In this document: one piece after another, positions 1-64,000 of the stretch
Layout of the letters: every line of letters starts with the position of its first letter
How positions within the stretch are numbered: the first letter of the stretch is position 1
The notes under the pieces: generated by a model
Database searches by the model: none
What the model was told of the DNA's origin: nothing
Seen by the model: only the letters and a program-made list of their open reading frames with translations
Assembly: GCA_000597885.1 (NCBI GenBank)
Contig: CP004371.1
Coordinates: 6,522,501-6,586,500, forward strand
Length of the DNA: 64,000 nt
DNA from: Flammeovirgaceae bacterium 311
Lineage (GTDB): Bacteria > Bacteroidota > Bacteroidia > Cytophagales > Cyclobacteriaceae
Direction: 5' to 3'
Made by a program: the position numbers and the translations under genes

Positions 1-240
1 CTGGCACCTGGGTTTTATCCTGCGCATTTCCCGAATACCTTCAATGCCGTTCATGCCGGGCAGGCCAATATCCATCAGCACAATACCAGGATTTTCTTCT
101 TCTATCTGACGGATGGCTTCTTCGGCTGTTTCGTGCAGCCCCACCACCATGTACTGATCAATGCTATTGAGCACGGTTGCAAAGCCTTCACGTACGGCTG
201 CATTGTCTTCCACTATTGCAATTCTGGTCTTTAGACTCAT
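1..240 (-). CDS. Response regulator, receiver domain (3' end cut by window edge)
   Basis: The visible 80 residues are the N-terminal part of a CheY-like receiver. The acidic pair E11-D12 follows a short hydrophobic strand (RIAIVEDN), and the phospho-acceptor is D57 in LMDIGLPGMNG. The ATG is at 238-240. The rest of the receiver and the output domain lie outside the window, so the DNA-binding type cannot be read; pairing with a HisKA_3-type kinase usually means a NarL/LuxR-type HTH (family knowledge). The gene lies 56 bp downstream of the sensor kinase on the same strand, so the two are very probably one transcription unit and a cognate pair. The likely role is to relay the periplasmic signal sensed by the kinase to target promoters, possibly the divergent SusCD genes. 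Confidence 0.9.
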   Translation of the reverse strand, partial: MSLKTRIAIVEDNAAVREGFATVLNSIDQYMVVGLHETAEEAIRQIEEENPGIVLMDIGLPGMNGIEGIREMRRIKPRCQ

Positions 241-296
241 GGGTCCAGTATGTGCTTGTTATATGTATACTAATGCTGGCTATAGAAATAGGAGTG

Positions 297-3200
297 CTAT
301 TTTGGCCGCTCCCCGTTAAGTGTAAACCTGCTAAGCCTGCTCCATAGTCCTGTATTGTTGCCGGTCATGCTGCTCCTGCTTCCAGATGCCTGTGTGCTAG
401 CCAGGGAAGGGGTATCACCATCGTCTATTTTAAGCCTGAAGGCCAGCCCCTTGTCCTGAGCTATAAAATCAATTTCTGCTCCAATCATATCTGCACGTTT
501 ACGGATGTTTTTCAAGCCATAGCCACCGGGATCCATGATGGATAGACCTTTTCCATTATCCCGGAAGGTTAGCACCCAGGCTTTGATCACATGGTCGTAG
601 TCAAGTGTAAAATGCACCTCTGTGGCACCTGCATGCTTGATCACATTGGTCATCATCTCCTTGAAGATCCTGGTAACATGGCGGCTGGCCCCCTGCACCA
701 GGGGTATTTTCTGTCCCTCTTTCAGCAGGTTTTCTGCCATGAAATCTATGCCACAGGGCAGAAAAAACTGATCTCCATAGTCTTTCAGGTGAAAAAAGAT
801 CTCCACCAGCTCGTCGTTGGAACGATCAATAGACCAGATAAAATCTTTGGTGCCTGAATAGAGTGTTCGAGAAGCGGCTTCTATCTTGTACAAACTTTTC
901 TGAATATCATCGGGTGCATCTTTCAGCTTTAGCTGGAGCACATTGGTGTAGGTGCTGATGCTGGCAATCAGATTGCCAATCTCATCATGAAAATCGCGGG
1001 CAAGCGCCTGGCGAATGGCATCTCGTTCTTTACTTTTAAATGCCTCCAGCGCCAGGGCTTTGCGGATGCGGTAGCGTGTCATGATTCGATCGGTAATGTA
1101 CACCAACACAATCAGCACCACCAGGCATAGTAGTGCAAACCAGCCTGTTTGGTAGTAGGCAGCATTTACCCTGAAGGTATAGGAGTTGGGGATGGCCAAC
1201 TGGATGTTATCTTTGGTGCCCGCCTTTATTCGGAGTGTGTACAGACCGGGCGATAGGTTTGGATATGTTGCCACTCCCGACGGCGAGGGTACCGACCACT
1301 CCTGGTCATGTCCTGTAAGGGTATATGTATACAGCAGTTCCTCCTTGTTGTTGTATGCGATGGCATTGAATTTAAAGCTGATGGGATAAGCACCGCTTTC
1401 AAAGCTCAGTGTGGCTGGTACGTTCGTCCACGGGCTCAAAGTGCTGGTTTGTGCAGCCCATTTTCGGTGCTGATTATCGATGCTCACATCTGTCAGGTAG
1501 GGCTGCACTTTGCTGCTTTTGGCGATGTGCAGGCTATCGTACACATATACTCCCAGTCCGCTGCCAAAGTATATTTCATGGTCCCGGAGCAGAAAGGTAT
1601 TGGGATTGGTAAGCTTGCCTGCAAAGCCCTGTGGCTCTCCAAATGACTTAATGCTTTGGATGCCCTCCCGGTCTATTTTTAACTTATTAATTCCCCTGCC
1701 CGTGCCTGCCCATATATTTCCGCTTTTGTCCTGAAAGAGGGTGAAGATCATGTCTGATAAAAGACCATCCTGCTGACTGTAGGATTTCATGCGGTTGGGC
1801 GAAAACGCTCTGCCACTTGCCTGAGCGTAATACCGCAGGCCTTCGCCCATGATGGCAAACCATAAATTGCCCCAGCTATCTTCAACTATTTTGGAGATTT
1901 CCTTCTGTTCAAAGTGCTCTGGCAGAAAGGGGGTGATGGTGCCCTCCTGATACAGATTTACTCCCCCGGCAGTACCAAAGAGAATTTCGCCGGATTTCAG
2001 CTCACAGAAAGTCAATACACGATGGGAGTAAAGGCCATCTTCAGTAGTGAAGGTGGTATACTGGGTACCATCCCACCGATGCAGGCCATGCGTATTGTAG
2101 TGCCAGATATTTCCTGATGAATCCTGTCCTAAAATCCTGCCGTATTTGCTTGTTTTTCCACCAATAGTGGTAATAATGGTGGTTTTGCCACCATCCATGC
2201 AAATAATGCCATGCGTGTTGGTAGAGATCCAGAGGCGATCCTGTCTGTCTATCAGGGAGGATAGCAGGGTATTGGTGGGGATGTTGTAGCGGGCGGTAAC
2301 ATTCTCAATCTTACCATCTGGGTTTTCCAGCAGCAGGCCATCGGTCAGGGTGCTGTAAAAGATGTTATCCCTGCTATCCTGCTGTATGCCAAAAACAAAG
2401 GAGCGCATGAGCTCCTGGTTCTGGTGTGGCCTGAAGGGAGTACTATAGCCCAGGTAAAGACCATTCAGGTAGGAGTTCAGCCACAGGTTCTGGTCTTTGT
2501 CGATGAATAAGCCTACAATGTCGGCATCCGGAACTGGCTGGTCTTTGTATTCAGTTTTTTCGATGGTGTCGGGGAGCACCCTGATTGTGTAGAGCTGTCT
2601 GCCATCGTTTACCCAAACGTGATGATCTTTTCCTTCTGCCATTACCAGCATATAGGTATTGTGGGTGTCTATCAGTCGCCAGTTGTTTTGTTTCAGCAGG
2701 TATAGTTCGCGGGAGGTGCTCACCCACAGAGAAGAGTCTGAGGTGTACAGGAGGGAGCTAAGGGCTTTATCGAATTGCTTTAGTTTTTTAAAGCGGCCGT
2801 TGCTGTGCACGTACAAACTACCGGTGTCGAACCCGATATAGAGCGCACCAGCGGCACTGCTGGCAAAGCTCTGTACCCTGGCTTCCTCAGGCTCCAGCGG
2901 AAATGAGTAATGGATGATCTTATTTTTCTCAAGCACTTTCAGTCCGTTATAGGAGCCAGCCATCCAGACCCGTGCCTGCTCGTCAACGTGCAAAAGAGAT
3001 ACAGAATTAAGGGCGTAGTTTTCATCTACCCTGATGTTGGTAAATTTCTTTCCGTCATAAATGCTCAAGCCGGAAGGTGTGGCGATGTATACCTTTTGAT
3101 GCTTTGGCACCAGGTCGTAAACCATGCTATTAGGCAGGCCATCGGCTATGCTGTAATTGGTAAAGGTTTCGCTGTCAAATTTGCTGATACCGCCGCCGGA

Positions 3201-3377
3201 AGTGGCGATCCATATGTTTCCAACAGAATCCTGTGCCACTTTCATCACAGAGGAGGAAGGCAGGCCCTGCGCCAGCCCGTAGTTTTTAAAGTACAGCGAC
3301 TGAGCCTCTGCAGAAAATATGGGGCAGACTCCGGAGCCCAAAAGCAGGAGCATCCATATTCGATATACCCAATACAT
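297..3377 (-). CDS. Periplasmic beta-propeller sensor histidine kinase (Reg_prop/Y_Y_Y/HisKA_3/HATPase)
   Basis: This 1026-residue protein has a signal peptide (about 1-26, ending SAEAQ). About 600 residues of two-component-regulator propeller repeats follow, seen as recurring D..GNIW.(A/G)T..G motifs (for example DSVGNIWIATSGGG near residue 50 and DKSGNIWAGTGRG near 555). A Y_Y_Y domain covers about 662-730, and one transmembrane helix about 742-766. The HisKA_3 motif FHDEIGN lies near residue 796 (phosphorylated His), and a HATPase domain has an N-box (EMMTNVIKHA) near 906 and DNGKGL further on. Family knowledge: such kinases sense glycan oligosaccharides in the periplasm and control nearby SusCD genes. 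Unlike hybrid HTCS proteins it has no fused receiver or AraC domain; the receiver is the separate downstream gene. It is divergent from susC across a 493-bp leader. Confidence 0.9.
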   Translation of the reverse strand: MYWVYRIWMLLLLGSGVCPIFSAEAQSLYFKNYGLAQGLPSSSVMKVAQDSVGNIWIATSGGGISKFDSETFTNYSIADGLPNSMVYDLVPKHQKVYIATPSGLSIYDGKKFTNIRVDENYALNSVSLLHVDEQARVWMAGSYNGLKVLEKNKIIHYSFPLEPEEARVQSFASSAAGALYIGFDTGSLYVHSNGRFKKLKQFDKALSSLLYTSDSSLWVSTSRELYLLKQNNWRLIDTHNTYMLVMAEGKDHHVWVNDGRQLYTIRVLPDTIEKTEYKDQPVPDADIVGLFIDKDQNLWLNSYLNGLYLGYSTPFRPHQNQELMRSFVFGIQQDSRDNIFYSTLTDGLLLENPDGKIENVTARYNIPTNTLLSSLIDRQDRLWISTNTHGIICMDGGKTTIITTIGGKTSKYGRILGQDSSGNIWHYNTHGLHRWDGTQYTTFTTEDGLYSHRVLTFCELKSGEILFGTAGGVNLYQEGTITPFLPEHFEQKEISKIVEDSWGNLWFAIMGEGLRYYAQASGRAFSPNRMKSYSQQDGLLSDMIFTLFQDKSGNIWAGTGRGINKLKIDREGIQSIKSFGEPQGFAGKLTNPNTFLLRDHEIYFGSGLGVYVYDSLHIAKSSKVQPYLTDVSIDNQHRKWAAQTSTLSPWTNVPATLSFESGAYPISFKFNAIAYNNKEELLYTYTLTGHDQEWSVPSPSGVATYPNLSPGLYTLRIKAGTKDNIQLAIPNSYTFRVNAAYYQTGWFALLCLVVLIVLVYITDRIMTRYRIRKALALEAFKSKERDAIRQALARDFHDEIGNLIASISTYTNVLQLKLKDAPDDIQKSLYKIEAASRTLYSGTKDFIWSIDRSNDELVEIFFHLKDYGDQFFLPCGIDFMAENLLKEGQKIPLVQGASRHVTRIFKEMMTNVIKHAGATEVHFTLDYDHVIKAWVLTFRDNGKGLSIMDPGGYGLKNIRKRADMIGAEIDFIAQDKGLAFRLKIDDGDTPSLASTQASGSRSSMTGNNTGLWSRLSRFTLNGERPK

Positions 3378-3580
3378 AAGGCAAATAATTATATAAGTAA
3401 GCTAGAAATATTTCATCGAATTAAATGCATTGCCAATCATTATTTTTGAAAGCAGATGGTGTATCAGTACTTGCCACCCCAGTCTCCTGGGCTGTTTATC
3501 AGCTATGCAGAGGTTGTATAGAGAACTGATTCACTGAGTCATTCAATACTGCTGCAAGTTCCTGAAAAATTTTTTTACCC

Positions 3581-3744
3581 CTATCCCCCAATCTGCTGGC
3601 GGGTGCTTCTCCTTGCAGCAGCCGCCAGCATAGTTTTATCTGCCTCTACTGCTCTTTTTTGTGGCTGTTATCCACTGATATTCAAATCTTATGCTGTTGC
3701 CGGGCCCTTCGGCTTTAGAAAAAAAATATAGCGCTATCCCCCAA
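3581..3744 (+). repeat. Direct repeat CTATCCCCCAA, two copies upstream of susC
   Basis: The 11-mer CTATCCCCCAA occurs at 3581-3591 and again at 3734-3744, 153 bp apart. The proximal copy ends about 32 bp before the candidate -7 element at 3776, which is where a transcription activator would sit. It could be a binding site for the response regulator encoded at 1-240. This is inference; only the repeat is seen. Confidence 0.4.
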
Positions 3745-3775
3745 AATAGGTGATGTTAGGAGCACTGTGTAATTC

Positions 3776-3783
3776 TACTTTTG
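3776..3783 (+). promoter_or_regulatory. Candidate -7 element of the susCD promoter (TACTTTTG)
   Basis: TACTTTTG matches the Bacteroidota consensus TAnnTTTG exactly and lies 87 bp before the susC ATG. I see no good TTTG at the expected -33 spacing, so the promoter may depend on an activator. Confidence 0.45.
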
Positions 3784-3870
3784 AAACCATCAGGAGCCCC
3801 GGGCTTATGATTGCCACATGGGACGAAGGTGTCGTGTGGTGCTTTTTGTTTCATTTAATTTTTATCAAGT

Positions 3871-6800
3871 ATGAAAAGGATTTTACTTGTAGGTTTTGTC
3901 TGGCTGCTGGCTATTGGAATAGCCTGGGCTCAGCGACCCGTAAGTGGTAAGGTGGTGTCTAAAACTGACGGACAAAGCCTGCCAGGTGTTGCCATTAAGG
4001 TAAAAGGGGGTGCAACCGGTACTGTTACTGATCTGGATGGCGCGTACAGAATTGAAGTGCCTGACGAACAGGCTGTGCTTGTTTTTTCCTTTGTAGGTTA
4101 TACGGTGCAGGAAATTCCGGTTGCTAACCGATCTACTATAGATGTGCAGCTTGTCGAAGATGTGGAGACCTTAAGCGAGGTTGTGGTCACAGCACTTGGT
4201 ATAGAAAGAAGCAAAAATGAGCTTTCTTATGCCGCCGAAAAAGTAGAGGGAGCCGTGATTAGCCAGCAGCGGGATGCAAACTTTGTAAACTCTCTGTCCG
4301 GCAGGGTTCCGGGCCTTAACATCAGGCAAGGCAATACAATGGGCGGATCTGCAAACGTGGTGATCAGGGGCACTACTTCGCTAACGGGCAACAACCAGGC
4401 CCTTTTTGTTATAGATGGTGTTCCGGTAGATAACTCCAACACCAATACGAATGGTGCTACAGACCCAAACCGTAACCAGCAACAGGGATCAGGAGGCTAC
4501 GATTATGGAAATGCAGCATCAGACATCAACCCGGATGATATTGAATCGGTAAACGTACTGAAAGGTGCCGCAGCTACAGCGCTTTATGGATCCCGGGCAG
4601 CCAACGGGGTAATCCTGATTACCACCAAAAAAGGCAACAGGAACAGGGGAATCGGGGTTACAGTAAATTCTGGTGTGTTTGTAGGCTATGTAGATAAAAG
4701 CACCTTTCCCACCTATCAAAAAGGCTACGGAGCCGGCTATGGCGCTTATAATTACGACAGAGACCCCAACACTCCGGAAGAATACTACTGGTTTGATGGC
4801 ATAGGAGAGGGCGGTACCATTGTCAATACTAACGACGATGGATCTTTTGGCGCTCCCTTCGATCCGGAAAGGATGGTATACCACTGGGATGCCTTCGATC
4901 CCAGCTCCCCGAACTATGGAAAAACCAGGCCCTGGGTAGCCGCCGAAAATGGACCGATTGAATTCTTCAGAAATCCTGTTTCTACCAATAATAGCATTTT
5001 TCTGGATGGTGGCAGCGACAGAGCCACCTATAAGCTGGGCTATACCAGAAGTGGGGAAGAAGGGATCCTGCCCAACAGTAATATCAAGAAGAACCTGGTT
5101 AATTTTTCGGCTGCTTACGATATCAGCAATAAGCTAAAGGCAACCGCCTCTGTTAACTTCTCCAATGTTGAAGGCCTTGGCCGGTACGGAACTGGTTATG
5201 ATGGCAGCAGCGCCCGAAACTTAATGACGGGTTTCAGGCAGTGGTGGCAGGTAAATGTGGATATTAGGGAACAGGAGGCAGCCTACTTCCGCAACCGGCA
5301 AAACATTACCTGGAACTGGGAAGATCCTACTGTGCCAACAGAAGAACTACGACCTGCCTATTGGGATAACCCTTACTGGACCCGCTACGAAAACTATCAG
5401 AACGATGAAAGGAAACGCTATTTCGGCTATGCGATGCTGAACTACAAGCTCAGTGACTGGCTGGATGTCATGGGACGTATTTCACTGGATACCTATAATG
5501 AAATGCAGGAAGAGCGTGTGGCAGTGGGCAGTGTGGGTGTTTCTGGTTATACCTTGTTCAACAGGAGTTATGCAGAACGCAACTACGACCTGATGCTAAG
5601 CTTTAACAAAGACATCAGCAGCCTGATAAGCTTAAAGGGTCTGGTTGGTACTAATATCCGCAGAACAGAGATCAACTCCGTTTTAGCACAAACCAATGGG
5701 GGTCTGTTGATTCCCCGCCTGTATGCACTGCTTAACTCTGCCAATCCAATTGAAGCACCGACAGAGGTTCAATCTGCAGAGCAGGTAAATGGCCTGTTTG
5801 CCAACACCACACTGGGGTACAAAGAGTTGCTGTTTCTGGATTTAGCCCTGCGCAGGGATCAATCCTCAACATTGCCCCATGCTAACAATGACTATTATTA
5901 TCCATCTGTATCCACCAGTTTTGTATTCTCCGAGCTGGCAAAGGAATCTCCTGTGCTAACGTATGGTAAGCTCCGCCTGAACTATGCAGAAGTTGGTAAT
6001 GCAGCCCCTGTATATTATGTAGATGACACCTACGATGTACCTACCGGTATTAATGGTATTCCGCTCACTTCGCTTGATAATGTAAAGAGAAATCCCGACC
6101 TGAAGCCCGAGCGCAACAAAAGCTTTGAGGTGGGCATGGAAACTTCTTACCTGGACGGACGCCTTGGTTTTGACCTGACCTATTACAACTCCAGAAGTGT
6201 AGACCAGATCGTGCCTTTGCCAGTTTCACGCTCTACCGGCTATGATTTTAAAATTGTGAATGCAGGTGAGATAGAAAATAAAGGCGTAGAGCTCTCTGCC
6301 TTTGCTTTCCCAGTCAGGAACAAGGATTTTAGCTGGAGAATGGGTGTTAACTGGACCCGCAACCGGAATAAAGTGATATCCCTGGGCGAAACAGATAACC
6401 TGCAGATAGCCAGTTTCCAGGGCGATGTTACCCTGAATGCAGCAGTGGGAGAGCCATATGGTACCCTGCGAGGCAGTGATTTTGTATATGTGAATGGACA
6501 GCCACTGGTAGAAGAAGGTTATTATGTATTCAGTGCCAACGCAAACAACATCATAGGCGATATCAACCCAGACTGGACGGGTGGCTTAACCAATACTATT
6601 AAATATAAAGGCATTGGGTTAGACTTCCTGATTGATGTGCAGAAAGGGGGAGACGTTTATTCCCTTGATATGGCTTACGGCATGCTAACAGGGTTGTACG
6701 AAGAAACTGCCGGCCTGAATGACCTGGGTAATCCTGTCAGAAATCCCCTGCAGGCAGGGGGAGGGGTGATTTTGCCAGGTGTGAATGAGGATGGAACGCC

Positions 6801-7125
6801 AAATACCACCCGGATTCCTGTATATGGCTTGCTGGCATATGGATCTGATGCAGCACCCTCCAAACAGTTTGTGTATGATGCAAGCTATGTAAAGCTACGC
6901 CAGCTGGCCCTCACTTACTCTCTGCCGGCCAAACTAATATCAAGAATAGGTTTGATCAACGGTGTGGATGTTTCGCTGGTAGGCCGAAATCTTTGGATCA
7001 TCCATAAAAACCTGCCATATGCCGATCCCGAAGCGGGGATCAGTGCAGGCAACATACATGGCTACCAGGTTGGGGTATATCCCACCACCCGTAACATTGG
7101 CTTTAACATCAAAGTGAACTTTTAA
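3871..7125 (+). CDS. SusC/RagA-family TonB-dependent outer-membrane receptor
   Basis: This 1084-residue protein has a signal peptide (1-20, ending AWAQ) and an N-terminal carboxypeptidase-D-like domain (about 22-98, with DGQSLPGVAIKVKGG and FVGY). A SusC signature (LSEVVVTALGIERS, about 101-114) and a plug domain to about 250 follow (VIDGVPVDN and GVILITTKKG). The rest is a beta-barrel ending in RNIGFNIKVNF with a terminal Phe, as usual for outer-membrane barrels. It imports oligosaccharides or other ligands across the outer membrane using TonB energy, with the SusD-like lipoprotein encoded 12 bp downstream as the lid. The ATG at 3871 is followed directly by the signal peptide. The substrate cannot be read from the sequence, and no glycoside hydrolase gene is adjacent, so a glycan is likely but not certain. 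Confidence 0.95.
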   Translation: MKRILLVGFVWLLAIGIAWAQRPVSGKVVSKTDGQSLPGVAIKVKGGATGTVTDLDGAYRIEVPDEQAVLVFSFVGYTVQEIPVANRSTIDVQLVEDVETLSEVVVTALGIERSKNELSYAAEKVEGAVISQQRDANFVNSLSGRVPGLNIRQGNTMGGSANVVIRGTTSLTGNNQALFVIDGVPVDNSNTNTNGATDPNRNQQQGSGGYDYGNAASDINPDDIESVNVLKGAAATALYGSRAANGVILITTKKGNRNRGIGVTVNSGVFVGYVDKSTFPTYQKGYGAGYGAYNYDRDPNTPEEYYWFDGIGEGGTIVNTNDDGSFGAPFDPERMVYHWDAFDPSSPNYGKTRPWVAAENGPIEFFRNPVSTNNSIFLDGGSDRATYKLGYTRSGEEGILPNSNIKKNLVNFSAAYDISNKLKATASVNFSNVEGLGRYGTGYDGSSARNLMTGFRQWWQVNVDIREQEAAYFRNRQNITWNWEDPTVPTEELRPAYWDNPYWTRYENYQNDERKRYFGYAMLNYKLSDWLDVMGRISLDTYNEMQEERVAVGSVGVSGYTLFNRSYAERNYDLMLSFNKDISSLISLKGLVGTNIRRTEINSVLAQTNGGLLIPRLYALLNSANPIEAPTEVQSAEQVNGLFANTTLGYKELLFLDLALRRDQSSTLPHANNDYYYPSVSTSFVFSELAKESPVLTYGKLRLNYAEVGNAAPVYYVDDTYDVPTGINGIPLTSLDNVKRNPDLKPERNKSFEVGMETSYLDGRLGFDLTYYNSRSVDQIVPLPVSRSTGYDFKIVNAGEIENKGVELSAFAFPVRNKDFSWRMGVNWTRNRNKVISLGETDNLQIASFQGDVTLNAAVGEPYGTLRGSDFVYVNGQPLVEEGYYVFSANANNIIGDINPDWTGGLTNTIKYKGIGLDFLIDVQKGGDVYSLDMAYGMLTGLYEETAGLNDLGNPVRNPLQAGGGVILPGVNEDGTPNTTRIPVYGLLAYGSDAAPSKQFVYDASYVKLRQLALTYSLPAKLISRIGLINGVDVSLVGRNLWIIHKNLPYADPEAGISAGNIHGYQVGVYPTTRNIGFNIKVNF

Positions 7126-7137
7126 CAGAACAAGATC

Positions 7138-8634
7138 ATGAAGAAGATATTTATAACAGCTTTGCTGGTAACGGGGGTGTTTTTTACCTCCTGCGAGCTG
7201 GACGGGCTCAATGAAAATAATAAACGTCCTGCACAGGCTGATCCTGCCACTCTCTTTTCCAATGCACAGCTTTCGCTGGCTAATGCAATGGCCAGTCCCA
7301 GTGTAAACCTAAATATTTTTAGGCTCATTATGCAGTACTGGAATGAGGTGCAGTACATGAATGAATCGCGTTATGATCTTTCAGACAGAAGCATCAACGA
7401 TGCCTTCTGGCATACCCTGAACAGGGATGTACTGGCCGATTTGAATGAAGCAAAAAGGATCATATCAGAAAATGATGCGCTGGATGTGGCTGAAAAGAAT
7501 AACCAACTGGCCATGATCGATGTGCTGGAGGTATACACCTGGTCTGTTCTGATCACTACTTTTGGAGATCTGCCTTATAAAGAGGCCATGGATATAGATA
7601 ACATTCAGCCAACATATGACGATGCCGCTGAAATTCACAGCCTTTTACTCCAGAGGCTCGATGCGGACATTGCTACTTTTAATGAAAACCATGGCGTGGC
7701 CACTTTCGAGGTGGCCGATATCCTCTATGGTGGTTCCATAAGTAATTGGCTGAAATTCAGCAATTCGCTGAAGCTGAGGCTGGGCATGATCCTGGCAGAT
7801 GTAAACAGCAGCAAGGCGAGGGAAGTCGTGGAAGCAGCTGCGCCACACGCTTTCACCTCCAATGCCGATAATGCCACTTTTACCTACTCTACCGTGCCAC
7901 CCAATACAAACCCGCTCTGGACAAATCTGATCCAGAGCGGACGAAGGGATTTTATTGCTGCAACTACCATGATTGCTGCCCTGGATACGATTGGCGATCC
8001 CACAAATGAGCTAAACAATGAGTGGTATGATCCCCGGCTCCCCGTGTACTTCGATACTACCCTGGCTGCCGATGGACTGGGATATGTGGGAGGTGAGCCG
8101 GGCGTTAGAAGTACCCCTTTTACCAACTACTCGCTGCCGGGTAGTGTATTAACTTTGCAAAATCTTGAGGCTGTGCTGCTGGATTATACTGAGGTAAAAT
8201 TTTTCATGGCCGAAGCCGCCGCCAGGGGATGGTCGGTAGGTGGAACAGCCGAAGAAAACTACACTAGCGCTATTATCTCCTCTATGCAATATTGGAATGT
8301 AGAAGAGTCAGCCATCGAAAACTACCTGCTGGATGCTGATGTGCAGTATGGGGGTAACGGATGGGATGAGGAAGCAAAGCAAAAAATTGGCATTCAGTCA
8401 TGGCTGGCCCTTTATAACCGTGGTTACACCTCCTGGTTGCAGTGGCGACGCCTTGATTACCCAAAGCTGGAGCCAGCTTCCGGGGCTATATCTGGTATAC
8501 CTGTTCGTTATTTTTACCCGGTGAGTGAGCAAAACCTGAATAAGGCTAACTATGAGGCTGCAGTTGCCCGTACAAGCTTAGGCGGCGATGATGCTGTAGA
8601 AACCAGGCTGTACTTTGATGTTGCAGATCAGTAA
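7138..8634 (+). CDS. SusD/RagB-family outer-membrane lipoprotein (SusD-like_2 type)
   Basis: This 498-residue lipoprotein has its lipobox Cys at residue 19 (FFTSCELDG) and the family-typical LNENNKRP sequence just after it. A helical TPR-like body includes an NWLKFSNSLKLRLGM segment and a C-terminal LRRLDYP-like motif (WLQWRRLDYPK), all characteristic of SusD-like_2 proteins. It sits on the SusC barrel at the cell surface and binds the ligand before import. The gene follows susC by 12 bp and is followed by a clear terminator, so the pair forms a two-gene operon. Ligand identity is unknown. Confidence 0.93.
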   Translation: MKKIFITALLVTGVFFTSCELDGLNENNKRPAQADPATLFSNAQLSLANAMASPSVNLNIFRLIMQYWNEVQYMNESRYDLSDRSINDAFWHTLNRDVLADLNEAKRIISENDALDVAEKNNQLAMIDVLEVYTWSVLITTFGDLPYKEAMDIDNIQPTYDDAAEIHSLLLQRLDADIATFNENHGVATFEVADILYGGSISNWLKFSNSLKLRLGMILADVNSSKAREVVEAAAPHAFTSNADNATFTYSTVPPNTNPLWTNLIQSGRRDFIAATTMIAALDTIGDPTNELNNEWYDPRLPVYFDTTLAADGLGYVGGEPGVRSTPFTNYSLPGSVLTLQNLEAVLLDYTEVKFFMAEAAARGWSVGGTAEENYTSAIISSMQYWNVEESAIENYLLDADVQYGGNGWDEEAKQKIGIQSWLALYNRGYTSWLQWRRLDYPKLEPASGAISGIPVRYFYPVSEQNLNKANYEAAVARTSLGGDDAVETRLYFDVADQ

Positions 8635-8753
8635 AAGTACTGAAATGAGTAAAGATAATCTCCTGAAAATTAAAACCAGTCCTGATCTTCAATTGGAGAA
8701 GACCAGATTAAGGTAGTTTTTCCACCAAATCCTCATCATAAATTATTTAGATC

Positions 8754-8781
8754 AAAGGCACTCCTGATTGGGAGTGCTTTT
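8754..8781 (+). terminator. Rho-independent terminator of the susCD operon
   Basis: A 7-bp stem (GCACTCC 8758-8764, GGAGTGC 8771-8777) with loop TGATTG is followed by TTTT. It lies about 120 bp after the susD stop. Confidence 0.8.
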
Positions 8782-8836
8782 ATGCTTTTTATAGAACTGC
8801 CCGGCACAGCAGCAGCTTACCAATGTCCGGTTGCTG

Positions 8837-9964
8837 TTATTCCTTAGGCAGCTCAATGTAAAAAGTAGATCCCTTATTCTCCTCGCTTTCGAACCAAATT
8901 TTACCATTGTGCCAATCAACAATGGTTTTGATGATCGACATGCCCAGACCGATAGAAGGCTCACCCTTCAGGCCAGTTCTGCGTGCTTTTGTGAATTTTT
9001 CAAAGAGTGAGTCCTGATATTTAGCTGGGATTCCTATTCCATTATCGGCTACCTTAAAAAGAACCACCTCCTGCATATCTTCAATACTGACCTTGATCTC
9101 TCCACCATTAGGGGTGAATTTTAGGGCATTACTGATCAGGTTGTTGATAACCTGCCGGAACTTAACATCATCCACCTTCATGTATATATGTTCAGCATTG
9201 CTGTGCAGGCTGAAGTTCTTACCGATATGATCTTTTGAAGATTTATACTCCTCAATGATCTCATTGAGGTTCTTCAGCATGTCAACTCTTTTTTTAATAA
9301 TGTCTACAGAGGTTGACTCTAAAAACTCCTGAGCTACAAATTCACGGATCAGCCGGATACTCCGTTCGCTGGTGTTGCTGATGAGGTTAATCATGTCGGT
9401 AAGCTCGGGATCATTATGTAGCCGGGATTTCTCAGCGATGATGGTTGATGCTAAGCTGATGTTATTCAGGGGCCCGGCCAGATCATGCGACAGGATCTCT
9501 AAAACAGAATTCTTTTTGGCAGCGTATTTTTTGGTGTACTCATCTTTCTCTTTCCAGGAAGTCTGGTCATCTGCACATCCGTTAATGATGGTCCTGTCTG
9601 AGCGCTTGTCATCTATAAAAGCATTAAGGCTTAACCAACGTACACTTTTATCCGGCAGCACGATACGGAATTCAATATCCTTTTTTATTTCACCATGTTT
9701 GATCTTCTGAAATTCTGCCGCCAGGTATTCCCTGTCAGAGGCATGTACATATTCTATTAGCTCAGATGGGTTATCAATAACATTCTTTCTGCTTAAATTC
9801 CAGATTTGTTCAAAGGCAGGATTCAGATATATTAATTTGTTACGATCTGCATCGTAAGAAAAAATAATCTGGGAAGTACGATCTGCAAATTGCTCCAGGG
9901 ACCGTATATAATCTGCTTGATGTTCCATGGTATATCGGAGATCAGTTTTCGAAAAGAGACCCAT
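8837..9964 (-). CDS. PAS-domain sensor histidine kinase
   Basis: This 375-residue kinase has no membrane segment and is therefore cytosolic. A PAS_3-like domain spans about 22-145 (ADRTSQIIFSYD, with a PAC-like FRIVLPDKSVRWLSL). HisKA follows with the phospho-acceptor His160 in LSHDLAGPLNNI. The HATPase_c domain has an N-box (INNLISNALKFTPNG) near 275, DNGIGIPAKY as G1 and GLGMSIIKTIVDWHNG as G2, and ends STFYIELPKE. All catalytic boxes are intact. No response regulator gene is adjacent, so the kinase is an orphan here and its partner and signal are unknown. M13 is a possible alternative start. An inverted repeat sits 5 bp upstream of the chosen ATG. Confidence 0.92.
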   Translation of the reverse strand: MGLFSKTDLRYTMEHQADYIRSLEQFADRTSQIIFSYDADRNKLIYLNPAFEQIWNLSRKNVIDNPSELIEYVHASDREYLAAEFQKIKHGEIKKDIEFRIVLPDKSVRWLSLNAFIDDKRSDRTIINGCADDQTSWKEKDEYTKKYAAKKNSVLEILSHDLAGPLNNISLASTIIAEKSRLHNDPELTDMINLISNTSERSIRLIREFVAQEFLESTSVDIIKKRVDMLKNLNEIIEEYKSSKDHIGKNFSLHSNAEHIYMKVDDVKFRQVINNLISNALKFTPNGGEIKVSIEDMQEVVLFKVADNGIGIPAKYQDSLFEKFTKARRTGLKGEPSIGLGMSIIKTIVDWHNGKIWFESEENKGSTFYIELPKE

Positions 9965-9968
9965 GTTA

Positions 9969-9988
9969 AACTGATTGATTAATCAGTT
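9969..9988 (-). promoter_or_regulatory. Inverted repeat abutting the PAS-kinase start codon
   Basis: AACTGATT and AATCAGTT form perfect 8-bp arms around a GATT spacer, ending 5 bp upstream of the kinase ATG. It could be an operator or an mRNA hairpin over the ribosome site. It has no T-run, so it is not a terminator. Confidence 0.35.
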
Positions 9989-10231
9989 GTTTTTAGATGC
10001 AGGGGTGCTGAAATCAGATGGCTTATGGATACATAACGCAAGTCCCAAACCATGGTTTAGGTAAATGTAAGGAATATTAAAATTGTTATGAATAGCCAGC
10101 TTGACAGCAAGACGGCACCGGTCTATCATGTAGAATCCCCCCCCGCCTGCAGGAATGAAGAGATGAGGAATATTTTTTTTGTTATTTATTGCAGCATCAG
10201 TTTTGAGGCAAACTTTATAGCAGGCTTTTTT

Positions 10232-11692
10232 TTAATGGCTGCAGGGTTGTGGGTCCAGTTTACTTACAGGTCTGAAGCGGATCAGCTTTCTGAACCAGAA
10301 AGGCTGTTCCTTTAGTAGTTCGTGCCCTGGCGCTGCTTTGGCTAATCTAAAGGTATGCTCAACACCATTGCGGACATAGGTAACGTGTTTAGGCTTTCTT
10401 AATGCAACCAGGCGCTGAAAATGTGGGTAAACCAGTAGTTTGTTACCTTCAATATAGCTTTTAAAAACCTTATCAGACGAAGATTTCAGCTCTATCAGCT
10501 CATCCTGGTAATCAAATATTTGTAATTCTACCGGTACAATATAGTGGTTGGTAATCCTGCCTTCGGTTCTTAAATTAGAGTACATTGCAAAAGCAGACTC
10601 GGTTTTTAACCCCAGGTAGGGAGCCATGCCATTCAAGAAAACCAGCAGAGGAATAAGCAGGAAAGCAGGGTGTGCAATAGAAAAAGCCCTGTCGGCCACT
10701 CCTGTGCGGGTGTCTTTGGTGAGCATGGCTGTAATGAAAATGGCAATAAAGCTAAAGCTGAAGGCAGTCCAGATTACATGCCTGAAGTAATCATGGAACC
10801 TGGTGGTTAAAATATGCACCACCAGCAGGCCGCCAATAAAGATGAGCATAAAAACAGCAAACTTCTGATAGCTGAAATTAGGCAGCTGGGCCTTCACAAA
10901 AAATTTTCTGTTATAGGTAGCTTTGTATACATTATATAATTTGTTACTAAAGCGGTAGCTGGTAAACAGGAAATACAAAGCAAAAATAACAGAAGAGAAA
11001 TCGTAAAACCCATTAATGGGGTTATAGGCAATCACGCAGTGAAAGATCAGGCCAATTAGCAAGCCCCAGTTTCTGGTGAGCCTGAAACACAGCAGCACCG
11101 GGATGAGGGCTTCAATGAAAATAGTAAAATAGGCATTCAGGGCAAGTATTTCTACGGAAGAGGGCAGTAGAGAATAGGCATTCTGTGCTACATAAAAGTC
11201 TGATGCACAACTCACCGCCGGTGTGAAAAAGCCTGAATTGAGTTTATGAAATACTACAAAAAAGTACAGAATAATCAGTTCTAATCTAACGGCAGGAGCA
11301 AAAGTTTTCAGAAACTGAACCCGGTCTACACGGAAGCTTTTTTGCTTAAGCACCTGGTATATCAGTGCCTGCAGTATGGTAAGGTTTACAAAAGCTGCAA
11401 AAAACCAGTGATTACTACCCATGGGGAGTGCATTAAAAACCTCGTACAACTGCAGGGATATAAAAATCAGCAGCCTAATGATGGATGAAGGCTTAAACAG
11501 CAGGTAAATGGCAGAAGCGCTCAGTAAAAAATAATGTAGTTCTACCGTAAACATTCGGTTGGTAGCCATGTGGAAAAGAGTGGCAATGGCCCAAATGCTT
11601 ACAAAAATTTTATACCTGATTTCAGTGGCCTGGTAGTGGCTATCTACTGAACCATGCAGTATTGTTTGGTTTGTGCGTACGTTAGCAGGCAT
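10232..11692 (-). CDS. Polytopic membrane protein, HTTM-like
   Basis: This 486-residue protein has about ten hydrophobic segments between residues 27 and 350 and a soluble C-terminal tail of about 100 residues. The segment YFFVVFHKLNSGFFTP and the later IFHCVIAYNPINGFYDFS resemble the HTTM fold of vitamin-K-dependent gamma-carboxylase relatives (A-x-x-K-L-N followed by an H-containing helix and a G-x-F/Y motif). That is a family resemblance by eye, not a proven assignment. It lies 274 bp downstream of the small-subunit/GMC pair on the same strand and may be a separate unit. A role as membrane partner or electron-transfer anchor of the GMC enzyme is speculative. The 3' end reaches the terminal cysteine- and histidine-containing PQPCSH. 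Confidence 0.5.
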   Translation of the reverse strand: MPANVRTNQTILHGSVDSHYQATEIRYKIFVSIWAIATLFHMATNRMFTVELHYFLLSASAIYLLFKPSSIIRLLIFISLQLYEVFNALPMGSNHWFFAAFVNLTILQALIYQVLKQKSFRVDRVQFLKTFAPAVRLELIILYFFVVFHKLNSGFFTPAVSCASDFYVAQNAYSLLPSSVEILALNAYFTIFIEALIPVLLCFRLTRNWGLLIGLIFHCVIAYNPINGFYDFSSVIFALYFLFTSYRFSNKLYNVYKATYNRKFFVKAQLPNFSYQKFAVFMLIFIGGLLVVHILTTRFHDYFRHVIWTAFSFSFIAIFITAMLTKDTRTGVADRAFSIAHPAFLLIPLLVFLNGMAPYLGLKTESAFAMYSNLRTEGRITNHYIVPVELQIFDYQDELIELKSSSDKVFKSYIEGNKLLVYPHFQRLVALRKPKHVTYVRNGVEHTFRLAKAAPGHELLKEQPFWFRKLIRFRPVSKLDPQPCSH

Positions 11693-11966
11693 CAGATTAT
11701 CACTATTGCGCTTCGTGAATTACTTATTCTATACGTAAACCTTTAAAGGACTACTTGTTATTATAAAACAAGACAAGGTAACGGGGTGTATATATGTAAG
11801 ACTACAAAATTTACTGGAATATTCTAAATTATTAATTAAATATTATAAAATATAACAGCTAGTAGTATCATTATACCATAGCAGTTGGATGGTTTATTAC
11901 TGAATGTGCCCCGGAATGTCTGCAGGGAAAATGTTTTGAGGGCGGACAGCAGGGGGAGGGCTGCTC

Positions 11967-12386
11967 CTAAGTGTTCAGGTGCTGATAGTAGTTGTAGGTA
12001 AAGGGATTAGCGCAGGGGCGCTTGTAAGGATCATATAAGCCAATATATTTCACTGTTTTGCTTTCATCCATTTTATTGATGAAAAAATCAGTAGCAAGTA
12101 TGTATTCCCTGGCAAGACGGTCCACCAGGGAAGATTCAGCAGCTTTTACCCTGAAGAGATAAAGTGTTCTGACCTTTACATGCACATACTTACCATGTCC
12201 TCTGAATTCAAGAAAGTCTTTTACAAATTGTTTTAAACCTTTATCATCTAATTCCAGGTAATCAAATTCGTTTTTCAAAATACCTGCAATAGCCTGCTCG
12301 GTAGAAATGGCTCCCATGCCCACTCCAGGAATGGCAAGGGCGACAGCGCTTAAACCGGTAAGTTTTAAAAATTTTCTTCTTTGCAT
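11967..12386 (-). CDS. Tat-signal small subunit, gluconate-2-dehydrogenase-subunit-3-like
   Basis: The 139-residue protein opens with a twin-arginine signal (MQRRKFLKLTGLSAVALA), so it is exported folded. The mature part is helical with no further motif I recognise. It lies 12 bp after the GMC oxidoreductase gene on the same strand, the usual arrangement for gluconate/sugar dehydrogenase small subunits (PF13618-like). In that family the small subunit carries the Tat signal and co-exports the signal-less flavin subunit (established for FAD-glucose dehydrogenases). The same mechanism is likely here because the GMC partner has no signal peptide. The usual cytochrome c subunit is not present in the neighbourhood. 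Confidence 0.7.
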   Translation of the reverse strand: MQRRKFLKLTGLSAVALAIPGVGMGAISTEQAIAGILKNEFDYLELDDKGLKQFVKDFLEFRGHGKYVHVKVRTLYLFRVKAAESSLVDRLAREYILATDFFINKMDESKTVKYIGLYDPYKRPCANPFTYNYYQHLNT

Positions 12387-12398
12387 CCTTAAAAAATA

Positions 12399-13892
12399 TT
12401 AAAATGCCTGATCTGCTGCATGTAGAGAGAGTGCTGATAATGTAAGTGTTGGGTTAGAAGGCGTAAAGGTTGTAAAACTACTGGCTCCTAACACAAACAA
12501 GTTACGGTACTGATGATGGATCAGGTGTTTGTCTACCACACCTTCGCTGGCAGTTTTACTCATCCGGGCAGTACCCATGATATGCGCTTCTGTATCGTAG
12601 GGAGCTAAATACTCAATTTTTTCTACAGGCAGGCAGGAAAGTACTTTTGGTAAATTTACTTTCATTTTCTCCACTGCCTTGCTGGTATAGTCCGATATGC
12701 CTGCAAAATGGACTGCCGGTTTCAAAACATCCCGCGTGGTGGCTACATAATTGCGCTCCTGGGGGAGGTCTTCAAAGATCATTCTAAAGCTGATGATGTT
12801 ACGCCATTTGCCTCGCTCCAGACGGAAATAGGGGTAGTTGCCCGACTCCATCATACAGGCTGCATATTCCTTACGGTGCTCGCCATCGTAAAGCATATAA
12901 CCATTGGCATTTACCCAGGTACTGCCCCCAACATTTTCCATATTATCTAAATAAACCAGTGTCTGCAAACCAAATTGCTCACCCAGTCCTTTACCAGTAA
13001 ATGGGTTTAGATCACCTGAATTAAGCAGAATGTTGGCGTTGAAGATGGCATTGGTTCCCAGTGCCACAACCTCTCCGTTTACCTGATGATCGCTGCCGTC
13101 TTTCTCATAATGTACAGCCCGAACCCTGTTCTGCTGTAAATCGAGCTGATGTACCGCAGCGCCTGTCAGCAGTTCCACACGGCTGTCTCTAAACACACCA
13201 ATGCCTGAGTTTTCTATGGTAAACTTTGCATCTACGGGACATAGCTGGCATATGGCACTGCCACAACAAATACCAGCTCTGCCTTTTACCTGCATTCGGG
13301 CGCGTGCAGTAGGCTGGTTAATGTATAGCTTACCCCATTTTTGCTTCAATACTTTATCGACAGCAGTAAATTCATGTGGCGGCTGAGGGTAGGGCCCTTT
13401 TCTGGGGAAAGGAGTTTCATCTGATGGTCCGGAAATTGACATGGCCTCTTCAACTTCAGTGTAATAAGATTCCAAATCATCGTAATCCAGGGGCCAGTCG
13501 CTGGCAATGCCATACAGGCTTTTCATTTTAAAATCCGAGGGCAGAAAACGGGGTGTACAGCCAAACCAGCAGTTAGAACTACCCCCGAAAGCAGACTGAA
13601 ATTTCCAGTGTTTTTCAGGGGTTTCGTTGATGATGGCATCTTCATAAGGTATGTTCAGCTTTGCGTAGGGGGTTTGTTCGCCTCTTTGCTCCTTTACTCT
13701 TTCTGCATGAGGATATAAATAGCCCCTTTCCAAAACCAGTACTTTTGCAGAAGCAGGTGCTTTGCTTAAATACTTTTTAAGAAAAAAGGTGGAGGCAAAG
13801 CCTGTACCTATCACAACCAGATCATAGGAATTATATTTCACCAATTCGGTTTTTTGGATGTAAAAATGGTGATTGCAGTATTTTGACTGCAA
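12399..13892 (-). CDS. GMC-family FAD-dependent oxidoreductase (sugar/alcohol dehydrogenase type)
   Basis: This 497-residue flavoprotein has an N-terminal FAD-binding Rossmann motif (G29-T-G31-F-A-S34) and E55 in VLVLERG for the ADP ribose. An AFGGSSNCWFGCTPRF segment corresponds to the GMC flavin-binding signature. The C-terminal GMC domain has a His in AHIMGTARMS (about 439) and FTPSNPTLTLSALSLHAA near the end. It has Cys-rich stretches (GICCGSAICQLCPVD), as seen in the periplasmic gluconate/glucoside 3-dehydrogenase branch. It oxidises a polyol or sugar hydroxyl, passing electrons to a partner rather than to NAD. There is no signal peptide; export is probably with the adjacent Tat protein. 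The substrate is not predictable. Confidence 0.88.
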   Translation of the reverse strand: MQSKYCNHHFYIQKTELVKYNSYDLVVIGTGFASTFFLKKYLSKAPASAKVLVLERGYLYPHAERVKEQRGEQTPYAKLNIPYEDAIINETPEKHWKFQSAFGGSSNCWFGCTPRFLPSDFKMKSLYGIASDWPLDYDDLESYYTEVEEAMSISGPSDETPFPRKGPYPQPPHEFTAVDKVLKQKWGKLYINQPTARARMQVKGRAGICCGSAICQLCPVDAKFTIENSGIGVFRDSRVELLTGAAVHQLDLQQNRVRAVHYEKDGSDHQVNGEVVALGTNAIFNANILLNSGDLNPFTGKGLGEQFGLQTLVYLDNMENVGGSTWVNANGYMLYDGEHRKEYAACMMESGNYPYFRLERGKWRNIISFRMIFEDLPQERNYVATTRDVLKPAVHFAGISDYTSKAVEKMKVNLPKVLSCLPVEKIEYLAPYDTEAHIMGTARMSKTASEGVVDKHLIHHQYRNLFVLGASSFTTFTPSNPTLTLSALSLHAADQAF

Positions 13893-14677
13893 GTTTTACG
13901 TAATATACATTGCCGGAGTTGGCCTATATTCACCACATTATTAAATAACCATTAATTTAAAATTTGAAGCAATCGCTGTCCAAATTACTAACTGCACCTA
14001 ATTATTGGCCAACATGATGATATTCACCTGAATAGGAAGGGACAGGTAGAATGGTATCAAAATGATTTTATTCGTTGCTAACCAATAAGGTTCACTTACT
14101 AAAGTGAATTTCTGTATGATTAATTCCTGCCCCTCCAGATTAACCTTCAGCCTACCTGCTATACCTAAGCTGCCACTGTGCTTTAATACGAGCAGCAGTT
14201 TGAATTAATTCTTTATAAATTATAAATTATTTATCGTTTTTCAAAACCTTCAGGCTACGGTTATGGCTGTACTTTGCATATAACTTAAGCCATAAAATCG
14301 ATATTTGGATTAAGTTAATTAGATATACCCCCAGGCTATCTATTAGGAAAACAATAGTAATGGCATTCCGGGCCCGATACAACCCGCTCATAATATTCAG
14401 GATATCGTGCATAATTAAAGCATTTGTTTAACAGCTTTAAAGCAATCATTTTCCTGACATTACACTTACTAATATTCATAATCCATATAAGAAAAAGCAT
14501 AATAGGCTGCTAAAGCTTAGTCTGAGCATCAAATGGTAAGCTTCACTTATAGGAACATGCAGCATGGTGCTTAAAAATATGAGTTTTCGCTTTTATTCTT
14601 GCGTTCGAGCTTAGGAGGTCCAGTTCTGTTTTTACACGGAAATAACTATCATAGTAACCGGATTCATTTTTTATCTC
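13893..14677. other. 785-bp intergenic region upstream of the GMC operon and the PorE-like gene
   Basis: This is an AT-rich divergent region without a convincing gene. It holds an inverted repeat (TTCACTT 14091-14097, AAGTGAA 14102-14108, loop ACTA), an AT-only run around 14213-14233, and a weak -7-like TATTCTTG at 14594-14601 that could serve the + strand gene. A 61-codon frame on the minus strand at 14227-14412 with one hydrophobic segment is the only ORF of note, and I do not call it. Confidence 0.6.
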
Positions 14678-16639
14678 ATGAGCAAACGCTTCTGTATAGT
14701 TCTGTTACTGCTGCTGGTGGCTTCATCAGTTATGGGTCAGGATTATAAAAAATTGATGAAGAAAGGGAAGAAGCATTTTGGCCGCGGCGAAATTAACAGT
14801 GCCTTACGCTATTACCTGGAGGCAGAGCAACTGGAATCTGGAAATGTTGAGCTAAACCTCCACATTGGCAGGGCTTATTTGCTAAGCGATTATAAACACT
14901 ACGCATTACCCTATCTTACAAAAGTGTTAAAGCTGGCGCCTGCTATGGATCCTGATATTCGCTTTTATATGGGGCTGGCCTGCCAGTATAACTATCAGTT
15001 TGATGAAGCCATAGCGCATTATACAGCCTATGGACAATTGCGCCTGCTCAACAAGCCTGATGTAGGCCCAAAGATCCTGCAATGCCAGCAGGGCGACTCT
15101 CTTATACGCTATCCGGTAGCGGTTGATATAGAAAATCTGGGTAGCATCATCAATTCCAAAGAGCATGATTATGCTCCCATTATAACGCCCGATCAGTCTG
15201 TGCTTGTGTTTACCTCCCGCCGCGAGGGTTCTACAGGCGGAAAAAAAACCAGTGATGGTGAGTTTTTTGAGGATATTTACATTAGCTACCGACGGGGCGA
15301 AAACTGGACACCTCCCAGGCAAATCAGCAAAAATATTAACTATGATTATCACGATGCTGCTGCTGCCATATCAGCCAATGGCAAAGAACTGTATCTGTAC
15401 ATAGAAGATAATGGAGGAGACCTTTACCGCTCTGTCTTTAATGGGCGAGACTGGAGCGAACCCGAGCCACTGCCTGAACCAATCAATACACCCTACTGGG
15501 AAACATCACTATCTATAAGTCCTGATGGCAAGCGCCTGTTTTTTGCAAGCGACAGACCAGGTGGCTTTGGCAATCTTGATCTTTATCTGAGCGAACGTTT
15601 GCCTAACGGCAGTTGGGGTAATCCTCTTAACCTGGGGCCGGCCATTAACACAGCAGGTTTCGAAGATTCTCCCTATATACATCCGGATGGGAAAACCTTA
15701 TATTTTAGTTCAGATGGACACAAAGGCCTGGGAGGCTATGATGTTTTCAGAAGCGAACGCTCAGGGGATATATGGCTAAAACCAGTCAACATGGGCTATC
15801 CCATCAATACGCCGGATGATAATTTTCACTTCATCATGGCAGAAAACCGCACCCATGCCTATTATACCTCTATCCAGGAGGGGGGAGAGGGTAAGGCAGA
15901 TATTTACAGAATTACTTTTCTGGATGAAAAGGTCAATACAATTTTAGCTGCTGCCAAAAAGAAAAAAGAAGAAGAGGCTGCCGTCCGTGCTTCTGCAAAG
16001 CCTGTACTGCCGGCAGCAGCAAACTACTCCGGTCAGCTCTTGGATAGCGAATCAGGACAGCCCCTGCAGGGTAACATTACCATTGCGCATCCCCAGTCTG
16101 GCGATATTATCACAGTTGCTCAAACCAATGAAGATGGTAGCTTCAATTTTGAAATAGAAAAAGAGGGAACCTATGCACTTAGTGCAGAGGCCGAGGGGTA
16201 CATTATCTTATCGCGTACCCTTAAAGTTAGCCGGCTGGGAGAAAAAACAAGGTACGTAAATACTAACCTGCGCATGAATGCCATAAAGGTTGGTACAACG
16301 GCGGTTATGGCTAATATCTTTTTTGAAACGGGTAAATCCAGCCTTAGAACAGAATCTATAACGGAACTGGATAAAATAAGAGACTTTCTGCGGCATTCGT
16401 CATCGGTGAAAATTCAAATTAATGGGCATACAGATAATGTAGGCAATGCTAATTATAATAAGCAGCTATCCAGGAAAAGAGCTCAGTCTGTAAAGGATTA
16501 CCTGGTGAACAATGGTATTGAGCCGGGGCGGCTATCGGTGATGGGATATGGCCAGGAGCGTCCGCTTTTCTCTAACGACGATGAGGAAGAGGGAAGAGCG
16601 CTGAACAGGCGTACAGAAATTGAAGTGCTCTCACACTAA
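14678..16639 (+). CDS. PorE-like OmpA-family protein (TPR, propeller, CarboxypepD_reg, OmpA)
   Basis: This 653-residue protein has a signal peptide (1-20, ending SVMGQ). TPR-like helices cover about 28-125 and a PD40/WD40-like beta-propeller about 150-425 (SPDGKRLFFASDRPGGFGNLD, HPDGKTLYFSSDGHKG). A Lys/Glu linker leads to a carboxypeptidase-regulatory-like domain (about 447-530). A C-terminal OmpA peptidoglycan-binding domain starts near 542 (NIFFETGKSSL, then NGHTDNVGN and a LSRKRAQSVKDYL helix). This four-domain order is that of PorE (PG1058) of Porphyromonas gingivalis, an envelope component of T9SS. Many Bacteroidota carry several paralogues of this layout, so a T9SS role is plausible but not proven. 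PG1058 is a lipoprotein; here no lipobox Cys is visible. The window encodes four proteins with T9SS sorting domains. Confidence 0.8.
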   Translation: MSKRFCIVLLLLLVASSVMGQDYKKLMKKGKKHFGRGEINSALRYYLEAEQLESGNVELNLHIGRAYLLSDYKHYALPYLTKVLKLAPAMDPDIRFYMGLACQYNYQFDEAIAHYTAYGQLRLLNKPDVGPKILQCQQGDSLIRYPVAVDIENLGSIINSKEHDYAPIITPDQSVLVFTSRREGSTGGKKTSDGEFFEDIYISYRRGENWTPPRQISKNINYDYHDAAAAISANGKELYLYIEDNGGDLYRSVFNGRDWSEPEPLPEPINTPYWETSLSISPDGKRLFFASDRPGGFGNLDLYLSERLPNGSWGNPLNLGPAINTAGFEDSPYIHPDGKTLYFSSDGHKGLGGYDVFRSERSGDIWLKPVNMGYPINTPDDNFHFIMAENRTHAYYTSIQEGGEGKADIYRITFLDEKVNTILAAAKKKKEEEAAVRASAKPVLPAAANYSGQLLDSESGQPLQGNITIAHPQSGDIITVAQTNEDGSFNFEIEKEGTYALSAEAEGYIILSRTLKVSRLGEKTRYVNTNLRMNAIKVGTTAVMANIFFETGKSSLRTESITELDKIRDFLRHSSSVKIQINGHTDNVGNANYNKQLSRKRAQSVKDYLVNNGIEPGRLSVMGYGQERPLFSNDDEEEGRALNRRTEIEVLSH

Positions 16640-16795
16640 GGCCATTCTTCCAGTATTACGAGACCCGGCACTGCATTTACATTATTCTAACTTATCTTCA
16701 GAACCTGCTGCTACAGCAGCGTTAATTAAAATTTTTCTGGCACGGTTTTTTCGATATCGCTTATAAATGAATAAGTGTTTTTAAACTACCGTATT

Positions 16796-17461
16796 ATGAA
16801 AAAGATTGCTTTAACCCTTTTCGCTGCTCTATTTATTTTTACGCTACAAACTGAGGCGCAGGTACGCGGCGGTATTCGAGCTGGTGCTAATGGGGCTACT
16901 TGGGGTGGCGATGCTGTGGGAAGTTTCACAGATATGATGAATACCACAGGTGTAATGAAAACAGAAATGAACCCCGGGTTTCATGCAGGTGCCTATCTGC
17001 AGGTTCCGGTGAGCCAGACAGTTTCTTTTGAACCAGGCGTGTATTACTCTCAAAAAGGAATGCAGGTAAGCCAGACGTTCGAAACAAATTCATTCTTCAA
17101 GCCACAGGCTACTGTTACAAATACCTCTCACTATATAGAAATGCCTGTTTTGATGCGGGTGCACCTGGGACCTGGTTTTCAGGTATATGCAGGTCCGCAG
17201 CTGTCTTATCTGGTAGACAACCAGGTTAGAGCAGAAGCGGGTGTACTGGGCCTGTCTTATGAGCAGAACTGGAGTGTAGATCCGGGCTTGCGCAAAGCAG
17301 ATTTTGGAGTAACTGGTGGTATAGGTTATGAATTTGCACAGGGGTTAAATCTGCAGGCCGGCTATGAATGGGGCCTAAGCTCCCTGGATGAGGGAAAGAG
17401 TAATTTTGATGCCTACAACAGGGTTATCAAGCTATCTGTAGGCTATACGTTTGGTCGCTAA
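16796..17461 (+). CDS. Small outer-membrane beta-barrel protein (PorT/OMP_b-brl_2 type)
   Basis: This 221-residue protein has a signal peptide (MKKIALTLFAALFIF... ending TEAQ) and amphipathic barrel strands rich in Gly and aromatic residues (ARG-like GGIRAGANGATWGG at the start, PGFHAGAYLQVPVSQTVSFEPG, and a C-terminal VIKLSVGYTFGR). It matches the common Bacteroidota outer-membrane barrel family whose members include PorT. I start it at 16796 because the signal peptide begins there; an in-frame ATG seven codons upstream adds only MFLNYRI. It follows the PorE-like gene by 156 bp and ends just before a strong bidirectional terminator. Function is unknown beyond location. Confidence 0.8.
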   Translation: MKKIALTLFAALFIFTLQTEAQVRGGIRAGANGATWGGDAVGSFTDMMNTTGVMKTEMNPGFHAGAYLQVPVSQTVSFEPGVYYSQKGMQVSQTFETNSFFKPQATVTNTSHYIEMPVLMRVHLGPGFQVYAGPQLSYLVDNQVRAEAGVLGLSYEQNWSVDPGLRKADFGVTGGIGYEFAQGLNLQAGYEWGLSSLDEGKSNFDAYNRVIKLSVGYTFGR

Positions 17462-17520
17462 GTTTTCAGAAAATATAAAGTATTCATGATTCATTCAGGA
17501 TTGTGAACAAAAGATTAAAT

Positions 17521-17556
17521 AAAAAAGGCATCTGCAGATCTGCAGATGCCTTTTTT
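17521..17556. terminator. Perfectly palindromic bidirectional terminator
   Basis: A-run, the 12-base arm GGCATCTGCAGA, its exact complement, then a T-run form a 36-bp perfect palindrome. It sits between convergent genes ending at 17461 (+) and 17629 (-). Confidence 0.9.
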
Positions 17557-17628
17557 ATATCACTTAAAGCTTTACTGGACTTCTGGTCCCGACGCAGCGA
17601 AGCGGGGAGGGGTACAGGCTTGCTTATT

Positions 17629-18807
17629 TTAAGCGGCCTGTCGCTTGGCACGCTCCCATACTGCCGACTGGCTCCCTTTTATATATCGCCAGAAACCGGC
17701 ATAAACAGCATAATTCATCATAAAGAAGTAGTATGGAATAAAGAATATCTTAATACGGGTACGCCTGTTTTCCATCAGGTATCCCAGCAGGGCAAAAGCA
17801 TAAAAAACTAACTGTGCTCCAAGCAGGAGCTGAAAGAAAGCTGAACCTGATAGTGCAAGTGCCATGTTGGTTAGCAGAATGAGCAACAAGGACAAAGGGG
17901 CGAGGGTCCAGCGTAATACCCTGTGGGAGATGTACTGAAAGCTAAGCCAGCCATATCGCAGAGGATTTAAGAGCGCGCTTAGTCTTACCACAGCCTGAAT
18001 ACCACCGGCAGCAATGCGTATTTTACGTTTAAGTTCTTCTCCGGAATTAGCCGAAGGAAGTTCTTCTGCGCGTGCTTCCGGTTCATATATAACACGGTAG
18101 CCATTTTGGGCAATGCGCAGGGTGAGGTAAAAGTCTTCTATTACGGTATCACGCGGAACAGCCTCAAAGCATTTGGTGCGTATGGCAAACAATTCTCCGG
18201 CTGCGCCCACCACGGTATGCAGTTCAGAGTCCCAGCGTTTTAAAGTATTTTCATAACGCCAGTAAAAGCCTTCTCCTGCACCGGCAGCGGCATCTTCTTC
18301 AGAACTTAGCACCTTTTTTTCACCTGCAACAGCGCCAACTTTATGGTCGGCAAAATGGCGTGCCATATTTTTTATTGCCTGCGGATTTAACAGGGTATTG
18401 GCATCGGTAAATACCACAAGATCGGTGGTTACCTGCTTCATGGCACGTTCAACAGCGGCCAGCTTGCCCTGCCGCTCCGGCCTGTGCAGGTGTACAAGCT
18501 GGGGGAAACGGCTTAAAATTTCCGGAGTGCGGTCATCAGAGCCGTCAGTTACAAACATATATTTAATCCGTTCAGCCGGATAATCCAGCGTTAACGAATT
18601 AAAAACCTTTGTTTGTATAACTTCTTCCTCGTTATAAGCAGCAACCATTAGTGTAACCGTAGGCCAATCCTCATGTATTTTAAGTGCTGGTTTACCTTTG
18701 AATAACCTTTTTATCTTGATCATGCACCATAACAGAATGCCGTATCCCAGGTAGGAGTAAAAGACAATAAAAAGACAAAGCCAAAAAATTAGTGCTAATA
18801 GCTTCAT
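17629..18807 (-). CDS. Membrane glycosyltransferase, GT2 family
   Basis: This 392-residue protein has an N-terminal membrane helix (1-28), a GT-A catalytic domain (about 47-235) and a cluster of C-terminal membrane helices (about 285-375). Visible motifs are VTLMVAAYNEEEVI at the start of the fold, VVFTDANTLL with the DxD-like metal site near 134, and IEDFYLTLRIAQNGY near 222, which carries the catalytic-base ED pair. The usual QxxRW is not evident; the equivalent region reads KRKIRIAAGGIQ, as in non-cellulose GT2 enzymes that extend or initiate exopolysaccharides. The gene is monocistronic here, convergent with the barrel gene, and its start faces the 938-bp leader of the exopolysaccharide operon. 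Sugar specificity is unknown. Confidence 0.88.
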   Translation of the reverse strand: MKLLALIFWLCLFIVFYSYLGYGILLWCMIKIKRLFKGKPALKIHEDWPTVTLMVAAYNEEEVIQTKVFNSLTLDYPAERIKYMFVTDGSDDRTPEILSRFPQLVHLHRPERQGKLAAVERAMKQVTTDLVVFTDANTLLNPQAIKNMARHFADHKVGAVAGEKKVLSSEEDAAAGAGEGFYWRYENTLKRWDSELHTVVGAAGELFAIRTKCFEAVPRDTVIEDFYLTLRIAQNGYRVIYEPEARAEELPSANSGEELKRKIRIAAGGIQAVVRLSALLNPLRYGWLSFQYISHRVLRWTLAPLSLLLILLTNMALALSGSAFFQLLLGAQLVFYAFALLGYLMENRRTRIKIFFIPYYFFMMNYAVYAGFWRYIKGSQSAVWERAKRQAA

Positions 18808-19745
18808 TTTGGATGAGTAGAACTTAGAGGTTAATAATTTATTTACAAATTAAAATAAAAAAAATTATAAAACGAAATTTGATGCCTTATTATATTGGCC
18901 TAAAATTTTATGTGTAAACATTTTCCGGAGTACTTAACAGTATATTGTACTGCTGGTTTGATGCTTATACGAATCACGACAGGTGAATGGTTTGAATTGC
19001 TGGTGAAATAAAATCAAAATAATGTAAGACAGACCTATGATATAATCTGAACAGTTCATGTTGTACTCTGAGACGGTTAAGTAATAGCTTTATTATTAAT
19101 AAGTTACGAGCCCTGTTATGATCGTCTTATGTCCTGATATTAAGTTTTGTCAACATAAAATATACCTGGCCTCTAGTTTCTCCGTTTAGTAGCTATTACT
19201 GATTTATAAGGTGTGTCTACAGTACATATCCCTTATCTTCCATCTAAGAGTATATTTTTTTCTATGAACAATTAAATTTTTTTTGTGTCCTCAACCCGTG
19301 AGTACCAATAAATTATCAAGCTCCTTAGGTTGATTTTTAGTGTTGTTGACAAAACCTATGGGTAGTTTTTTATTCTAAACTCAACTAAAAAACTGAGTTT
19401 GCGTTTAAGTAGTGGTAACGCTCTATACCTTATTTTATAAATGTATTTGAATGCAGTAACAGGCTGATTTTTTAGTGGTTATGAGACATTCATTATACTT
19501 AGAGCAAAAAATAATTTTGTTTTAACAAGCTTATATAGTGTGTACTATGAGGCTTTACTGTTGAGTTATTATTACGTATATTAAACTTATTAAATTGCAA
19601 TTTTACGTGGTTTGTAATGTTGTTATTGGAGATAAATTATAAATTACCAATAAAAATTTATAAATATCTCATCCTTTACCCAAATTTTATTTTTACATTT
19701 GTACGTAATAAAATAAGCCGTATTCATCTGCTTTTTTAATTAATT
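18808..19745. other. 938-bp non-coding leader upstream of the exopolysaccharide operon
   Basis: This is the longest gene-free stretch in the window and is very AT-rich. It holds an 11-bp inverted pair GTTTTGTCAAC (19144-19154) and GTTGACAAAAC (19345-19355), a hairpin AAACTCA/TGAGTTT (19377-19400), and two TAnnTTTG elements (TAATTTTG 19512-19519 and TACATTTG 19694-19701). No ORF longer than 60 codons in it looks real. It separates a minus-strand glycosyltransferase from the + strand operon, so it probably carries both promoters and extra regulation. Confidence 0.6.
19694..19701 (+). promoter_or_regulatory. Candidate -7 element of the exopolysaccharide operon (TACATTTG)
   Basis: This is an exact TAnnTTTG match 44 bp before the ATG at 19746, giving a short 5' leader. 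The -33 region is poor (CTTT-like), so activation may be needed. An alternative element lies at 19512-19519. Confidence 0.45.
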
Positions 19746-22016
19746 ATGGATCTCGTACACATTTTCAGAATACTCCTCAAGCGTCTTTGGTTGCTGATTA
19801 CTGTTCCTCTTCTTACAGCCGGTATTGCGTATCTGCTTCTTAGAGATGCAGAAGAATATTATATGTCTACCACGCAGGTAGCAACAGGCATTACTATCAG
19901 AGAGAAGGTGCAGCTTAATGAAGAAAGATTTTCTCCCTGGGAGGCAGATCTGAAATTCAATAACCTTATACAAACCTTTAAATCTCCTGTTGTAGTAGGC
20001 TTATTATCTTACCGCCTTATTTTACATGACCTGGAAAATCCTGATGCCTTCCGGACTCAGACTGAGAGCGAGGATTTTCATAAATATTTTTCCAGGAAAG
20101 ATCTGGAGGATGCTGCTGTAGTATTCAGGCAAAAGCTTGAGAATATGGAGGTGCTGAATGCTTTTGATGATAATGAACGTAAGCTGATAGACCTGCTTAA
20201 GTTCTACGGCTATGACTACAACTCCCTGACTGAGAATGTTGGCATAGACCGTGTAAAAAACACAGACTATATCGACATCACTTACCTGTCTGAAAATCCA
20301 CAGCTTTCTGCGTTTGTGGTAAATACTTTTGTAGATGAATTCAGGCGTTATCACGACATAATGCAGGGACAGCGTTCGGGACAGTCTGTTGAGTTTTTTA
20401 AAACGCTGGTAGCTGAAAAGAAAAAGAGCCTGGATGAAAAAAGGGAATTACTCCGGTCTTATCAGGCCGACAGCAGGCTGCTGAATGTTAACCTGGAAGG
20501 AGATTCTAAGGTAGGCCAGATAGCTAATCTGGAACGCGAAAAACAGGAACAGCAAAACATATTGATGGGGCTGGAGCTAACCCTGAAAGACATCAACAAG
20601 CAGCTGAATCAGTTTAAAAATGACGGAGCCGGCAGTGCCAGAAATACAAGGATCGTTGAGATTCAGAACAAGATTGAGCAGCTTAACTCACGTTATATAG
20701 GCTCTGGTTCCAGGAATCAGCAGCTGCGCGACAGTCTGGATATGCTGAGTAACCAGTTAAAAGAGGAGTACTCCAAGGCGGAGTTTGGCCTTTATGGCTC
20801 CCAGGACAGGATCATTGCGCTGGAAGAGAGTAAAAATGAGACTATGCTCCAGATGGATGTAACCAGGGGCCGGATCAGGTCCATTGAAGGTCAGCTGGGC
20901 ATGCTTAATTCAATTAAATCTGATTTTGCAGATAAGAAATCAACCATCATTGAGCTGGAGCGCGAGGTGGAGCTGGCTGCTAATGAATACCTTACAGCAC
21001 AGGAGAAATTAAATGCTGCCCAGAATGTAGCCCTTGTGGATACAGGAAATATCCACCAGGTTATTTATGGACAACCTGCCATTGATCCGGAGCCATCCAA
21101 GACCTGGATCTTTATCACCATGGCCGGGCTGGTAAGCTTGTTCCTGTGCCTGGTGGTAGTATTGCTCATTGAATATGTAGACCTCTCCATCAGAACCCCG
21201 CAGAACTTCGAAAACCAGACCCGCCTGCCGGTAGCAGGGGCCCTCAATCAGATCAATGCTTCAAAGCTCGATTTGTATGACCTGTTCCATAATACCCATA
21301 AGGAGGAAAGCCTGGAAACCTTTAAGCACCTGCTGCGAAAACTGCGCTATGAGCTGGAGGAAAGTGGCAAGCAGATTTTCATGTTTACCAGCACCAAGCA
21401 GGGAGAAGGTAAGTCTTTCGTGATCATGACCCTGGCCTATTCCCTTAGCCTGCTCCACAAGCGTGTGCTGATTATAGATACTAACTTTAAGCACAATACC
21501 CTTACCCAAAGCCTGCTGGCTAAACCACAAAATACAAAGCTGTTAAATGGGTATATGGCCAATGGAAAGCTGCTGCTTACTGAAGGTAGTGCCAAAAAAG
21601 AAAAGGAGAAGGAAGCTTCTACTGCAGCCACTGCCACAGCAGAGTCCGCTACAGAAACAGAAGAATCAGATCACTACTCTTTTATTTCGCCAACCCACCA
21701 TACCAATATCGATATTATTGGCAGCCATGTTACCATTGCCTCACCGGCAGAGATATTGTCAGGAAAAGGCTTTAGCTCTCTGATGAATGAGCTCAAGCAC
21801 CATTATGATTATATCTTCCTGGAGGGTGCCTCATTGAATGATTATTCTGATACAAAGGAGCTGATCCGTTATGCGGAAAAAGTAGTTGCAGTATTTTCTG
21901 CCCAGTCTGTGATCAAACAGCTGGATAAGGAATCCATACGCTACCTGAAAGAACTGAACGGAAGTCTGATGGGAGCTGTAGTGAATAAGGTAGAACACAA
22001 AAACCTTAAGCTCTAA
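19746..22016 (+). CDS. Wzc-like polysaccharide co-polymerase with degenerate BY-kinase domain
   Basis: This 756-residue inner-membrane protein has a Wzz-type N-terminal helix (about 14-34), a large periplasmic region with coiled coil (about 195-420), a second helix (about 453-478) and a cytoplasmic ATPase domain. Walker A is present (TSTKQGEGKSF, about 548-556) and Walker A' reads VLIIDTNFK (about 574-582). The Walker B position reads YDYIFLEGASLND (about 688-700) where active kinases have a hydrophobic strand ending in Asp. There is no C-terminal tyrosine cluster; the protein ends EHKNLKL. A low-complexity Lys/Glu/Ala/Thr insert lies at about 618-645. It probably controls chain length and couples to export without being a normal tyrosine autokinase. 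It is the first gene of a five-gene operon. Confidence 0.85.
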   Translation: MDLVHIFRILLKRLWLLITVPLLTAGIAYLLLRDAEEYYMSTTQVATGITIREKVQLNEERFSPWEADLKFNNLIQTFKSPVVVGLLSYRLILHDLENPDAFRTQTESEDFHKYFSRKDLEDAAVVFRQKLENMEVLNAFDDNERKLIDLLKFYGYDYNSLTENVGIDRVKNTDYIDITYLSENPQLSAFVVNTFVDEFRRYHDIMQGQRSGQSVEFFKTLVAEKKKSLDEKRELLRSYQADSRLLNVNLEGDSKVGQIANLEREKQEQQNILMGLELTLKDINKQLNQFKNDGAGSARNTRIVEIQNKIEQLNSRYIGSGSRNQQLRDSLDMLSNQLKEEYSKAEFGLYGSQDRIIALEESKNETMLQMDVTRGRIRSIEGQLGMLNSIKSDFADKKSTIIELEREVELAANEYLTAQEKLNAAQNVALVDTGNIHQVIYGQPAIDPEPSKTWIFITMAGLVSLFLCLVVVLLIEYVDLSIRTPQNFENQTRLPVAGALNQINASKLDLYDLFHNTHKEESLETFKHLLRKLRYELEESGKQIFMFTSTKQGEGKSFVIMTLAYSLSLLHKRVLIIDTNFKHNTLTQSLLAKPQNTKLLNGYMANGKLLLTEGSAKKEKEKEASTAATATAESATETEESDHYSFISPTHHTNIDIIGSHVTIASPAEILSGKGFSSLMNELKHHYDYIFLEGASLNDYSDTKELIRYAEKVVAVFSAQSVIKQLDKESIRYLKELNGSLMGAVVNKVEHKNLKL

Positions 22017-22035
22017 TTATCTTAACCACATTTTA

Positions 22036-23247
22036 GTGCAAAAGAAAGACATAGTTTGTGTTGCCTTGCCTACCTGGGAGGGTGACTATATGAAGACCAT
22101 TGTACAGATTATGTCGTTGCTGGCAAAGCGGCATAGGGTCCTTTATGTAGATTATACCTTTACCTGGAAAGATGCACTGATGGGTGCCGTGGGAAAACAG
22201 AATGCCCCATGGCAACGCATGCTGGGTTTGTCTCCGCGACTTAGAAAGATAAAGACCCGCTTTGGCTCCGAAGTGCATGTGCTTACACCACCACCGGTGC
22301 TGCCTGCAAACTGGATTTCTTCACCCAAACTGTATCAGGCAGTAATGGCCCAGGAGGGTAAAAAGGTTGGTGAAAGTGTACAGAGGGCAATACAGGACCT
22401 GGGCTTTCAAAACCCCATTGTAATCAATGCCTTCAGCCCCTTTTTTGGTGTACCTATGGCAGGAATACTGAATGAATCGCTACTGGTCTATTACTGTTAT
22501 GACGAAATAAGTGCTGCCCAGTGGTGTGGCAGGCATGGTGCGGCGCAGGAGAAGGTATTTCTTGAGCTGGCAGACGGGGTGATCACCACCTCAGAGGCTT
22601 TACTCGCCGCCAAAAAGAAACTGAACCCCAATGCGTATCTGGTAAAGAACGGGGTGGATTATACACTTTTTCACCAGGGATATCAGGAATTACCACCTGT
22701 GGGAGATAAGCAGAAAGTTATTGGGTATTTAGGATCTGTAGACGACCGTATAGATGCTGATTTACTGGAATATTGTTTTCAGCAAATGCCTGCCCACAAG
22801 TTTGTTATTACAGGCAGAATTATGTCGCAGTCGATGGCTGACCGGTTTAGAAAATATACTAATGTTGAACTGAGGGGTTCCCGGCAACCAGAGCAGCTGC
22901 CTGCAGAAGTGGCTGGTTTCCATGCCGGCATGATCCCATTTGCCTGCAATAGCTTTACAAAGAATATATACCCGCTCAAAATCAATGAATACCTGGCGGC
23001 GGGTTTGCCCGTGGTTATGACAGATTTTGCCCAGTTGGAGGAGTTTTCTACCATAGCTACGGTTGCTGGGTCGAAAGAGGAGTTTGTAAACAAACTCCAT
23101 CAGGTATTGGAAAGCGACACCCCGGCACTGCGCAGCAAAAGGGCACAGTTTGCCCTGCAAAACAGCTGGGAGAGCAGGGTAGCCACCCTTGAAGAGGTAC
23201 TGCAGGACATGCAGGAAAAAAAGACTGCCAGGGCAGCTGTATATTAA
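22036..23247 (+). CDS. Glycosyltransferase, GT4-like (GT-B fold)
   Basis: This 403-residue cytosolic enzyme starts at a GTG 19 bp after the preceding stop; no better start is visible. The N-terminal half has ALPTWEGDYMK and strand-helix units of a GT-B fold. The C-terminal half has KVIGYLGSVDDRIDAD and a region equivalent to the GT4 donor-binding E-x7-E (PLKINEYLAAGLPVVMTDF, where an Asn precedes the Glu). It transfers a sugar from a nucleotide donor to the growing lipid-linked repeat unit. Its position between the Wzc-like protein and the polymerase supports a role in repeat-unit assembly. Donor and linkage are unknown. Confidence 0.85.
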   Translation: MQKKDIVCVALPTWEGDYMKTIVQIMSLLAKRHRVLYVDYTFTWKDALMGAVGKQNAPWQRMLGLSPRLRKIKTRFGSEVHVLTPPPVLPANWISSPKLYQAVMAQEGKKVGESVQRAIQDLGFQNPIVINAFSPFFGVPMAGILNESLLVYYCYDEISAAQWCGRHGAAQEKVFLELADGVITTSEALLAAKKKLNPNAYLVKNGVDYTLFHQGYQELPPVGDKQKVIGYLGSVDDRIDADLLEYCFQQMPAHKFVITGRIMSQSMADRFRKYTNVELRGSRQPEQLPAEVAGFHAGMIPFACNSFTKNIYPLKINEYLAAGLPVVMTDFAQLEEFSTIATVAGSKEEFVNKLHQVLESDTPALRSKRAQFALQNSWESRVATLEEVLQDMQEKKTARAAVY

Positions 23248-23275
23248 TGGGAGTTGAGTAGGAAAAAAAATTGTT

Positions 23276-23386
23276 ATGGAAGAAGATCCCATCAAGAATA
23301 CCAAAGAAGCCAGGCTGGAAAAACTCGTTATAGTTTTTCTGGCTGCTGTGTACATTTATATATTTGTTAAGATGATGTTCCTGTAA
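23276..23386 (+). CDS. 36-residue single-span membrane microprotein
   Basis: ATG at 23276 opens a 36-codon frame ending TAA at 23384-23386, one base before the ATG of the polymerase gene. The N-terminal half is charged (MEEDPIKNTKEARLEKL); the C-terminal half is a hydrophobic helix (VIVFLAAVYIYIF) followed by VKMMFL. An A-rich stretch (GGAAAAAAAA) lies 6-15 bp upstream. The exact fit in an otherwise tightly packed operon, together with the charged-then-hydrophobic pattern, supports a real gene. It may be a small partner of the Wzc-like or polymerase protein. I know no named family for it. Confidence 0.6.
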   Translation: MEEDPIKNTKEARLEKLVIVFLAAVYIYIFVKMMFL

Positions 23387-23387
23387 T

Positions 23388-24875
23388 ATGCCCCAGCTTG
23401 TAAACTTTTTTAAGGCTGATGAAGGGTTGAATAGTAATATCCATCCTTTATTGCGCTCCATTTTACTCCTGCTGGTACTACTATCAGCATCCATTGCCCT
23501 TACCTTTCTGATTGTTAGCAAAGGATGGGTTTTTGGTGTTATTCTGCTGAGCATTATTGTTGGATTGCCGCTGGCGTGGATATGTTTTAATAACCCACTA
23601 CATGCCCTGGTCGCATCTATCATTCTCTCATACCTGATCTTTGTAGTAAGGCGGGTGTCCGGTGTATATGATTTGCCAACCGGTACAGTATCTGATGCTA
23701 TACTGGTGATTGGCGTTCTGGGGGTAATTTTCAGGAAGAGTAGTGTTTCTGAACCTATCAAAAACCCGATCTCCATTGCTTTCTTTATCTCTATTGCCTA
23801 TCTCATGATACAGATAGCCAATCCTAATGCTTTTAACATAGAGGCATGGCTTAACCTGGCTTTTAGAGGGATCATAGTAAAGATATCAGTGTTTGTACTC
23901 TCGCTGCACGCTTTCAGGACCAAAACCGACATCAAAAACTTTACGATAATATGTTTGGTATTTGCTTTGATTGCAGCCCTGTATGGCATGTACCAGGAGC
24001 TGGTGGGGCTTCCAGAATTTGAACTTACCTGGGTAATGAGCGATCCTGTTCGCTACAAACTATTCTATATCAATGGCCAGTTAAGAAAGTGGTCTATTCT
24101 GGGTGAGGTAAGTTCGTTTGGAGTAATCATGGCATTTAGCGCAATTACAACAATTATTCTGGCGCTGGGTCCATACAAATCTTATAAGAGAGTACTTTTA
24201 GTTGTGTCAGCTATCTGTATGCTGATAGGCATGAGTTATTCCGGAACACGTACTGCCTATGTGATGGTACCAGTAGGAATTGCTTTCTACATTATGCTTA
24301 CCATTATTAGTAAGCGTACTATGGTATTTTCAGTGATTGCTGTTGTTATAGGCACAGGATTAATGTTTGGTCCTTTCTACGGTGGTACTCTAAGCAGGAT
24401 CAGAACTGCTTTTCAGCCATCCAATGACCCTTCTATGCAGGTGCGGGAGGCTAACAGGGACTTAATACAGCCATACATGCACAGCCATCCGATGGGGGGT
24501 GGCGTCGGAACTACCTCTAATGCTGGCAAAAAGTATTACCCCGGGCACTATCTGTCTGGATTTCCGCCCGATAGTGGATATATGTTAACTGTACTGGAAA
24601 CAGGTTATATTGGTCTAGCCATTACCTGCTGGCTGTACTTTGTGACCCTGCTGGTTGGGGTGCGGAATTTTTTTCGAACGCGTGACCCGGTCATCAAAAA
24701 TTATTATGCAGCTTATATGGCGGCATTTTTCGCTATCACCATTGGTAATATTGCGCAAAATGCAGTTTCTTACCCACCAGCAGATATCATAAATATTTGT
24801 ATACTGGTTTTAATGTTCAGATTAAAAACTATTGATGATAACTCAATCTCAACTGATAATGAAACTATTCACTAA
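23388..24875 (+). CDS. O-antigen ligase/Wzy-type exopolysaccharide polymerase
   Basis: This 495-residue polytopic inner-membrane protein has about 11 hydrophobic helices. A large loop in the C-terminal half carries HSHPMGGGVGTTSNAG and GFPPDSGYMLTVLETGYIG, the typical Wzy_C/O-antigen-ligase signature with an H..GxG and a D-S-GY motif. It polymerises lipid-linked repeat units at the periplasmic face, with chain length set by the Wzc-like protein encoded upstream. It begins one base after the microprotein stop and overlaps the next gene by 17 bp, so translation is probably coupled. No Wzx flippase or Wza export channel is visible in the window. Confidence 0.88.
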   Translation: MPQLVNFFKADEGLNSNIHPLLRSILLLLVLLSASIALTFLIVSKGWVFGVILLSIIVGLPLAWICFNNPLHALVASIILSYLIFVVRRVSGVYDLPTGTVSDAILVIGVLGVIFRKSSVSEPIKNPISIAFFISIAYLMIQIANPNAFNIEAWLNLAFRGIIVKISVFVLSLHAFRTKTDIKNFTIICLVFALIAALYGMYQELVGLPEFELTWVMSDPVRYKLFYINGQLRKWSILGEVSSFGVIMAFSAITTIILALGPYKSYKRVLLVVSAICMLIGMSYSGTRTAYVMVPVGIAFYIMLTIISKRTMVFSVIAVVIGTGLMFGPFYGGTLSRIRTAFQPSNDPSMQVREANRDLIQPYMHSHPMGGGVGTTSNAGKKYYPGHYLSGFPPDSGYMLTVLETGYIGLAITCWLYFVTLLVGVRNFFRTRDPVIKNYYAAYMAAFFAITIGNIAQNAVSYPPADIINICILVLMFRLKTIDDNSISTDNETIH

Positions 24876-25575
24876 GAGGCTTTTTTTGTTGCTGCCATTT
24901 TTTGTTTCTTCTACTTTTTTTGCAGAAGCGCAGCAGGTTGATTACAATAAGATCATCCCGACTGCCGTATCTGCAAATGCTGAATTTGGCGAAAAACTGG
25001 TACGCCTAAGCTGGCAAAACCTGCCATCGAACATAGCAACGTACTCCAATGTAAAAATTGCGGAAAACACCCTCACCATGGCCCGCTGGTCGTGGCTTGA
25101 TAGGCTTAACTTCTCCTCTAACTTAAATGAATATACAATTGGTGCTAAAGAGATGGCAGATGGTAGACAGCCATTCTGGCCGCGCTATAACTTTAATATC
25201 TCTTTTTCGCCTGCTATGTTATTCAAGGTTCCGCTGGATATCAAAAATGCCAGGGAAAATCTGAAGTTAAGCCAGCTGTCGATGGATGAGCAGAAGATCC
25301 AGGTCCGTAACGAGGTGCTGCAACGTTACCAGGAATACCTGATGCAAAAGCAGGTACTGGAAATGGAAGCCAGAATGCTGGAAAGCGCTACTACTGAATT
25401 TGAGCTGAAGGAAGAACGATTTAAGCGCGGGCAGCTGCTGTTAGATGAATATAATGAAGCTGCCAGAGGCTACATGAGTCAGCAAAGACAAAAGCTGAGT
25501 GCCGAAACTGCCTACATCAAATCAAAGCTGGAACTTGAATCCATGATCGGTGTAAGGCTGGAAGATGTGAGATAG
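24859..25575 (+). CDS. Half-length TolC-family outer-membrane protein
   Basis: This 238-residue protein has a signal peptide (MKLFTKRLFLLLPFFVSSTFFAEAQ) and one long helical hairpin with TolC-like heptads (LSMDEQKIQVRNEVLQRYQ, then LEMEARMLESATTEFELKEE and RGQLLLDEYNEA). Typical TolC proteins have two such repeats in 400-480 residues; here there is one, so it is half-length but intact, with its own stop and terminator. I start at 24859, where the signal peptide begins; an ATG nine codons upstream is in frame but would extend further into the polymerase gene. The gene overlaps the polymerase by 17 bp. It probably serves export or anchoring of the polysaccharide in the outer membrane, but a single-repeat channel would need to oligomerise differently. 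Confidence 0.78.
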   Translation: MKLFTKRLFLLLPFFVSSTFFAEAQQVDYNKIIPTAVSANAEFGEKLVRLSWQNLPSNIATYSNVKIAENTLTMARWSWLDRLNFSSNLNEYTIGAKEMADGRQPFWPRYNFNISFSPAMLFKVPLDIKNARENLKLSQLSMDEQKIQVRNEVLQRYQEYLMQKQVLEMEARMLESATTEFELKEERFKRGQLLLDEYNEAARGYMSQQRQKLSAETAYIKSKLELESMIGVRLEDVR

Positions 25576-25598
25576 TCAAAGTTGAACGAAATTTATAA

Positions 25599-25628
25599 AA
25601 AGGCTCCTGATGGAGCCTTTATTTTTTT
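25599..25628. terminator. Terminator of the exopolysaccharide operon (bidirectional)
   Basis: Stem AAAGGCTCC (25599-25607) and GGAGCCTTT (25612-25620) with loop TGAT is followed by ATTTTTTTC. It lies between convergent genes. Confidence 0.85.
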
Positions 25629-25776
25629 CATATCAAATTTTACCATGAGGTGCTTGAGTCATACACATATCTATGGTTAAGTTTTAAGACTTTCTGCTGT
25701 ATAAGCAGTTCATGCTCCACTAATTGTTCATGTCACACCATGCTGCTATGAACATCTTTCTCGATATAAACCAAGC

Positions 25777-27147
25777 TTACCTGGTGCCGCCTGGCTGCAG
25801 GGGGGGCAGCGCTAAATATTCAAATGCACCAACATCGAATGAGGCACCCTGTGGCCTTGAGTTTTTATCAAAGTCGAATCCAAAATGGGGCAGAGGCTTA
25901 CCTTTGTCTATACAGGGACTCTGCGGGTCCAGCTTATAATCATCGGCTGCGGCATCCATAAACATTGCTTCTTCTATGGTAGGAATAAAGAGGTTGTTGT
26001 GCTGGATGTAGTCTACCTTTTTATCATCAATGATATAGATGTACTGATTTTTAGAGTAGTAATTCTTTTCAATACTGCCCGGAGCTACCAGCAGGTTATT
26101 GATAAAAGTAGAGCCCTCAGTATTTCTGGAATACATACGAATTGCATCTCTTTTAGGCGCTACAATAGTGTTGTTATGGGTGTGGAATGCTTTGCCCTCC
26201 AGCACATCGCCTCTTTCGTCAATGAAGATACCATCTACACCTGCTCTAACAATCAGGTTGTTATACATATATACATCGCCCATTCCCAGACATTGTATGC
26301 CCATGCCACCACCATCGATGATCAGGTTGTTGTAGTATTTACCTGTTGAGCCTCCGCCTATCTGCAGACCATTTACCTGCACAGGTTTAAATGGATTTGC
26401 GCCGTATCGGCGAATAGTATTGTTGAAAACCTCTACGTTTTTAGTAGCAGCACTTATCTGTATGCCATCGGCACCGGTATCTTCGGTAATGTTGTTGTAA
26501 ACACGCAGGTTTTCTACTGAATGAGGATATAGCTTACCACAATCAGAGGGTTTGCCAAAGTACCAGGTATGACCAATGTAGAGGCCTTCACCCACTGTAT
26601 GGTGAATATAGTTGTCGTGAATGGAAACATTATCCATTACGAAATTGCCCTGATGATACTTAGTATTATTACAGTTAGGGTCCATTTTGGCCATAATGCC
26701 GGCAAAGCCTGCACTGGCAATTTCTATATGATCCAGCTCAAAGTCTGTTTCAGTTACATACATGGCTGTTCCCTTAGTTGCTTTCCTGATGAGAAAGCCA
26801 TACTTATGTTCAGGGCTGCCTGTTCCTGTTACTTTAAAAAAGCGGCAGTTCTCAAAATTAAAGGTGCCGGCTCTTTCTGTATTCTCAAAGATAACCTGTC
26901 CGCCGCAGTTCTTAAAGATGATAGGTTTGTCTTTAGTGCCCTGAAATTCTTTAAAAACCAGCCTGCCTCTAACCCCGGCCCTGATGCATACCACATCTCC
27001 AGGCTTCACAGCAGGCATGTCAGAAGCCCGAATATAGTTCTTGCTGGCTTCCACCACATGGTCGCAGCCACAGTCCTGTGCCAGGGCAGGGGTATTGTAT
27101 AGACCAACCATCAGGATCATTAAGTATACAAATCTATATTTCATCAT
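25777..27147 (-). CDS. Secreted right-handed parallel beta-helix protein, short paralogue
   Basis: This 456-residue protein has a signal peptide (ending ALAQ), then a mature start DCGCDHV and a right-handed beta-helix with repeated short strands and Asn/Gly turns (ENLRVYNNITEDTGADGIQI, VEVFNNTIRRYG, DVYMYNNLIVRAGVDGIFID). It ends with a GAFEY motif and a short PLQPGGTR tail. The fold is that of polysaccharide lyases and related surface glycan-binding proteins; I cannot identify catalytic residues. It closely matches the first 455 residues of the downstream-encoded long paralogue. It lacks PKD, PA14, FN3 and the T9SS C-terminal domain, so it should stay periplasmic or leave by another route. 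It is an intact ORF, not a fragment broken by stops. Confidence 0.85.
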   Translation of the reverse strand: MMKYRFVYLMILMVGLYNTPALAQDCGCDHVVEASKNYIRASDMPAVKPGDVVCIRAGVRGRLVFKEFQGTKDKPIIFKNCGGQVIFENTERAGTFNFENCRFFKVTGTGSPEHKYGFLIRKATKGTAMYVTETDFELDHIEIASAGFAGIMAKMDPNCNNTKYHQGNFVMDNVSIHDNYIHHTVGEGLYIGHTWYFGKPSDCGKLYPHSVENLRVYNNITEDTGADGIQISAATKNVEVFNNTIRRYGANPFKPVQVNGLQIGGGSTGKYYNNLIIDGGGMGIQCLGMGDVYMYNNLIVRAGVDGIFIDERGDVLEGKAFHTHNNTIVAPKRDAIRMYSRNTEGSTFINNLLVAPGSIEKNYYSKNQYIYIIDDKKVDYIQHNNLFIPTIEEAMFMDAAADDYKLDPQSPCIDKGKPLPHFGFDFDKNSRPQGASFDVGAFEYLALPPLQPGGTR

Positions 27148-27179
27148 CCCTTTTAAACCCTTAATATACCATGACTGTT

Positions 27180-27187
27180 CAAACCTA
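27180..27187 (-). promoter_or_regulatory. Candidate -7 element for the short beta-helix gene (TAGGTTTG)
   Basis: The plus strand reads CAAACCTA, an exact TAnnTTTG on the minus strand, 33 bp upstream of the ATG. No clear -33 element is present. Confidence 0.4.
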
Positions 27188-27241
27188 CAAATTTGAAACG
27201 CACCAGCACGAGCATATCATATATTATGATGAAAAGAGCAT

Positions 27242-27268
27242 AAAAAAAAGCCGGCATATGCCGGCTTT
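27242..27268 (-). terminator. Terminator of the long beta-helix gene
   Basis: The perfect palindrome GCCGGCAT/ATGCCGGC (27250-27265) is followed, on the minus strand, by eight Ts. It lies 25 bp after the stop at 27294. Confidence 0.9.
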
Positions 27269-27293
27269 AGGTTCAAGGGGTAACATTGGGTGC

Positions 27294-30200
27294 TTAGAGC
27301 TTCAGGAACCTGATGGTTTCTACACCATAGACTGAAGTAACACGAAGTATATAATAACCGCTAAGCATCTTATCCTGATCAAGCTGAATGCGCATTGTGC
27401 CATTCTCATCATTTGTATGCTCGGTTGCAGATAAGCGAACGTTTCCGGTAAAATCTACGATCTGAATATTCAGCGCTACATCTGCTTTGGTATATTCATA
27501 GCGCAGAATAATGTGATCTGTAGCTGCATTTGGATAAAGGCTGTAAGCTATCTTATCCTTAACCAGGCTACGATCTATCGCTTCCTCTTCTGTGGCATCA
27601 GGATTGATGGCTACAGCACCTTTTGCGGTTTTCTTGGAGTCTACATAACCGGTAGCTTCAATCGTCATGGCATTCAGATAAGCAAATGATGCATCCTTAT
27701 GTTTCTGTACCAGCACCTTGATCTTGCCTGTAGCATCTGCCCTGGCATTATTGATGGTAACTGTTTTTTTGGTGTTATACGAAGCATCTAGTGAAACCGT
27801 ATTTTTACCAATTGTGTACAGGGTGGTACGGTTGCCACTGGCATCGCGGCTGCCGAAGAAGGTGAAGGAGTAATACTCGTTTGGCTCCAGGCCACCAACT
27901 TCCATTTCTTCAGCTTCGGTACGCTCAGTCCAGAAGCAGGTTTTCATAACAGCATCAGGAAACACGCCATTGTCTTTACCGGTAACCATGCCCAGGTCGT
28001 TATAACCATTGAATCCCGATCTGGCATATCCCCATGGGGTTAGCAGGGTAATGTTCACAGAGGTTTCTTTTCCAGACTCGTCCTTCAGATTAGATATTTT
28101 ATCCAAGGGATGCGGGTCTGTGTCAAAGTTGTTCCAGTTATCAGCTACGTTATTTCCATAGTTAAAATTCACCTTGATCTGCTTGTTCATTTTCAGCGGA
28201 TCACCTGTTGCTACTGTTTCTTCATCGCCGGTACCTACAGCAACTGCCTTGGAGAATTTGGTGTTTTTATAATAAACTTTAGCTCTTACTTTAAAGTGAT
28301 AAACTTTATTGCGATCAAGTCCGGATACGGTATAATTCTCCTTGTTTGAGTTGGTGCTGCCTACTTGCTGATAGCTGCTGTTGTTATCGCTGCTCATGTA
28401 GATCTCATAACCGATTTCCTCACTGCTGTTATCATTCCAGGTCAGGAAGGCAGAACCTTTGGTGCTAAGGGTAGCAGTTAAACTAGTTGGTGTGTTTTCG
28501 TCTTCTGTAGTGGTAGAAGCATCAGGATTGCTGATTCTGTCAGTTTCACTGCTGGTTTCCTCATTGGTGGTGAAAAGTTTGTCAGATGGAATCCTTTTCT
28601 TTTCAATTCCGGGGCCAGCATAGCTTACTTCCAGCATTTCGTCTCTGTTCTTTTCAAAGTAAGTTACCTTGATAGCATGTCTTCCTTCACGGAGAGCGGC
28701 TGTACCGGAGCGTTCCTGCGTTTTGTGAGATCCGTCGTTATCCACTACCAGCTTACCGTTGATAAACAACTGGCTGCCTTCGTCAGAATTGGTGTAGAAG
28801 GTATAGGTACCGCCTTCATCTACTTCCACAAAACCTTCGAATACAAAACCAAAATAATCTGGCTGGGTGGTGGGGCTTAGGGTAAAGTTGCTCACCACAC
28901 CGGTTTTTGCAGGCGTAAGAGCATCGAAGTTCGGCAGCCTGGTCCAGGTATTTTTGTTCGAAGTGGCATAGTACTTAAAGTTCAGGCCTTTGTAGGTATC
29001 CGGATCAGGAGTAGTAGGATTATCTACCACTACTGCAGGATTTACAGTTACCTGTACGTCGTCAGCGCTGGATTCTTTGGCATCGTCGGTAGCAGTGAAA
29101 CGGAAGATATAAGTTCCCTCCAACAGATTACTAAGGCTTAGGCCAGCTGTGTTCTGGCCACTCATGCTTACTTCCGGCCCGCTTACTTTGGTCCATTCTA
29201 CAGAAGTGATGGTTCCGTCGGCATCGGTAGCAGTGGCTTTCAGCACCAGGCTGTTATCTGGCAGTGTGATGGTTTTATCCGTACCAGCACTTACTACCGG
29301 TAGTTCATTAGGTGCCGGAGGTACCGGAGTTGCGTCAGGCATCACCGTTACAATTAAGTTGTCTGCAGTAGCAGCACCCAGATCGTCGGTGGCAGTAAAG
29401 CGGAAGCCGTATTCACCTTCCAGCAAATTGCTTAAGCTAAGGCTGTTGGTGGTCTGACCGGCCATATCAGCTGTCGGGCCACTTATCTGTGTCCATTTAA
29501 CGGCCGTTACAGTACCGTCAGGGTCACTGGCAGTAGCCAGCAGGCTTAGGGAGTTGGCAGGCAGGGTAATGGTTCTGTCTGCACCAGCATCCACAACCGG
29601 AGGCAGGTTGGCAGGAGGTGTTGGTGCAACCGGCGCTGGTTTAACCGTAACCTGTACATCGTCGGTTTGAGAAGCTCCTGCATTATCCAGCGCAGTAAAG
29701 CGGAATGTATAGGTTCCTTCCAGTAATTTATTCAGCCTAAGTGTATTGGTGTTCTGGTTGCTAAGGCTTGCAGCCGGTCCGTCTATTTTTGTCCAGCTTT
29801 GGGATACAATTGTGCCATCGGCATCAACGGCTGTACCAGTTAGCTGAAGGCTGTCTGTTGGCAGCGTAATGGTTTGGTCTGCACCGGCACTTACAACAGG
29901 AAGTTGGTTGGGCGTAGTAGTTTCCTCACCAGAGTATTCAAATGCTCCGATATCGAAGGAGGCCCCTTGTGGTCTTGGGTTTTTGTTGTAGTCAAAACCA
30001 AAGTAGGACAGGGCAACACCCTTGTCTACACCGGGGGTTTTTGCCTTCAGCTGGTAATCATCAGCAGCAGCGTTCACAAAGCCAGCCTCATCTGCAGTAG
30101 GGACAAACAGGTTATTATTCTGGCTGTAATTAACAGTATTATCAATTATGTAGATATACTGATTTCTGGTATAGTAATTTAGATTTAAGCTTCCGGGAGC

Positions 30201-31289
30201 CACCAGCATGTTGTTGACAAAAGTGCTACCAGTGGTATTTCTGGAGTACATCCGAATGGCATCACGCTTAGGAGAAACAATGGTGTTGTTGTGTGCATGA
30301 AAAGCTTTGCCTGGCAATACAGTGCCTCTTTCGTCGATGAAGATACCATCTACACCTGCTCTTACAATCAGGTTGTTGTACATGTATACATCACCCATGC
30401 CCAGGCATTGTATACCCATGCCACCACCATCAATGATCAGGTTGTTGTAGTATTTACCTGTAGAACCACCACCAATCTGCAGACCATTTACCTGCACGGG
30501 TTTAAAAGGATCTGCACCATAACGGCGAATGGTATTGTTGAAAACCTCAACGTTCTTGGTGGCAGCGCTCACCTGAATGCCATCTGCACCGGTATCTTCG
30601 GTAATGTTGTTGTAAACTTTGAGGTTTTCAACAGCATGCGGATACAACGTACCACAGTCAGATGGTTTGCCAAAGTACCAGGTATGGCCTATATAGAGGC
30701 CTTCACCCACTGTGTGGTGAATAAAGTTGTCATGAATGGAAATGTTCTCCATTACAAAATTGCCCTGGTGATACTCCGTATTATGACAGTTAGGATCCAC
30801 CTTAGCCATGATTCCGGCAAAACCGGCAGAAGCAATTTCAATGTGGTCAAGCTCAAAGTCTGACTTTGTTACAAACATGGCAGAACTATTGCCTCCTTTC
30901 CTGATTAGGAAGCCGTACTTATGGTCTGGACTTCCGGTACCCGTAACACGGAAGTACTGAGAATTAGCAAAGGTAAATGTGCCTGACAGATCAGTGTTAT
31001 TCTCAAAAATAACTTGTCCGCCGCAGTTCTTGAAGATGATAGGCTGTTCTTTGGTACCTACGAAATCACGTAGTACCAACCTGCCTCTAACCCCTGCTGT
31101 GATACAGACCACATCACCTGGTTTTACATTAGGCATTTCAGCGGCTCTGACGTAGCTCTTATCCGGTCCTATTACATGATCGCAGCCACAGTCCTGTGCC
31201 TGGACTGTGAATGACAGGAAGGAAAAAGCAATAAATGCAGAAAAGGCAATAATCGTCTGGAGTGGTTTACTTAGTAATCTTTTGTTCAT
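27294..31289 (-). CDS. T9SS-secreted beta-helix/PKD/PA14/FN3 multidomain protein
   Basis: This 1331-residue protein starts at 31289, where the signal peptide begins (MNKRLLSKPLQ ... FTVQAQDCGCDHV); an in-frame ATG 32 codons upstream gives a poor signal. In order: beta-helix (about 30-450), three PKD-like domains of the PVVSAGADQTITLP type (about 456-750), PA14 (about 763-905, EGGTYTFYTNSDEGSQLFING), FN3 (about 930-1020), one copy of an undescribed module (about 1033-1211) and a T9SS type-A sorting domain (about 1250-1331, SLYPNAATDHI ... RFLKL). It is exported by T9SS and attached to the surface or released. PA14 and PKD suggest glycan binding; the beta-helix may bind or cleave polysaccharide. 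It is a tandem paralogue of the short beta-helix gene, with an added C-terminal half. Confidence 0.9.
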   Translation of the reverse strand: MNKRLLSKPLQTIIAFSAFIAFSFLSFTVQAQDCGCDHVIGPDKSYVRAAEMPNVKPGDVVCITAGVRGRLVLRDFVGTKEQPIIFKNCGGQVIFENNTDLSGTFTFANSQYFRVTGTGSPDHKYGFLIRKGGNSSAMFVTKSDFELDHIEIASAGFAGIMAKVDPNCHNTEYHQGNFVMENISIHDNFIHHTVGEGLYIGHTWYFGKPSDCGTLYPHAVENLKVYNNITEDTGADGIQVSAATKNVEVFNNTIRRYGADPFKPVQVNGLQIGGGSTGKYYNNLIIDGGGMGIQCLGMGDVYMYNNLIVRAGVDGIFIDERGTVLPGKAFHAHNNTIVSPKRDAIRMYSRNTTGSTFVNNMLVAPGSLNLNYYTRNQYIYIIDNTVNYSQNNNLFVPTADEAGFVNAAADDYQLKAKTPGVDKGVALSYFGFDYNKNPRPQGASFDIGAFEYSGEETTTPNQLPVVSAGADQTITLPTDSLQLTGTAVDADGTIVSQSWTKIDGPAASLSNQNTNTLRLNKLLEGTYTFRFTALDNAGASQTDDVQVTVKPAPVAPTPPANLPPVVDAGADRTITLPANSLSLLATASDPDGTVTAVKWTQISGPTADMAGQTTNSLSLSNLLEGEYGFRFTATDDLGAATADNLIVTVMPDATPVPPAPNELPVVSAGTDKTITLPDNSLVLKATATDADGTITSVEWTKVSGPEVSMSGQNTAGLSLSNLLEGTYIFRFTATDDAKESSADDVQVTVNPAVVVDNPTTPDPDTYKGLNFKYYATSNKNTWTRLPNFDALTPAKTGVVSNFTLSPTTQPDYFGFVFEGFVEVDEGGTYTFYTNSDEGSQLFINGKLVVDNDGSHKTQERSGTAALREGRHAIKVTYFEKNRDEMLEVSYAGPGIEKKRIPSDKLFTTNEETSSETDRISNPDASTTTEDENTPTSLTATLSTKGSAFLTWNDNSSEEIGYEIYMSSDNNSSYQQVGSTNSNKENYTVSGLDRNKVYHFKVRAKVYYKNTKFSKAVAVGTGDEETVATGDPLKMNKQIKVNFNYGNNVADNWNNFDTDPHPLDKISNLKDESGKETSVNITLLTPWGYARSGFNGYNDLGMVTGKDNGVFPDAVMKTCFWTERTEAEEMEVGGLEPNEYYSFTFFGSRDASGNRTTLYTIGKNTVSLDASYNTKKTVTINNARADATGKIKVLVQKHKDASFAYLNAMTIEATGYVDSKKTAKGAVAINPDATEEEAIDRSLVKDKIAYSLYPNAATDHIILRYEYTKADVALNIQIVDFTGNVRLSATEHTNDENGTMRIQLDQDKMLSGYYILRVTSVYGVETIRFLKL
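27655..28190 (-). other. Undescribed module, copy A (long beta-helix protein)
   Basis: This is residues about 1033-1211 of the long beta-helix protein. Key positions are IKVNFNYG, then WNNF, DESGKETSV, NGVFPDAV, TLYTIGKNTVSLD and FAYLNAMTIEATG. It follows an FN3 domain and precedes the sorting domain. Confidence 0.6.
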
Positions 31290-31688
31290 GACAGCTGTCC
31301 CTCTTAGCTTAATTTTAAATATTCCGTTATCAACTTTAGTGGTGTCTACTTGCCTGAATGTGCGTTTCGGCAAGTGATTGATCAATAAGTCGTTGCTGTG
31401 TATTGCAAGTATAGGGCGGGAAGCGTGAAAAAATTTAGTTGTATTAATTCCACACTTACAGAGTCAGATTCTTTAGAAAATGTGTATAGGTACAGGGGAG
31501 AAAACAGCTCAAAAAGCTAACGGTGTGCATAAGTTGTGGAACCCTTCTACAACTTTATTTCGTTAATCTAAATAGCTTCAGGAATAGTACTATCTTGCAA
31601 AAATGTGCAGATGTGCCAGTTGATGTAAGGAAGCACAGATTTGACCAAATTATTCGCATTAAAATTTGATTAAAGCACTTTTTTGACT
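31290..31688. other. 399-bp divergent leader of the long beta-helix gene and the EEP gene
   Basis: I see no gene here. It contains TTCCACA at 31448-31454 and TGTGGAA at 31535-31541, the same heptamer found three times in the leader of the T9SS esterase at 58322-61477. It also contains a palindrome ATTGATCAAT (31377-31386). No exact TAnnTTTG is seen; the nearest is TATACTTG on the minus strand near 31410. Confidence 0.5.
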
Positions 31689-32771
31689 GTGAAAGCACTT
31701 ACTGTCGCGCTATTTCTTCTATTTTTTGTCTCCTATGCTAGCCTGATGATGAGCCCTGAAACATGGTGGGGACTCTCTATTCTGGGAATTTTTGCCCCAA
31801 TACTATGGGTGCTGAACTTCATCTGGCTGCTGGTGGGCTTTATCAGGCCGGGCTGGTGGTTAGTCTTTTCTGTAGTGGCAGTACTAGCCGGTCTGGGATT
31901 TGTTGGGAATACAGTCGCTTTTACTCCTGAAAAAAATACTACAGCAGAGGCAATCAGTGTATTAAGCTATAATGTGAGCCACTTCAACAGACCCAGTGGC
32001 TATCATTTCGAAGCAGACTCTGTTGTACTAGGCAGTGCTGCAGCAATCAAAGAATACATCAACTGGGTAACTACTAACCCTGCGGATATAAAATGCCTGC
32101 AGGAGTTCTACACCTTCACGGGCAGCGACTTGTACAATACAGATGCCCGGCTGAAGCAGGGGGGATGGGCCCATTCCTTTATATCTTCGGACACCTTGAA
32201 GATTAATAAATCACAGTTTGGCGTAGCCATTTACTCCAGATACCCGATTGTTGATAATGGCATTCTTTTTATTGGAAGCACGGGTTTTAACAGAGGTATT
32301 TGGGCAGACATCAAGATAAATAATGATACCATACGTATTATAAATGCACATTTTCAGTCTGCCCAGGTACAGCGTATCCTTTATAAAAATAAGGAGAGGG
32401 GGCTAAAGGAAGCCATTAAACGAACCATATGGTCTTACAGGGAAAGCCAGATAGAACGCATTGAGCAGTTGCGGAAGGTGCTTGCACTAAGTAATGATAG
32501 CCCCTATCCGGTTATTCTTAGCGGCGATCTAAACAGCACTCCCTACAGCCATGTTTACCAAATACTGGATGGCAAGCTGAAAAACGCTTTTGAACAGCAG
32601 GGCAATGGATTTGGTTTTACATTTAATCATCCCAAATTGTTTTTTTTACGTATAGATCATCAGTTCGTCTCCAAAGAATTAGAAGTACTGAATTTTATTA
32701 CCAGGCAGGATGTTTCCTATAGTGCCCACTTTCCAACAGAGGGCTGGTACCAGTTCAGGAGAAATGAATGA
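31689..32771 (+). CDS. Endonuclease/exonuclease/phosphatase-fold membrane protein
   Basis: The protein is about 360 residues long. The first 80 form three hydrophobic helices; the rest is an EEP (DNase I-like) domain with LSYNVSHFNR, CLQEFYTF (metal-binding Glu), LSGDLNSTPYSHVY and RIDHQFVS. The final motif, normally SDH, reads YSAHFPTEGW, so the Asp that orients the catalytic His is replaced by Ala. The start is uncertain: GTG at 31689 is chosen, and TTG at 31683 is also possible. Membrane-anchored EEP proteins of this layout are common in Bacteroidota and may act on phosphodiesters or phospholipids, but the substrate is unknown. It is divergent from the beta-helix gene and 128 bp upstream of the arabinose-donor trio. 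Confidence 0.85.
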   Translation: MKALTVALFLLFFVSYASLMMSPETWWGLSILGIFAPILWVLNFIWLLVGFIRPGWWLVFSVVAVLAGLGFVGNTVAFTPEKNTTAEAISVLSYNVSHFNRPSGYHFEADSVVLGSAAAIKEYINWVTTNPADIKCLQEFYTFTGSDLYNTDARLKQGGWAHSFISSDTLKINKSQFGVAIYSRYPIVDNGILFIGSTGFNRGIWADIKINNDTIRIINAHFQSAQVQRILYKNKERGLKEAIKRTIWSYRESQIERIEQLRKVLALSNDSPYPVILSGDLNSTPYSHVYQILDGKLKNAFEQQGNGFGFTFNHPKLFFLRIDHQFVSKELEVLNFITRQDVSYSAHFPTEGWYQFRRNE

Positions 32772-32814
32772 AATATGTTTACCTCTTAGCCAGTGCGTAT
32801 ACTTACCTGATAAA

Positions 32815-32862
32815 ATATAATTTGTAATTTTTTCATCTTTAGTTTAATTAATATAATTTGTA
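32815..32862 (+). repeat. Direct repeat ATATAATTTGTA upstream of the UbiA-type gene
   Basis: The same 12-mer occurs at 32815-32826 and 32851-32862, 36 bp apart. Each copy contains a TA-rich -7-like string (TAATTTG is one base short of TAnnTTTG). They may be duplicated promoter elements for the arabinose-donor operon. Confidence 0.35.
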
Positions 32863-32899
32863 TGTACTATAAGTAAGGTCAATTTTTACTTTTTAGATT

Positions 32900-33805
32900 A
32901 TGATTTCTTATGCACTCTCTCTGCTGAAGCTACCCGAAATTTTAAGGCTCATTCGGGTTAAGCAATGGGTAAAGAATTTATTTTTATTCATTCCACTCTT
33001 CTTTGCCGGTAAATTATTTGATGTTAATGCCCTTGCGTCCCTGTTTGCAGGTTTTGTAGCCTTTAGCCTTGTTGCAAGTGCAGTCTACATCCTGAATGAT
33101 TATAATGATATTGAGCGCGACCGTGCTCATCCCGAAAAGCGTAGCAGGCCACTTGCTTCGGGTTCGATAGGTGTTGGGTTTGCTTTTACACTTATGTTTA
33201 TCATATTAACAGCCGGCCTTACACTCGGGTGGTTGCTTGATCCGATTTTCTTTGTCACACTTGCTATTTACCTCACTGTTAACCTTGCCTATTCCTTTGG
33301 GCTGAAACAAATTGCTCTGCTGGACCTCTTTATTATAGCACTGGGCTTTATTTTAAGAATTGTTGGAGGTGGTTTACTGGCATCGGTAGCCATTACACAA
33401 TGGCTGGTGATCATGGTTTTTTTGCTTGCCCTCTTCCTGGCCCTGGCGAAAAGACGCGATGATTTGATGATCTTTCAGGTATCCGGACAGAAAGTCAGAA
33501 AGTCTGTAGAGAACTATAACATCCAGTTTCTGGACTCCTGCCTTACCCTGATATCTGCCATCATTATGGTTTCTTACCTGATGTATACTATTTCGCCTGA
33601 TGTTGCAGAACGGCATGGTTCCAGCAACTTATACATAACAGCTGTATTTGTTATTGCAGGCATGATGCGCTACCTGCAGATTACCATGGTGGAAAATAAG
33701 AGCGGCTATCCAACCAGGATCTTATTTAATGATACTTTTATTCGTTTTACCATTATTGGCTGGATCATCTGCTTTTATGTAGTACTTTACTTCCCAAAAT
33801 TTTAA
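32900..33805 (+). CDS. UbiA-family decaprenyl-phosphate phosphoribosyltransferase-like protein
   Basis: This 301-residue polytopic membrane protein has the two UbiA aspartate-rich motifs. The first is NDYNDIERDRAHPEKRSRP at about 65-83 followed by LASG. The second lies in a NLAYSFGLKQIALLDLF ... ALGFILRIVGG stretch at about 128-158. The RVKQWVKNLFLFIPLFF opening and the NLAYS..LK signature are those of DPPR synthase (Rv3806c/UbiA of mycobacteria), which transfers phosphoribosyl from PRPP to a polyprenyl phosphate. The next two genes, 12 bp apart and then overlapping, are DprE1- and DprE2-like, which supports this branch of UbiA over quinone or heme prenyltransferases. The dedicated DPPR phosphatase of mycobacteria is not seen here. 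Confidence 0.82.
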   Translation: MISYALSLLKLPEILRLIRVKQWVKNLFLFIPLFFAGKLFDVNALASLFAGFVAFSLVASAVYILNDYNDIERDRAHPEKRSRPLASGSIGVGFAFTLMFIILTAGLTLGWLLDPIFFVTLAIYLTVNLAYSFGLKQIALLDLFIIALGFILRIVGGGLLASVAITQWLVIMVFLLALFLALAKRRDDLMIFQVSGQKVRKSVENYNIQFLDSCLTLISAIIMVSYLMYTISPDVAERHGSSNLYITAVFVIAGMMRYLQITMVENKSGYPTRILFNDTFIRFTIIGWIICFYVVLYFPKF

Positions 33806-33817
33806 GCGGCCAGCCTT

Positions 33818-35155
33818 ATGAAAAAGCAAATAGCCAACTGGGGCCAATACCCCTTGTTGGAAGCAGATGAGCTCCACTTCAGGGAAGAAGAGGAAGCTGC
33901 TGCTATCATCAGCAGGTCGTCAGCACTGATAGCCCGTGGTAATGGACGCTGCTATGGCGATGCATCTCTTGCCGATACAGTTATTTCCACCACCAGGTAC
34001 AACAAATTTATTTCTTTCGACAGGGAAAAAGGTATTCTGGAATGCCAGTCGGGAGTAAGCCTGGAGGATGTGCTGGAAGTGATAGTACCTGCTGGCTGGT
34101 TTTTGCCTGTTACGCCAGGCACAAAATTTATTACCGTTGGCGGAGCGGTAGCTTCTGATGTGCATGGCAAGAATCACCATACGGAAGGCTCTTTCTGTAA
34201 CTATGTGCTGGAGCTAAGCCTTATTAACAGCAGCGGTGAGCTGGTGGTCTGCAGCCGCCAGCAAAATGATAAGCTATTCAATACCACTTGTGGAGGTATG
34301 GGTTTAACCGGTGTTATTACCCAGGTCAGCTTTCAGCTCAAAAAAATTGAGACTGCTTATATAAAGCAAACGCAGCTAAAGGCTGCTAACCTCAAAGAAG
34401 TGTTCAGGCTATTTGAGCAGTACCGCCACACCACCTATACAGTTGCCTGGATTGATTGCCTGCAAAGTGGTAAAGCCCTTGGCAGGAGTATTCTGATGCT
34501 GGGAGAGCATGCCAGCCTGCAGGAATTACCCTCCCGGTTGCAGCAGGCACCGCTGCAGCATTCTGAAAAGACCAGGCTTAGCATACCCTTCAACTTTCCT
34601 TCTTTTGCGCTAAACAGCTACTCTATAAAGGCCTTCAATTTTGCTTATTATCACAAATTAAGAAAGCAGGAGCAGAGCAGCCTAGTGGATTACGATACTT
34701 TTTTTTATCCCCTGGATTTTGTACACCACTGGAACCGCATGTATGGCCCCAAAGGATTTGTGCAATATCAGTTTGTGCTACCCATGGAAAGCAGCTATGA
34801 GGGCCTTACCACCATATTGCAGCGGATCAGCCAGAAGGGCATGGGCTCTTTTCTGGCAGTACTGAAAATGTTTGGGCAGCAGGAGCAGGGGCTGATTTCC
34901 TTTCCGATGGAAGGCTACACACTGGCGCTCGATTTTCCGGTTTGTGATACACTTTTCCCCTTCCTGGATGAGCTGGATGAGCTTGTACATGCACTGGGGG
35001 GGCGTATCTATCTCTCTAAAGATGCCCGCATGAAACCATCTATGTTTCTAAGGGGCTATCCCGGGGCTGGAGATTTTATCAGGAACTTAGAAAGTTTTGA
35101 TCCTGATCATAAATTTATATCACTACAGCGTAAAAGACTGGCCATACCGGCATGA
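33818..35155 (+). CDS. DprE1-like FAD-dependent decaprenylphosphoryl-ribose oxidase
   Basis: This 445-residue flavoprotein has an FAD_binding_4 domain with ARGNGRCYGDAS near residue 45, PGTKFITVGGAVASDVHGKNHH at about 101-122 (HGKNHHTEGSF is the DprE1 hallmark) and CGGMGLTGVI. The C-terminal substrate domain contains GYTLALDFP (366-374) and GRIYLSKDAR with K401, which aligns with the conserved active-site Lys of DprE1. The residue aligned with Mycobacterium tuberculosis Cys387, the benzothiazinone target, is Ala370. DprE1 oxidises the 2'-OH of polyprenyl-phosphoryl ribose to the keto intermediate. It starts 12 bp after the UbiA gene and its stop overlaps the DprE2-like ATG by 4 bp. Other FAD-linked sugar oxidases (alditol oxidase type) lack this gene context. 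Confidence 0.85.
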   Translation: MKKQIANWGQYPLLEADELHFREEEEAAAIISRSSALIARGNGRCYGDASLADTVISTTRYNKFISFDREKGILECQSGVSLEDVLEVIVPAGWFLPVTPGTKFITVGGAVASDVHGKNHHTEGSFCNYVLELSLINSSGELVVCSRQQNDKLFNTTCGGMGLTGVITQVSFQLKKIETAYIKQTQLKAANLKEVFRLFEQYRHTTYTVAWIDCLQSGKALGRSILMLGEHASLQELPSRLQQAPLQHSEKTRLSIPFNFPSFALNSYSIKAFNFAYYHKLRKQEQSSLVDYDTFFYPLDFVHHWNRMYGPKGFVQYQFVLPMESSYEGLTTILQRISQKGMGSFLAVLKMFGQQEQGLISFPMEGYTLALDFPVCDTLFPFLDELDELVHALGGRIYLSKDARMKPSMFLRGYPGAGDFIRNLESFDPDHKFISLQRKRLAIPA

Positions 35156-35883
35156 ATTATATCTTGATTTTAGGGGCTACCTCAGACATGGCCTATGCAA
35201 CCGCCCTGGAGTTTGCTAAAAGGGGCTGGGGCCTGATACTGGCAGCCAGAAATACAAAACAACTTTCTGTTCTGAAGCAGGATCTGCAATCCAGATTCGA
35301 TGTACCTGTACATACCAGCAATTTTGAAGCAGCTGATTTTGAAAGTCATGCTGGTTTCTATGAACAACTACCTGTACAGCCTCAGCTAACAGCCCTTTTC
35401 TTTGGTTACCTGGGTGAGCAGCAAAAAGCCCAAACCGACTGGCAGGAGGCTAAGCAGATTATTGATGCCAATTATACCGGTGCAGTATCTATCCTTAACC
35501 TGATTGCCAATGATTATGAGCAAAAGAAAGGGGGCTGTATTATTGGTGTGAGTTCTGTAGCTGGCGAACGTGGCAGAAAGAGCAACTACCTTTACGGAAG
35601 TGCAAAAGCTGGCTTAACCGCCTACCTGTCGGGCTTAAGAAACAGACTGGCAGCAGCCGGTGTTCATGTGGTTACAGTAAAGCCCGGCTTTGTAGCCACA
35701 CGTATGACAGAGCACCTTAACTTACCAAAACCACTCACAGCCAGTCCGGAGCAGGTAGGGAAGGCCATATATGGGGCCTATCAGAAACAGACCAATGTTT
35801 TGTACGTGCTGCCTGTTTGGAGGCTTATCATGCAAAATATTAAGATGATACCCGAAGCAGTTTTCAAAAAAATGAACCTCTGA
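35152..35883 (+). CDS. DprE2-like short-chain dehydrogenase
   Basis: This 243-residue SDR has a nucleotide-binding GATSDMA motif at 8-14 (replacing TGxxxGIG, as in DprE2) and the catalytic set S135, Y148 and K152 (YGSAK). VTVKPGFVATRM follows the active site. In the DprE pathway it reduces the keto intermediate from DprE1 with NAD(P)H to give polyprenyl-phosphoryl-D-arabinose. A 4-bp ATGA overlap with the DprE1-like gene indicates translational coupling. The stop codon lies inside the terminator stem, so the last codons are part of the hairpin. The three-gene order UbiA-DprE1-DprE2 makes the assignment much stronger than the SDR fold alone would. Confidence 0.82.
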   Translation: MNYILILGATSDMAYATALEFAKRGWGLILAARNTKQLSVLKQDLQSRFDVPVHTSNFEAADFESHAGFYEQLPVQPQLTALFFGYLGEQQKAQTDWQEAKQIIDANYTGAVSILNLIANDYEQKKGGCIIGVSSVAGERGRKSNYLYGSAKAGLTAYLSGLRNRLAAAGVHVVTVKPGFVATRMTEHLNLPKPLTASPEQVGKAIYGAYQKQTNVLYVLPVWRLIMQNIKMIPEAVFKKMNL

Positions 35884-35908
35884 GAGATCAGAGGTTCATT
35901 TTTTTTGG
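35866..35908. terminator. Bidirectional terminator containing the DprE2 stop codon
   Basis: Arms AATGAACCTCTGA (35871-35883) and TCAGAGGTTCATT (35888-35900) around GAGA are flanked by an A-run and a T-run. The TGA stop (35881-35883) is the base of the loop. It also serves the convergent sulfotransferase gene. Confidence 0.85.
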
Positions 35909-35965
35909 AAGTCGCTGGATATAGGTAGTACCATATTCAGAAAGTACAGCTGGTATGGTATCTGA

Positions 35966-36904
35966 TCAGCCTTTCATCTTCCACCTGGAAAGATCACGGT
36001 TAATCAGTTTTTCAAGCTTATCAATGTCTTCGGCATAGATCTCGCTGTAAAAGCGTTTTTTCAACTCTGGTGTTACAGGTGGGCGTTCCAGGTTTTTGTT
36101 CCTGATGTTTTGTACCATCTTTTGAGATGCAGTACTTTTCTTCAGCAGTTTTACCACGCCGCCTGGCAGCACAGCCTTGGCAGATTTGATCAATACGCCG
36201 TCGGCACCGATCAGTGCATTGATGAAGCCATTCTTAGGTTTGCCGGACAGGTTGTAGGTTACTTCCATATTAGGTTTGAAATCATCATCAACACCTACAT
36301 ACTGGAAGATTTCCTTCATGATTTTCTCCGGATTTTTCTGAAGATCTTCGTACAGGATAACCTTTATTTGCTCATGCGGAAAGGTCTGGAAATAACGGGA
36401 AAGGTGCTTGTAGTAAAAGCCCTCCTGTACCAGGTCGTTGCGGGTCCACCACACTTCATTATTTTTATCCAGGGCATCCTCAAAATTAGGGGTAGGGAGT
36501 CTGCCATCGCGGGCAAGGTGCAGGTAACGGGAATATAAGCGGCTGGTAGGTTCACGTAATATAACGATCAGCTTTGCGTCTGGCAGGTACTTTCTGATGT
36601 TTTCAGGAGAACGTTTACCATACAAGTACATAGGAGAAGTTTCGCCGATGGCAGAGGCTTTGGTAGCCTGATCGAACAGCTTAACATACTCCTCCCAAAT
36701 AGTCACCGACTGAGGATAGTGCTTAAAGCGGTCAGGATCCTGTTTTCTGCTTCTAACCAGCTCTTCACCCTCCAGTTCGAAGAAGTTAGTTTCTTTTACC
36801 GGACACATATATACCTCCGGATGCTGATCAAGGTATTTATGCAAGGAGGTAGTTCCTGACTTACCTGCGCCGATAATCAAAAAAGTTGGTAAGAAAGAGT
36901 TCAT
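35966..36904 (-). CDS. PAPS-dependent sulfotransferase family protein
   Basis: This 312-residue soluble protein has the 5'-phosphosulfate-binding loop GAGKSGTTSLHKYLDQHP at 12-29 and the 3'-phosphate motif LREPTSRLYSRY at about 111-122, both intact. A C-terminal helix-rich region ends RDLSRWKMKG. It would transfer sulfate from PAPS to a hydroxyl or amine, most plausibly on the polysaccharide made here. It is the second gene after an acyltransferase-3 gene (70-bp gap), so glycan decoration is a coherent role. No PAPS-synthesis genes are in the window. The acceptor is unknown. Confidence 0.87.
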   Translation of the reverse strand: MNSFLPTFLIIGAGKSGTTSLHKYLDQHPEVYMCPVKETNFFELEGEELVRSRKQDPDRFKHYPQSVTIWEEYVKLFDQATKASAIGETSPMYLYGKRSPENIRKYLPDAKLIVILREPTSRLYSRYLHLARDGRLPTPNFEDALDKNNEVWWTRNDLVQEGFYYKHLSRYFQTFPHEQIKVILYEDLQKNPEKIMKEIFQYVGVDDDFKPNMEVTYNLSGKPKNGFINALIGADGVLIKSAKAVLPGGVVKLLKKSTASQKMVQNIRNKNLERPPVTPELKKRFYSEIYAEDIDKLEKLINRDLSRWKMKG

Positions 36905-36974
36905 AATTATTCGTAATTCCGGTAAATATAAAGAATCTGGCAGCTCATAAAAAAGCTATAAACCTGCAGCAGCT

Positions 36975-38129
36975 TTATAAAGAAGCCATTTCAGCAGCAT
37001 TGGCTTTTACCTCCTTTGGCTTTCTGATGCTGAACAAGCGGTCTTTCAGGCGTAAAAAACGGTTTTCATACTGCTGAAAGCTAAGCCAGGATATAAACCA
37101 TACCAGGCAAAAGTAAAGGCCAAAAGATAACCATCCTTTTCCTACAACCGGCGCCATAACTTTAAGGAAGACTGCCATGATTGCCCAGTGAAATACATAC
37201 ATGCCATAGGAAACCCTGCCAATGGCAACCATAACAGGGTGTTCAAATATGCGCATGGGATAGCTCCTGGAAAAGGTATTGCTTGTGATAAGGCTTATTA
37301 TGAATGCTGCAAAGCAAAAGTTCAGCAAAGTATACGACCAAACGTGCTGATAGTTTTGTACAACACCAACTCCAAAGCCAAAATTATGAATATTTTGTTC
37401 GATACCCTGTTGCCCGAGCATAAACCAGTTTACTACGCCCGCCAGAGCTGTTAAGGCAAGTGTGGCAATGAGTAAACGGCCAGGATATACTATTCTTTCC
37501 GGCAGGCGGAAAAGTGCAATAGCACCGCCAATGGCAAAGGCATCGAAATGGCTAAGGGTAAACCAGTAAATAGCCTCACCGGCAGCCTCATCACTAAGAT
37601 TTGAGCCAATAAGCCACTCACCCAGCAGGTATCTGCACAGAGGGCCAGCTACAATAATAATTATTAAAGCCCGCTTCAGCCATTTATCCTTCAGCAGAAA
37701 CACCATAAGCGGCCATACCAGGTAAAACTGTTCCTCTACAGAAAGCGACCAGAAATGGGTGAAAAGAGGGGAGTGGGCCCATTCGGCAGAAAGCCGGGTG
37801 AAGTTAAAGGTATAGGTATAGAGATAGGGTAGCATGCCAGTAGTAGTTTCCGGCATAGATACAAACAGAAATACGGTGCTCACCAGGAGCAGGTATGTAA
37901 AGTAAAGGGGAAAGATGCGAAGGGATCTTCTCCAGTAAAATCTTTTCAGGTAGAAATTTAGTGACTGGTTTTTTTCATCCAGTAAAATGCGGGTAATCAG
38001 GAATCCAGACAGAACAAAGAATATTTGAACACCCACCCAGCCAGCATCAAAAAGCTGGAAGTGAAACAACATCACCAGTGCAACAGCCAGAGCTCTTATT
38101 CCATCCAAAGATCGGATATAACGAGTCAT
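36975..38129 (-). CDS. Acyltransferase-3 family membrane protein (OafA-like)
   Basis: This 384-residue protein has about ten transmembrane helices. The catalytic His23 follows the SLDGIRALAVALVML opening, and the RRSLRIFPLYF motif near residue 70 is the conserved basic pair of the family. SVEEQFYLVWPL further on is also typical. It transfers acyl (often acetyl) groups from the cytoplasm to sugars at the periplasmic face. The tail RKPKEVKANAAEMASL is cytosolic. It heads a two-gene unit with the sulfotransferase gene, 123 bp upstream of the end of the giant esterase gene, from which it is separated by that gene's terminator. Its substrate is probably the locus polysaccharide. Confidence 0.9.
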   Translation of the reverse strand: MTRYIRSLDGIRALAVALVMLFHFQLFDAGWVGVQIFFVLSGFLITRILLDEKNQSLNFYLKRFYWRRSLRIFPLYFTYLLLVSTVFLFVSMPETTTGMLPYLYTYTFNFTRLSAEWAHSPLFTHFWSLSVEEQFYLVWPLMVFLLKDKWLKRALIIIIVAGPLCRYLLGEWLIGSNLSDEAAGEAIYWFTLSHFDAFAIGGAIALFRLPERIVYPGRLLIATLALTALAGVVNWFMLGQQGIEQNIHNFGFGVGVVQNYQHVWSYTLLNFCFAAFIISLITSNTFSRSYPMRIFEHPVMVAIGRVSYGMYVFHWAIMAVFLKVMAPVVGKGWLSFGLYFCLVWFISWLSFQQYENRFLRLKDRLFSIRKPKEVKANAAEMASL

Positions 38130-38198
38130 AAAAAATAAAGAAATATTCTAACTTCTATAAAGATACGGATCGCGGAGTATATCATTATACGTAAGAAC

Positions 38199-38233
38199 AA
38201 AAAAAAATGCCCGACATAGCCGGACATCTTTTT
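38199..38233 (-). terminator. Terminator of the giant esterase gene at 38253-44729
   Basis: On the minus strand, ATGTCCG and CGGGCAT pair (one G-U) around a 7-base loop (38214-38220), followed by a run of Ts. It lies 20 bp past the stop. Confidence 0.75.
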
Positions 38234-38252
38234 AGTGAAACTACTCCTCTGA

Positions 38253-41200
38253 TTATTGCTTCATAAATCTAACAACTTTACTTGTAAAATCCATAGATTT
38301 TATTCGTAAAATATATATTCCTTTATTAATATTTGGCTTTCGCAGATCAAGTGTAAAAATGTTCTCTCCCTCGCGGGCATTTGCCTGCTGCTGATGTACA
38401 GTTCTGCCCTGCAGGTTGATTACTTCCAGCTCCACCACGCCTGCATGTTCAGCCATGAAATTAACGAACATCTCGTCACTCACTGGGTTGGGGTATACGG
38501 TTGTAATCTCGTTCTGCACCTTAACCAGGCTGGCAGTGCTGGCTGCATCCTGCTGATACTTAGTACTTACGCTCGGATCAACCTTTTCTTTATTTCCATC
38601 CCGTACCTCTATCTCCAGGGCATTGATGTAGCCGTATTTTGCGTACTCACCACCTTCCAGCTCTATAAAGACTTCTTTATCTGGTGCTACCACGTCTCTG
38701 ATCACGGCAGTGTTCGTAAGATTGAACTGCGCATCAAGGCTTACTTTTTTGTTGCCGATCTTATATATCGTTACTCCATTGTCTTTTGTATTGGCATTAG
38801 GATATTCAGTAGCAGCATAGAAGCGGAAATTATAAGTTTGGCTTGGATCTAAATCAGAGATTTTTAGCCTGGCATATGAACCCAACTCAACAAAGTAAAA
38901 TTGTTCACTGACTGGGTCGGGATAGATTCCCGTGCCATTTGCTTTAGGTCCTCTGTTATTATAGCCATTAAAGTTTTCCTCAATTCTCAAATCAACAGGA
39001 GTACTATTGCCTCTTTCATTGATTAGATTATTCTTGGATGATTCTCTTGGAATACGATTAAAGTTGTTCCAGGAAGTGCTGGGGGCATTATAGCTGCCTC
39101 CATAATTGAAGTTAATCAGAATTTTATGCTTGAGTGTTGCAGCCTGGCTAATCTGGCTGGCATCTGACTCTGTTCCTCCTTTTGCAGCCTTTACATAATA
39201 TTCGTATCCTGTATCTGCAGATAAATTGCTTCTGTCAGAATAGCTAGTAGTATTAGCATCGGTAGTACCGATCTGTACAAAAGTTCCGGAAGGTAGGGTA
39301 CGCCTGTAAATATTAAACTGGTCTTCTCCTTTCGATCTGTCAGTCCATTTTAGATCAATTTGGTGAGCCCATCCTTTGCCATTTTGTTTGATGCTGGCAT
39401 GCGCTCTTAAATTACCAGGACTCATCATTTTACTGGCATCCGAATATTTTTCTATAACCATTGCATTCAGGAAGCTACCATGCAATCCATCACTGTAAAG
39501 GGCTATGGTTACTTCCCCGTTGGCAGGAGGCTTCACGCCATTGATCTGAACCGTATTATCGATATTGCTCTGAACAGGGAGCGATACCGTTTCGGACCCA
39601 ATGGTATAGGTAGTATTTCCTCCAAGACTTTTATAGACACTGCTGCCAAAAAAGACAAAGTTATAATTTAAGGAAGGATCGAGCCCTGTGATTTTTATCC
39701 TGGCAGTGTTACCCTTATTGACTCTATAGGAGGTTTTTGTAACTGCATCTGGAAACACACCGCTATTATCCAAAGTTGTTTCACCCCATTCATTAGCTCC
39801 ATTCCAGGAATTGAGTAATGTCAATTTGAAAGGCTCCGTCATATTGCTTTCATTTTGCAGGTTCTCAATTGCTTTGTTCCCTGGCACTACGTTAGTGTTA
39901 TTCCAGGGTCTGCCACCTCTTAAAGGGTGATCATACATAAAGTTAATGTAAGTAGAAATTTTTTCACTTTCGGTAATGCTGATACTGAAGGTTACGTCAT
40001 CCTCCAACGCGCCGTCAGTAGCAGTAAGCTGTACGCCACTGTAATAACCAATTTCGGAATAGGAAGCATCCAGGGTGATGACTATTTTTTTAGTTTCAGC
40101 ATCAAAGTTTACAGATGCAAATGAGGGGAGGTAACGTGTGATCAGTGCAATCTCATCCTCAACATTTTCATCGGTTACACTATATTCATAGGTTTTGCTC
40201 TGGCCCTGAATAGCATGCAGCACCTTAGGGAAAGCTTCATCGATTACCGGCGCCCGGTTATTAGGATCAGCCGGATCAGTTGGCTCCTCGGGATCAGTAG
40301 GGTCTGTTGGGCCTTCCGGATCAGTTGGGTCTGTTGGATTAGTAGGATCCGTTGGGTCGGTGGGATCCGTTGGTTCTTCAGGATCGGTATCAGCCTCATC
40401 TTCCACTTTGATTGTTGAAACTTCACTCCAGGATGAAGATTGATTATTTGCTGCAGATACTGCCTGAACCCTATAGTGATAGGTGCTTCCATAAGTAACA
40501 TCTACATCTGTAAAGTCTGATGTATTTGCCTCGAAACTACCCAGGCTTGTAAAATTAACTCCATCAGTACTTCTCTGCAGTTCATAACCGGATTCATTGC
40601 AGGCATTGTCAAGCCAGCTGAGTTCAACAATACCACTTTCTGTTAATGTAGCACTGAGTTGTGTAGGTACTGTTGGTACAGAATTATCTTCATAGCTGGC
40701 TTCAATGATGATGCCATTGATGTAGGAATACTGAGTTGGATCCTGCTGCCGAACGGTGAGCGTAAGCTCGCCTGTAGGGGCTTGTAATTTATCAAAGCTA
40801 ACAGCCTGACTGGTGTTGTTTCTTACATCAAGTGTTTTACTTTCATTTCCTATGGTATAGCGGGTAATGATGGGTGCATCGTCGGTTGTAGCCTTGCTGC
40901 CTATGATGGTAATGTTATAGTAAAGTGTTTTATCGAGCCCGCTGATCTTTATTTTACGGTCCTTGTCTGTCCACCCATAATAATGTGTCTTGAGCACGGC
41001 ATCAGGGAATGTGCTGTTTGCATTGCTGCCAGTAACTGCACCTGCTTCAGCACGGATAAATCCATCTAAAAATCTGATATCTATGGTGGTGGCATTGCCC
41101 TCCACATCCTTTGCACCGCTTAGCTTCGTGCCAATTGCAGGATAGCGTGCTACATTATTCCATGGCGCCGGAGCCTGTTCGTTTGAGCTGTCGTTAAAGT

Positions 41201-44200
41201 TAACGAGTACCTTCTGAGAAGTTTCAACAGGAGCAACAACAACTGTAAAGTTAGCCCAGTTGGAGGCGCCATGTGAATCAGTAACTTTTACCTTAACAGC
41301 ATATTCGCCGGCATGACCATAGTTTGGAGCAATGGTAAAATAGCCGGTATTATTGCCTCTGTTTGTAAACTCTATAAAAGTTGGAGCACCTTCTATCGTA
41401 AAGTCAAGGATTTCACCATTGCCATCCCAGGCTCTTACTTCAGCAGTTTGGGTACTTTTTTCATATAAGCTCATAGAGGCAATTTCCATTATGCCAGGGG
41501 CAGCATTTTCGCCAACTTCTATCGAAACTGTTTCTGAGAATGATCCACCGTTGCCGTCAGAAACCTCCAGTACAATACCTTCATAGGTGCCCATGTCATC
41601 TCTTAAAGGCTGTAGGTTTAAGCTTGCAGTACCATCATGATTATCAACAAATGTGGCAAATGCCGGTAGGTTCTGGGCAGAATAAGCAAGCGCATCATTT
41701 TCCTTGTCAGATGCAACTAGCTTTATGTTTGTAACATCATCCCGCCTGGCATAAATTGTACCCACCTTAGAAAGTACAGGCGCGCTGTTGGTACCCAATA
41801 TAGTTGCGGTATTGCTGTAGCCAGAGGTAACATTGCTGTTATAAGCCTTTACCCGATAGGTATAGGTAGCGGTGCCACCGGCATTAACATCAGTAAAGCT
41901 GGTATTGGAATTTGTGGTTTTACTTATCAGCTTACTGTTTCTGTATATTTCAAATCCTTCTTCATTAGAGGCATTGTCCTGCCAGTTCAACACAACAGTG
42001 TTGGCATCCTGGCGGCTGGCTGTTAACTGGCTGGGTGCATTGATCTCTGTTCCACCACTGCCTGGCTCTGTCTTTGCATTTACCCAGATACCATCAGCAT
42101 CTTTGCCAATAAAATCAGAGCCACCGCCATTGCTTAATGAGCGTATTTGATAGTAGTAGCGGGTATCGGGCTGAAGATTTATATCAATATACTCTACAAC
42201 ATTTGCACCTGCTGTAGTGACATAAGTAAATGGACCACTATTACTGGTGCTGCGGTTTATTTCAAAACCTGTTTCATTATCACTGTTGTCTGTCCACTTC
42301 AGTAATATATTGTTCCCATCCTTTGTTGTTGCGGTAAATTCAGAAGGAGCTGTTGGTACATTTGGCTGGGTATACTCATCCTTTAAGGCAGAAGCAGGGA
42401 TTGTTTCTTTGGCCAGACCGGGGCCTTCCCAGCTTACCTTCAGCATTTCACCAGAACCTGTTCTTTCAAAGTATAATACCTCAATTTTATGCGCTCCGGC
42501 AGTTAATGAAACTTGTCCGCTTTTTTCTTCTGATGCATGAAGACCGTCATTATCTACTATCTTAGAGCCGTTTATAGATAAAGTACTGCCATCGTCTGAT
42601 TCAGTATAAAATGTATAGCTACCAGTTTCAGGTATGATGATGAAGCCTTCAAATTTATAAGCATATCTATCTTTTGGCCTTTGTGGGTTTGCATTGATGT
42701 CGAAAGTAGCTGTGCTGCCAGTTTTTACCGGAGTAAGGCCTGCTATGCTCCCAACACTTTTTATGTCAGCTTCATAATAGGTATAAATGAGCCCCTGGTT
42801 AAAGGTGCCGGCAGTAACCTGATTACTGTAGGGAGATTTGTTGCCATAAATATCTACGGCTCTAATAGCAAATGTGAACCATTGTTTCTCGGCAAGATTG
42901 TTAAGTGCGATATCTCTATTCTTAGTGGTTGCAACTATCGTAGCATTAACAACATCATATACTTCATAGCTTAAAACACCTTCTTCTTCAGATCCAGTTG
43001 GTGAATTCCACTGCAACGAAATTGTAGTTCGGGAAGAACTAGTCACTTTAAGTCCTGTTGGTGCAGAAGCGGATACGTCTACCTTTTTAGTTTTTCCGGT
43101 AGTTTTTACATAATCCTTCTCAAGATAAGCTGTGCTACCCTCGTTATTTACTGCTCTTAACCTATAGAAATAACGGGTATAGCTGTTTAATTCTTTATGT
43201 GAGTAGGTAGTTGTATTGGCAGGAAGGGTAGCAATCAGCTCCCAGGGTGCTTCGTTTGTTCTGTTACCATAGAGCTCAAAGCTGGTTTCATTACTGTTAT
43301 CTTCCCAGTTAAGTCTTAATTCTGTTTCAGAAACGCTGTTTGCTGTGAAATTTGCAGGAATACCAAGGTCGGGGTTTATTTCGTTGGATACCTTGATGCT
43401 ATTTGAATGAACAGGACTAGGACAGCCCAATTGTTCTGTTACCACAACTGAATAGACACCTGGTTTGGATGTTACTAAACTATCTGACGTTTCTTTTTCC
43501 TGAAGAACATCATCCTTATACCAGTGATAATCCTGGTAGGGTTCACCATTCGGATCGAGCTTGGGGGCTTTGATGGTAACAAAGTACTTGTCATCAAGAG
43601 TGGGCAGGGCGGTAGAACTGGTGGCGTATATTTCTACTGGTTTAGTATAATCAATCTTTTTGATCTGGAGCGGAGGTCCCCATTCCGACCAGTCACTATC
43701 AGCGGTTTTCTTGATCCGTACCTGATAGGAGCCTACTGCAGAGAATACTAATTCATTCCTACTGTCATTTTGTACGGTTACCCCATCTTTTTGCCACTCA
43801 AACTGATAGAAACCCTGCTTTATGCCCATGGTGCCATTTGGTTCTTCACCCGGGCAAAAATTTTGCTTGAAATATAGAGCATGCGGACGCAACATGTGGG
43901 TACGCATCATGTAGGGGAAAAAACCAGGTTCAGTATACATTACGAACCAGGTGCCATGCCCGATTTTAGGATATTCCTGTAAACGATAATTCGCCCCGAT
44001 TTCCTCATATGCATTTTTTATTCTGTTGGCTGCAGAAGGAGCGGGTCTGCCATCCAATCCTCCCTGTGCATGCCAGATGGAAGTATATTTTAAGGTTTCC
44101 CTCCATGGAATATGCATATTTGGCTCTGATGAAGACATCAAGATGGCACCTGTTATTTTGGTGGGATTATCATTTGCAATTTTCCAGCCGGCACCTCCGC

Positions 44201-44729
44201 CTGCAGAATATCCCTGCAGCATGACACGGTATTCATCTACCCTTAAATCCTTTATTGCAAGATCTATAAAAGCTGCTATGGCCTCTCTTTCTGGTGTGGA
44301 GAAAACACTACTGCAATCATCATCATCAGGATGGCAACCTACTGACTGAGGCGCCATTACAAAGCCATCATAGGTTCCATTGTTCACAGCACTCAGATGT
44401 CTTTGTCCGCCATCCTTTATCTGTTCTTCATTATCAAATCCGCTACTCCAACCATCTTCTCCAATGCCATGGAGCATTATCATCAGTGGATATTTTTTGC
44501 CGGGATCATCGGTAGAGTAATTTTTTGGATACAGCAAGCGGAAGGGCATGCCATTGATGATGTATGCTTTATAAGGAGAGGTATCCCACTTTAAAGTGTG
44601 TTTATAGCACCACTCATACATCTGGCCTTTTTGATGGTTTGTACTGGAGCAGTCGCCAGTCGTTTCCTGAGCAAACAAAGAGAAAGTGCTGCAGAGTAGT
44701 ACAGCGAGGAGAAGTAGAATGTTTTTCAT
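38253..44729 (-). CDS. Giant T9SS-secreted esterase with PA14, FN3, cadherin-like and novel modules (2158 aa)
   Basis: The signal peptide ends LFAQ. An alpha/beta-hydrolase esterase domain (about 45-290) has the nucleophile motif GYSAGGG (Ser near 175) and the His region GHGTWF; it resembles PHB-depolymerase/feruloyl-esterase-type proteins. Then come Ig-like regions, FN3 domains, PA14 (about 640-780, ETGSYTFYTESDDGSTLSING), further FN3, two cadherin-like domains (about 1010-1190), novel module B (about 1172-1346), FN3, a Thr-Asp-Pro-rich linker (about 1446-1490), a cadherin-like domain, module C (about 1591-1763), FN3, module D (about 1866-2043) and a T9SS sorting domain (about 2080-2158, VYPNPVSDEMF ... 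RFMKQ). The enzyme probably deacylates a glycan at the cell surface. It is the largest gene in the window and a paralogue of the gene at 45021-49850. Confidence 0.87.
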   Translation of the reverse strand: MKNILLLLAVLLCSTFSLFAQETTGDCSSTNHQKGQMYEWCYKHTLKWDTSPYKAYIINGMPFRLLYPKNYSTDDPGKKYPLMIMLHGIGEDGWSSGFDNEEQIKDGGQRHLSAVNNGTYDGFVMAPQSVGCHPDDDDCSSVFSTPEREAIAAFIDLAIKDLRVDEYRVMLQGYSAGGGAGWKIANDNPTKITGAILMSSSEPNMHIPWRETLKYTSIWHAQGGLDGRPAPSAANRIKNAYEEIGANYRLQEYPKIGHGTWFVMYTEPGFFPYMMRTHMLRPHALYFKQNFCPGEEPNGTMGIKQGFYQFEWQKDGVTVQNDSRNELVFSAVGSYQVRIKKTADSDWSEWGPPLQIKKIDYTKPVEIYATSSTALPTLDDKYFVTIKAPKLDPNGEPYQDYHWYKDDVLQEKETSDSLVTSKPGVYSVVVTEQLGCPSPVHSNSIKVSNEINPDLGIPANFTANSVSETELRLNWEDNSNETSFELYGNRTNEAPWELIATLPANTTTYSHKELNSYTRYFYRLRAVNNEGSTAYLEKDYVKTTGKTKKVDVSASAPTGLKVTSSSRTTISLQWNSPTGSEEEGVLSYEVYDVVNATIVATTKNRDIALNNLAEKQWFTFAIRAVDIYGNKSPYSNQVTAGTFNQGLIYTYYEADIKSVGSIAGLTPVKTGSTATFDINANPQRPKDRYAYKFEGFIIIPETGSYTFYTESDDGSTLSINGSKIVDNDGLHASEEKSGQVSLTAGAHKIEVLYFERTGSGEMLKVSWEGPGLAKETIPASALKDEYTQPNVPTAPSEFTATTKDGNNILLKWTDNSDNETGFEINRSTSNSGPFTYVTTAGANVVEYIDINLQPDTRYYYQIRSLSNGGGSDFIGKDADGIWVNAKTEPGSGGTEINAPSQLTASRQDANTVVLNWQDNASNEEGFEIYRNSKLISKTTNSNTSFTDVNAGGTATYTYRVKAYNSNVTSGYSNTATILGTNSAPVLSKVGTIYARRDDVTNIKLVASDKENDALAYSAQNLPAFATFVDNHDGTASLNLQPLRDDMGTYEGIVLEVSDGNGGSFSETVSIEVGENAAPGIMEIASMSLYEKSTQTAEVRAWDGNGEILDFTIEGAPTFIEFTNRGNNTGYFTIAPNYGHAGEYAVKVKVTDSHGASNWANFTVVVAPVETSQKVLVNFNDSSNEQAPAPWNNVARYPAIGTKLSGAKDVEGNATTIDIRFLDGFIRAEAGAVTGSNANSTFPDAVLKTHYYGWTDKDRKIKISGLDKTLYYNITIIGSKATTDDAPIITRYTIGNESKTLDVRNNTSQAVSFDKLQAPTGELTLTVRQQDPTQYSYINGIIIEASYEDNSVPTVPTQLSATLTESGIVELSWLDNACNESGYELQRSTDGVNFTSLGSFEANTSDFTDVDVTYGSTYHYRVQAVSAANNQSSSWSEVSTIKVEDEADTDPEEPTDPTDPTDPTNPTDPTDPEGPTDPTDPEEPTDPADPNNRAPVIDEAFPKVLHAIQGQSKTYEYSVTDENVEDEIALITRYLPSFASVNFDAETKKIVITLDASYSEIGYYSGVQLTATDGALEDDVTFSISITESEKISTYINFMYDHPLRGGRPWNNTNVVPGNKAIENLQNESNMTEPFKLTLLNSWNGANEWGETTLDNSGVFPDAVTKTSYRVNKGNTARIKITGLDPSLNYNFVFFGSSVYKSLGGNTTYTIGSETVSLPVQSNIDNTVQINGVKPPANGEVTIALYSDGLHGSFLNAMVIEKYSDASKMMSPGNLRAHASIKQNGKGWAHQIDLKWTDRSKGEDQFNIYRRTLPSGTFVQIGTTDANTTSYSDRSNLSADTGYEYYVKAAKGGTESDASQISQAATLKHKILINFNYGGSYNAPSTSWNNFNRIPRESSKNNLINERGNSTPVDLRIEENFNGYNNRGPKANGTGIYPDPVSEQFYFVELGSYARLKISDLDPSQTYNFRFYAATEYPNANTKDNGVTIYKIGNKKVSLDAQFNLTNTAVIRDVVAPDKEVFIELEGGEYAKYGYINALEIEVRDGNKEKVDPSVSTKYQQDAASTASLVKVQNEITTVYPNPVSDEMFVNFMAEHAGVVELEVINLQGRTVHQQQANAREGENIFTLDLRKPNINKGIYILRIKSMDFTSKVVRFMKQ
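38600..39130 (-). other. Undescribed module, copy D
   Basis: This is residues about 1866-2043 of the 2158-residue esterase. Conserved points are ILINFNYGG, SWNNFN, NERGNSTPVDL, GIYPDPV, KISDLDPSQTYNFRF, YKIGNKKVSLDAQFNL and YGYINALEIEV. It is the copy nearest the sorting domain. Confidence 0.6.
39440..39955 (-). other. Undescribed module, copy C
   Basis: This is residues about 1591-1763. Conserved points are TYINFMYDHP, PWNNTN, GVFPDAVTK, KITGLDPSLNYNFVFFGS, YTIGSETVSL and SFLNAMVIEKY. It follows a cadherin-like domain and is most like copy E of the neighbouring esterase. Confidence 0.6.
40258..40392 (-). repeat. Thr-Asp-Pro-rich linker, tandem short repeats
   Basis: Within the 2158-residue esterase the DNA repeats GGATC(A/C)GT(T/G)GG-like units, encoding runs of TDPTDPTDP, TDPEEP and TDPEGP (residues about 1446-1490). 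It is a flexible spacer between FN3 and cadherin-like domains. Repeat number is likely to vary between strains. Confidence 0.75.
40690..41214 (-). other. Undescribed module, copy B
   Basis: This is residues about 1172-1346. Conserved points are KVLVNFNDSS, PWNNV, FPDAVLKTH, KISGLDKTLYYNITIIGS, YTIGNESKTLDV and YSYINGIIIEASY. It lies after two cadherin-like domains and before an FN3. Confidence 0.6.
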
Positions 44730-44809
44730 ACTAAAAAATTACATATCACCTGCCTACAAAAATTGATGTAAGCTTTAAGGTTGTAAAATTAATATTTTAT
44801 TAGATAAGG

Positions 44810-44817
44810 CAAACTTA
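44810..44817 (-). promoter_or_regulatory. Candidate -7 element for the 2158-residue esterase gene (TAAGTTTG)
   Basis: The plus strand reads CAAACTTA, an exact TAnnTTTG on the minus strand, 81 bp upstream of the ATG. An inverted repeat TTAGCAT/ATGCTAA (44879-44899) lies further upstream. Confidence 0.35.
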
Positions 44818-44960
44818 AGAGAGATAAATTGACATTAAAATAATATATATGATAACTAATATTATTATTTCAATAGTTTTAGCATGTAAGAAATGCTAAG
44901 GCAAATGAATGTTTCCAATCCTGCTGCACAAGATAGCTTTGATTTCATACACCCTATACG

Positions 44961-44990
44961 AAAAAGGCAGCCTTAGGGCTGCCTTTTTTT
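44961..44990 (-). terminator. Terminator of the esterase gene at 45021-49850
   Basis: AAAAAGGCAGCC and GGCTGCCTTTTT form a stem around TTAG. It lies 30 bp past the stop on the minus strand, with T-runs on both sides. Confidence 0.85.
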
Positions 44991-45020
44991 CCATTAATGT
45001 TATAAATATTTGCCGGTGCA

Positions 45021-48000
45021 TTAGTGCTTAATGAACCTGACAAATCTGCTTTCTGCCGCATCAGACTGAATTCTAAGGATATAGATGCCTTTGTCTATTC
45101 CGCTGTTGCTTAAGTCGATGAAGAAAGTATTATCTCCTTTTTCCGTTCTAACCTCCTGGCTATAAATTGTCTTACCTCTAAGGTCGGTTACCTGTAGTAA
45201 ACATGCACTTTCTCCAGAGGCTGTATGACTCACAAATAGGATACCATTGGTTGGGTTGGGGTAAACAAGTGTCTCCTGCACCACCGGCTGGTCCTCTGCT
45301 ACTCTTGCACTGGTGATCATTTCTTCGGTTTTGGTTGTGTTAGCACTTGCACCGGCTGCTTCACGGCTGCCATCACGTGCTTCGATCACCAGTGCTGTCA
45401 GGTAACCATAACGGGCAAATTCACCGGCTTCAACCTCTATGATCACATCTCCACCCGTCGCTTCTATGTCTCTAATCACTGCGGTATTCTTCAGGTTCGA
45501 CTGTGCATCCAGCGTTACTTTCTTGTTTCCTATCCTGTATTCGCTCACCCCGTTTTCTGTACCAAATGCTGTGGAAGCAAAAAAGCGGAAGTTATAGATC
45601 AGATCAGGATTCAGTCCATACACGCGTATGTAGGCTACAGAGCCCACCTCATTAAAGTAGAAGCTCTTGATCACCCGGTCGGGATAAATACCCAGTCCTT
45701 TTGCATCAGGCCCGAAATTGTTGCTTCCGTCAAAACCTTCCAGTAGCTTAAAGTTGAGATAGGTGCTTTGCGCACTGGCATCTTTCAGGTTATACCAGGC
45801 ATTGCCGGTAACCGGGAGTTTGGTCAGGTTATTCCAGGGCAGTTCAGCTTTTGTCTGGCTGTCTTTGTTCATATTCAGATATACCTCATACTGCAGCGTA
45901 GCACTTTGTTTTATTTCGCTGTAGGCCGAGAATTTGGTGCCGCTCGCAGCCCTGATGCGGTACTCATAGCCCGTGTTCTCCGCTAAGCCCTTGTCTGAAT
46001 AAAGAGTGGTATTCGCTGCATTGGTCGCAATTTTTGCAAAGCTGCCGGAGGGGAGGGTTCGTCTCCAGATCTCAAAACCTGTTTCCTGGTAAGAATTATC
46101 GGTCCAGCTAAGGTCTATCTGTGTTTTTGAAACAGCCTGGGCTGTTAATCTGCCCGGCCGCAGCACCAGCCCGTTGTCGTCGTATTGTTCTATAACCATG
46201 GCATTCAGGTAACCACCCTTTGTGGCATTACTGCTGCCCGTTACAGTTACCCATACTTCACCATTGGCATCGGCTTTAAGGCCATTGATCTGTACAGTTT
46301 TATCACTATTGCTCTGCACATCCAGCATTACAGTTTCGGAACCTACGGTATATTTGGTTGTGCCATTGTTGCTCTTGTAGATGCTGCTGCCGTAAAAAAC
46401 CAGGTTGTAACGCAGGCTGGCCTTCAGGCCCGATATTTTAAATTGTGCAGTTTTACCCGGATTGATGATGTATGCAGATTTACTAACTGCGTTCGGGTAC
46501 AGGCCTGTGTTGTCCAGGCTGCTTTCGCCATAGGATTTATTACCTGAAAATGGTTGGACCAGGGTCAGGTAATAATTAGTGCTTTTGCCATTTTCATCCA
46601 GCAGGTTCTTGTTGCCGGGAATGATCTTATTTGCAGAACCAGCAAAAACATTGGTGTTGTTCCAGGGTTTTGGCGCCAGCTCCGGATGGGTATAGGTAAA
46701 GTTGATATAGGTGGCTGTTTTCTCACTGTTTTTTACGTTTATGTTAAAGCTGACATCTGTTTCCAGTGATCCATCGGTGGCAGTAAACTGGATACCGGTA
46801 TAGTAACCAATGTGTTTTACCGTGGGATTTACTACAACCTTAGCTTTGGTGCTACTCACTTTCTCAATGCTGGCAAATTGGGGCAGGTACCTGCTGATGA
46901 GGGTAAGTGCATCGCCATTTGGGTCGGACAGATCGAAGTGTACTTCTGTGGTGGTACCCTCCGGTGCAACAACCACACCGGGGAAGCCTGCAATAACAGG
47001 AGCCTTATTGTTACCATGATCCTGAAGCCCCAGATTTACTGCATTGCTCCAGCCTGAGGTGCCGCTGCTGTTGTAAGCCCTGACTTTGTAGGTATGTGTG
47101 GTGGTGCCGCTTGCGCTTTCGTCCAGATAGCTGATAATGTTGTTGTTCACCTGGCTTATCAGCACATCGTTCCGGTATACTTCGAAACCTTCCTCGTTGC
47201 CGGAATTGTCTTTCCAGCTAAGTAAAACACTCGTGCTGCTTTTACGGCTTACAGTAAGTGTGTTTGGTGCGGTTAGGGTACCTGTAGCTGATTTAGTAGT
47301 CGCATTGATCCAGGTGCCGTCGCTGCCCTTACCTGCAAAATCTGACTCTCCCGTACTGCCTGCCGCACGTACTTTATAAAAGTATTTAGTTGCTGAGGCA
47401 AGGTCTGCATCCTGATACTGTGTGGCATTGGCGGCTGTTTTCTTTACCAGCACATAAGGTCCTGTGTTAGAGGTACTCCTGAAAACCTCAAAGCTGCTTT
47501 CGTTGCTGCTGTTGTCGGTCCATTTAATCAGGTTACTGTGGTAATCTACTGCGGTAGCAGTAGCAGCAGTAGGTGCTGTTGGTGGCTTGGGTATGCTGAT
47601 ACTTTCTTTGAAGGCAGTCCCGGGCATCAGCTGCTTGCTGATGCCGGGTCCCTGCCAGCGTACCTCCAGCATTTCCCCGGATCCGGTTCTTTCAAAGTAT
47701 AGTATAGTAATGGGATGGAAGCCAGGAGTGAGGCTGATGGTACCTGACTTTTCATTTGTGCTGCTATGAATGCCATCATTGTTTACAACCAGCGTACCAT
47801 TAATCCTGACAGTACTGCCATCATCAGATTTGGTAAAGAAGGTGTAAGTGCCTGCGGTGGCGATGTTTAAAAATCCTTCAAACCTGAAGGCGAAGTAATC
47901 ATTTTTTTGACGATGGGAAATTATATCAACAGTAGGCGTTATGCCTTTTTTGACAACCGGCAGGCCTGTTACTTCATTCACAGTATTGATGTTCCCCTGA

Positions 48001-49850
48001 TAGTAAGTATAGGACAATCCGTTAATATAGGTGCCCCCGCTTGCCTGGTTGCTGAACGCCGAACGGTTTCCCTGCTGGTCTACCGCTCTCACAGCAAAAT
48101 TGTAAAGCTGCTTTTCAGCTAGGTTTTTTACTGAAAATTCAGTTTTTGTCGTGGTGCCCAGGAGGGTTGACTGGTTATTAGTATAAACCTCATACACCAG
48201 ATCGGCCTGCTGATCGGCATTATCGCTGGCCGGCAGCCAATTTAGGTCAATGCTGCTTCTGGTGGTTTTTATCACCTGTAGATCACCAGGGGCTGCAGGT
48301 GCCACAGCATCTGCCATAGTTTTACCGCTGCCTGTAGCATACTGGGAGCCGCCGCTATTATTGTAGGCGCGTACAGAATAAAAATAGCGGGTATAAGTTT
48401 CAAGCTGTTTATCCTGATAAGTGGTGGTATTGGCTGGGAGCTGGGAAGCCAGTACCCAGGGACCCGACGCAGTTTTGCCGCGGTATACTTCAAAGCCCAG
48501 TTCATTGGTGCTGTTATCATTCCAGTGAAGATTTAGCTGTGTAACTGATTCGGTTGCTGCTACCAGGTTAGATGGTGAGGGAAGAACTCCTACCTTATTA
48601 ACTGTAACAACAATGGGTGCAGAGTTGGCGCTGGGGCAGCCAAAGGCTTCTGTTACTGAGGCACTATAGGTGCCGGCGCTCTTCACAACCAGGCTATCCA
48701 GGGTAGATCCGTTTGACCATTTATAGTTTTGAAAACCTTTGGGAGCTCGTAAAGTAACTGAGGTTCTGCCATCAAGGGTGGGCAGTGCCGTAGGGCCGGT
48801 CGCTACAATGGTAGGTGTGGCAGTGGGGGCTATGCGTTGAACTTTCAGGGGAGCAGACCATGCTGACCATACTCCTTTGTGTTTGATACGGACGGTATAT
48901 TGACCTTCTCCGGAAAACTGAAGCTCGTTGCTGTTGCCGCCTGTTGCTGCACCGTCTTTTCTCCACTCATATCCTTCAAAACCATGTTTAACACCCATGA
49001 TGCCTGATATAGACTCGCCGGTACAGAAGTTGTATTTAAAGTTAAGGGCATGGATGCGCAGGGTTGAGTTCTGCATCATAAAGGAGAAAAAGTCGGGCTC
49101 CAGGTACATGGCTTTCCAAGTGCCGTGGCCCAGCTCGTGATAGTATGTATAACGGTAGTTAGCGCCAACTGCTCTGAACTTGCTGGCCACATTATTGCCA
49201 GATACAGGTTTGGGGCTGTCGTCGCGGCCTCCCTGTGAGTGCCATACGGCTGTATATTTAAGTGTGGCTGCATAGCCGGCTACTGTGGCATCTGCCGACG
49301 ACATGGGGATAATGCCCGAAAAGACTTTTGGATTTTCATAAGCCATTTTCCAGGCTGTTCCGCCTCCTGCAGAGTAACCCTGCAGCTGTACCCTAAACTC
49401 ATCTACCCGGTAGTTAGCAATGGCGTACTCAATAAATTTCAATATTTTGGCACGTTCGCCGCTATTGAAGTACTCGGTAGGCGATTGGGGTGCCATGATA
49501 AAACCATCAAACTTGCCGCTGTTCACGGCATCAAGGTGGTTTTTGCCTCCATACTGCAGTTGATGATTGTTATCAGTGCCCTTTTCACCAATACCGTGTA
49601 TGAGTATCATCAGCGGATACTTTTTGCTTGATGGCGAGGAGTTGTAATCTTTTGGAAACAGGAGGCGGAAAGGCATACCATTGATAATGTAGGCCTTGTA
49701 AGGTGAGGTATCCCAGTTGGTGGCTACGTCTTTGGTGTAGCACCAGCTATACACTTTATCGTCCGATGGCGGTAGTGGCGGACAATTTTGTGCCAGTAGC
49801 CCGAAGCTGTAAGACAGCATCAAGGGCAGGAAGAACAGCATTTTTTTCAT
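45021..49850 (-). CDS. Giant T9SS-secreted esterase, paralogue of the neighbour (1609 aa)
   Basis: The start is set at 49850, where the signal peptide begins (MKKMLFFLPLMLSYSFGLLAQ); an in-frame ATG 40 codons upstream precedes no signal. The esterase domain (about 35-280) has GYSAGGGTAW (Ser near 160) and GHGTWKAMY, matching the neighbouring 2158-residue protein. An Ig-like region, FN3 domains, PA14 (about 610-747, TAGTYTFFTKSDDGSTVRING), FN3, a cadherin-like domain, module E (about 1045-1222), FN3, module F (about 1320-1490) and a T9SS sorting domain (LVYPNPTNGILF ... RFIKH) follow. It has the same overall plan as the neighbour with fewer inserts, so the two are an old tandem duplication. 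The likely role is deacylation of a surface or environmental glycan. Confidence 0.87.
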   Translation of the reverse strand: MKKMLFFLPLMLSYSFGLLAQNCPPLPPSDDKVYSWCYTKDVATNWDTSPYKAYIINGMPFRLLFPKDYNSSPSSKKYPLMILIHGIGEKGTDNNHQLQYGGKNHLDAVNSGKFDGFIMAPQSPTEYFNSGERAKILKFIEYAIANYRVDEFRVQLQGYSAGGGTAWKMAYENPKVFSGIIPMSSADATVAGYAATLKYTAVWHSQGGRDDSPKPVSGNNVASKFRAVGANYRYTYYHELGHGTWKAMYLEPDFFSFMMQNSTLRIHALNFKYNFCTGESISGIMGVKHGFEGYEWRKDGAATGGNSNELQFSGEGQYTVRIKHKGVWSAWSAPLKVQRIAPTATPTIVATGPTALPTLDGRTSVTLRAPKGFQNYKWSNGSTLDSLVVKSAGTYSASVTEAFGCPSANSAPIVVTVNKVGVLPSPSNLVAATESVTQLNLHWNDNSTNELGFEVYRGKTASGPWVLASQLPANTTTYQDKQLETYTRYFYSVRAYNNSGGSQYATGSGKTMADAVAPAAPGDLQVIKTTRSSIDLNWLPASDNADQQADLVYEVYTNNQSTLLGTTTKTEFSVKNLAEKQLYNFAVRAVDQQGNRSAFSNQASGGTYINGLSYTYYQGNINTVNEVTGLPVVKKGITPTVDIISHRQKNDYFAFRFEGFLNIATAGTYTFFTKSDDGSTVRINGTLVVNNDGIHSSTNEKSGTISLTPGFHPITILYFERTGSGEMLEVRWQGPGISKQLMPGTAFKESISIPKPPTAPTAATATAVDYHSNLIKWTDNSSNESSFEVFRSTSNTGPYVLVKKTAANATQYQDADLASATKYFYKVRAAGSTGESDFAGKGSDGTWINATTKSATGTLTAPNTLTVSRKSSTSVLLSWKDNSGNEEGFEVYRNDVLISQVNNNIISYLDESASGTTTHTYKVRAYNSSGTSGWSNAVNLGLQDHGNNKAPVIAGFPGVVVAPEGTTTEVHFDLSDPNGDALTLISRYLPQFASIEKVSSTKAKVVVNPTVKHIGYYTGIQFTATDGSLETDVSFNINVKNSEKTATYINFTYTHPELAPKPWNNTNVFAGSANKIIPGNKNLLDENGKSTNYYLTLVQPFSGNKSYGESSLDNTGLYPNAVSKSAYIINPGKTAQFKISGLKASLRYNLVFYGSSIYKSNNGTTKYTVGSETVMLDVQSNSDKTVQINGLKADANGEVWVTVTGSSNATKGGYLNAMVIEQYDDNGLVLRPGRLTAQAVSKTQIDLSWTDNSYQETGFEIWRRTLPSGSFAKIATNAANTTLYSDKGLAENTGYEYRIRAASGTKFSAYSEIKQSATLQYEVYLNMNKDSQTKAELPWNNLTKLPVTGNAWYNLKDASAQSTYLNFKLLEGFDGSNNFGPDAKGLGIYPDRVIKSFYFNEVGSVAYIRVYGLNPDLIYNFRFFASTAFGTENGVSEYRIGNKKVTLDAQSNLKNTAVIRDIEATGGDVIIEVEAGEFARYGYLTALVIEARDGSREAAGASANTTKTEEMITSARVAEDQPVVQETLVYPNPTNGILFVSHTASGESACLLQVTDLRGKTIYSQEVRTEKGDNTFFIDLSNSGIDKGIYILRIQSDAAESRFVRFIKH
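45380..45890 (-). other. Undescribed module, copy F
   Basis: This is residues about 1320-1490 of the 1609-residue esterase. Conserved points are EVYLNMNKDS, PWNNLTKLP, GIYPDRVIK, RVYGLNPDLIYNFRFFAS, YRIGNKKVTLDAQSNL and YGYLTALVIEARD. It is most like copy D. Confidence 0.6.
46185..46715 (-). other. Undescribed module, copy E
   Basis: This is residues about 1045-1222. Conserved points are TYINFTYTHPE, PWNNTNVF, LYPNAVSKS, KISGLKASLRYNLVFYGS, YTVGSETVMLDVQSN and GYLNAMVIEQY. It follows a cadherin-like domain, as copy C does. Confidence 0.6.
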
Positions 49851-50563
49851 AAAAAATACAGAACGTTGCTCTTTAAAAAGTAAGTCAGGAATACAGGGAA
49901 TAAAAAATATTTTCCTTAAAGAATAGTATCTCAAGGCTAAAGGAAGACGCCAGAACAACCAGCTATTCATCTAGCTTTCAGGAGTTCTGATTAAGATTAT
50001 CTCTTGTAATGAATATAAGAAATAATATTAATATCTATACTATGCTTCCAGGCATAAAGCATAAGTTCAGGTGGTTAGCAGTATTACGGAAAACCCTTAT
50101 AAGACAGCTAATCATTTTCGGGAAAATTTTTTTGACTCGTCCTGGGCTTAAAACTCCTAATATTACCTGGCTGCAGGTGGTGCATTTAACAGCCCGCGCC
50201 TGATGGGTCTATTATGCTAAAGTTTCCCCGTATCTGGGATTAAAAGTAAGCGTGCTGCTCATTCTGTTGTGGCCGACGAATTATGTGTTTCACCTGAAAT
50301 ACCATAGCACAACATACAAACGAACAGATGATGGAAATCTTGATGAGCTAATTATCTCTGGATAAATGATTTTTTTTGTATCCTAAATCTAACGTTTAGC
50401 GTATAGGATTACCAATGCGTATGTACTGAACCAGCTACTACATCTGCTCATGACCCTACTGATGGCTGCAGCTTTTTTTGCCTTTTATCACTTTCCCTTA
50501 ACTTGCCACCAGACAATAAAGGCGTTGCACTCCAACCTCAATAGTCACTGCCTTAACTAAAGT
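49851..50563. other. 713-bp intergenic region between the esterase and the GT4 gene
   Basis: This is a divergent, AT-rich region with no gene I can support. A short hairpin TATGC/GCATA (50041-50056) and T-runs near 50125 and 50370 are the only structures seen. I find no exact TAnnTTTG for the + strand gene. Confidence 0.5.
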
Positions 50564-51715
50564 ATGAAAAGACCCTTACGAATAGGAATCGAAATTCAGC
50601 GAATTTTCCGTCCTAAAAAGCATGGCATGGAAATAGTTGCCCTGGAGCTGGTACGCCAGCTGCAAAAGATGGATAAGCAGAATGAGTATGTGATATTCGC
50701 TAAAGATGATGTGGATGATGCCTGTTTATCTGAAACAGACAACTTCAAAATAAAAAAACTGCCTGCGTATACTTATGCCGACTGGGAGCAGATAAAGCTG
50801 CCTATGGCTGTAAAAGACGCAAGGCTTGATTTTTTGCATTCCACCTGTAATACTTCTTCTATTGTACAGCCAGTCCCTTTGCTGCTAACCGTGCATGATG
50901 TGATCTACCTGGAGAAGGTAGATTTCAATGGAACTGCTTATCAGAACTTTGGCAATTTATATCGGAGGTTTGTAGTACCAAAGGTGGTTCGTAAGAGCGA
51001 AATGGTGTTTACTGTTTCTAATTTTGAGAGAGAAACCATACTTGAGAGCCTTAAACTGCCTGAAGACAGGGTAAGGGTGGTCTATAATGCCATCAGCAGT
51101 AAGTTCAATACCAACTATGCTGCAGAAGAGCTGAAAACCTTCAAAGAAAAATATGGGTTGCCCGTTCAGTTTATTCTTTTTTTGGGCAATACTGCCCCCA
51201 AGAAGAATACCTTTCGGGTTATACAGGCTTTTTCAGAATACTGTCGTGCTGAAAAAAGCCCCATTCCGATGGTGATCCTGGATTGTACCCCCGCCCTAGT
51301 GCAGGAAATGCTGGAGAAGATCGGGCATAAGGAGCTGCTCTCCAATTTTATCTTTCCAGGCTATGTTACGCCAGATGAGATGCCCCTGATCTATAATGCA
51401 GCAACACTTTTCCTGTATCCTTCCTTGCGTGAAAGTTTTGGGCTGCCCATACTGGAAGCAATGGCATGTGCTACGCCTGTGATTACCTCCAATACCTCAT
51501 CAATGCCTGAGGTTGCGGGTGGTGCAGCATTACTGGTTGACCCATTTGACCATCAGCAAATTTCTGAGGGTATTTACAAAATCCTTAGCGATAGCAGCCT
51601 ACGCCATAGTATGGTGGAAAACGGAAGAGAAAGAGCTTCAAAATTTACCTGGGAGGCGTCTGCGGCATCTCTGCTGAACTTTTATGATAGTATGCCCAGA
51701 AGGAGTTTGAACTAA
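50564..51715 (+). CDS. Glycosyltransferase, GT4 family
   Basis: This 383-residue GT-B enzyme has a Glyco_transf_4-like N-terminal half (RIGIEIQRIFRPKKHGME ... VPLLLTVHDVIYLEK). A Glycos_transf_1 C-terminal half has FLGNTAPKKNTFRVIQAF and the donor-binding LRESFGLPILEAMACATPV with both glutamates of E-x7-E. It is a retaining glycosyltransferase (mannosyl/rhamnosyl/glucosyl type by family) that adds a sugar to the repeat unit in the cytoplasm. It is the first of four + strand genes in this sub-cluster, but gaps of 115 and 207 bp after it and after the next gene suggest separate promoters. Confidence 0.9.
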   Translation: MKRPLRIGIEIQRIFRPKKHGMEIVALELVRQLQKMDKQNEYVIFAKDDVDDACLSETDNFKIKKLPAYTYADWEQIKLPMAVKDARLDFLHSTCNTSSIVQPVPLLLTVHDVIYLEKVDFNGTAYQNFGNLYRRFVVPKVVRKSEMVFTVSNFERETILESLKLPEDRVRVVYNAISSKFNTNYAAEELKTFKEKYGLPVQFILFLGNTAPKKNTFRVIQAFSEYCRAEKSPIPMVILDCTPALVQEMLEKIGHKELLSNFIFPGYVTPDEMPLIYNAATLFLYPSLRESFGLPILEAMACATPVITSNTSSMPEVAGGAALLVDPFDHQQISEGIYKILSDSSLRHSMVENGRERASKFTWEASAASLLNFYDSMPRRSLN

Positions 51716-51784
51716 GAGTAAATTATTATCATATCTAAGTTTAATTAATTTCAAATTCTGAATTTTTTAAAGATTTATTATTAT

Positions 51785-51792
51785 TATTTTTG
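51785..51792 (+). promoter_or_regulatory. Candidate -7 element for the GT-C gene at 51831 (TATTTTTG)
   Basis: This is an exact TAnnTTTG match 38 bp before the ATG. A T-rich run near 51763-51768 lies at roughly -33 spacing. Confidence 0.4.
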
Positions 51793-51830
51793 TTGTTGTT
51801 CCAGAAGATGAATTATCTAATTTTAAGAAC

Positions 51831-53438
51831 ATGATACCAGTAATTACTCGGCATACTACAGCAAGTGATCTTGCTGATACTTATTTCAGCAAAAAAAATG
51901 TGCTCAATTATGTACTGATAGTATCGTTCATATGCTTTGTGGGTATGATTATCATGCGGTTCATTACTGCTTATAGTCTTAATGTAGATTTGGTGGGTGT
52001 AGAAACAAATGTTGTTTTTAGTATTCAGACAGCTATCGCTGGTCAGAGTCTATATAATGATCCTATGTACATTCCTTTTACCATTACCCAGTATACGCCG
52101 CTGTACTATGATCTGTGTGCTGTAACAGCCAGGCTGCTACAGGTAGAGGCTACGGATGTACATACAATTTATGTAATAGGCAGGATGTGGAACATCTTTT
52201 TGAACTTACTGACTGCCTATGCGATTTATCTGATTTGTAGCAATATTTTCAGACTGGAGAATAAGCTTTCAATCATCGCAGGCTTATGTGCATTTGTTTT
52301 CATCTTCCGCCACGACTTTTCAGTTCGTTCAGATTCCCTTCAGAACCTTTTCGTGATCTGGGCCATCTACTATTTCTTTAACTATCTTCAAAACCTTCAG
52401 CTACGTTCCCGTTCACTAGTTTATCTAGCAGTAGCCATATTTCTGGGAGTTGCGTCCATCTTTGCCAAACAAAGTGGTATCCAGATTCCTATCATCTTTA
52501 TGATGTTCCTGCTGTTTACTATGAACTGGCGTGGTTTTATCATAGGTTCTGTCTTGACGCTTGTATTTTTCAGCGGCTTTTATCTATACTATCATTCTCT
52601 TTACGGAGAAGCCTTTTTTCAAAATGTGGTTGGCGGTGTGGCCAATGGAATCACCCTACGTGGGTTTTTGGTTTGGGTAATCGGGGCTAAACCATTCTTT
52701 CTGAAGATCTTCATACCATTTCTAATTGTCACCTATATCATCCTCAAAACCAAATTACTCTTTAAGGGTACTTTAGAAGAAAGATTTCTTGCCTTTTGCC
52801 TTGCAGGGCTTTTTGGCTTTGCTACTGTTACAGGCTTAAAAATGGGTGCAACGGCACAGTACTACGGGCTGTTTCAGTACATGGCTTGGGTGCTGATCTT
52901 CTATTATTTTGGAAGTAAGAAAGTTGATACAGTAAAAGAAGGAACAAGTTCTACCAGTATAGCCTGGCTTAAAAGAATAGGCATTTGGGCATTTTTAATG
53001 GGCCTGCTTGCTATCAATACACTGTATCAGTTTAATATGATAAGAACTGATGAATTCAAGGGAAGAGAACATCTGGAGGCAGAGAGACAAATTACCTGGA
53101 ATGTAGCAAACTATTTGAAGAACGATCTTTCACTGGCGCCTGGTGAGAAGGTATTTGCAAACTTATCTGTAGCTGAAAGAAGGGGAATTAACAATGCCCT
53201 ATTTGCCAATGCAGTAGTACCTCAGCTAGAGATTGTTCATTTTTCAATGACTCCTCTGAAAGTATTTGGCTACGATCAGTTTGATGAATCGTTGAGAAAT
53301 GGCACGATAAAATATATTATCGATTCTGACCCGGTGTATCATTTTATCATTACCGACAACTTTGAACAGTTAAAAAAGAATAATTATAAGCTGGTGAAGA
53401 GAATAGATAATTATTCCATTTATCAGTATACTAAATGA
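51831..53438 (+). CDS. Membrane glycosyltransferase, GT-C fold (GT39/ArnT-like)
   Basis: This 535-residue protein has about 11 membrane helices and a soluble C-terminal tail of about 130 residues. The first periplasmic loop (VDLVGVETNVVFSIQTAIAG, then LYNDPMYIPFTITQYTPLYY) has the acidic residue and the Y.P/TPLYY pattern of PMT_2-type enzymes. RHDFSVRSDSLQNLF is another conserved loop. Such enzymes transfer a sugar from a polyprenyl-phosphate donor to an acceptor at the periplasmic face. A polyprenyl-phosphate sugar synthase (GtrB-like) and GtrA follow in the same direction. The DprE-type trio 16 kb upstream could supply a polyprenyl-phosphoryl arabinose donor; the link is inference. Confidence 0.82.
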   Translation: MIPVITRHTTASDLADTYFSKKNVLNYVLIVSFICFVGMIIMRFITAYSLNVDLVGVETNVVFSIQTAIAGQSLYNDPMYIPFTITQYTPLYYDLCAVTARLLQVEATDVHTIYVIGRMWNIFLNLLTAYAIYLICSNIFRLENKLSIIAGLCAFVFIFRHDFSVRSDSLQNLFVIWAIYYFFNYLQNLQLRSRSLVYLAVAIFLGVASIFAKQSGIQIPIIFMMFLLFTMNWRGFIIGSVLTLVFFSGFYLYYHSLYGEAFFQNVVGGVANGITLRGFLVWVIGAKPFFLKIFIPFLIVTYIILKTKLLFKGTLEERFLAFCLAGLFGFATVTGLKMGATAQYYGLFQYMAWVLIFYYFGSKKVDTVKEGTSSTSIAWLKRIGIWAFLMGLLAINTLYQFNMIRTDEFKGREHLEAERQITWNVANYLKNDLSLAPGEKVFANLSVAERRGINNALFANAVVPQLEIVHFSMTPLKVFGYDQFDESLRNGTIKYIIDSDPVYHFIITDNFEQLKKNNYKLVKRIDNYSIYQYTK

Positions 53439-53645
53439 GGGGTTGATGCAGGCGAAACTTTTTTAACCAACTTCCATTGTTGTATTCACCTGCGGATGAG
53501 AAATAAACTATTATTTTGATTCGCAGGTTAAATGTTGTATTTTAAATAAGTAAATGAATTTTTTTTATTTTCCTGAAGCTTTACAGCATCATAAGTGTTA
53601 TAAACTATACTTTTTTGGCTGCACTAATATTAATCCTGATAACAA

Positions 53646-54614
53646 ATGAGAAATAACGTTACTATAATTACTCCCTGTTTTAATGAGAATGTCACTGTAA
53701 TCGCATTTCTTCATGAACTGGTAGACGTAGTAAAAAATCTGCCGTTCCATTTTACCATTGTTGTGGTAGATGATGCATCTACAGACAATACTCAGGCACT
53801 GCTTCAGGAATTTGAACCGGTTGCTAAAAACGTGACGATGCAAATACTAAAATTGAAGTATAATGCCGGTCACCAGGGAGCGATATACCAGGGATTACTT
53901 TTTGCGCGTCATCTTGATTGTGAAAAATTTATTGTGATGGATTCCGATGGAGAGGATGATCCTGAGGCAATCAAAGAACTTGTTTTTATTGACGATTATA
54001 AAATTGTAAATGTCATCAGGGGCAGAAGAAAGGAAAATTTCACCTTCAGGTTCTCCTACCATATCTATAAGATCATTTTCAATATAATTACCGGGCGGGT
54101 AATGAATTTTGGAAATTACTGCATGATTGATAAGGATATACTGCAAAGTGCAACCAGCACCTCCTTTATACATTTTGCAGCTTATCTTTCCAAACACCGG
54201 GTACAGCCAAAAAAAATCATTTATAACCGAAGGAAGCGTATTGATGGAAAATCAAAAATGAATTTAACAAGCTTGGTACATCATGCTTTTAAATCATTTA
54301 TTGAATATGCCGAAGACTTCCTGATGATATTCCTGAAGCTCTTCCTCTTTATTGCCGTGGTGTTTATTGGAATGATCGGGTATGTGATTTATAAGAAGAT
54401 CTTTACCAACGAAGCGATACTAGGCTGGGCAAGTACTCTTTCTGCCAGTTTGTTTACTACAGCCATTATCTGCCTTGGCTTTTTTGTAATTGGTATACTA
54501 CTGTTAAATATTCTTGCAAAGAATAAGACAGCCAATAATGAGATTTACATTAACATGAGTAGTAACAGAATCAAAAAGCAGCAGAGCAGCGATAACATGC
54601 TGGAAGAGGTATAG
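53646..54614 (+). CDS. Polyprenyl-phosphate glycosyltransferase, GtrB/DPM1-like GT2
   Basis: This 322-residue protein has a GT2 catalytic domain (VTIITPCFNEN, VVVDDASTDNTQ, then the DxD region VMDSDGEDDPEAIKEL). Two C-terminal membrane helices (about 222-245 and 265-292) give the GtrB-type topology. It loads a sugar from a nucleotide donor onto undecaprenyl (or similar) phosphate at the cytosolic face. It lies 2 bp upstream of the GtrA gene, the classic GtrB-GtrA pairing of O-antigen modification cassettes. An early in-frame stop after DNMLEEV leaves a charged cytosolic tail. Confidence 0.88.
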   Translation: MRNNVTIITPCFNENVTVIAFLHELVDVVKNLPFHFTIVVVDDASTDNTQALLQEFEPVAKNVTMQILKLKYNAGHQGAIYQGLLFARHLDCEKFIVMDSDGEDDPEAIKELVFIDDYKIVNVIRGRRKENFTFRFSYHIYKIIFNIITGRVMNFGNYCMIDKDILQSATSTSFIHFAAYLSKHRVQPKKIIYNRRKRIDGKSKMNLTSLVHHAFKSFIEYAEDFLMIFLKLFLFIAVVFIGMIGYVIYKKIFTNEAILGWASTLSASLFTTAIICLGFFVIGILLLNILAKNKTANNEIYINMSSNRIKKQQSSDNMLEEV

Positions 54615-54616
54615 TA

Positions 54617-55069
54617 ATGCTTAAGAGATTTTTTGATTCTGCGCTCATAAAGTTCGCACTGGCAGGGGTGGTAAATACTCTTGCCGACTATTCTGTATAT
54701 TATTTTGTAGCGTATTATATATTTGATGCCGACGGCCACAATATAGCAAAAGGAGTAGGGGCAGCCATTGGCATAACATCGGCCTTTATCTTAAACTCAC
54801 TTTGGGTTTTCAGACAGAATTTTATGTCAGAGTATGGCTTGCGACATACCAGGGGTCGCAAAAGAATGTATGTTGCTACCAGCTTTGGTAAAATGTTCCT
54901 GACCTATTCCATTGGTATGGCTCTTAATATTTTTAGCTTTTCTGTACTGTATCAATCAGGACGTTTTCCTGAAATAGTCTGTTTAGTTGCAGCAACAGCA
55001 GTATCTATGGTTTTTAACTTTGTTTTCACCAAAAAGCTAGTGTATAGCACAAAAATTAGCAGGAGGTAG
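54617..55069 (+). CDS. GtrA-family membrane protein
   Basis: This 150-residue protein has four predicted membrane helices. It opens FFDSALIKFALAGVVNTLADYSVYY and has FILNSLWVFRQNF, the GtrA signature (KFxxVGxxNTxxxxxxxxxL and FxxNxxWVF). GtrA proteins are proposed to flip polyprenyl-phosphate sugars to the periplasm. A GtrA-like protein (Rv3789) also sits beside dprE1 in mycobacteria. It directly follows the GtrB-like gene (2 bp) and ends before a strong convergent terminator. Confidence 0.9.
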   Translation: MLKRFFDSALIKFALAGVVNTLADYSVYYFVAYYIFDADGHNIAKGVGAAIGITSAFILNSLWVFRQNFMSEYGLRHTRGRKRMYVATSFGKMFLTYSIGMALNIFSFSVLYQSGRFPEIVCLVAATAVSMVFNFVFTKKLVYSTKISRR

Positions 55070-55143
55070 TATTCATACATCCTGTAGTGATAGAATGGCC
55101 CATGCACTGTCAAACTGATATGCTCCAGGCCATCAGGTAAAAC

Positions 55144-55181
55144 AAAACAGCCCCGTATTTATTGTAGGGGCTGTTTTTTTA
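55144..55181. terminator. Bidirectional terminator between GtrA and the GT-C gene
   Basis: Stem AAAACAGCCCC (55144-55154) and GGGGCTGTTTT (55167-55177) around a 12-base loop is followed by T-runs. Confidence 0.85.
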
Positions 55182-55268
55182 AAGTCTTCTAATTAATTTA
55201 TAATTCCTGACACCTCAGTGGTATTACATAATAACATTCCACATAATAGCAGAGTGATTGAGAGGCGT

Positions 55269-56939
55269 TTATTTCTTCTTCACATATACTTCTATAAAAG
55301 TGTTATTCTGAGGGCGGGGTGCAAAAAAGCTATCCTCTAATGCATATTCCTGCTGCAGCATATCCCGCAGTTCAAAGGGATAAAAGTTATTAAGGTCAGG
55401 AATGTACTCAAACAGCACTACATCATAATAATGTGAATTGATTCTGCTTTTATAGAAATCCATCTCCCTGTCGAACATTGATACATTCAGGTGATACCAT
55501 AGGGGAGTTCCTTTCTCGGGCTCAAAGCCAAGCTCATAAGCCAGCGGCGTAAGCTCTGTCATGTTCAGGATCCTGGCATTGGCACCGGGAGCAAACGCTG
55601 GCATTTTCTTTAGCTTCTGTATACCGGCCACTGTTTCCTTAGGCATGCTAATCCGGGCAAAGGCTTTGCTGTCGGGAAGCTCGATCCAGCTGCCTACATT
55701 TACGCCGGTCCATACACTTTTTTCCTGCTTATAGGTAAAGGTGTTTTTGGATACTACATTGGCTTTAGCAGCACTGGCAGTAGTTTGTGGCAGGTAACGG
55801 TTCACTACCTTCTGTATATACTTATAGTAGGTGCCCGACCACCAGAAAAAAATCACCACTATACTTGCTGTGAGTGGCAGTAAGCGGTTAAAATTAAATT
55901 TAAACTGAATGGTATGCATGGCATAAGCCAGGGCAAAGCTATGAAAGTAAATATTATTGTCGGCTGGTATGTAGCTGGTTACCTGAATGATGGCAGCCTG
56001 CACCAGGATACCCATACAAAGCAGGTAAAAAAGCGTATCTCTTGAATTACTGAAAATATCACGCCAGTGGCTTAGCTTATTTACATAGAGCAGGGTTAGT
56101 ACCACCGCATAAAACTTTATCCATTGCGAGCCGGAGAAAAACTCGTTCAGAATATCGCCGCTGCTCATTCGGGAATAATGCGGATCCTGTCCGTAATTAA
56201 ACCAGTAGAGAAAGTCGTGGGGCAGGAAAGGTAAAATCAGTGCTGCCGCCGAAATGATAAATGACAGAACGAATATGGCAAAAAACGCAGGTTTGCGTTC
56301 TGCAATGCTCATATAGCCGGATAGTACTGCACAAAGTACAAATGCCAGGCCACCACCATCTTGTTTGGTTAAAAAAGACACCAGTACAAAAAAGCCTGCT
56401 AAGCTTACATATACCCAGCGTCTTATAGCTTTTTGAGTAGTAAAGCCATGCATCAGAAAGGCAATGCCTATCAGCTCATAGATAAAAACGCTCTGGTTAT
56501 ACCATGGCCAGAAATTAAAGAACAGGTAGGTAAGGCAGAAAAATACAACAAGCACCAGACGCTTACCGCTTTCCAGCTTGAAAGCCTGCAGAAGAGAGCG
56601 GAATGCAAATCCGGCAACAAGATTCATAAATACCTGGGCCTTTATCAGTGTAAACATATAAGGACCAAATATTTTGAAGAACAGGGCAGGTATAACCCAG
56701 TAGGCATACCCCATTGGTAAACCAAAATCTTTGTAGGGTACATGCCCCAGGTACAAACGATAGGCTCCCTCCCAGCTTAAAAATATATTAATGCGGTACG
56801 GGTAATTTAAAAACAGGGGTAGAAAAGCAAAGGCAAGTATTACTGCTGCCTCGAGCAGGCTGATTTGAACCTGATTAAACTGGAAGGTTTTTACTTTACT
56901 GCTGCTATCAAGCTGACTTGCCTGAATGGTATTTATCAT
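55269..56939 (-). CDS. Polytopic GT-C-like membrane glycosyltransferase
   Basis: This 556-residue protein has about 12 membrane helices (about 28-370) and a soluble C-terminal domain of about 160 residues. The first large loop reads SWEGAYRLYLGHVPYKDFGLPMG, the acidic-then-PY.DF pattern of GT-C enzymes related to GT39/GT83. A conserved-looking FLTKQDGGG follows. It probably transfers a lipid-linked sugar at the periplasmic face. It lies 24 bp after the acyltransferase gene, so the two form an operon. It resembles the GT-C protein at 51831 in design but not closely in sequence. Donor and acceptor are unknown. Confidence 0.72.
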   Translation of the reverse strand: MINTIQASQLDSSSKVKTFQFNQVQISLLEAAVILAFAFLPLFLNYPYRINIFLSWEGAYRLYLGHVPYKDFGLPMGYAYWVIPALFFKIFGPYMFTLIKAQVFMNLVAGFAFRSLLQAFKLESGKRLVLVVFFCLTYLFFNFWPWYNQSVFIYELIGIAFLMHGFTTQKAIRRWVYVSLAGFFVLVSFLTKQDGGGLAFVLCAVLSGYMSIAERKPAFFAIFVLSFIISAAALILPFLPHDFLYWFNYGQDPHYSRMSSGDILNEFFSGSQWIKFYAVVLTLLYVNKLSHWRDIFSNSRDTLFYLLCMGILVQAAIIQVTSYIPADNNIYFHSFALAYAMHTIQFKFNFNRLLPLTASIVVIFFWWSGTYYKYIQKVVNRYLPQTTASAAKANVVSKNTFTYKQEKSVWTGVNVGSWIELPDSKAFARISMPKETVAGIQKLKKMPAFAPGANARILNMTELTPLAYELGFEPEKGTPLWYHLNVSMFDREMDFYKSRINSHYYDVVLFEYIPDLNNFYPFELRDMLQQEYALEDSFFAPRPQNNTFIEVYVKKK

Positions 56940-56963
56940 GGTACACAGAGGAGAGGAAAATTA

Positions 56964-58052
56964 TTAGCTGTTTATAATAGGGTTGAGCGAAGGTTGTTTT
57001 ACCGGTGCCTCTACGCGTTGTTTCACGGCAGTTTCAGGAGAGAAGAGGAACCAGAACCCAAAATTTGTACAGAATCTATACAGATAAATAGGCATGATAA
57101 GGCTAAACAAAATACTGACAGGTAGTATAACCCAAAAGAGATCTATTCCGAAACCATAAACAAAAAGAATTCTAATGGCGGCACCTACCACACTGTGCAG
57201 CAGGTATACATAGAGGGAGTGCTGACCTATAGTTCTGATAACTGACAGATAACCTGACTTTATGATAGATAGTCTGTAAGAGGTCCAGATAATGGCACAG
57301 CTGCCGGTAAAGGCAAAGAGTAACAGTAGCGTTGGCTGATCGCGCCAGGTCTCCTGAAAAAGCACCCACTCGCCTGCAATGGCCAGTAGGATGAATAGAA
57401 GCAGTAGCCGGGGAGAGGCCAGTTTCACATAGTTATCTTTATTCAGAATGGCTTTGGAGATAATATCACCGGCAACAAAAAAGATGAAAAGCCTGAAAAT
57501 ATGAAACACTACGGAAATATTGGCCAGGTATGGAGACAGGTAATAAAATATAAGACCAATGGCAAATAGTAAAAGTTGTTGTCCCCTGAATATTTTATAC
57601 ATCACCAGGTAGAGCACAGATACATTGAACAGCGCCACTAAAAACCACCAGTGGCTGGCGGGTGCGATAATGATGGAAAGATAGGTCCATGCATCCACAT
57701 TTGCATTCACATAACCACTCATGATCAGCTGTAGCGTGGTGATAATGAAAGCCCAGATGAGGTAAGGATATAGAATGGTTTTGCTTTTGTGTAAGACATA
57801 GCCAGTCTGAGAACGCTTGGCAATGCTCATTCTAAAGAAGATGCCACTAAGCAGAAAAAACAGGGGCATTCTAAAGGTGAGGCCTACATGGTGAATTACC
57901 TCCAGAACAGTTTCATCAATCACTATGCCTGACAGGTCCATTCCTTTCGTTACATGCCGCACAACCACCATGATAATGGCAATTCCTTTGGCATAATCCA
58001 TCCAGGCAAGTCGGTTGTTCTGGTTAGCTGAGAGAGTAAAAAATTTCTGCAT
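56964..58052 (-). CDS. Acyltransferase-3 family membrane protein
   Basis: This 362-residue protein has about ten membrane helices. RLAWMDYAKGIAIIMVVVRHV carries the family His at residue 33 after the D-x-x-K-G motif of the subgroup. FRMPLFFLLSGIFF is also conserved. It acylates a sugar or lipid at the membrane. It differs from the OafA-like protein at 36975 (SLDGIRALA), so the locus encodes two distinct acyltransferases, which suits more than one acyl decoration. The C-terminal tail is charged and cytosolic. It is the first gene of a unit with the downstream GT-C gene. Confidence 0.88.
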   Translation of the reverse strand: MQKFFTLSANQNNRLAWMDYAKGIAIIMVVVRHVTKGMDLSGIVIDETVLEVIHHVGLTFRMPLFFLLSGIFFRMSIAKRSQTGYVLHKSKTILYPYLIWAFIITTLQLIMSGYVNANVDAWTYLSIIIAPASHWWFLVALFNVSVLYLVMYKIFRGQQLLLFAIGLIFYYLSPYLANISVVFHIFRLFIFFVAGDIISKAILNKDNYVKLASPRLLLLFILLAIAGEWVLFQETWRDQPTLLLLFAFTGSCAIIWTSYRLSIIKSGYLSVIRTIGQHSLYVYLLHSVVGAAIRILFVYGFGIDLFWVILPVSILFSLIMPIYLYRFCTNFGFWFLFSPETAVKQRVEAPVKQPSLNPIINS

Positions 58053-58261
58053 TCTGTAAAAAATCTACGGTCACATACCCATTTCAACAAAGGTGAAAAT
58101 ATGAAAATTATTATTGAAATCTTAATACACGGGAAGTTTTTATTGGTACTTTTTTCTACGTTTTTTGAAATAAATGGTTTTACAGATCCTAAAATAACTT
58201 TTTAATAGTTATAAGTCCTGTTTAGGGCCTAACGGCTTAGCTATGCCAAGCTATAAACAGG

Positions 58262-58295
58262 AAAGCCCTGGTTAACACTTGTTAACCAGGGTTTT
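58262..58295 (-). terminator. Probable terminator of the esterase gene at 58322
   Basis: The long stem CCCTGGTTAAC/GTTAACCAGGG, extended by A/T pairs, has loop ACTT. It lies 27 bp past the stop on the minus strand. The T-run on that strand is weak (CTTTCC), so efficiency is uncertain. Confidence 0.55.
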
Positions 58296-58321
58296 AAAGA
58301 TACCATTTAATTTCTAGATTT

Positions 58322-61300
58322 TTACTTTTTCAAAATCTTCAGCGATTTCTGATGCAGACCATCACTCACCTTTAGGATATAAATACCTGGCTGAAGTTGC
58401 TGCTCATTCAGGTCTAATCTTAGGGAGGTCGCTTCTTCTGTCTGCACTATTTTGCTCACTGTTACCTGTCCGGCCATGTTAACCAGTTGCAGGCTAACTT
58501 TACCGCTAAACTCATTACCCAGCTCTACATTCAGATGATCCAGGGCAGGGTTAGGATAAGCTGAAATTTGGGTAGTCGCTGTCAGGCTGCTGCTTTCTGC
58601 TTCATCCAGAGAATCTGCTTCTACAACCACTGCTGTGCTGCCGCTAACGGTGCTCAAGCGTACTTCATTAGAGAAAGAGGAATGGCCTGTGCCAATCTTG
58701 GCTCTTATTTTGAAGTAATATACATTTCCTTTGGTGATGCCAACTCCGTAGCTGGTTTTGTTCGAACCTGTGCTGCCTACTTGTTTGTAGCTCGTGTTGT
58801 TGCCTACACTCATAAAGATCTCAAAACCTTTTTCGTTGCTGCTGTTGTCTTTCCAATGAAGTCCTGCACCAGTAACATATGAGTTTGCCTTAGCACTTAA
58901 GCTGCTCGGTGCATTGCCAGAGTAGGTATCATTGCCTGTGGAAGATGTAGCGCCTGAAGAAGAGCTGCTGCCTGTAAACAGTTTGCTGTTCGGGATGATC
59001 TGCTTGCTGATGCCCGGACCGGCATATTTCACAGCCAGGGTTTCTCCGTTAATGTAGTCGAAGTAGGTGACTTTGATGTTGTGTTTGCCTGAAGCAAGAT
59101 ACAAAGAACCTGATTTCTCCTGGGCACCATGCGTGCCATTGTTATTCACCACCAGGTTCCCATTGATGAACAGCTGGCTGCCATCGTCAGAATAGCTGTA
59201 GAAGGTGTAAGTGCCTGCTGCATCTATCTGCACCTGACCTTCGAAAACAAAGCCAAAGTAGTTGCTCTGTGTTTTAGGAGCAATGCTGAAGTTACTAACT
59301 GTGCCGGTTTTAACAGGCGTAAGGTTAGAGAAGTTGGGCAGTACTTTCCATGGATTGCCACTGCTGGTGGTGTAGTATTTATACTTCAGGCCGTTGGTAG
59401 TAGAAACTGGATCTGAAGTAGAAGACTTCACTGTTACCACTACATCGTCAGACTTAGTGGCTCCCCCATTGTCTTTAGCTGTCAGGCGGAAGGTGTAAGT
59501 ACCTGCCACCAGGCTGCTGAGTTTCAGCGAAAGGGTAGAGGTACCACTCATAGAAGCAGATGGTCCGTTAACCTTGGTCCAGGTGGTGGAGGCAATGCTG
59601 CCATCAGAATCAGAGGCAGCACCATACAGGGTAATGCTGTTAGTAGGCAGGGTGATGCTTTTATCTGAGCCTGCGTTTGCTGTAGGAGCAGAATTGGTGG
59701 TAGTGCTGCTGCCTTTGAATAACTTGCTGTTAGGGATGATCTGCTTGCTGATGCCCGGACCGGCATATTTCACAGCCAGGGTTTCTCCGTTAATGTAGTC
59801 GAAGTAGGTAACTTTGATGTTGTGTTTGCCTGAAGCAAGATACACAGAACCTGATTTCTCCTGGGCACCATGCGTGCCATTGTTATTCACCACCAGGTTC
59901 CCATTGATGAACAGCTGGCTGCCATCGTCAGAATAGCTGTAGAAGGTGTAAGTGCCTGCTGCATCTATCTGCACCTGACCTTCGAAAACAAAGCCAAAGT
60001 AGTTGCTCTGTGTTTTAGGAGCAATGCTGAAGTTACTAACTGTGCCGGTTTTAACAGGTGTAAGGTTAGAGAAGTTGGGCAGCACCGTCCAGGCATTGCC
60101 GCTGCTGGTAGTGTAATATTTGTAATTCAGGCCATTTGTAGAAGTAACAGGATCTGATGTGGTTGTATTTGGTTTTACAGTAACCACTACATCGTCGGAT
60201 TTGGTGGCTCCCCCATTGTCTTTAGCTGTAAGGCGGAAAGTGTAGGTGCCTTCCAACATGCTGCTAAGCTTCAGGGTAAGGGTAGAAGAACCACTCATAG
60301 AGGCAGAGGGTCCGTTAACCTTGGTCCAGGTAGTAGAGGCGATGCTTCCATCAGAATCAGAAGCAGAGCCATATAGAGTAATGCTGTTAGTAGGCAGGGT
60401 GATGCTTTTGTCTGAGCCTGCACTTGCGGTTGGTGCAGCATTGGTAGTCTGTGCTTTCACGGTCACTACCACATCATCAGACTTGGTGGCTCCTGCATTG
60501 TCTTTAGCTGTCAGGCGGAAAGTGTACGTACCAGCTACCAGGTTGCTAAGTTTCAGCGAAAGGGTAGAGGTACCACTCATGGAGGCACTAGGACCATTTA
60601 CTTTAGTCCAGCTAGTAGAAGCTATGCTGCCGTCAGAATCAGAAGCGCTGCCGCTAAGGGTAAGGGTATTGGTGGGTAGTGTAATTGTTTTGTCTGAGCC
60701 TGCGTTTGCTGTAGGAGCAGAATTAGAGGTTTTGCTGGTTCCACGGCTATACTGCAACATCCATTTGTAAATATCATGGCCAGCACTACCATCGTAGGTA
60801 CGGGTCCAGGAGTTGTGGTTCACATTTGGATAGATAGTAAGCTTGGCAAGAGGGCTTGGGTTGCAGGCATTGTAATACTTTACCGCATCTTTAGATTTCT
60901 GAACGCTGATGGTTGGATCTGCATCTCCATGAAAAGCCCAAAGTTTAACCTGTGTGATGTTGCAGGAATTTGAAAGTCTTTTGTTCTCGCCGGCAATGGG
61001 AACCATGGCTGCGAGCTGGTTTGGATATTTATTAACATAATCGAAGGTACTGATACCGCCCATGCTAAGGCCTGTCATGTATACTTTATCAGAGTTAACC
61101 CGATATTTGTTTTTTACCCATTCTACAAATGAGTTTACTTTATCAACACTCCACCAGACATCTGTCTGTGGTGAAACAATGATGAAAGGAAAATCTCTTC
61201 CTTTTTCAACTTCTCTTTGTGGTCCGTGTTCAATAGCTTCCCACAATTGTGTGGTTCCGTTACCCTTTTCGCCCAATCCGTGTAAAAATATAAGAACAGG

Positions 61301-61477
61301 GTAATTGTTAGAATTTGAATTGTAATCCACAGGCAAATATTCGTAGAAGCCATAGGGTGAGCTGGTAGAGCCTAATGGACGCGCTTTGTTGACGCCCTGA
61401 CCATACGCACTCATGCTCCATCCTAAAACTGCCACTAAGCAGATCAGCTTGGTTGTGAATTGCGCCAGTTTTTTCAT
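58322..61477 (-). CDS. T9SS-secreted esterase with duplicated PKD-PA14 units (1051 aa)
   Basis: The start is set at 61477, where the signal peptide begins (MKKLAQFTTKLICL ... SAYGQ); an upstream ATG adds 15 residues before it. The esterase domain (about 25-245) has the nucleophile motif GLSMGGIS (Ser near 138) and VSPQTDVWWS. Two PKD domains (about 252-435), PA14 (about 445-585), a third PKD (about 588-685), a second PA14 (about 695-835), FN3 (about 855-945) and a T9SS sorting domain (AYPNPALDHLNVE ... LKILKK) follow. The third PKD and second PA14 repeat the preceding pair almost exactly at the DNA level. It lacks the novel module of the other two esterases. It probably deacylates polysaccharide at the cell surface. 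Confidence 0.88.
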   Translation of the reverse strand: MKKLAQFTTKLICLVAVLGWSMSAYGQGVNKARPLGSTSSPYGFYEYLPVDYNSNSNNYPVLIFLHGLGEKGNGTTQLWEAIEHGPQREVEKGRDFPFIIVSPQTDVWWSVDKVNSFVEWVKNKYRVNSDKVYMTGLSMGGISTFDYVNKYPNQLAAMVPIAGENKRLSNSCNITQVKLWAFHGDADPTISVQKSKDAVKYYNACNPSPLAKLTIYPNVNHNSWTRTYDGSAGHDIYKWMLQYSRGTSKTSNSAPTANAGSDKTITLPTNTLTLSGSASDSDGSIASTSWTKVNGPSASMSGTSTLSLKLSNLVAGTYTFRLTAKDNAGATKSDDVVVTVKAQTTNAAPTASAGSDKSITLPTNSITLYGSASDSDGSIASTTWTKVNGPSASMSGSSTLTLKLSSMLEGTYTFRLTAKDNGGATKSDDVVVTVKPNTTTSDPVTSTNGLNYKYYTTSSGNAWTVLPNFSNLTPVKTGTVSNFSIAPKTQSNYFGFVFEGQVQIDAAGTYTFYSYSDDGSQLFINGNLVVNNNGTHGAQEKSGSVYLASGKHNIKVTYFDYINGETLAVKYAGPGISKQIIPNSKLFKGSSTTTNSAPTANAGSDKSITLPTNSITLYGAASDSDGSIASTTWTKVNGPSASMSGTSTLSLKLSSLVAGTYTFRLTAKDNGGATKSDDVVVTVKSSTSDPVSTTNGLKYKYYTTSSGNPWKVLPNFSNLTPVKTGTVSNFSIAPKTQSNYFGFVFEGQVQIDAAGTYTFYSYSDDGSQLFINGNLVVNNNGTHGAQEKSGSLYLASGKHNIKVTYFDYINGETLAVKYAGPGISKQIIPNSKLFTGSSSSSGATSSTGNDTYSGNAPSSLSAKANSYVTGAGLHWKDNSSNEKGFEIFMSVGNNTSYKQVGSTGSNKTSYGVGITKGNVYYFKIRAKIGTGHSSFSNEVRLSTVSGSTAVVVEADSLDEAESSSLTATTQISAYPNPALDHLNVELGNEFSGKVSLQLVNMAGQVTVSKIVQTEEATSLRLDLNEQQLQPGIYILKVSDGLHQKSLKILKK
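58971..59711 (-). repeat. PKD-PA14 tandem duplication, C-terminal unit
   Basis: This is one of two 741-bp units inside the esterase gene. Between 58992-59341 and the matching stretch of the other unit I count three mismatches in 350 bases. The offset is exactly 741 bp (247 codons), so the frame is kept. Confidence 0.9.
59712..60452 (-). repeat. PKD-PA14 tandem duplication, N-terminal unit
   Basis: This is the second 741-bp unit (matching stretch 59733-60082). The PKD half is less similar than the PA14 half. A third, more diverged PKD (60453-60725) lies beyond it and shares its final GCAGGCTCAG-side bases with the other unit. Confidence 0.9.
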
Positions 61478-62191
61478 TGTGCTGGTAGGTTTTGGGTGTA
61501 TAGGTGTATGTGAAAAGTACATGGGTGACTATCTGACTTCCAATACTTTAAAACTAGAAAAAAATAGCACCAATACCCAAATCTGGCATTCCAGGGCAAA
61601 TGTGTAATTGTATTTATTTAATATTTATATAAATATATTGCGCTTGGGGAACTGAAAAACTTACCATTTTACGCTGCTTCTTACATGTGGAATTGTTCCA
61701 CAAAATGTACGCAATGCCTATTGTTAAATTTGTGAATAATATTTCGCGTAACCGCAATCGTTTGAAATTGTTGTTGAAACATAATTCGTGTGTGGAATTA
61801 TGAAACGCTTTTAAGAGATAACAGCGTTTTCTTACTAAATAGTGAAACTTTTTGTTTGCTACTCTCGTATAAGAGCAGTTTTAGGCAAAACAGGCACAAA
61901 TAATAATGTCAAATAAGATAAGCAGTTGAGTAACAATTGCTAACATTTACTGCTATTGCCAGGTTTACCAGCTTTGGGAAGTTGCAGACCTTCTGCTCAG
62001 AGAACTGAATTGTACGGGTACAGATCAAACGTAACCCCATTTTATATAGTATAGGGCAGCTATATATTACATAAGTATAGCTGCCTGTATTCAATGAGCT
62101 GTTACCAACCAATGATCACCGAAGCGGGAGAATTAGATTTGAGTCCGAAGATGAGATGGGGAACAGCAGGCCTTTAGTGCCTGCAGCTGGT
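61478..62191. other. 714-bp intergenic region upstream of the T9SS esterase
   Basis: No gene is supported here. It holds the inverted repeat TGTGGAA-TTG-TTCCACA (61686-61702), a further TGTGGAA (61791-61797), a hairpin AAACGCT/AGCGTTT (61803-61829), and a GCAGGC/GCCTGC hairpin (62166-62184) just past the GT2 stop. The AT-rich part around 61610-61640 may carry the esterase promoter, but I see no exact TAnnTTTG at a sensible distance. Confidence 0.5.
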
Positions 62192-63118
62192 CTATCTGAG
62201 AGCGGCTTGCATGCTGGGGGATGGATGCCCTGGTTTAGCCGTTCTGTAGCCAACATTCCACCAAAGGCCCCTTATAAAGTTTTTAAGATGTATCGGTTGT
62301 CTTTTCAGGATGTACTTCAGCAAGCCTTTAGGAATAACACAAGTCACTAAAAACAGGGAAAATAAAGTAAACTGAAACGGGCTGGTATTCCGCCGCATGA
62401 ACAACACCCTGTTGCGGGTGTGGTAGTAAGCTTTTAAAGGGCTCTCTTTACCTACCGAAACCGACTCCTTGTGAAATATTTCACCTTCTGCCTGATAGTA
62501 GATTTTGAAACCGGCTCTTTTGATCTGCTCAGCCCAATCCAGCTCCTCATAGTATAGGAAGAAAATATCAGGCATGGCACCTACTTTTTCAATTACTTCC
62601 TTTTTCACCATCATGGCGGCTCCATGGGCAAAGTTAGTATAGCCTGACTTATCGTGCTGCCCCTGGTCCTCCTGCTTATGGCCTATGGCAACTGCCTGGC
62701 CTGTAAAAGGATTCATGGCAGTATAACCTGCGTATTGAATAAGGGTAGGATTGGAGAAATATTTAATCTTGGGGCTTACAACGCCAATGGCCGGATCTTT
62801 CTGAAATGGCTCCAGAAGCTTATCGAGCAGGTCTGGCGTTACTTCTGTATCGTTATTTACAATGAAAATATAATCACCTTTTGCAGCTGCTATGCCTATG
62901 TTGTTGCCTCCTGCAAAACCCAGGTTCTGCTCATTTCTGATAAAGCGCACATATGGGTAGTTGGTTTTGATCAGTTGGGTAGGATCTTCTGCCGAGGCAT
63001 TATCTACCATGATAATTTCATAGTTATCATAACTGAGCGCCCTGCAGGAGTCCAGAAATTCACAACTTACTTTTAACTGATTATAGCTTAGGATAACGAT
63101 CGATACTAAGGGTTTCAT
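62192..63118 (-). CDS. Glycosyltransferase, GT2 family (rhamnosyltransferase-like)
   Basis: This 308-residue protein has a GT-A domain with VSIVILSYNQL, IIMVDNASAEDP and the metal site FIVNNDTEVTPD. The NLGFAGGNNIGI motif and YYEELDWAEQIKRAG acceptor region are typical of GT2 rhamnosyl/galactofuranosyl-type enzymes. A C-terminal stretch (FQFTLFSLFLVTCVIPKGLL) is membrane-associated. The gene begins 4 bp after the preceding GT2 stop, so the two are co-transcribed and probably add consecutive sugars. Sugar identity is unknown. Confidence 0.9.
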   Translation of the reverse strand: MKPLVSIVILSYNQLKVSCEFLDSCRALSYDNYEIIMVDNASAEDPTQLIKTNYPYVRFIRNEQNLGFAGGNNIGIAAAKGDYIFIVNNDTEVTPDLLDKLLEPFQKDPAIGVVSPKIKYFSNPTLIQYAGYTAMNPFTGQAVAIGHKQEDQGQHDKSGYTNFAHGAAMMVKKEVIEKVGAMPDIFFLYYEELDWAEQIKRAGFKIYYQAEGEIFHKESVSVGKESPLKAYYHTRNRVLFMRRNTSPFQFTLFSLFLVTCVIPKGLLKYILKRQPIHLKNFIRGLWWNVGYRTAKPGHPSPSMQAALR

Positions 63119-63122
63119 CAGA

Positions 63123-64000
63123 TTAATGCTGTATTTGTGTATGGTTGTGAGGAGTGTGTATAAAGCGGCTGTCTGCGTTCTTTAGCTTAAACAAGATCAG
63201 GAACATAATAAAGAACACACGTGGTACGGTAGCCAATGCCCGTAAAAAACGGCTGTCGACCAGGAAATTACCAAGTCCTAGCAGTATAGCAAATACGTAC
63301 AGCAGAAAGCATGCAGTCCAGACAGACAAACCTGCAGCCGAGATCTGAGGGAATAAGGCAAACACTGCAAAGCTAATGGTTGCCAGGCCCAGCAGCAGAA
63401 TACGCGGGAGCATTAAATTGCCCATTACTGACTGGTTAAAATAGTCGAGGTTGCCCTTAAAGAGCTGCTTGAAACCAAGCACAAAAGATTCACGCAGGTA
63501 TTTAAACTGGCTGCTCACCCACCTGCGGCGCTGGTTCTGAAATTTATCCGCATTATCAACCTTTTCATCATAAACAAAGGCATACGGATGATATTTGATA
63601 AACCTGCGGCGGCGCAAAATATCCAGTTGTAAAATTTTATCGAAACCACCAATTGCTTTATTGGAGGTAAGGGCTTCTTTAACCAGTTGGTAATCGAAAG
63701 CCATGCCTGAACCAATAATAGGGGCAGAGAGACCAATGGCATTGAAACCTCTGCGGAAAAGATGGTTATTTACCCGCTCGCTGGCTGCATCGAGCACTGC
63801 AAAGGAGGTATTGAGGTTTTTGGCTGTACGGCATCCCTGAACGGCTACTTCGCCCTGTTCAAATTCAGCAGCGATCTTGCGCAAAAAGTCAGGTTCCATC
63901 ACGTTATCTGCATCCAGAATAACAGCAATATCGTAAGGTTCTTCAATTTGGGAGAAAGCTGTATTTAGCGCTTTGGCTTTGGTGCTCTTGTCAAAAGAGA
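63123..64000 (-). CDS. Membrane glycosyltransferase, GT2 (5' end outside window)
   Basis: The frame is open to the window edge, so the true start lies beyond 64000. The visible part begins SFDKSTKAKALNTAF, followed by VILDADNVMEPDFL (DxD metal site), FDKILQLDILRRRRF and the QNQRRRWVSSQ motif, which is the QxxRW of processive-type GT2 enzymes. Three C-terminal helices (about 165-245 of the visible part) anchor it in the membrane. It is likely to be a synthase- or initiation-type glycosyltransferase of the exopolysaccharide. It lies 4 bp upstream of the next GT2 gene. An internal ATG at 63902 is not the real start. Confidence 0.9.
   Translation of the reverse strand, partial: SFDKSTKAKALNTAFSQIEEPYDIAVILDADNVMEPDFLRKIAAEFEQGEVAVQGCRTAKNLNTSFAVLDAASERVNNHLFRRGFNAIGLSAPIIGSGMAFDYQLVKEALTSNKAIGGFDKILQLDILRRRRFIKYHPYAFVYDEKVDNADKFQNQRRRWVSSQFKYLRESFVLGFKQLFKGNLDYFNQSVMGNLMLPRILLLGLATISFAVFALFPQISAAGLSVWTACFLLYVFAILLGLGNFLVDSRFLRALATVPRVFFIMFLILFKLKNADSRFIHTPHNHTQIQH

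Follow-up and report, generated by a model that had tools for sequence, protein, structure and literature searches.

A recurrent module with a predicted malectin-like fold may hold type IX-secreted proteins of Flammeovirgaceae bacterium 311 on polysaccharide

Overview

We analysed a 64,000 nt stretch of the genome of Flammeovirgaceae bacterium 311 (hereafter, the window) and found one module repeated six times in three secreted proteins. The module appears from sequence comparison to be a family of its own, patchily spread through the Bacteroidota. Our preferred reading, to which we give a probability of roughly 60%, is that this is a family of non-catalytic carbohydrate-binding modules (CBMs) of malectin-like fold, which holds esterases and a beta-helix protein exported by the type IX secretion system (T9SS) on polysaccharide, most likely the cell's own exopolysaccharide (EPS). 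Attachment of the esterases and related proteins to polysaccharide is probable; that this polysaccharide is the slime made by the cell itself is perhaps the case.

In the mechanism that we propose, the type IX system would export the esterases and the beta-helix protein, whose PA14, FN3, PKD and cadherin-like domains would serve as spacers. One to three modules per protein would retain the host on the polysaccharide, so that the catalytic heads would act at high local concentration. The target, which the esterases would trim, would most likely be the acylated, perhaps sulfated, EPS that the surrounding locus produces. If binding is real, the module would provide a new glycan probe and would link type IX secretion to the modification of a bacterium's own EPS. 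In the one open-licence library searched, we found no paper that connects type IX secretion with EPS, an esterase and Wzc.

Six copies of the module in three secreted proteins

All three host proteins and all six copies are encoded on the minus strand. Host protein 1 (27294..31385; 1363-aa ORF) comprises a right-handed beta-helix, three PKD domains, PA14, FN3, copy A (27651..28190) and a T9SS type A sorting tail. Host protein 2 (38253..44729; 2158 aa) has an alpha/beta-hydrolase-like head (Abhydrolase_2, E 0.0013, below cut-off), FN3 domains, PA14, Big_9/cadherin-like domains, copies B (40695..41216), C (39444..39959) and D (38601..39125), and a T9SS tail. Host protein 3 (45021..49970) is an esterase-like paralogue (Abhydrolase_2, E 0.00037, also below cut-off) with copies E (46182..46718) and F (45375..45890) and a T9SS tail; its ORF has 1649 codons, or 1609 if a later Met is the start. 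By Pfam, the hosts contain FN3, PA14, Big_9/Cadherin-like or PKD domains and end in a Por_Secre_tail. The host tables give only the best stretch per family, and the flanks of the copies were thus read from the tables together with the sequence; this reading agreed with the FN3 or cadherin-like flanks originally predicted.

The original prediction of six copies in three secreted proteins was confirmed at essentially the same positions, and every pair was significant by BLASTP in a search space of only the six sequences, from the weakest (B–C, 31%, E 2e-16) to the strongest (C–E, 52%, E 6e-61). Copy C is the nearest to E, and copy D the nearest to F (49%). The range first given for the module, 38600–46715, stops 3 bases short of the end of copy E and does not include copy A. 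Fourteen columns were invariant (copy A numbering: N8, W19, N20, N21, P78, V81, L101, Y107, Y125, G128, L134, N139, I177 and E178). The predicted motif pattern held overall, with small exceptions. WNN, P(D/N).V and (Y/F)(L/I)(N/T)(A/G)..IE occurred in 6/6 copies, but the G just ahead of the P is absent from copy B; GL followed by Tyr after five further residues was found in five of the six (copy D has DL), as was NF close to the module start (copy F has NM).

The module matches none of the curated families searched

That the module belongs to no named family was likewise upheld when its members and profiles were searched against databases. No curated model matched better than E 0.0037: the best Pfam hmmscan values were 0.057 (6 members), 0.0037 (42 members) and 0.0075 (22 members), and with the 42 members the best NCBIfam and PHROGs values were 0.0039 and 0.006. 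No description of the module appeared in those parts of the open-licence literature that were searched, PMC5481569 and PMC9487903 among them. A family without Pfam, NCBIfam or PHROGs match would annotate long secreted proteins in Bacteroides-type and environmental Cytophagales-type genomes.

PDB sequences matched profiles A1, A2, A3 and A6 mainly across short FN3-type stretches. In FN3-containing chains these covered about 22–75 profile positions around the GL.....Y motif; fn3 Pfam matches occurred in 2/42 and 3/22 members (best E 0.0037), none of them across the whole module. Whole-chain matches to titin and fibronectin (best 6e-6) were rejected as local resemblance, because they are sums of weak per-repeat matches around GL.....Y.

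The module might instead belong, as a diverged member, to Malectin (PF11721) or AGA-YXIM_GBD (PF21254), the kinds to which its best structural matches belong. Profile–profile comparison gave some weight to this view: A5 scored E 0.0015 against 19 malectin sequences (taken from 25 loci), ahead of the FN3, PA14, PKD and YxiM-type sets (0.0074 to 0.18), of which the first three were hand-cut controls of 10, 3 and 3 sequences with rough ends. Even so, the probability was 16–17% with A2 and A5 (E 0.0015–0.0016) and only 0.1–7% with A1, A3 and A4, with the Bacteroides-type rows and with the full set of 51 rows, and neither Pfam model was hit when 6, 42 and 22 members were scanned (E ≤ 10, 1 and 1). 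The YxiM-type set, of 3 sequences only, showed no profile similarity (E 0.07–0.48). In the same genome, AGA-YXIM_GBD had zero matches and Malectin domains exist separately (6 matches by the Pfam model). We consider a divergent member of either family unlikely.

The predicted fold is a malectin-like beta-sandwich

AlphaFold2 models of copy B (pLDDT 90.5, pTM 0.88) and copy C (pLDDT 88.1, pTM 0.87) predict a confident all-beta sandwich, in line with the beta-sandwich that had been guessed. The structural comparison, a re-examination of Foldseek-ranked chains with the copy C model only, gave malectin-like and CBM domains as top matches, the two kinds with which a comparison had been proposed. The predicted fold aligns with solved galactose-binding-like/malectin-like beta-sandwich members over most of the domain; in our preferred reading, the module would be a non-catalytic CBM of this fold class.

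Sequence similarity to these structures is low. The module is 10–16% identical to malectin and malectin-like domains (human malectin 9ikp; ANXUR and FERONIA ectodomains), with a weak profile score and no Pfam match. CBM36 (7ay3), CBM61 (2xom), CBM16 (2zey) and CBM35 (2w46) have the same fold, with no sequence similarity found. The N-terminal domain of YxiM (PDB 2o14) is only 7% identical, again without a Pfam match, and the window copies ride instead on alpha/beta-hydrolase-like and beta-helix proteins.

Relatives in other genomes

Surveys of the window's phylum found module matches in 11 other genomes, weak in four (G020, G080, G291 and G370); copy numbers may be low because at most 8 candidates were scored per genome. 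The family extends to Bacteroides-type glycan-utilisation loci and SGNH hydrolases. Its partners are esterase-like, SGNH (including SGNH/DUF4886), beta-helix and SGBP-type proteins, with activities that are predicted only. Relatives ride on SGNH hydrolases by Pfam (L016, L018, L039) or by reading (L017, L014, L111, L114), an attachment not seen for the window copies.

Bacteroides-type members lie in a SusC/D-GH30-GH3 locus. There, a B. finegoldii DUF5016/5125/5121 protein, to be compared with BT3313 (a surface glycan-binding protein of a beta-1,6-glucan locus), bears the module at its C-terminus. Among 395 genomes searched for DUF5125, 4 had a match, above cut-off in 2 (G238 and G002). G485, which falls in the same genus as G238, has a protein that shares 664/665 residues with the B. 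finegoldii one, from which we take the genus of G238 to be Bacteroides. In G238 the corresponding surface protein, L099, stops at 441 aa without the module, and G238 had no module match; the glucan binding of BT3313 is thus not assignable to the module.

A phage origin was considered, since relatives L019 and L027 have no obvious signal peptide and L020 reads as tail-fibre-like, but no relative was found in viral-contig scans (queries L019 and L015) or in phage records (L019).

Gene neighbourhood and possible functions

The copies sit within an EPS locus. A Wzz + AAA_31 protein (Wzc-like; 19746..22016) and an O-antigen ligase/Wzy_C protein (23388..24875) are encoded on the plus strand; an Acyl_transf_3 acyltransferase (36975..38129) adjoins host protein 2, and a second lies at 56964..58052, both on the minus strand. 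This setting invites a more specific form of our reading, in which the module is a self-recognition lectin: a Cytophagales-type branch of an unnamed Bacteroidota CBM family would travel with EPS loci and tie esterases and beta-helix proteins, once exported by the type IX system, to EPS of the cell's own making, so that acyl groups which the acyltransferases of the locus have added would be removed or patterned outside the cell. We propose this tentatively. The linkage is not strict, since a third esterase at 5.6 Mb in the same genome has two module copies and no match to the tested EPS proteins within the 20 kb examined. A Wzc-like gene (E ≤ 1e-50) was found in just one of the 11 other genomes (G080, itself a weak module match), on a different contig, so that any EPS link belongs to the esterase branch and not to the whole family.

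A possible but less probable reading is that the module binds foreign glycans, such as algal, plant or fungal food polysaccharide, and that its EPS neighbours are incidental. The Bacteroides-type locus and the SGNH/DUF4886 partners are consistent with this, as is a TonB receptor in the window (3871–7125) that forms a SusC-like/SusD-like pair with the protein at 7138–8634; a Reg_prop/Y_Y_Y/histidine-kinase protein adjoins the pair. However, copy A is 19 kb away from the pair and the esterases about 30 kb, whereas genes for Wzc, Wzy, OEP, acyltransferase or glycosyltransferase stand closer, and in other genomes such genes again accompany module-bearing esterases. Moreover, across the 29 long ORFs covered in the window (Pfam E limits 0.1, 0.001, 0.0001 and 0.0001), no glycoside hydrolase family was reported, save for weak C-terminal accessory matches: a short Glyco_hydro_39_C match over FN3 in host protein 1 (E 0.005, below cut-off) and a similar GH85_C match in host proteins 2 and 3.

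Copies that alternate with FN3 and cadherin-like domains ahead of a sorting tail also resemble a stalk, in which repeats are usual, and the module could be a structural spacer or a protein–protein adhesion domain that docks to other secreted proteins. We regard this as quite improbable: the predicted fold is that of lectin-like domains, and the module is also found alone, on short proteins of secreted or lipoprotein-like type or at a hydrolase end (L015, L109, L111 and L114, partly by reading), where a stalk role makes little sense. A catalytic domain is far less probable still. Many Cytophagales-type copies conserve a long polar loop, TGNNSG(V/I)(Y/F)PD.V, and in the 51-row alignment Ser106 (38/51) and Asp71 (32/51) are moderately conserved, but the strongest columns are W, N, Y, L, G and P, and His, Cys and Glu are absent from the conserved set. 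Against the polysaccharide-anchoring reading that we prefer stand the point that a common predicted fold would not show function, the weak similarity to malectin noted above and the position of the BT3313 glucan binding outside what can be credited to the module, as well as the third esterase, the rarity of Wzc-like genes and the room that the TonB receptor/SusD-like pair leaves for foreign-glycan uptake.

No module match was reported for a further secreted esterase-like protein on the minus strand (58322..61522), which carries Abhydrolase_2 (E 8e-11), PKD, PA14 and a sorting tail.

Module copies and the search for a named family

The three host ORFs of the original prediction were present as described, and its proposal of six related copies was borne out when six WNN-containing stretches were cut out and aligned: every pair was significant, with 27-52% identity and E values of 2e-16 to 6e-61 (search space: the six sequences). 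Copies C and E paired, as did D and F, so that the two window esterases look like paralogues which kept their last two modules in the same order; copy B looks like an extra copy in the longer esterase. A protein search of the strain's own genome gave eight module matches, the six in the window and two in one further protein of 1634 aa (5.607-5.608 Mb), whose head is 50-62% identical to those of the window esterases.

The original prediction had also given no named family for the module. Scans of the three whole hosts detected FN3, PA14, PKD, Big_9/cadherin-like, beta-helix and Por_Secre_tail domains (Pfam) and a T9SS type A tail (NCBIfam), and no above-cut-off family had its listed best stretch on a module. 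Single-member scans against Pfam (6, 42 and 22 members) and against NCBIfam and PHROGs (42 members) reached a best E value of only 0.0037, with no family matching more than three module members, and PDB sequence searches with the module either gave no hit or hit mostly FN3-type chains along short segments. These searches thus yielded no significant match to an existing family. Six above-cut-off matches to malectin (PF11721) lie elsewhere in the genome (G000:C1, 4.75-4.79 Mb and 5.49 Mb), apart from the module. We conclude that the module is a real CBM-like family, with a predicted fold of a known kind, that is unlabelled in the libraries searched.

Distribution in Bacteroidota

The six-copy profile matched 12/395 genomes of the phylum at E <= 1e-5 and a broader 34-row profile matched 16/395, most weakly G020, G080, G291 and G190 (E 4e-7 to 1e-5). 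A relative with 64% identity was found in contigs of Cesiribacter sp. SM1, and when a distant relative served as tblastn query against plasmid records, two were returned, one from Flammeovirgaceae and one from Bacteroides finegoldii. Eight further genomes sampled from the family to which the window belongs gave no match with either profile, and the distribution is therefore patchy. In the genus of G238, which is probably Bacteroides, 14 of 119 genomes had a match (11/70 among those >=90% complete and <=5% contaminated). Compared with a 17-row alignment from this genus alone, the window profile scored a probability of 99.7% (E 8e-27) and the reversed window profile 0.4% (E 0.14). In distant members, DFG, (P)WNN, SDNRET and similar motifs replace some window residues.

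Weak relatives (E 4e-9 to 5e-6) at L052, L053, L055 and L065, from three genomes belonging to a single genus within the phylum (G370, G020, G291), have C-termini that read as PEP-CTERM-like. L019 and L027 (G121) encode single-module proteins of 224-231 aa without obvious signal peptide; a viral-contig scan and a phage-record search found no viral or phage relatives of L019.

Partners of the module

Relatives of the module occur on SGNH/GDSL hydrolases (L016 by Pfam; L017 and L026 by reading) and on DUF4886 proteins (L018 by Pfam; L014, L111, L114 and others by reading), and at L015 with an apparent T9SS tail alone (by reading). The sole solved structure matching the L114 protein, 4i8i, covers the hydrolase (residues 141-398) and not the module (408-604). 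On the CP139022.1 plasmid (L040:6816-11669), esterase, module, PKD and beta-helix form one secreted polypeptide, in which the module sits, by reading, between two halves of an apparent PKD domain. Esterase head and beta-helix are thus fused there, whereas they are separate proteins in the window.

The B. finegoldii plasmid carries a gene run of TonB receptor, SusD-like protein, GH30, DUF5016/5125/5121 protein, SGNH protein and GH3, and both the DUF5016/5125/5121 and the SGNH protein bear the module. Paired module-bearing ORFs (669-692 and 855-863 aa) were present in five of the 14 matching genomes of the G238 genus (G403, G406, G483, G485 and G499). For BT3313, a DUF5016-containing SGBP encoded in a beta-1,6-glucan locus, ITC showed binding to that glucan (PMC5481569). 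The 441-aa counterpart in G238 has no module, so that the module is an optional addition in SGBP-type proteins of this kind.

Exopolysaccharide genes near the hosts

Domain scans of all 29 long window ORFs placed Wzz/AAA_31 (Wzc-like), glycosyltransferase, Wzy_C, OEP, Exo_endo_phos, UbiA, FAD_binding_4, short-chain dehydrogenase, sulfotransferase and two Acyl_transf_3 proteins near the hosts, together with a further secreted esterase-like protein. By its domain content this gene set is an exopolysaccharide locus. At the far end of the window (3871-8634), a TonB-receptor plug protein is encoded next to a SusD-like protein, an arrangement that somewhat favours glycan uptake. This pair adjoins a Reg_prop/Y_Y_Y/histidine-kinase protein (297-8634 in all) and lies ~19 kb from copy A.

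By tblastn of window proteins, module-bearing esterases have Wzc, Wzy, OEP and acyltransferase homologues as neighbours in G391, G007 and G253, and Wzc and acyltransferase homologues in G292. The L040 plasmid had, within 16.5 kb, Wzc, Wzy and OEP homologues and no acyltransferase homologue. In Cesiribacter the block from UbiA to the acyltransferase is conserved at 82-91% identity. The five surveyed genomes with such esterases each had a single homologue of the window Wzc (E <= 1e-20), broken into two pieces in three genomes, at a distance of 0.4-8.3 kb from the closest module. At E <= 1e-50, a Wzc homologue was present in 21/395 genomes: 5/5 with the module in this esterase type vs 16/390 others (Fisher p 2.6e-7, a guide only because the grouping was made post hoc, after the data had been viewed, and four of the five genomes share one family). 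The other module-matching genomes had a Wzc homologue in one of 11 cases (G080), on another contig. Seven Wzc stretches, from seven of the 16 genomes without module-bearing esterases, contained no module; one (G186) had distant matches to the esterase and the beta-helix protein, and an acyltransferase homologue was present in two. Two observations count against the exopolysaccharide link: the 20 kb around L132, the strain's third esterase of this kind, contained no match to the exopolysaccharide proteins tested, and the Bacteroides-type members examined stand in other contexts. The link is the part that specialists would want tested.

The sorting tails (Por_Secre_tail, T9SS type A) support export of the hosts by the T9SS. 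Assignment of the heads as esterases rests on weak, below-cut-off matches of the two module-bearing hosts to Abhydrolase_2 (E 1.3e-3 and 3.7e-4; Pfam) and NF050058 (E 8e-7 and 8e-11; NCBIfam), a clear Abhydrolase_2 match of the module-less neighbour (E 8e-11) and a GYSAGG motif recognised by reading. From its fold and partners we infer that the module would bind glycans; the gene neighbourhood points to the cell's own exopolysaccharide as the target.

Copy A's host (27294-31385) adjoins a similar beta-helix protein (25777-27147), and in Pfam scans PKD, PA14, FN3, module and sorting tail occurred only in the longer of the two. Inside the exopolysaccharide locus, the FAD_binding_4 oxidoreductase and the short-chain dehydrogenase (33818-35883) adjoin the UbiA protein, an arrangement reminiscent of DprE1/DprE2 in the synthesis of an arabinose precursor.
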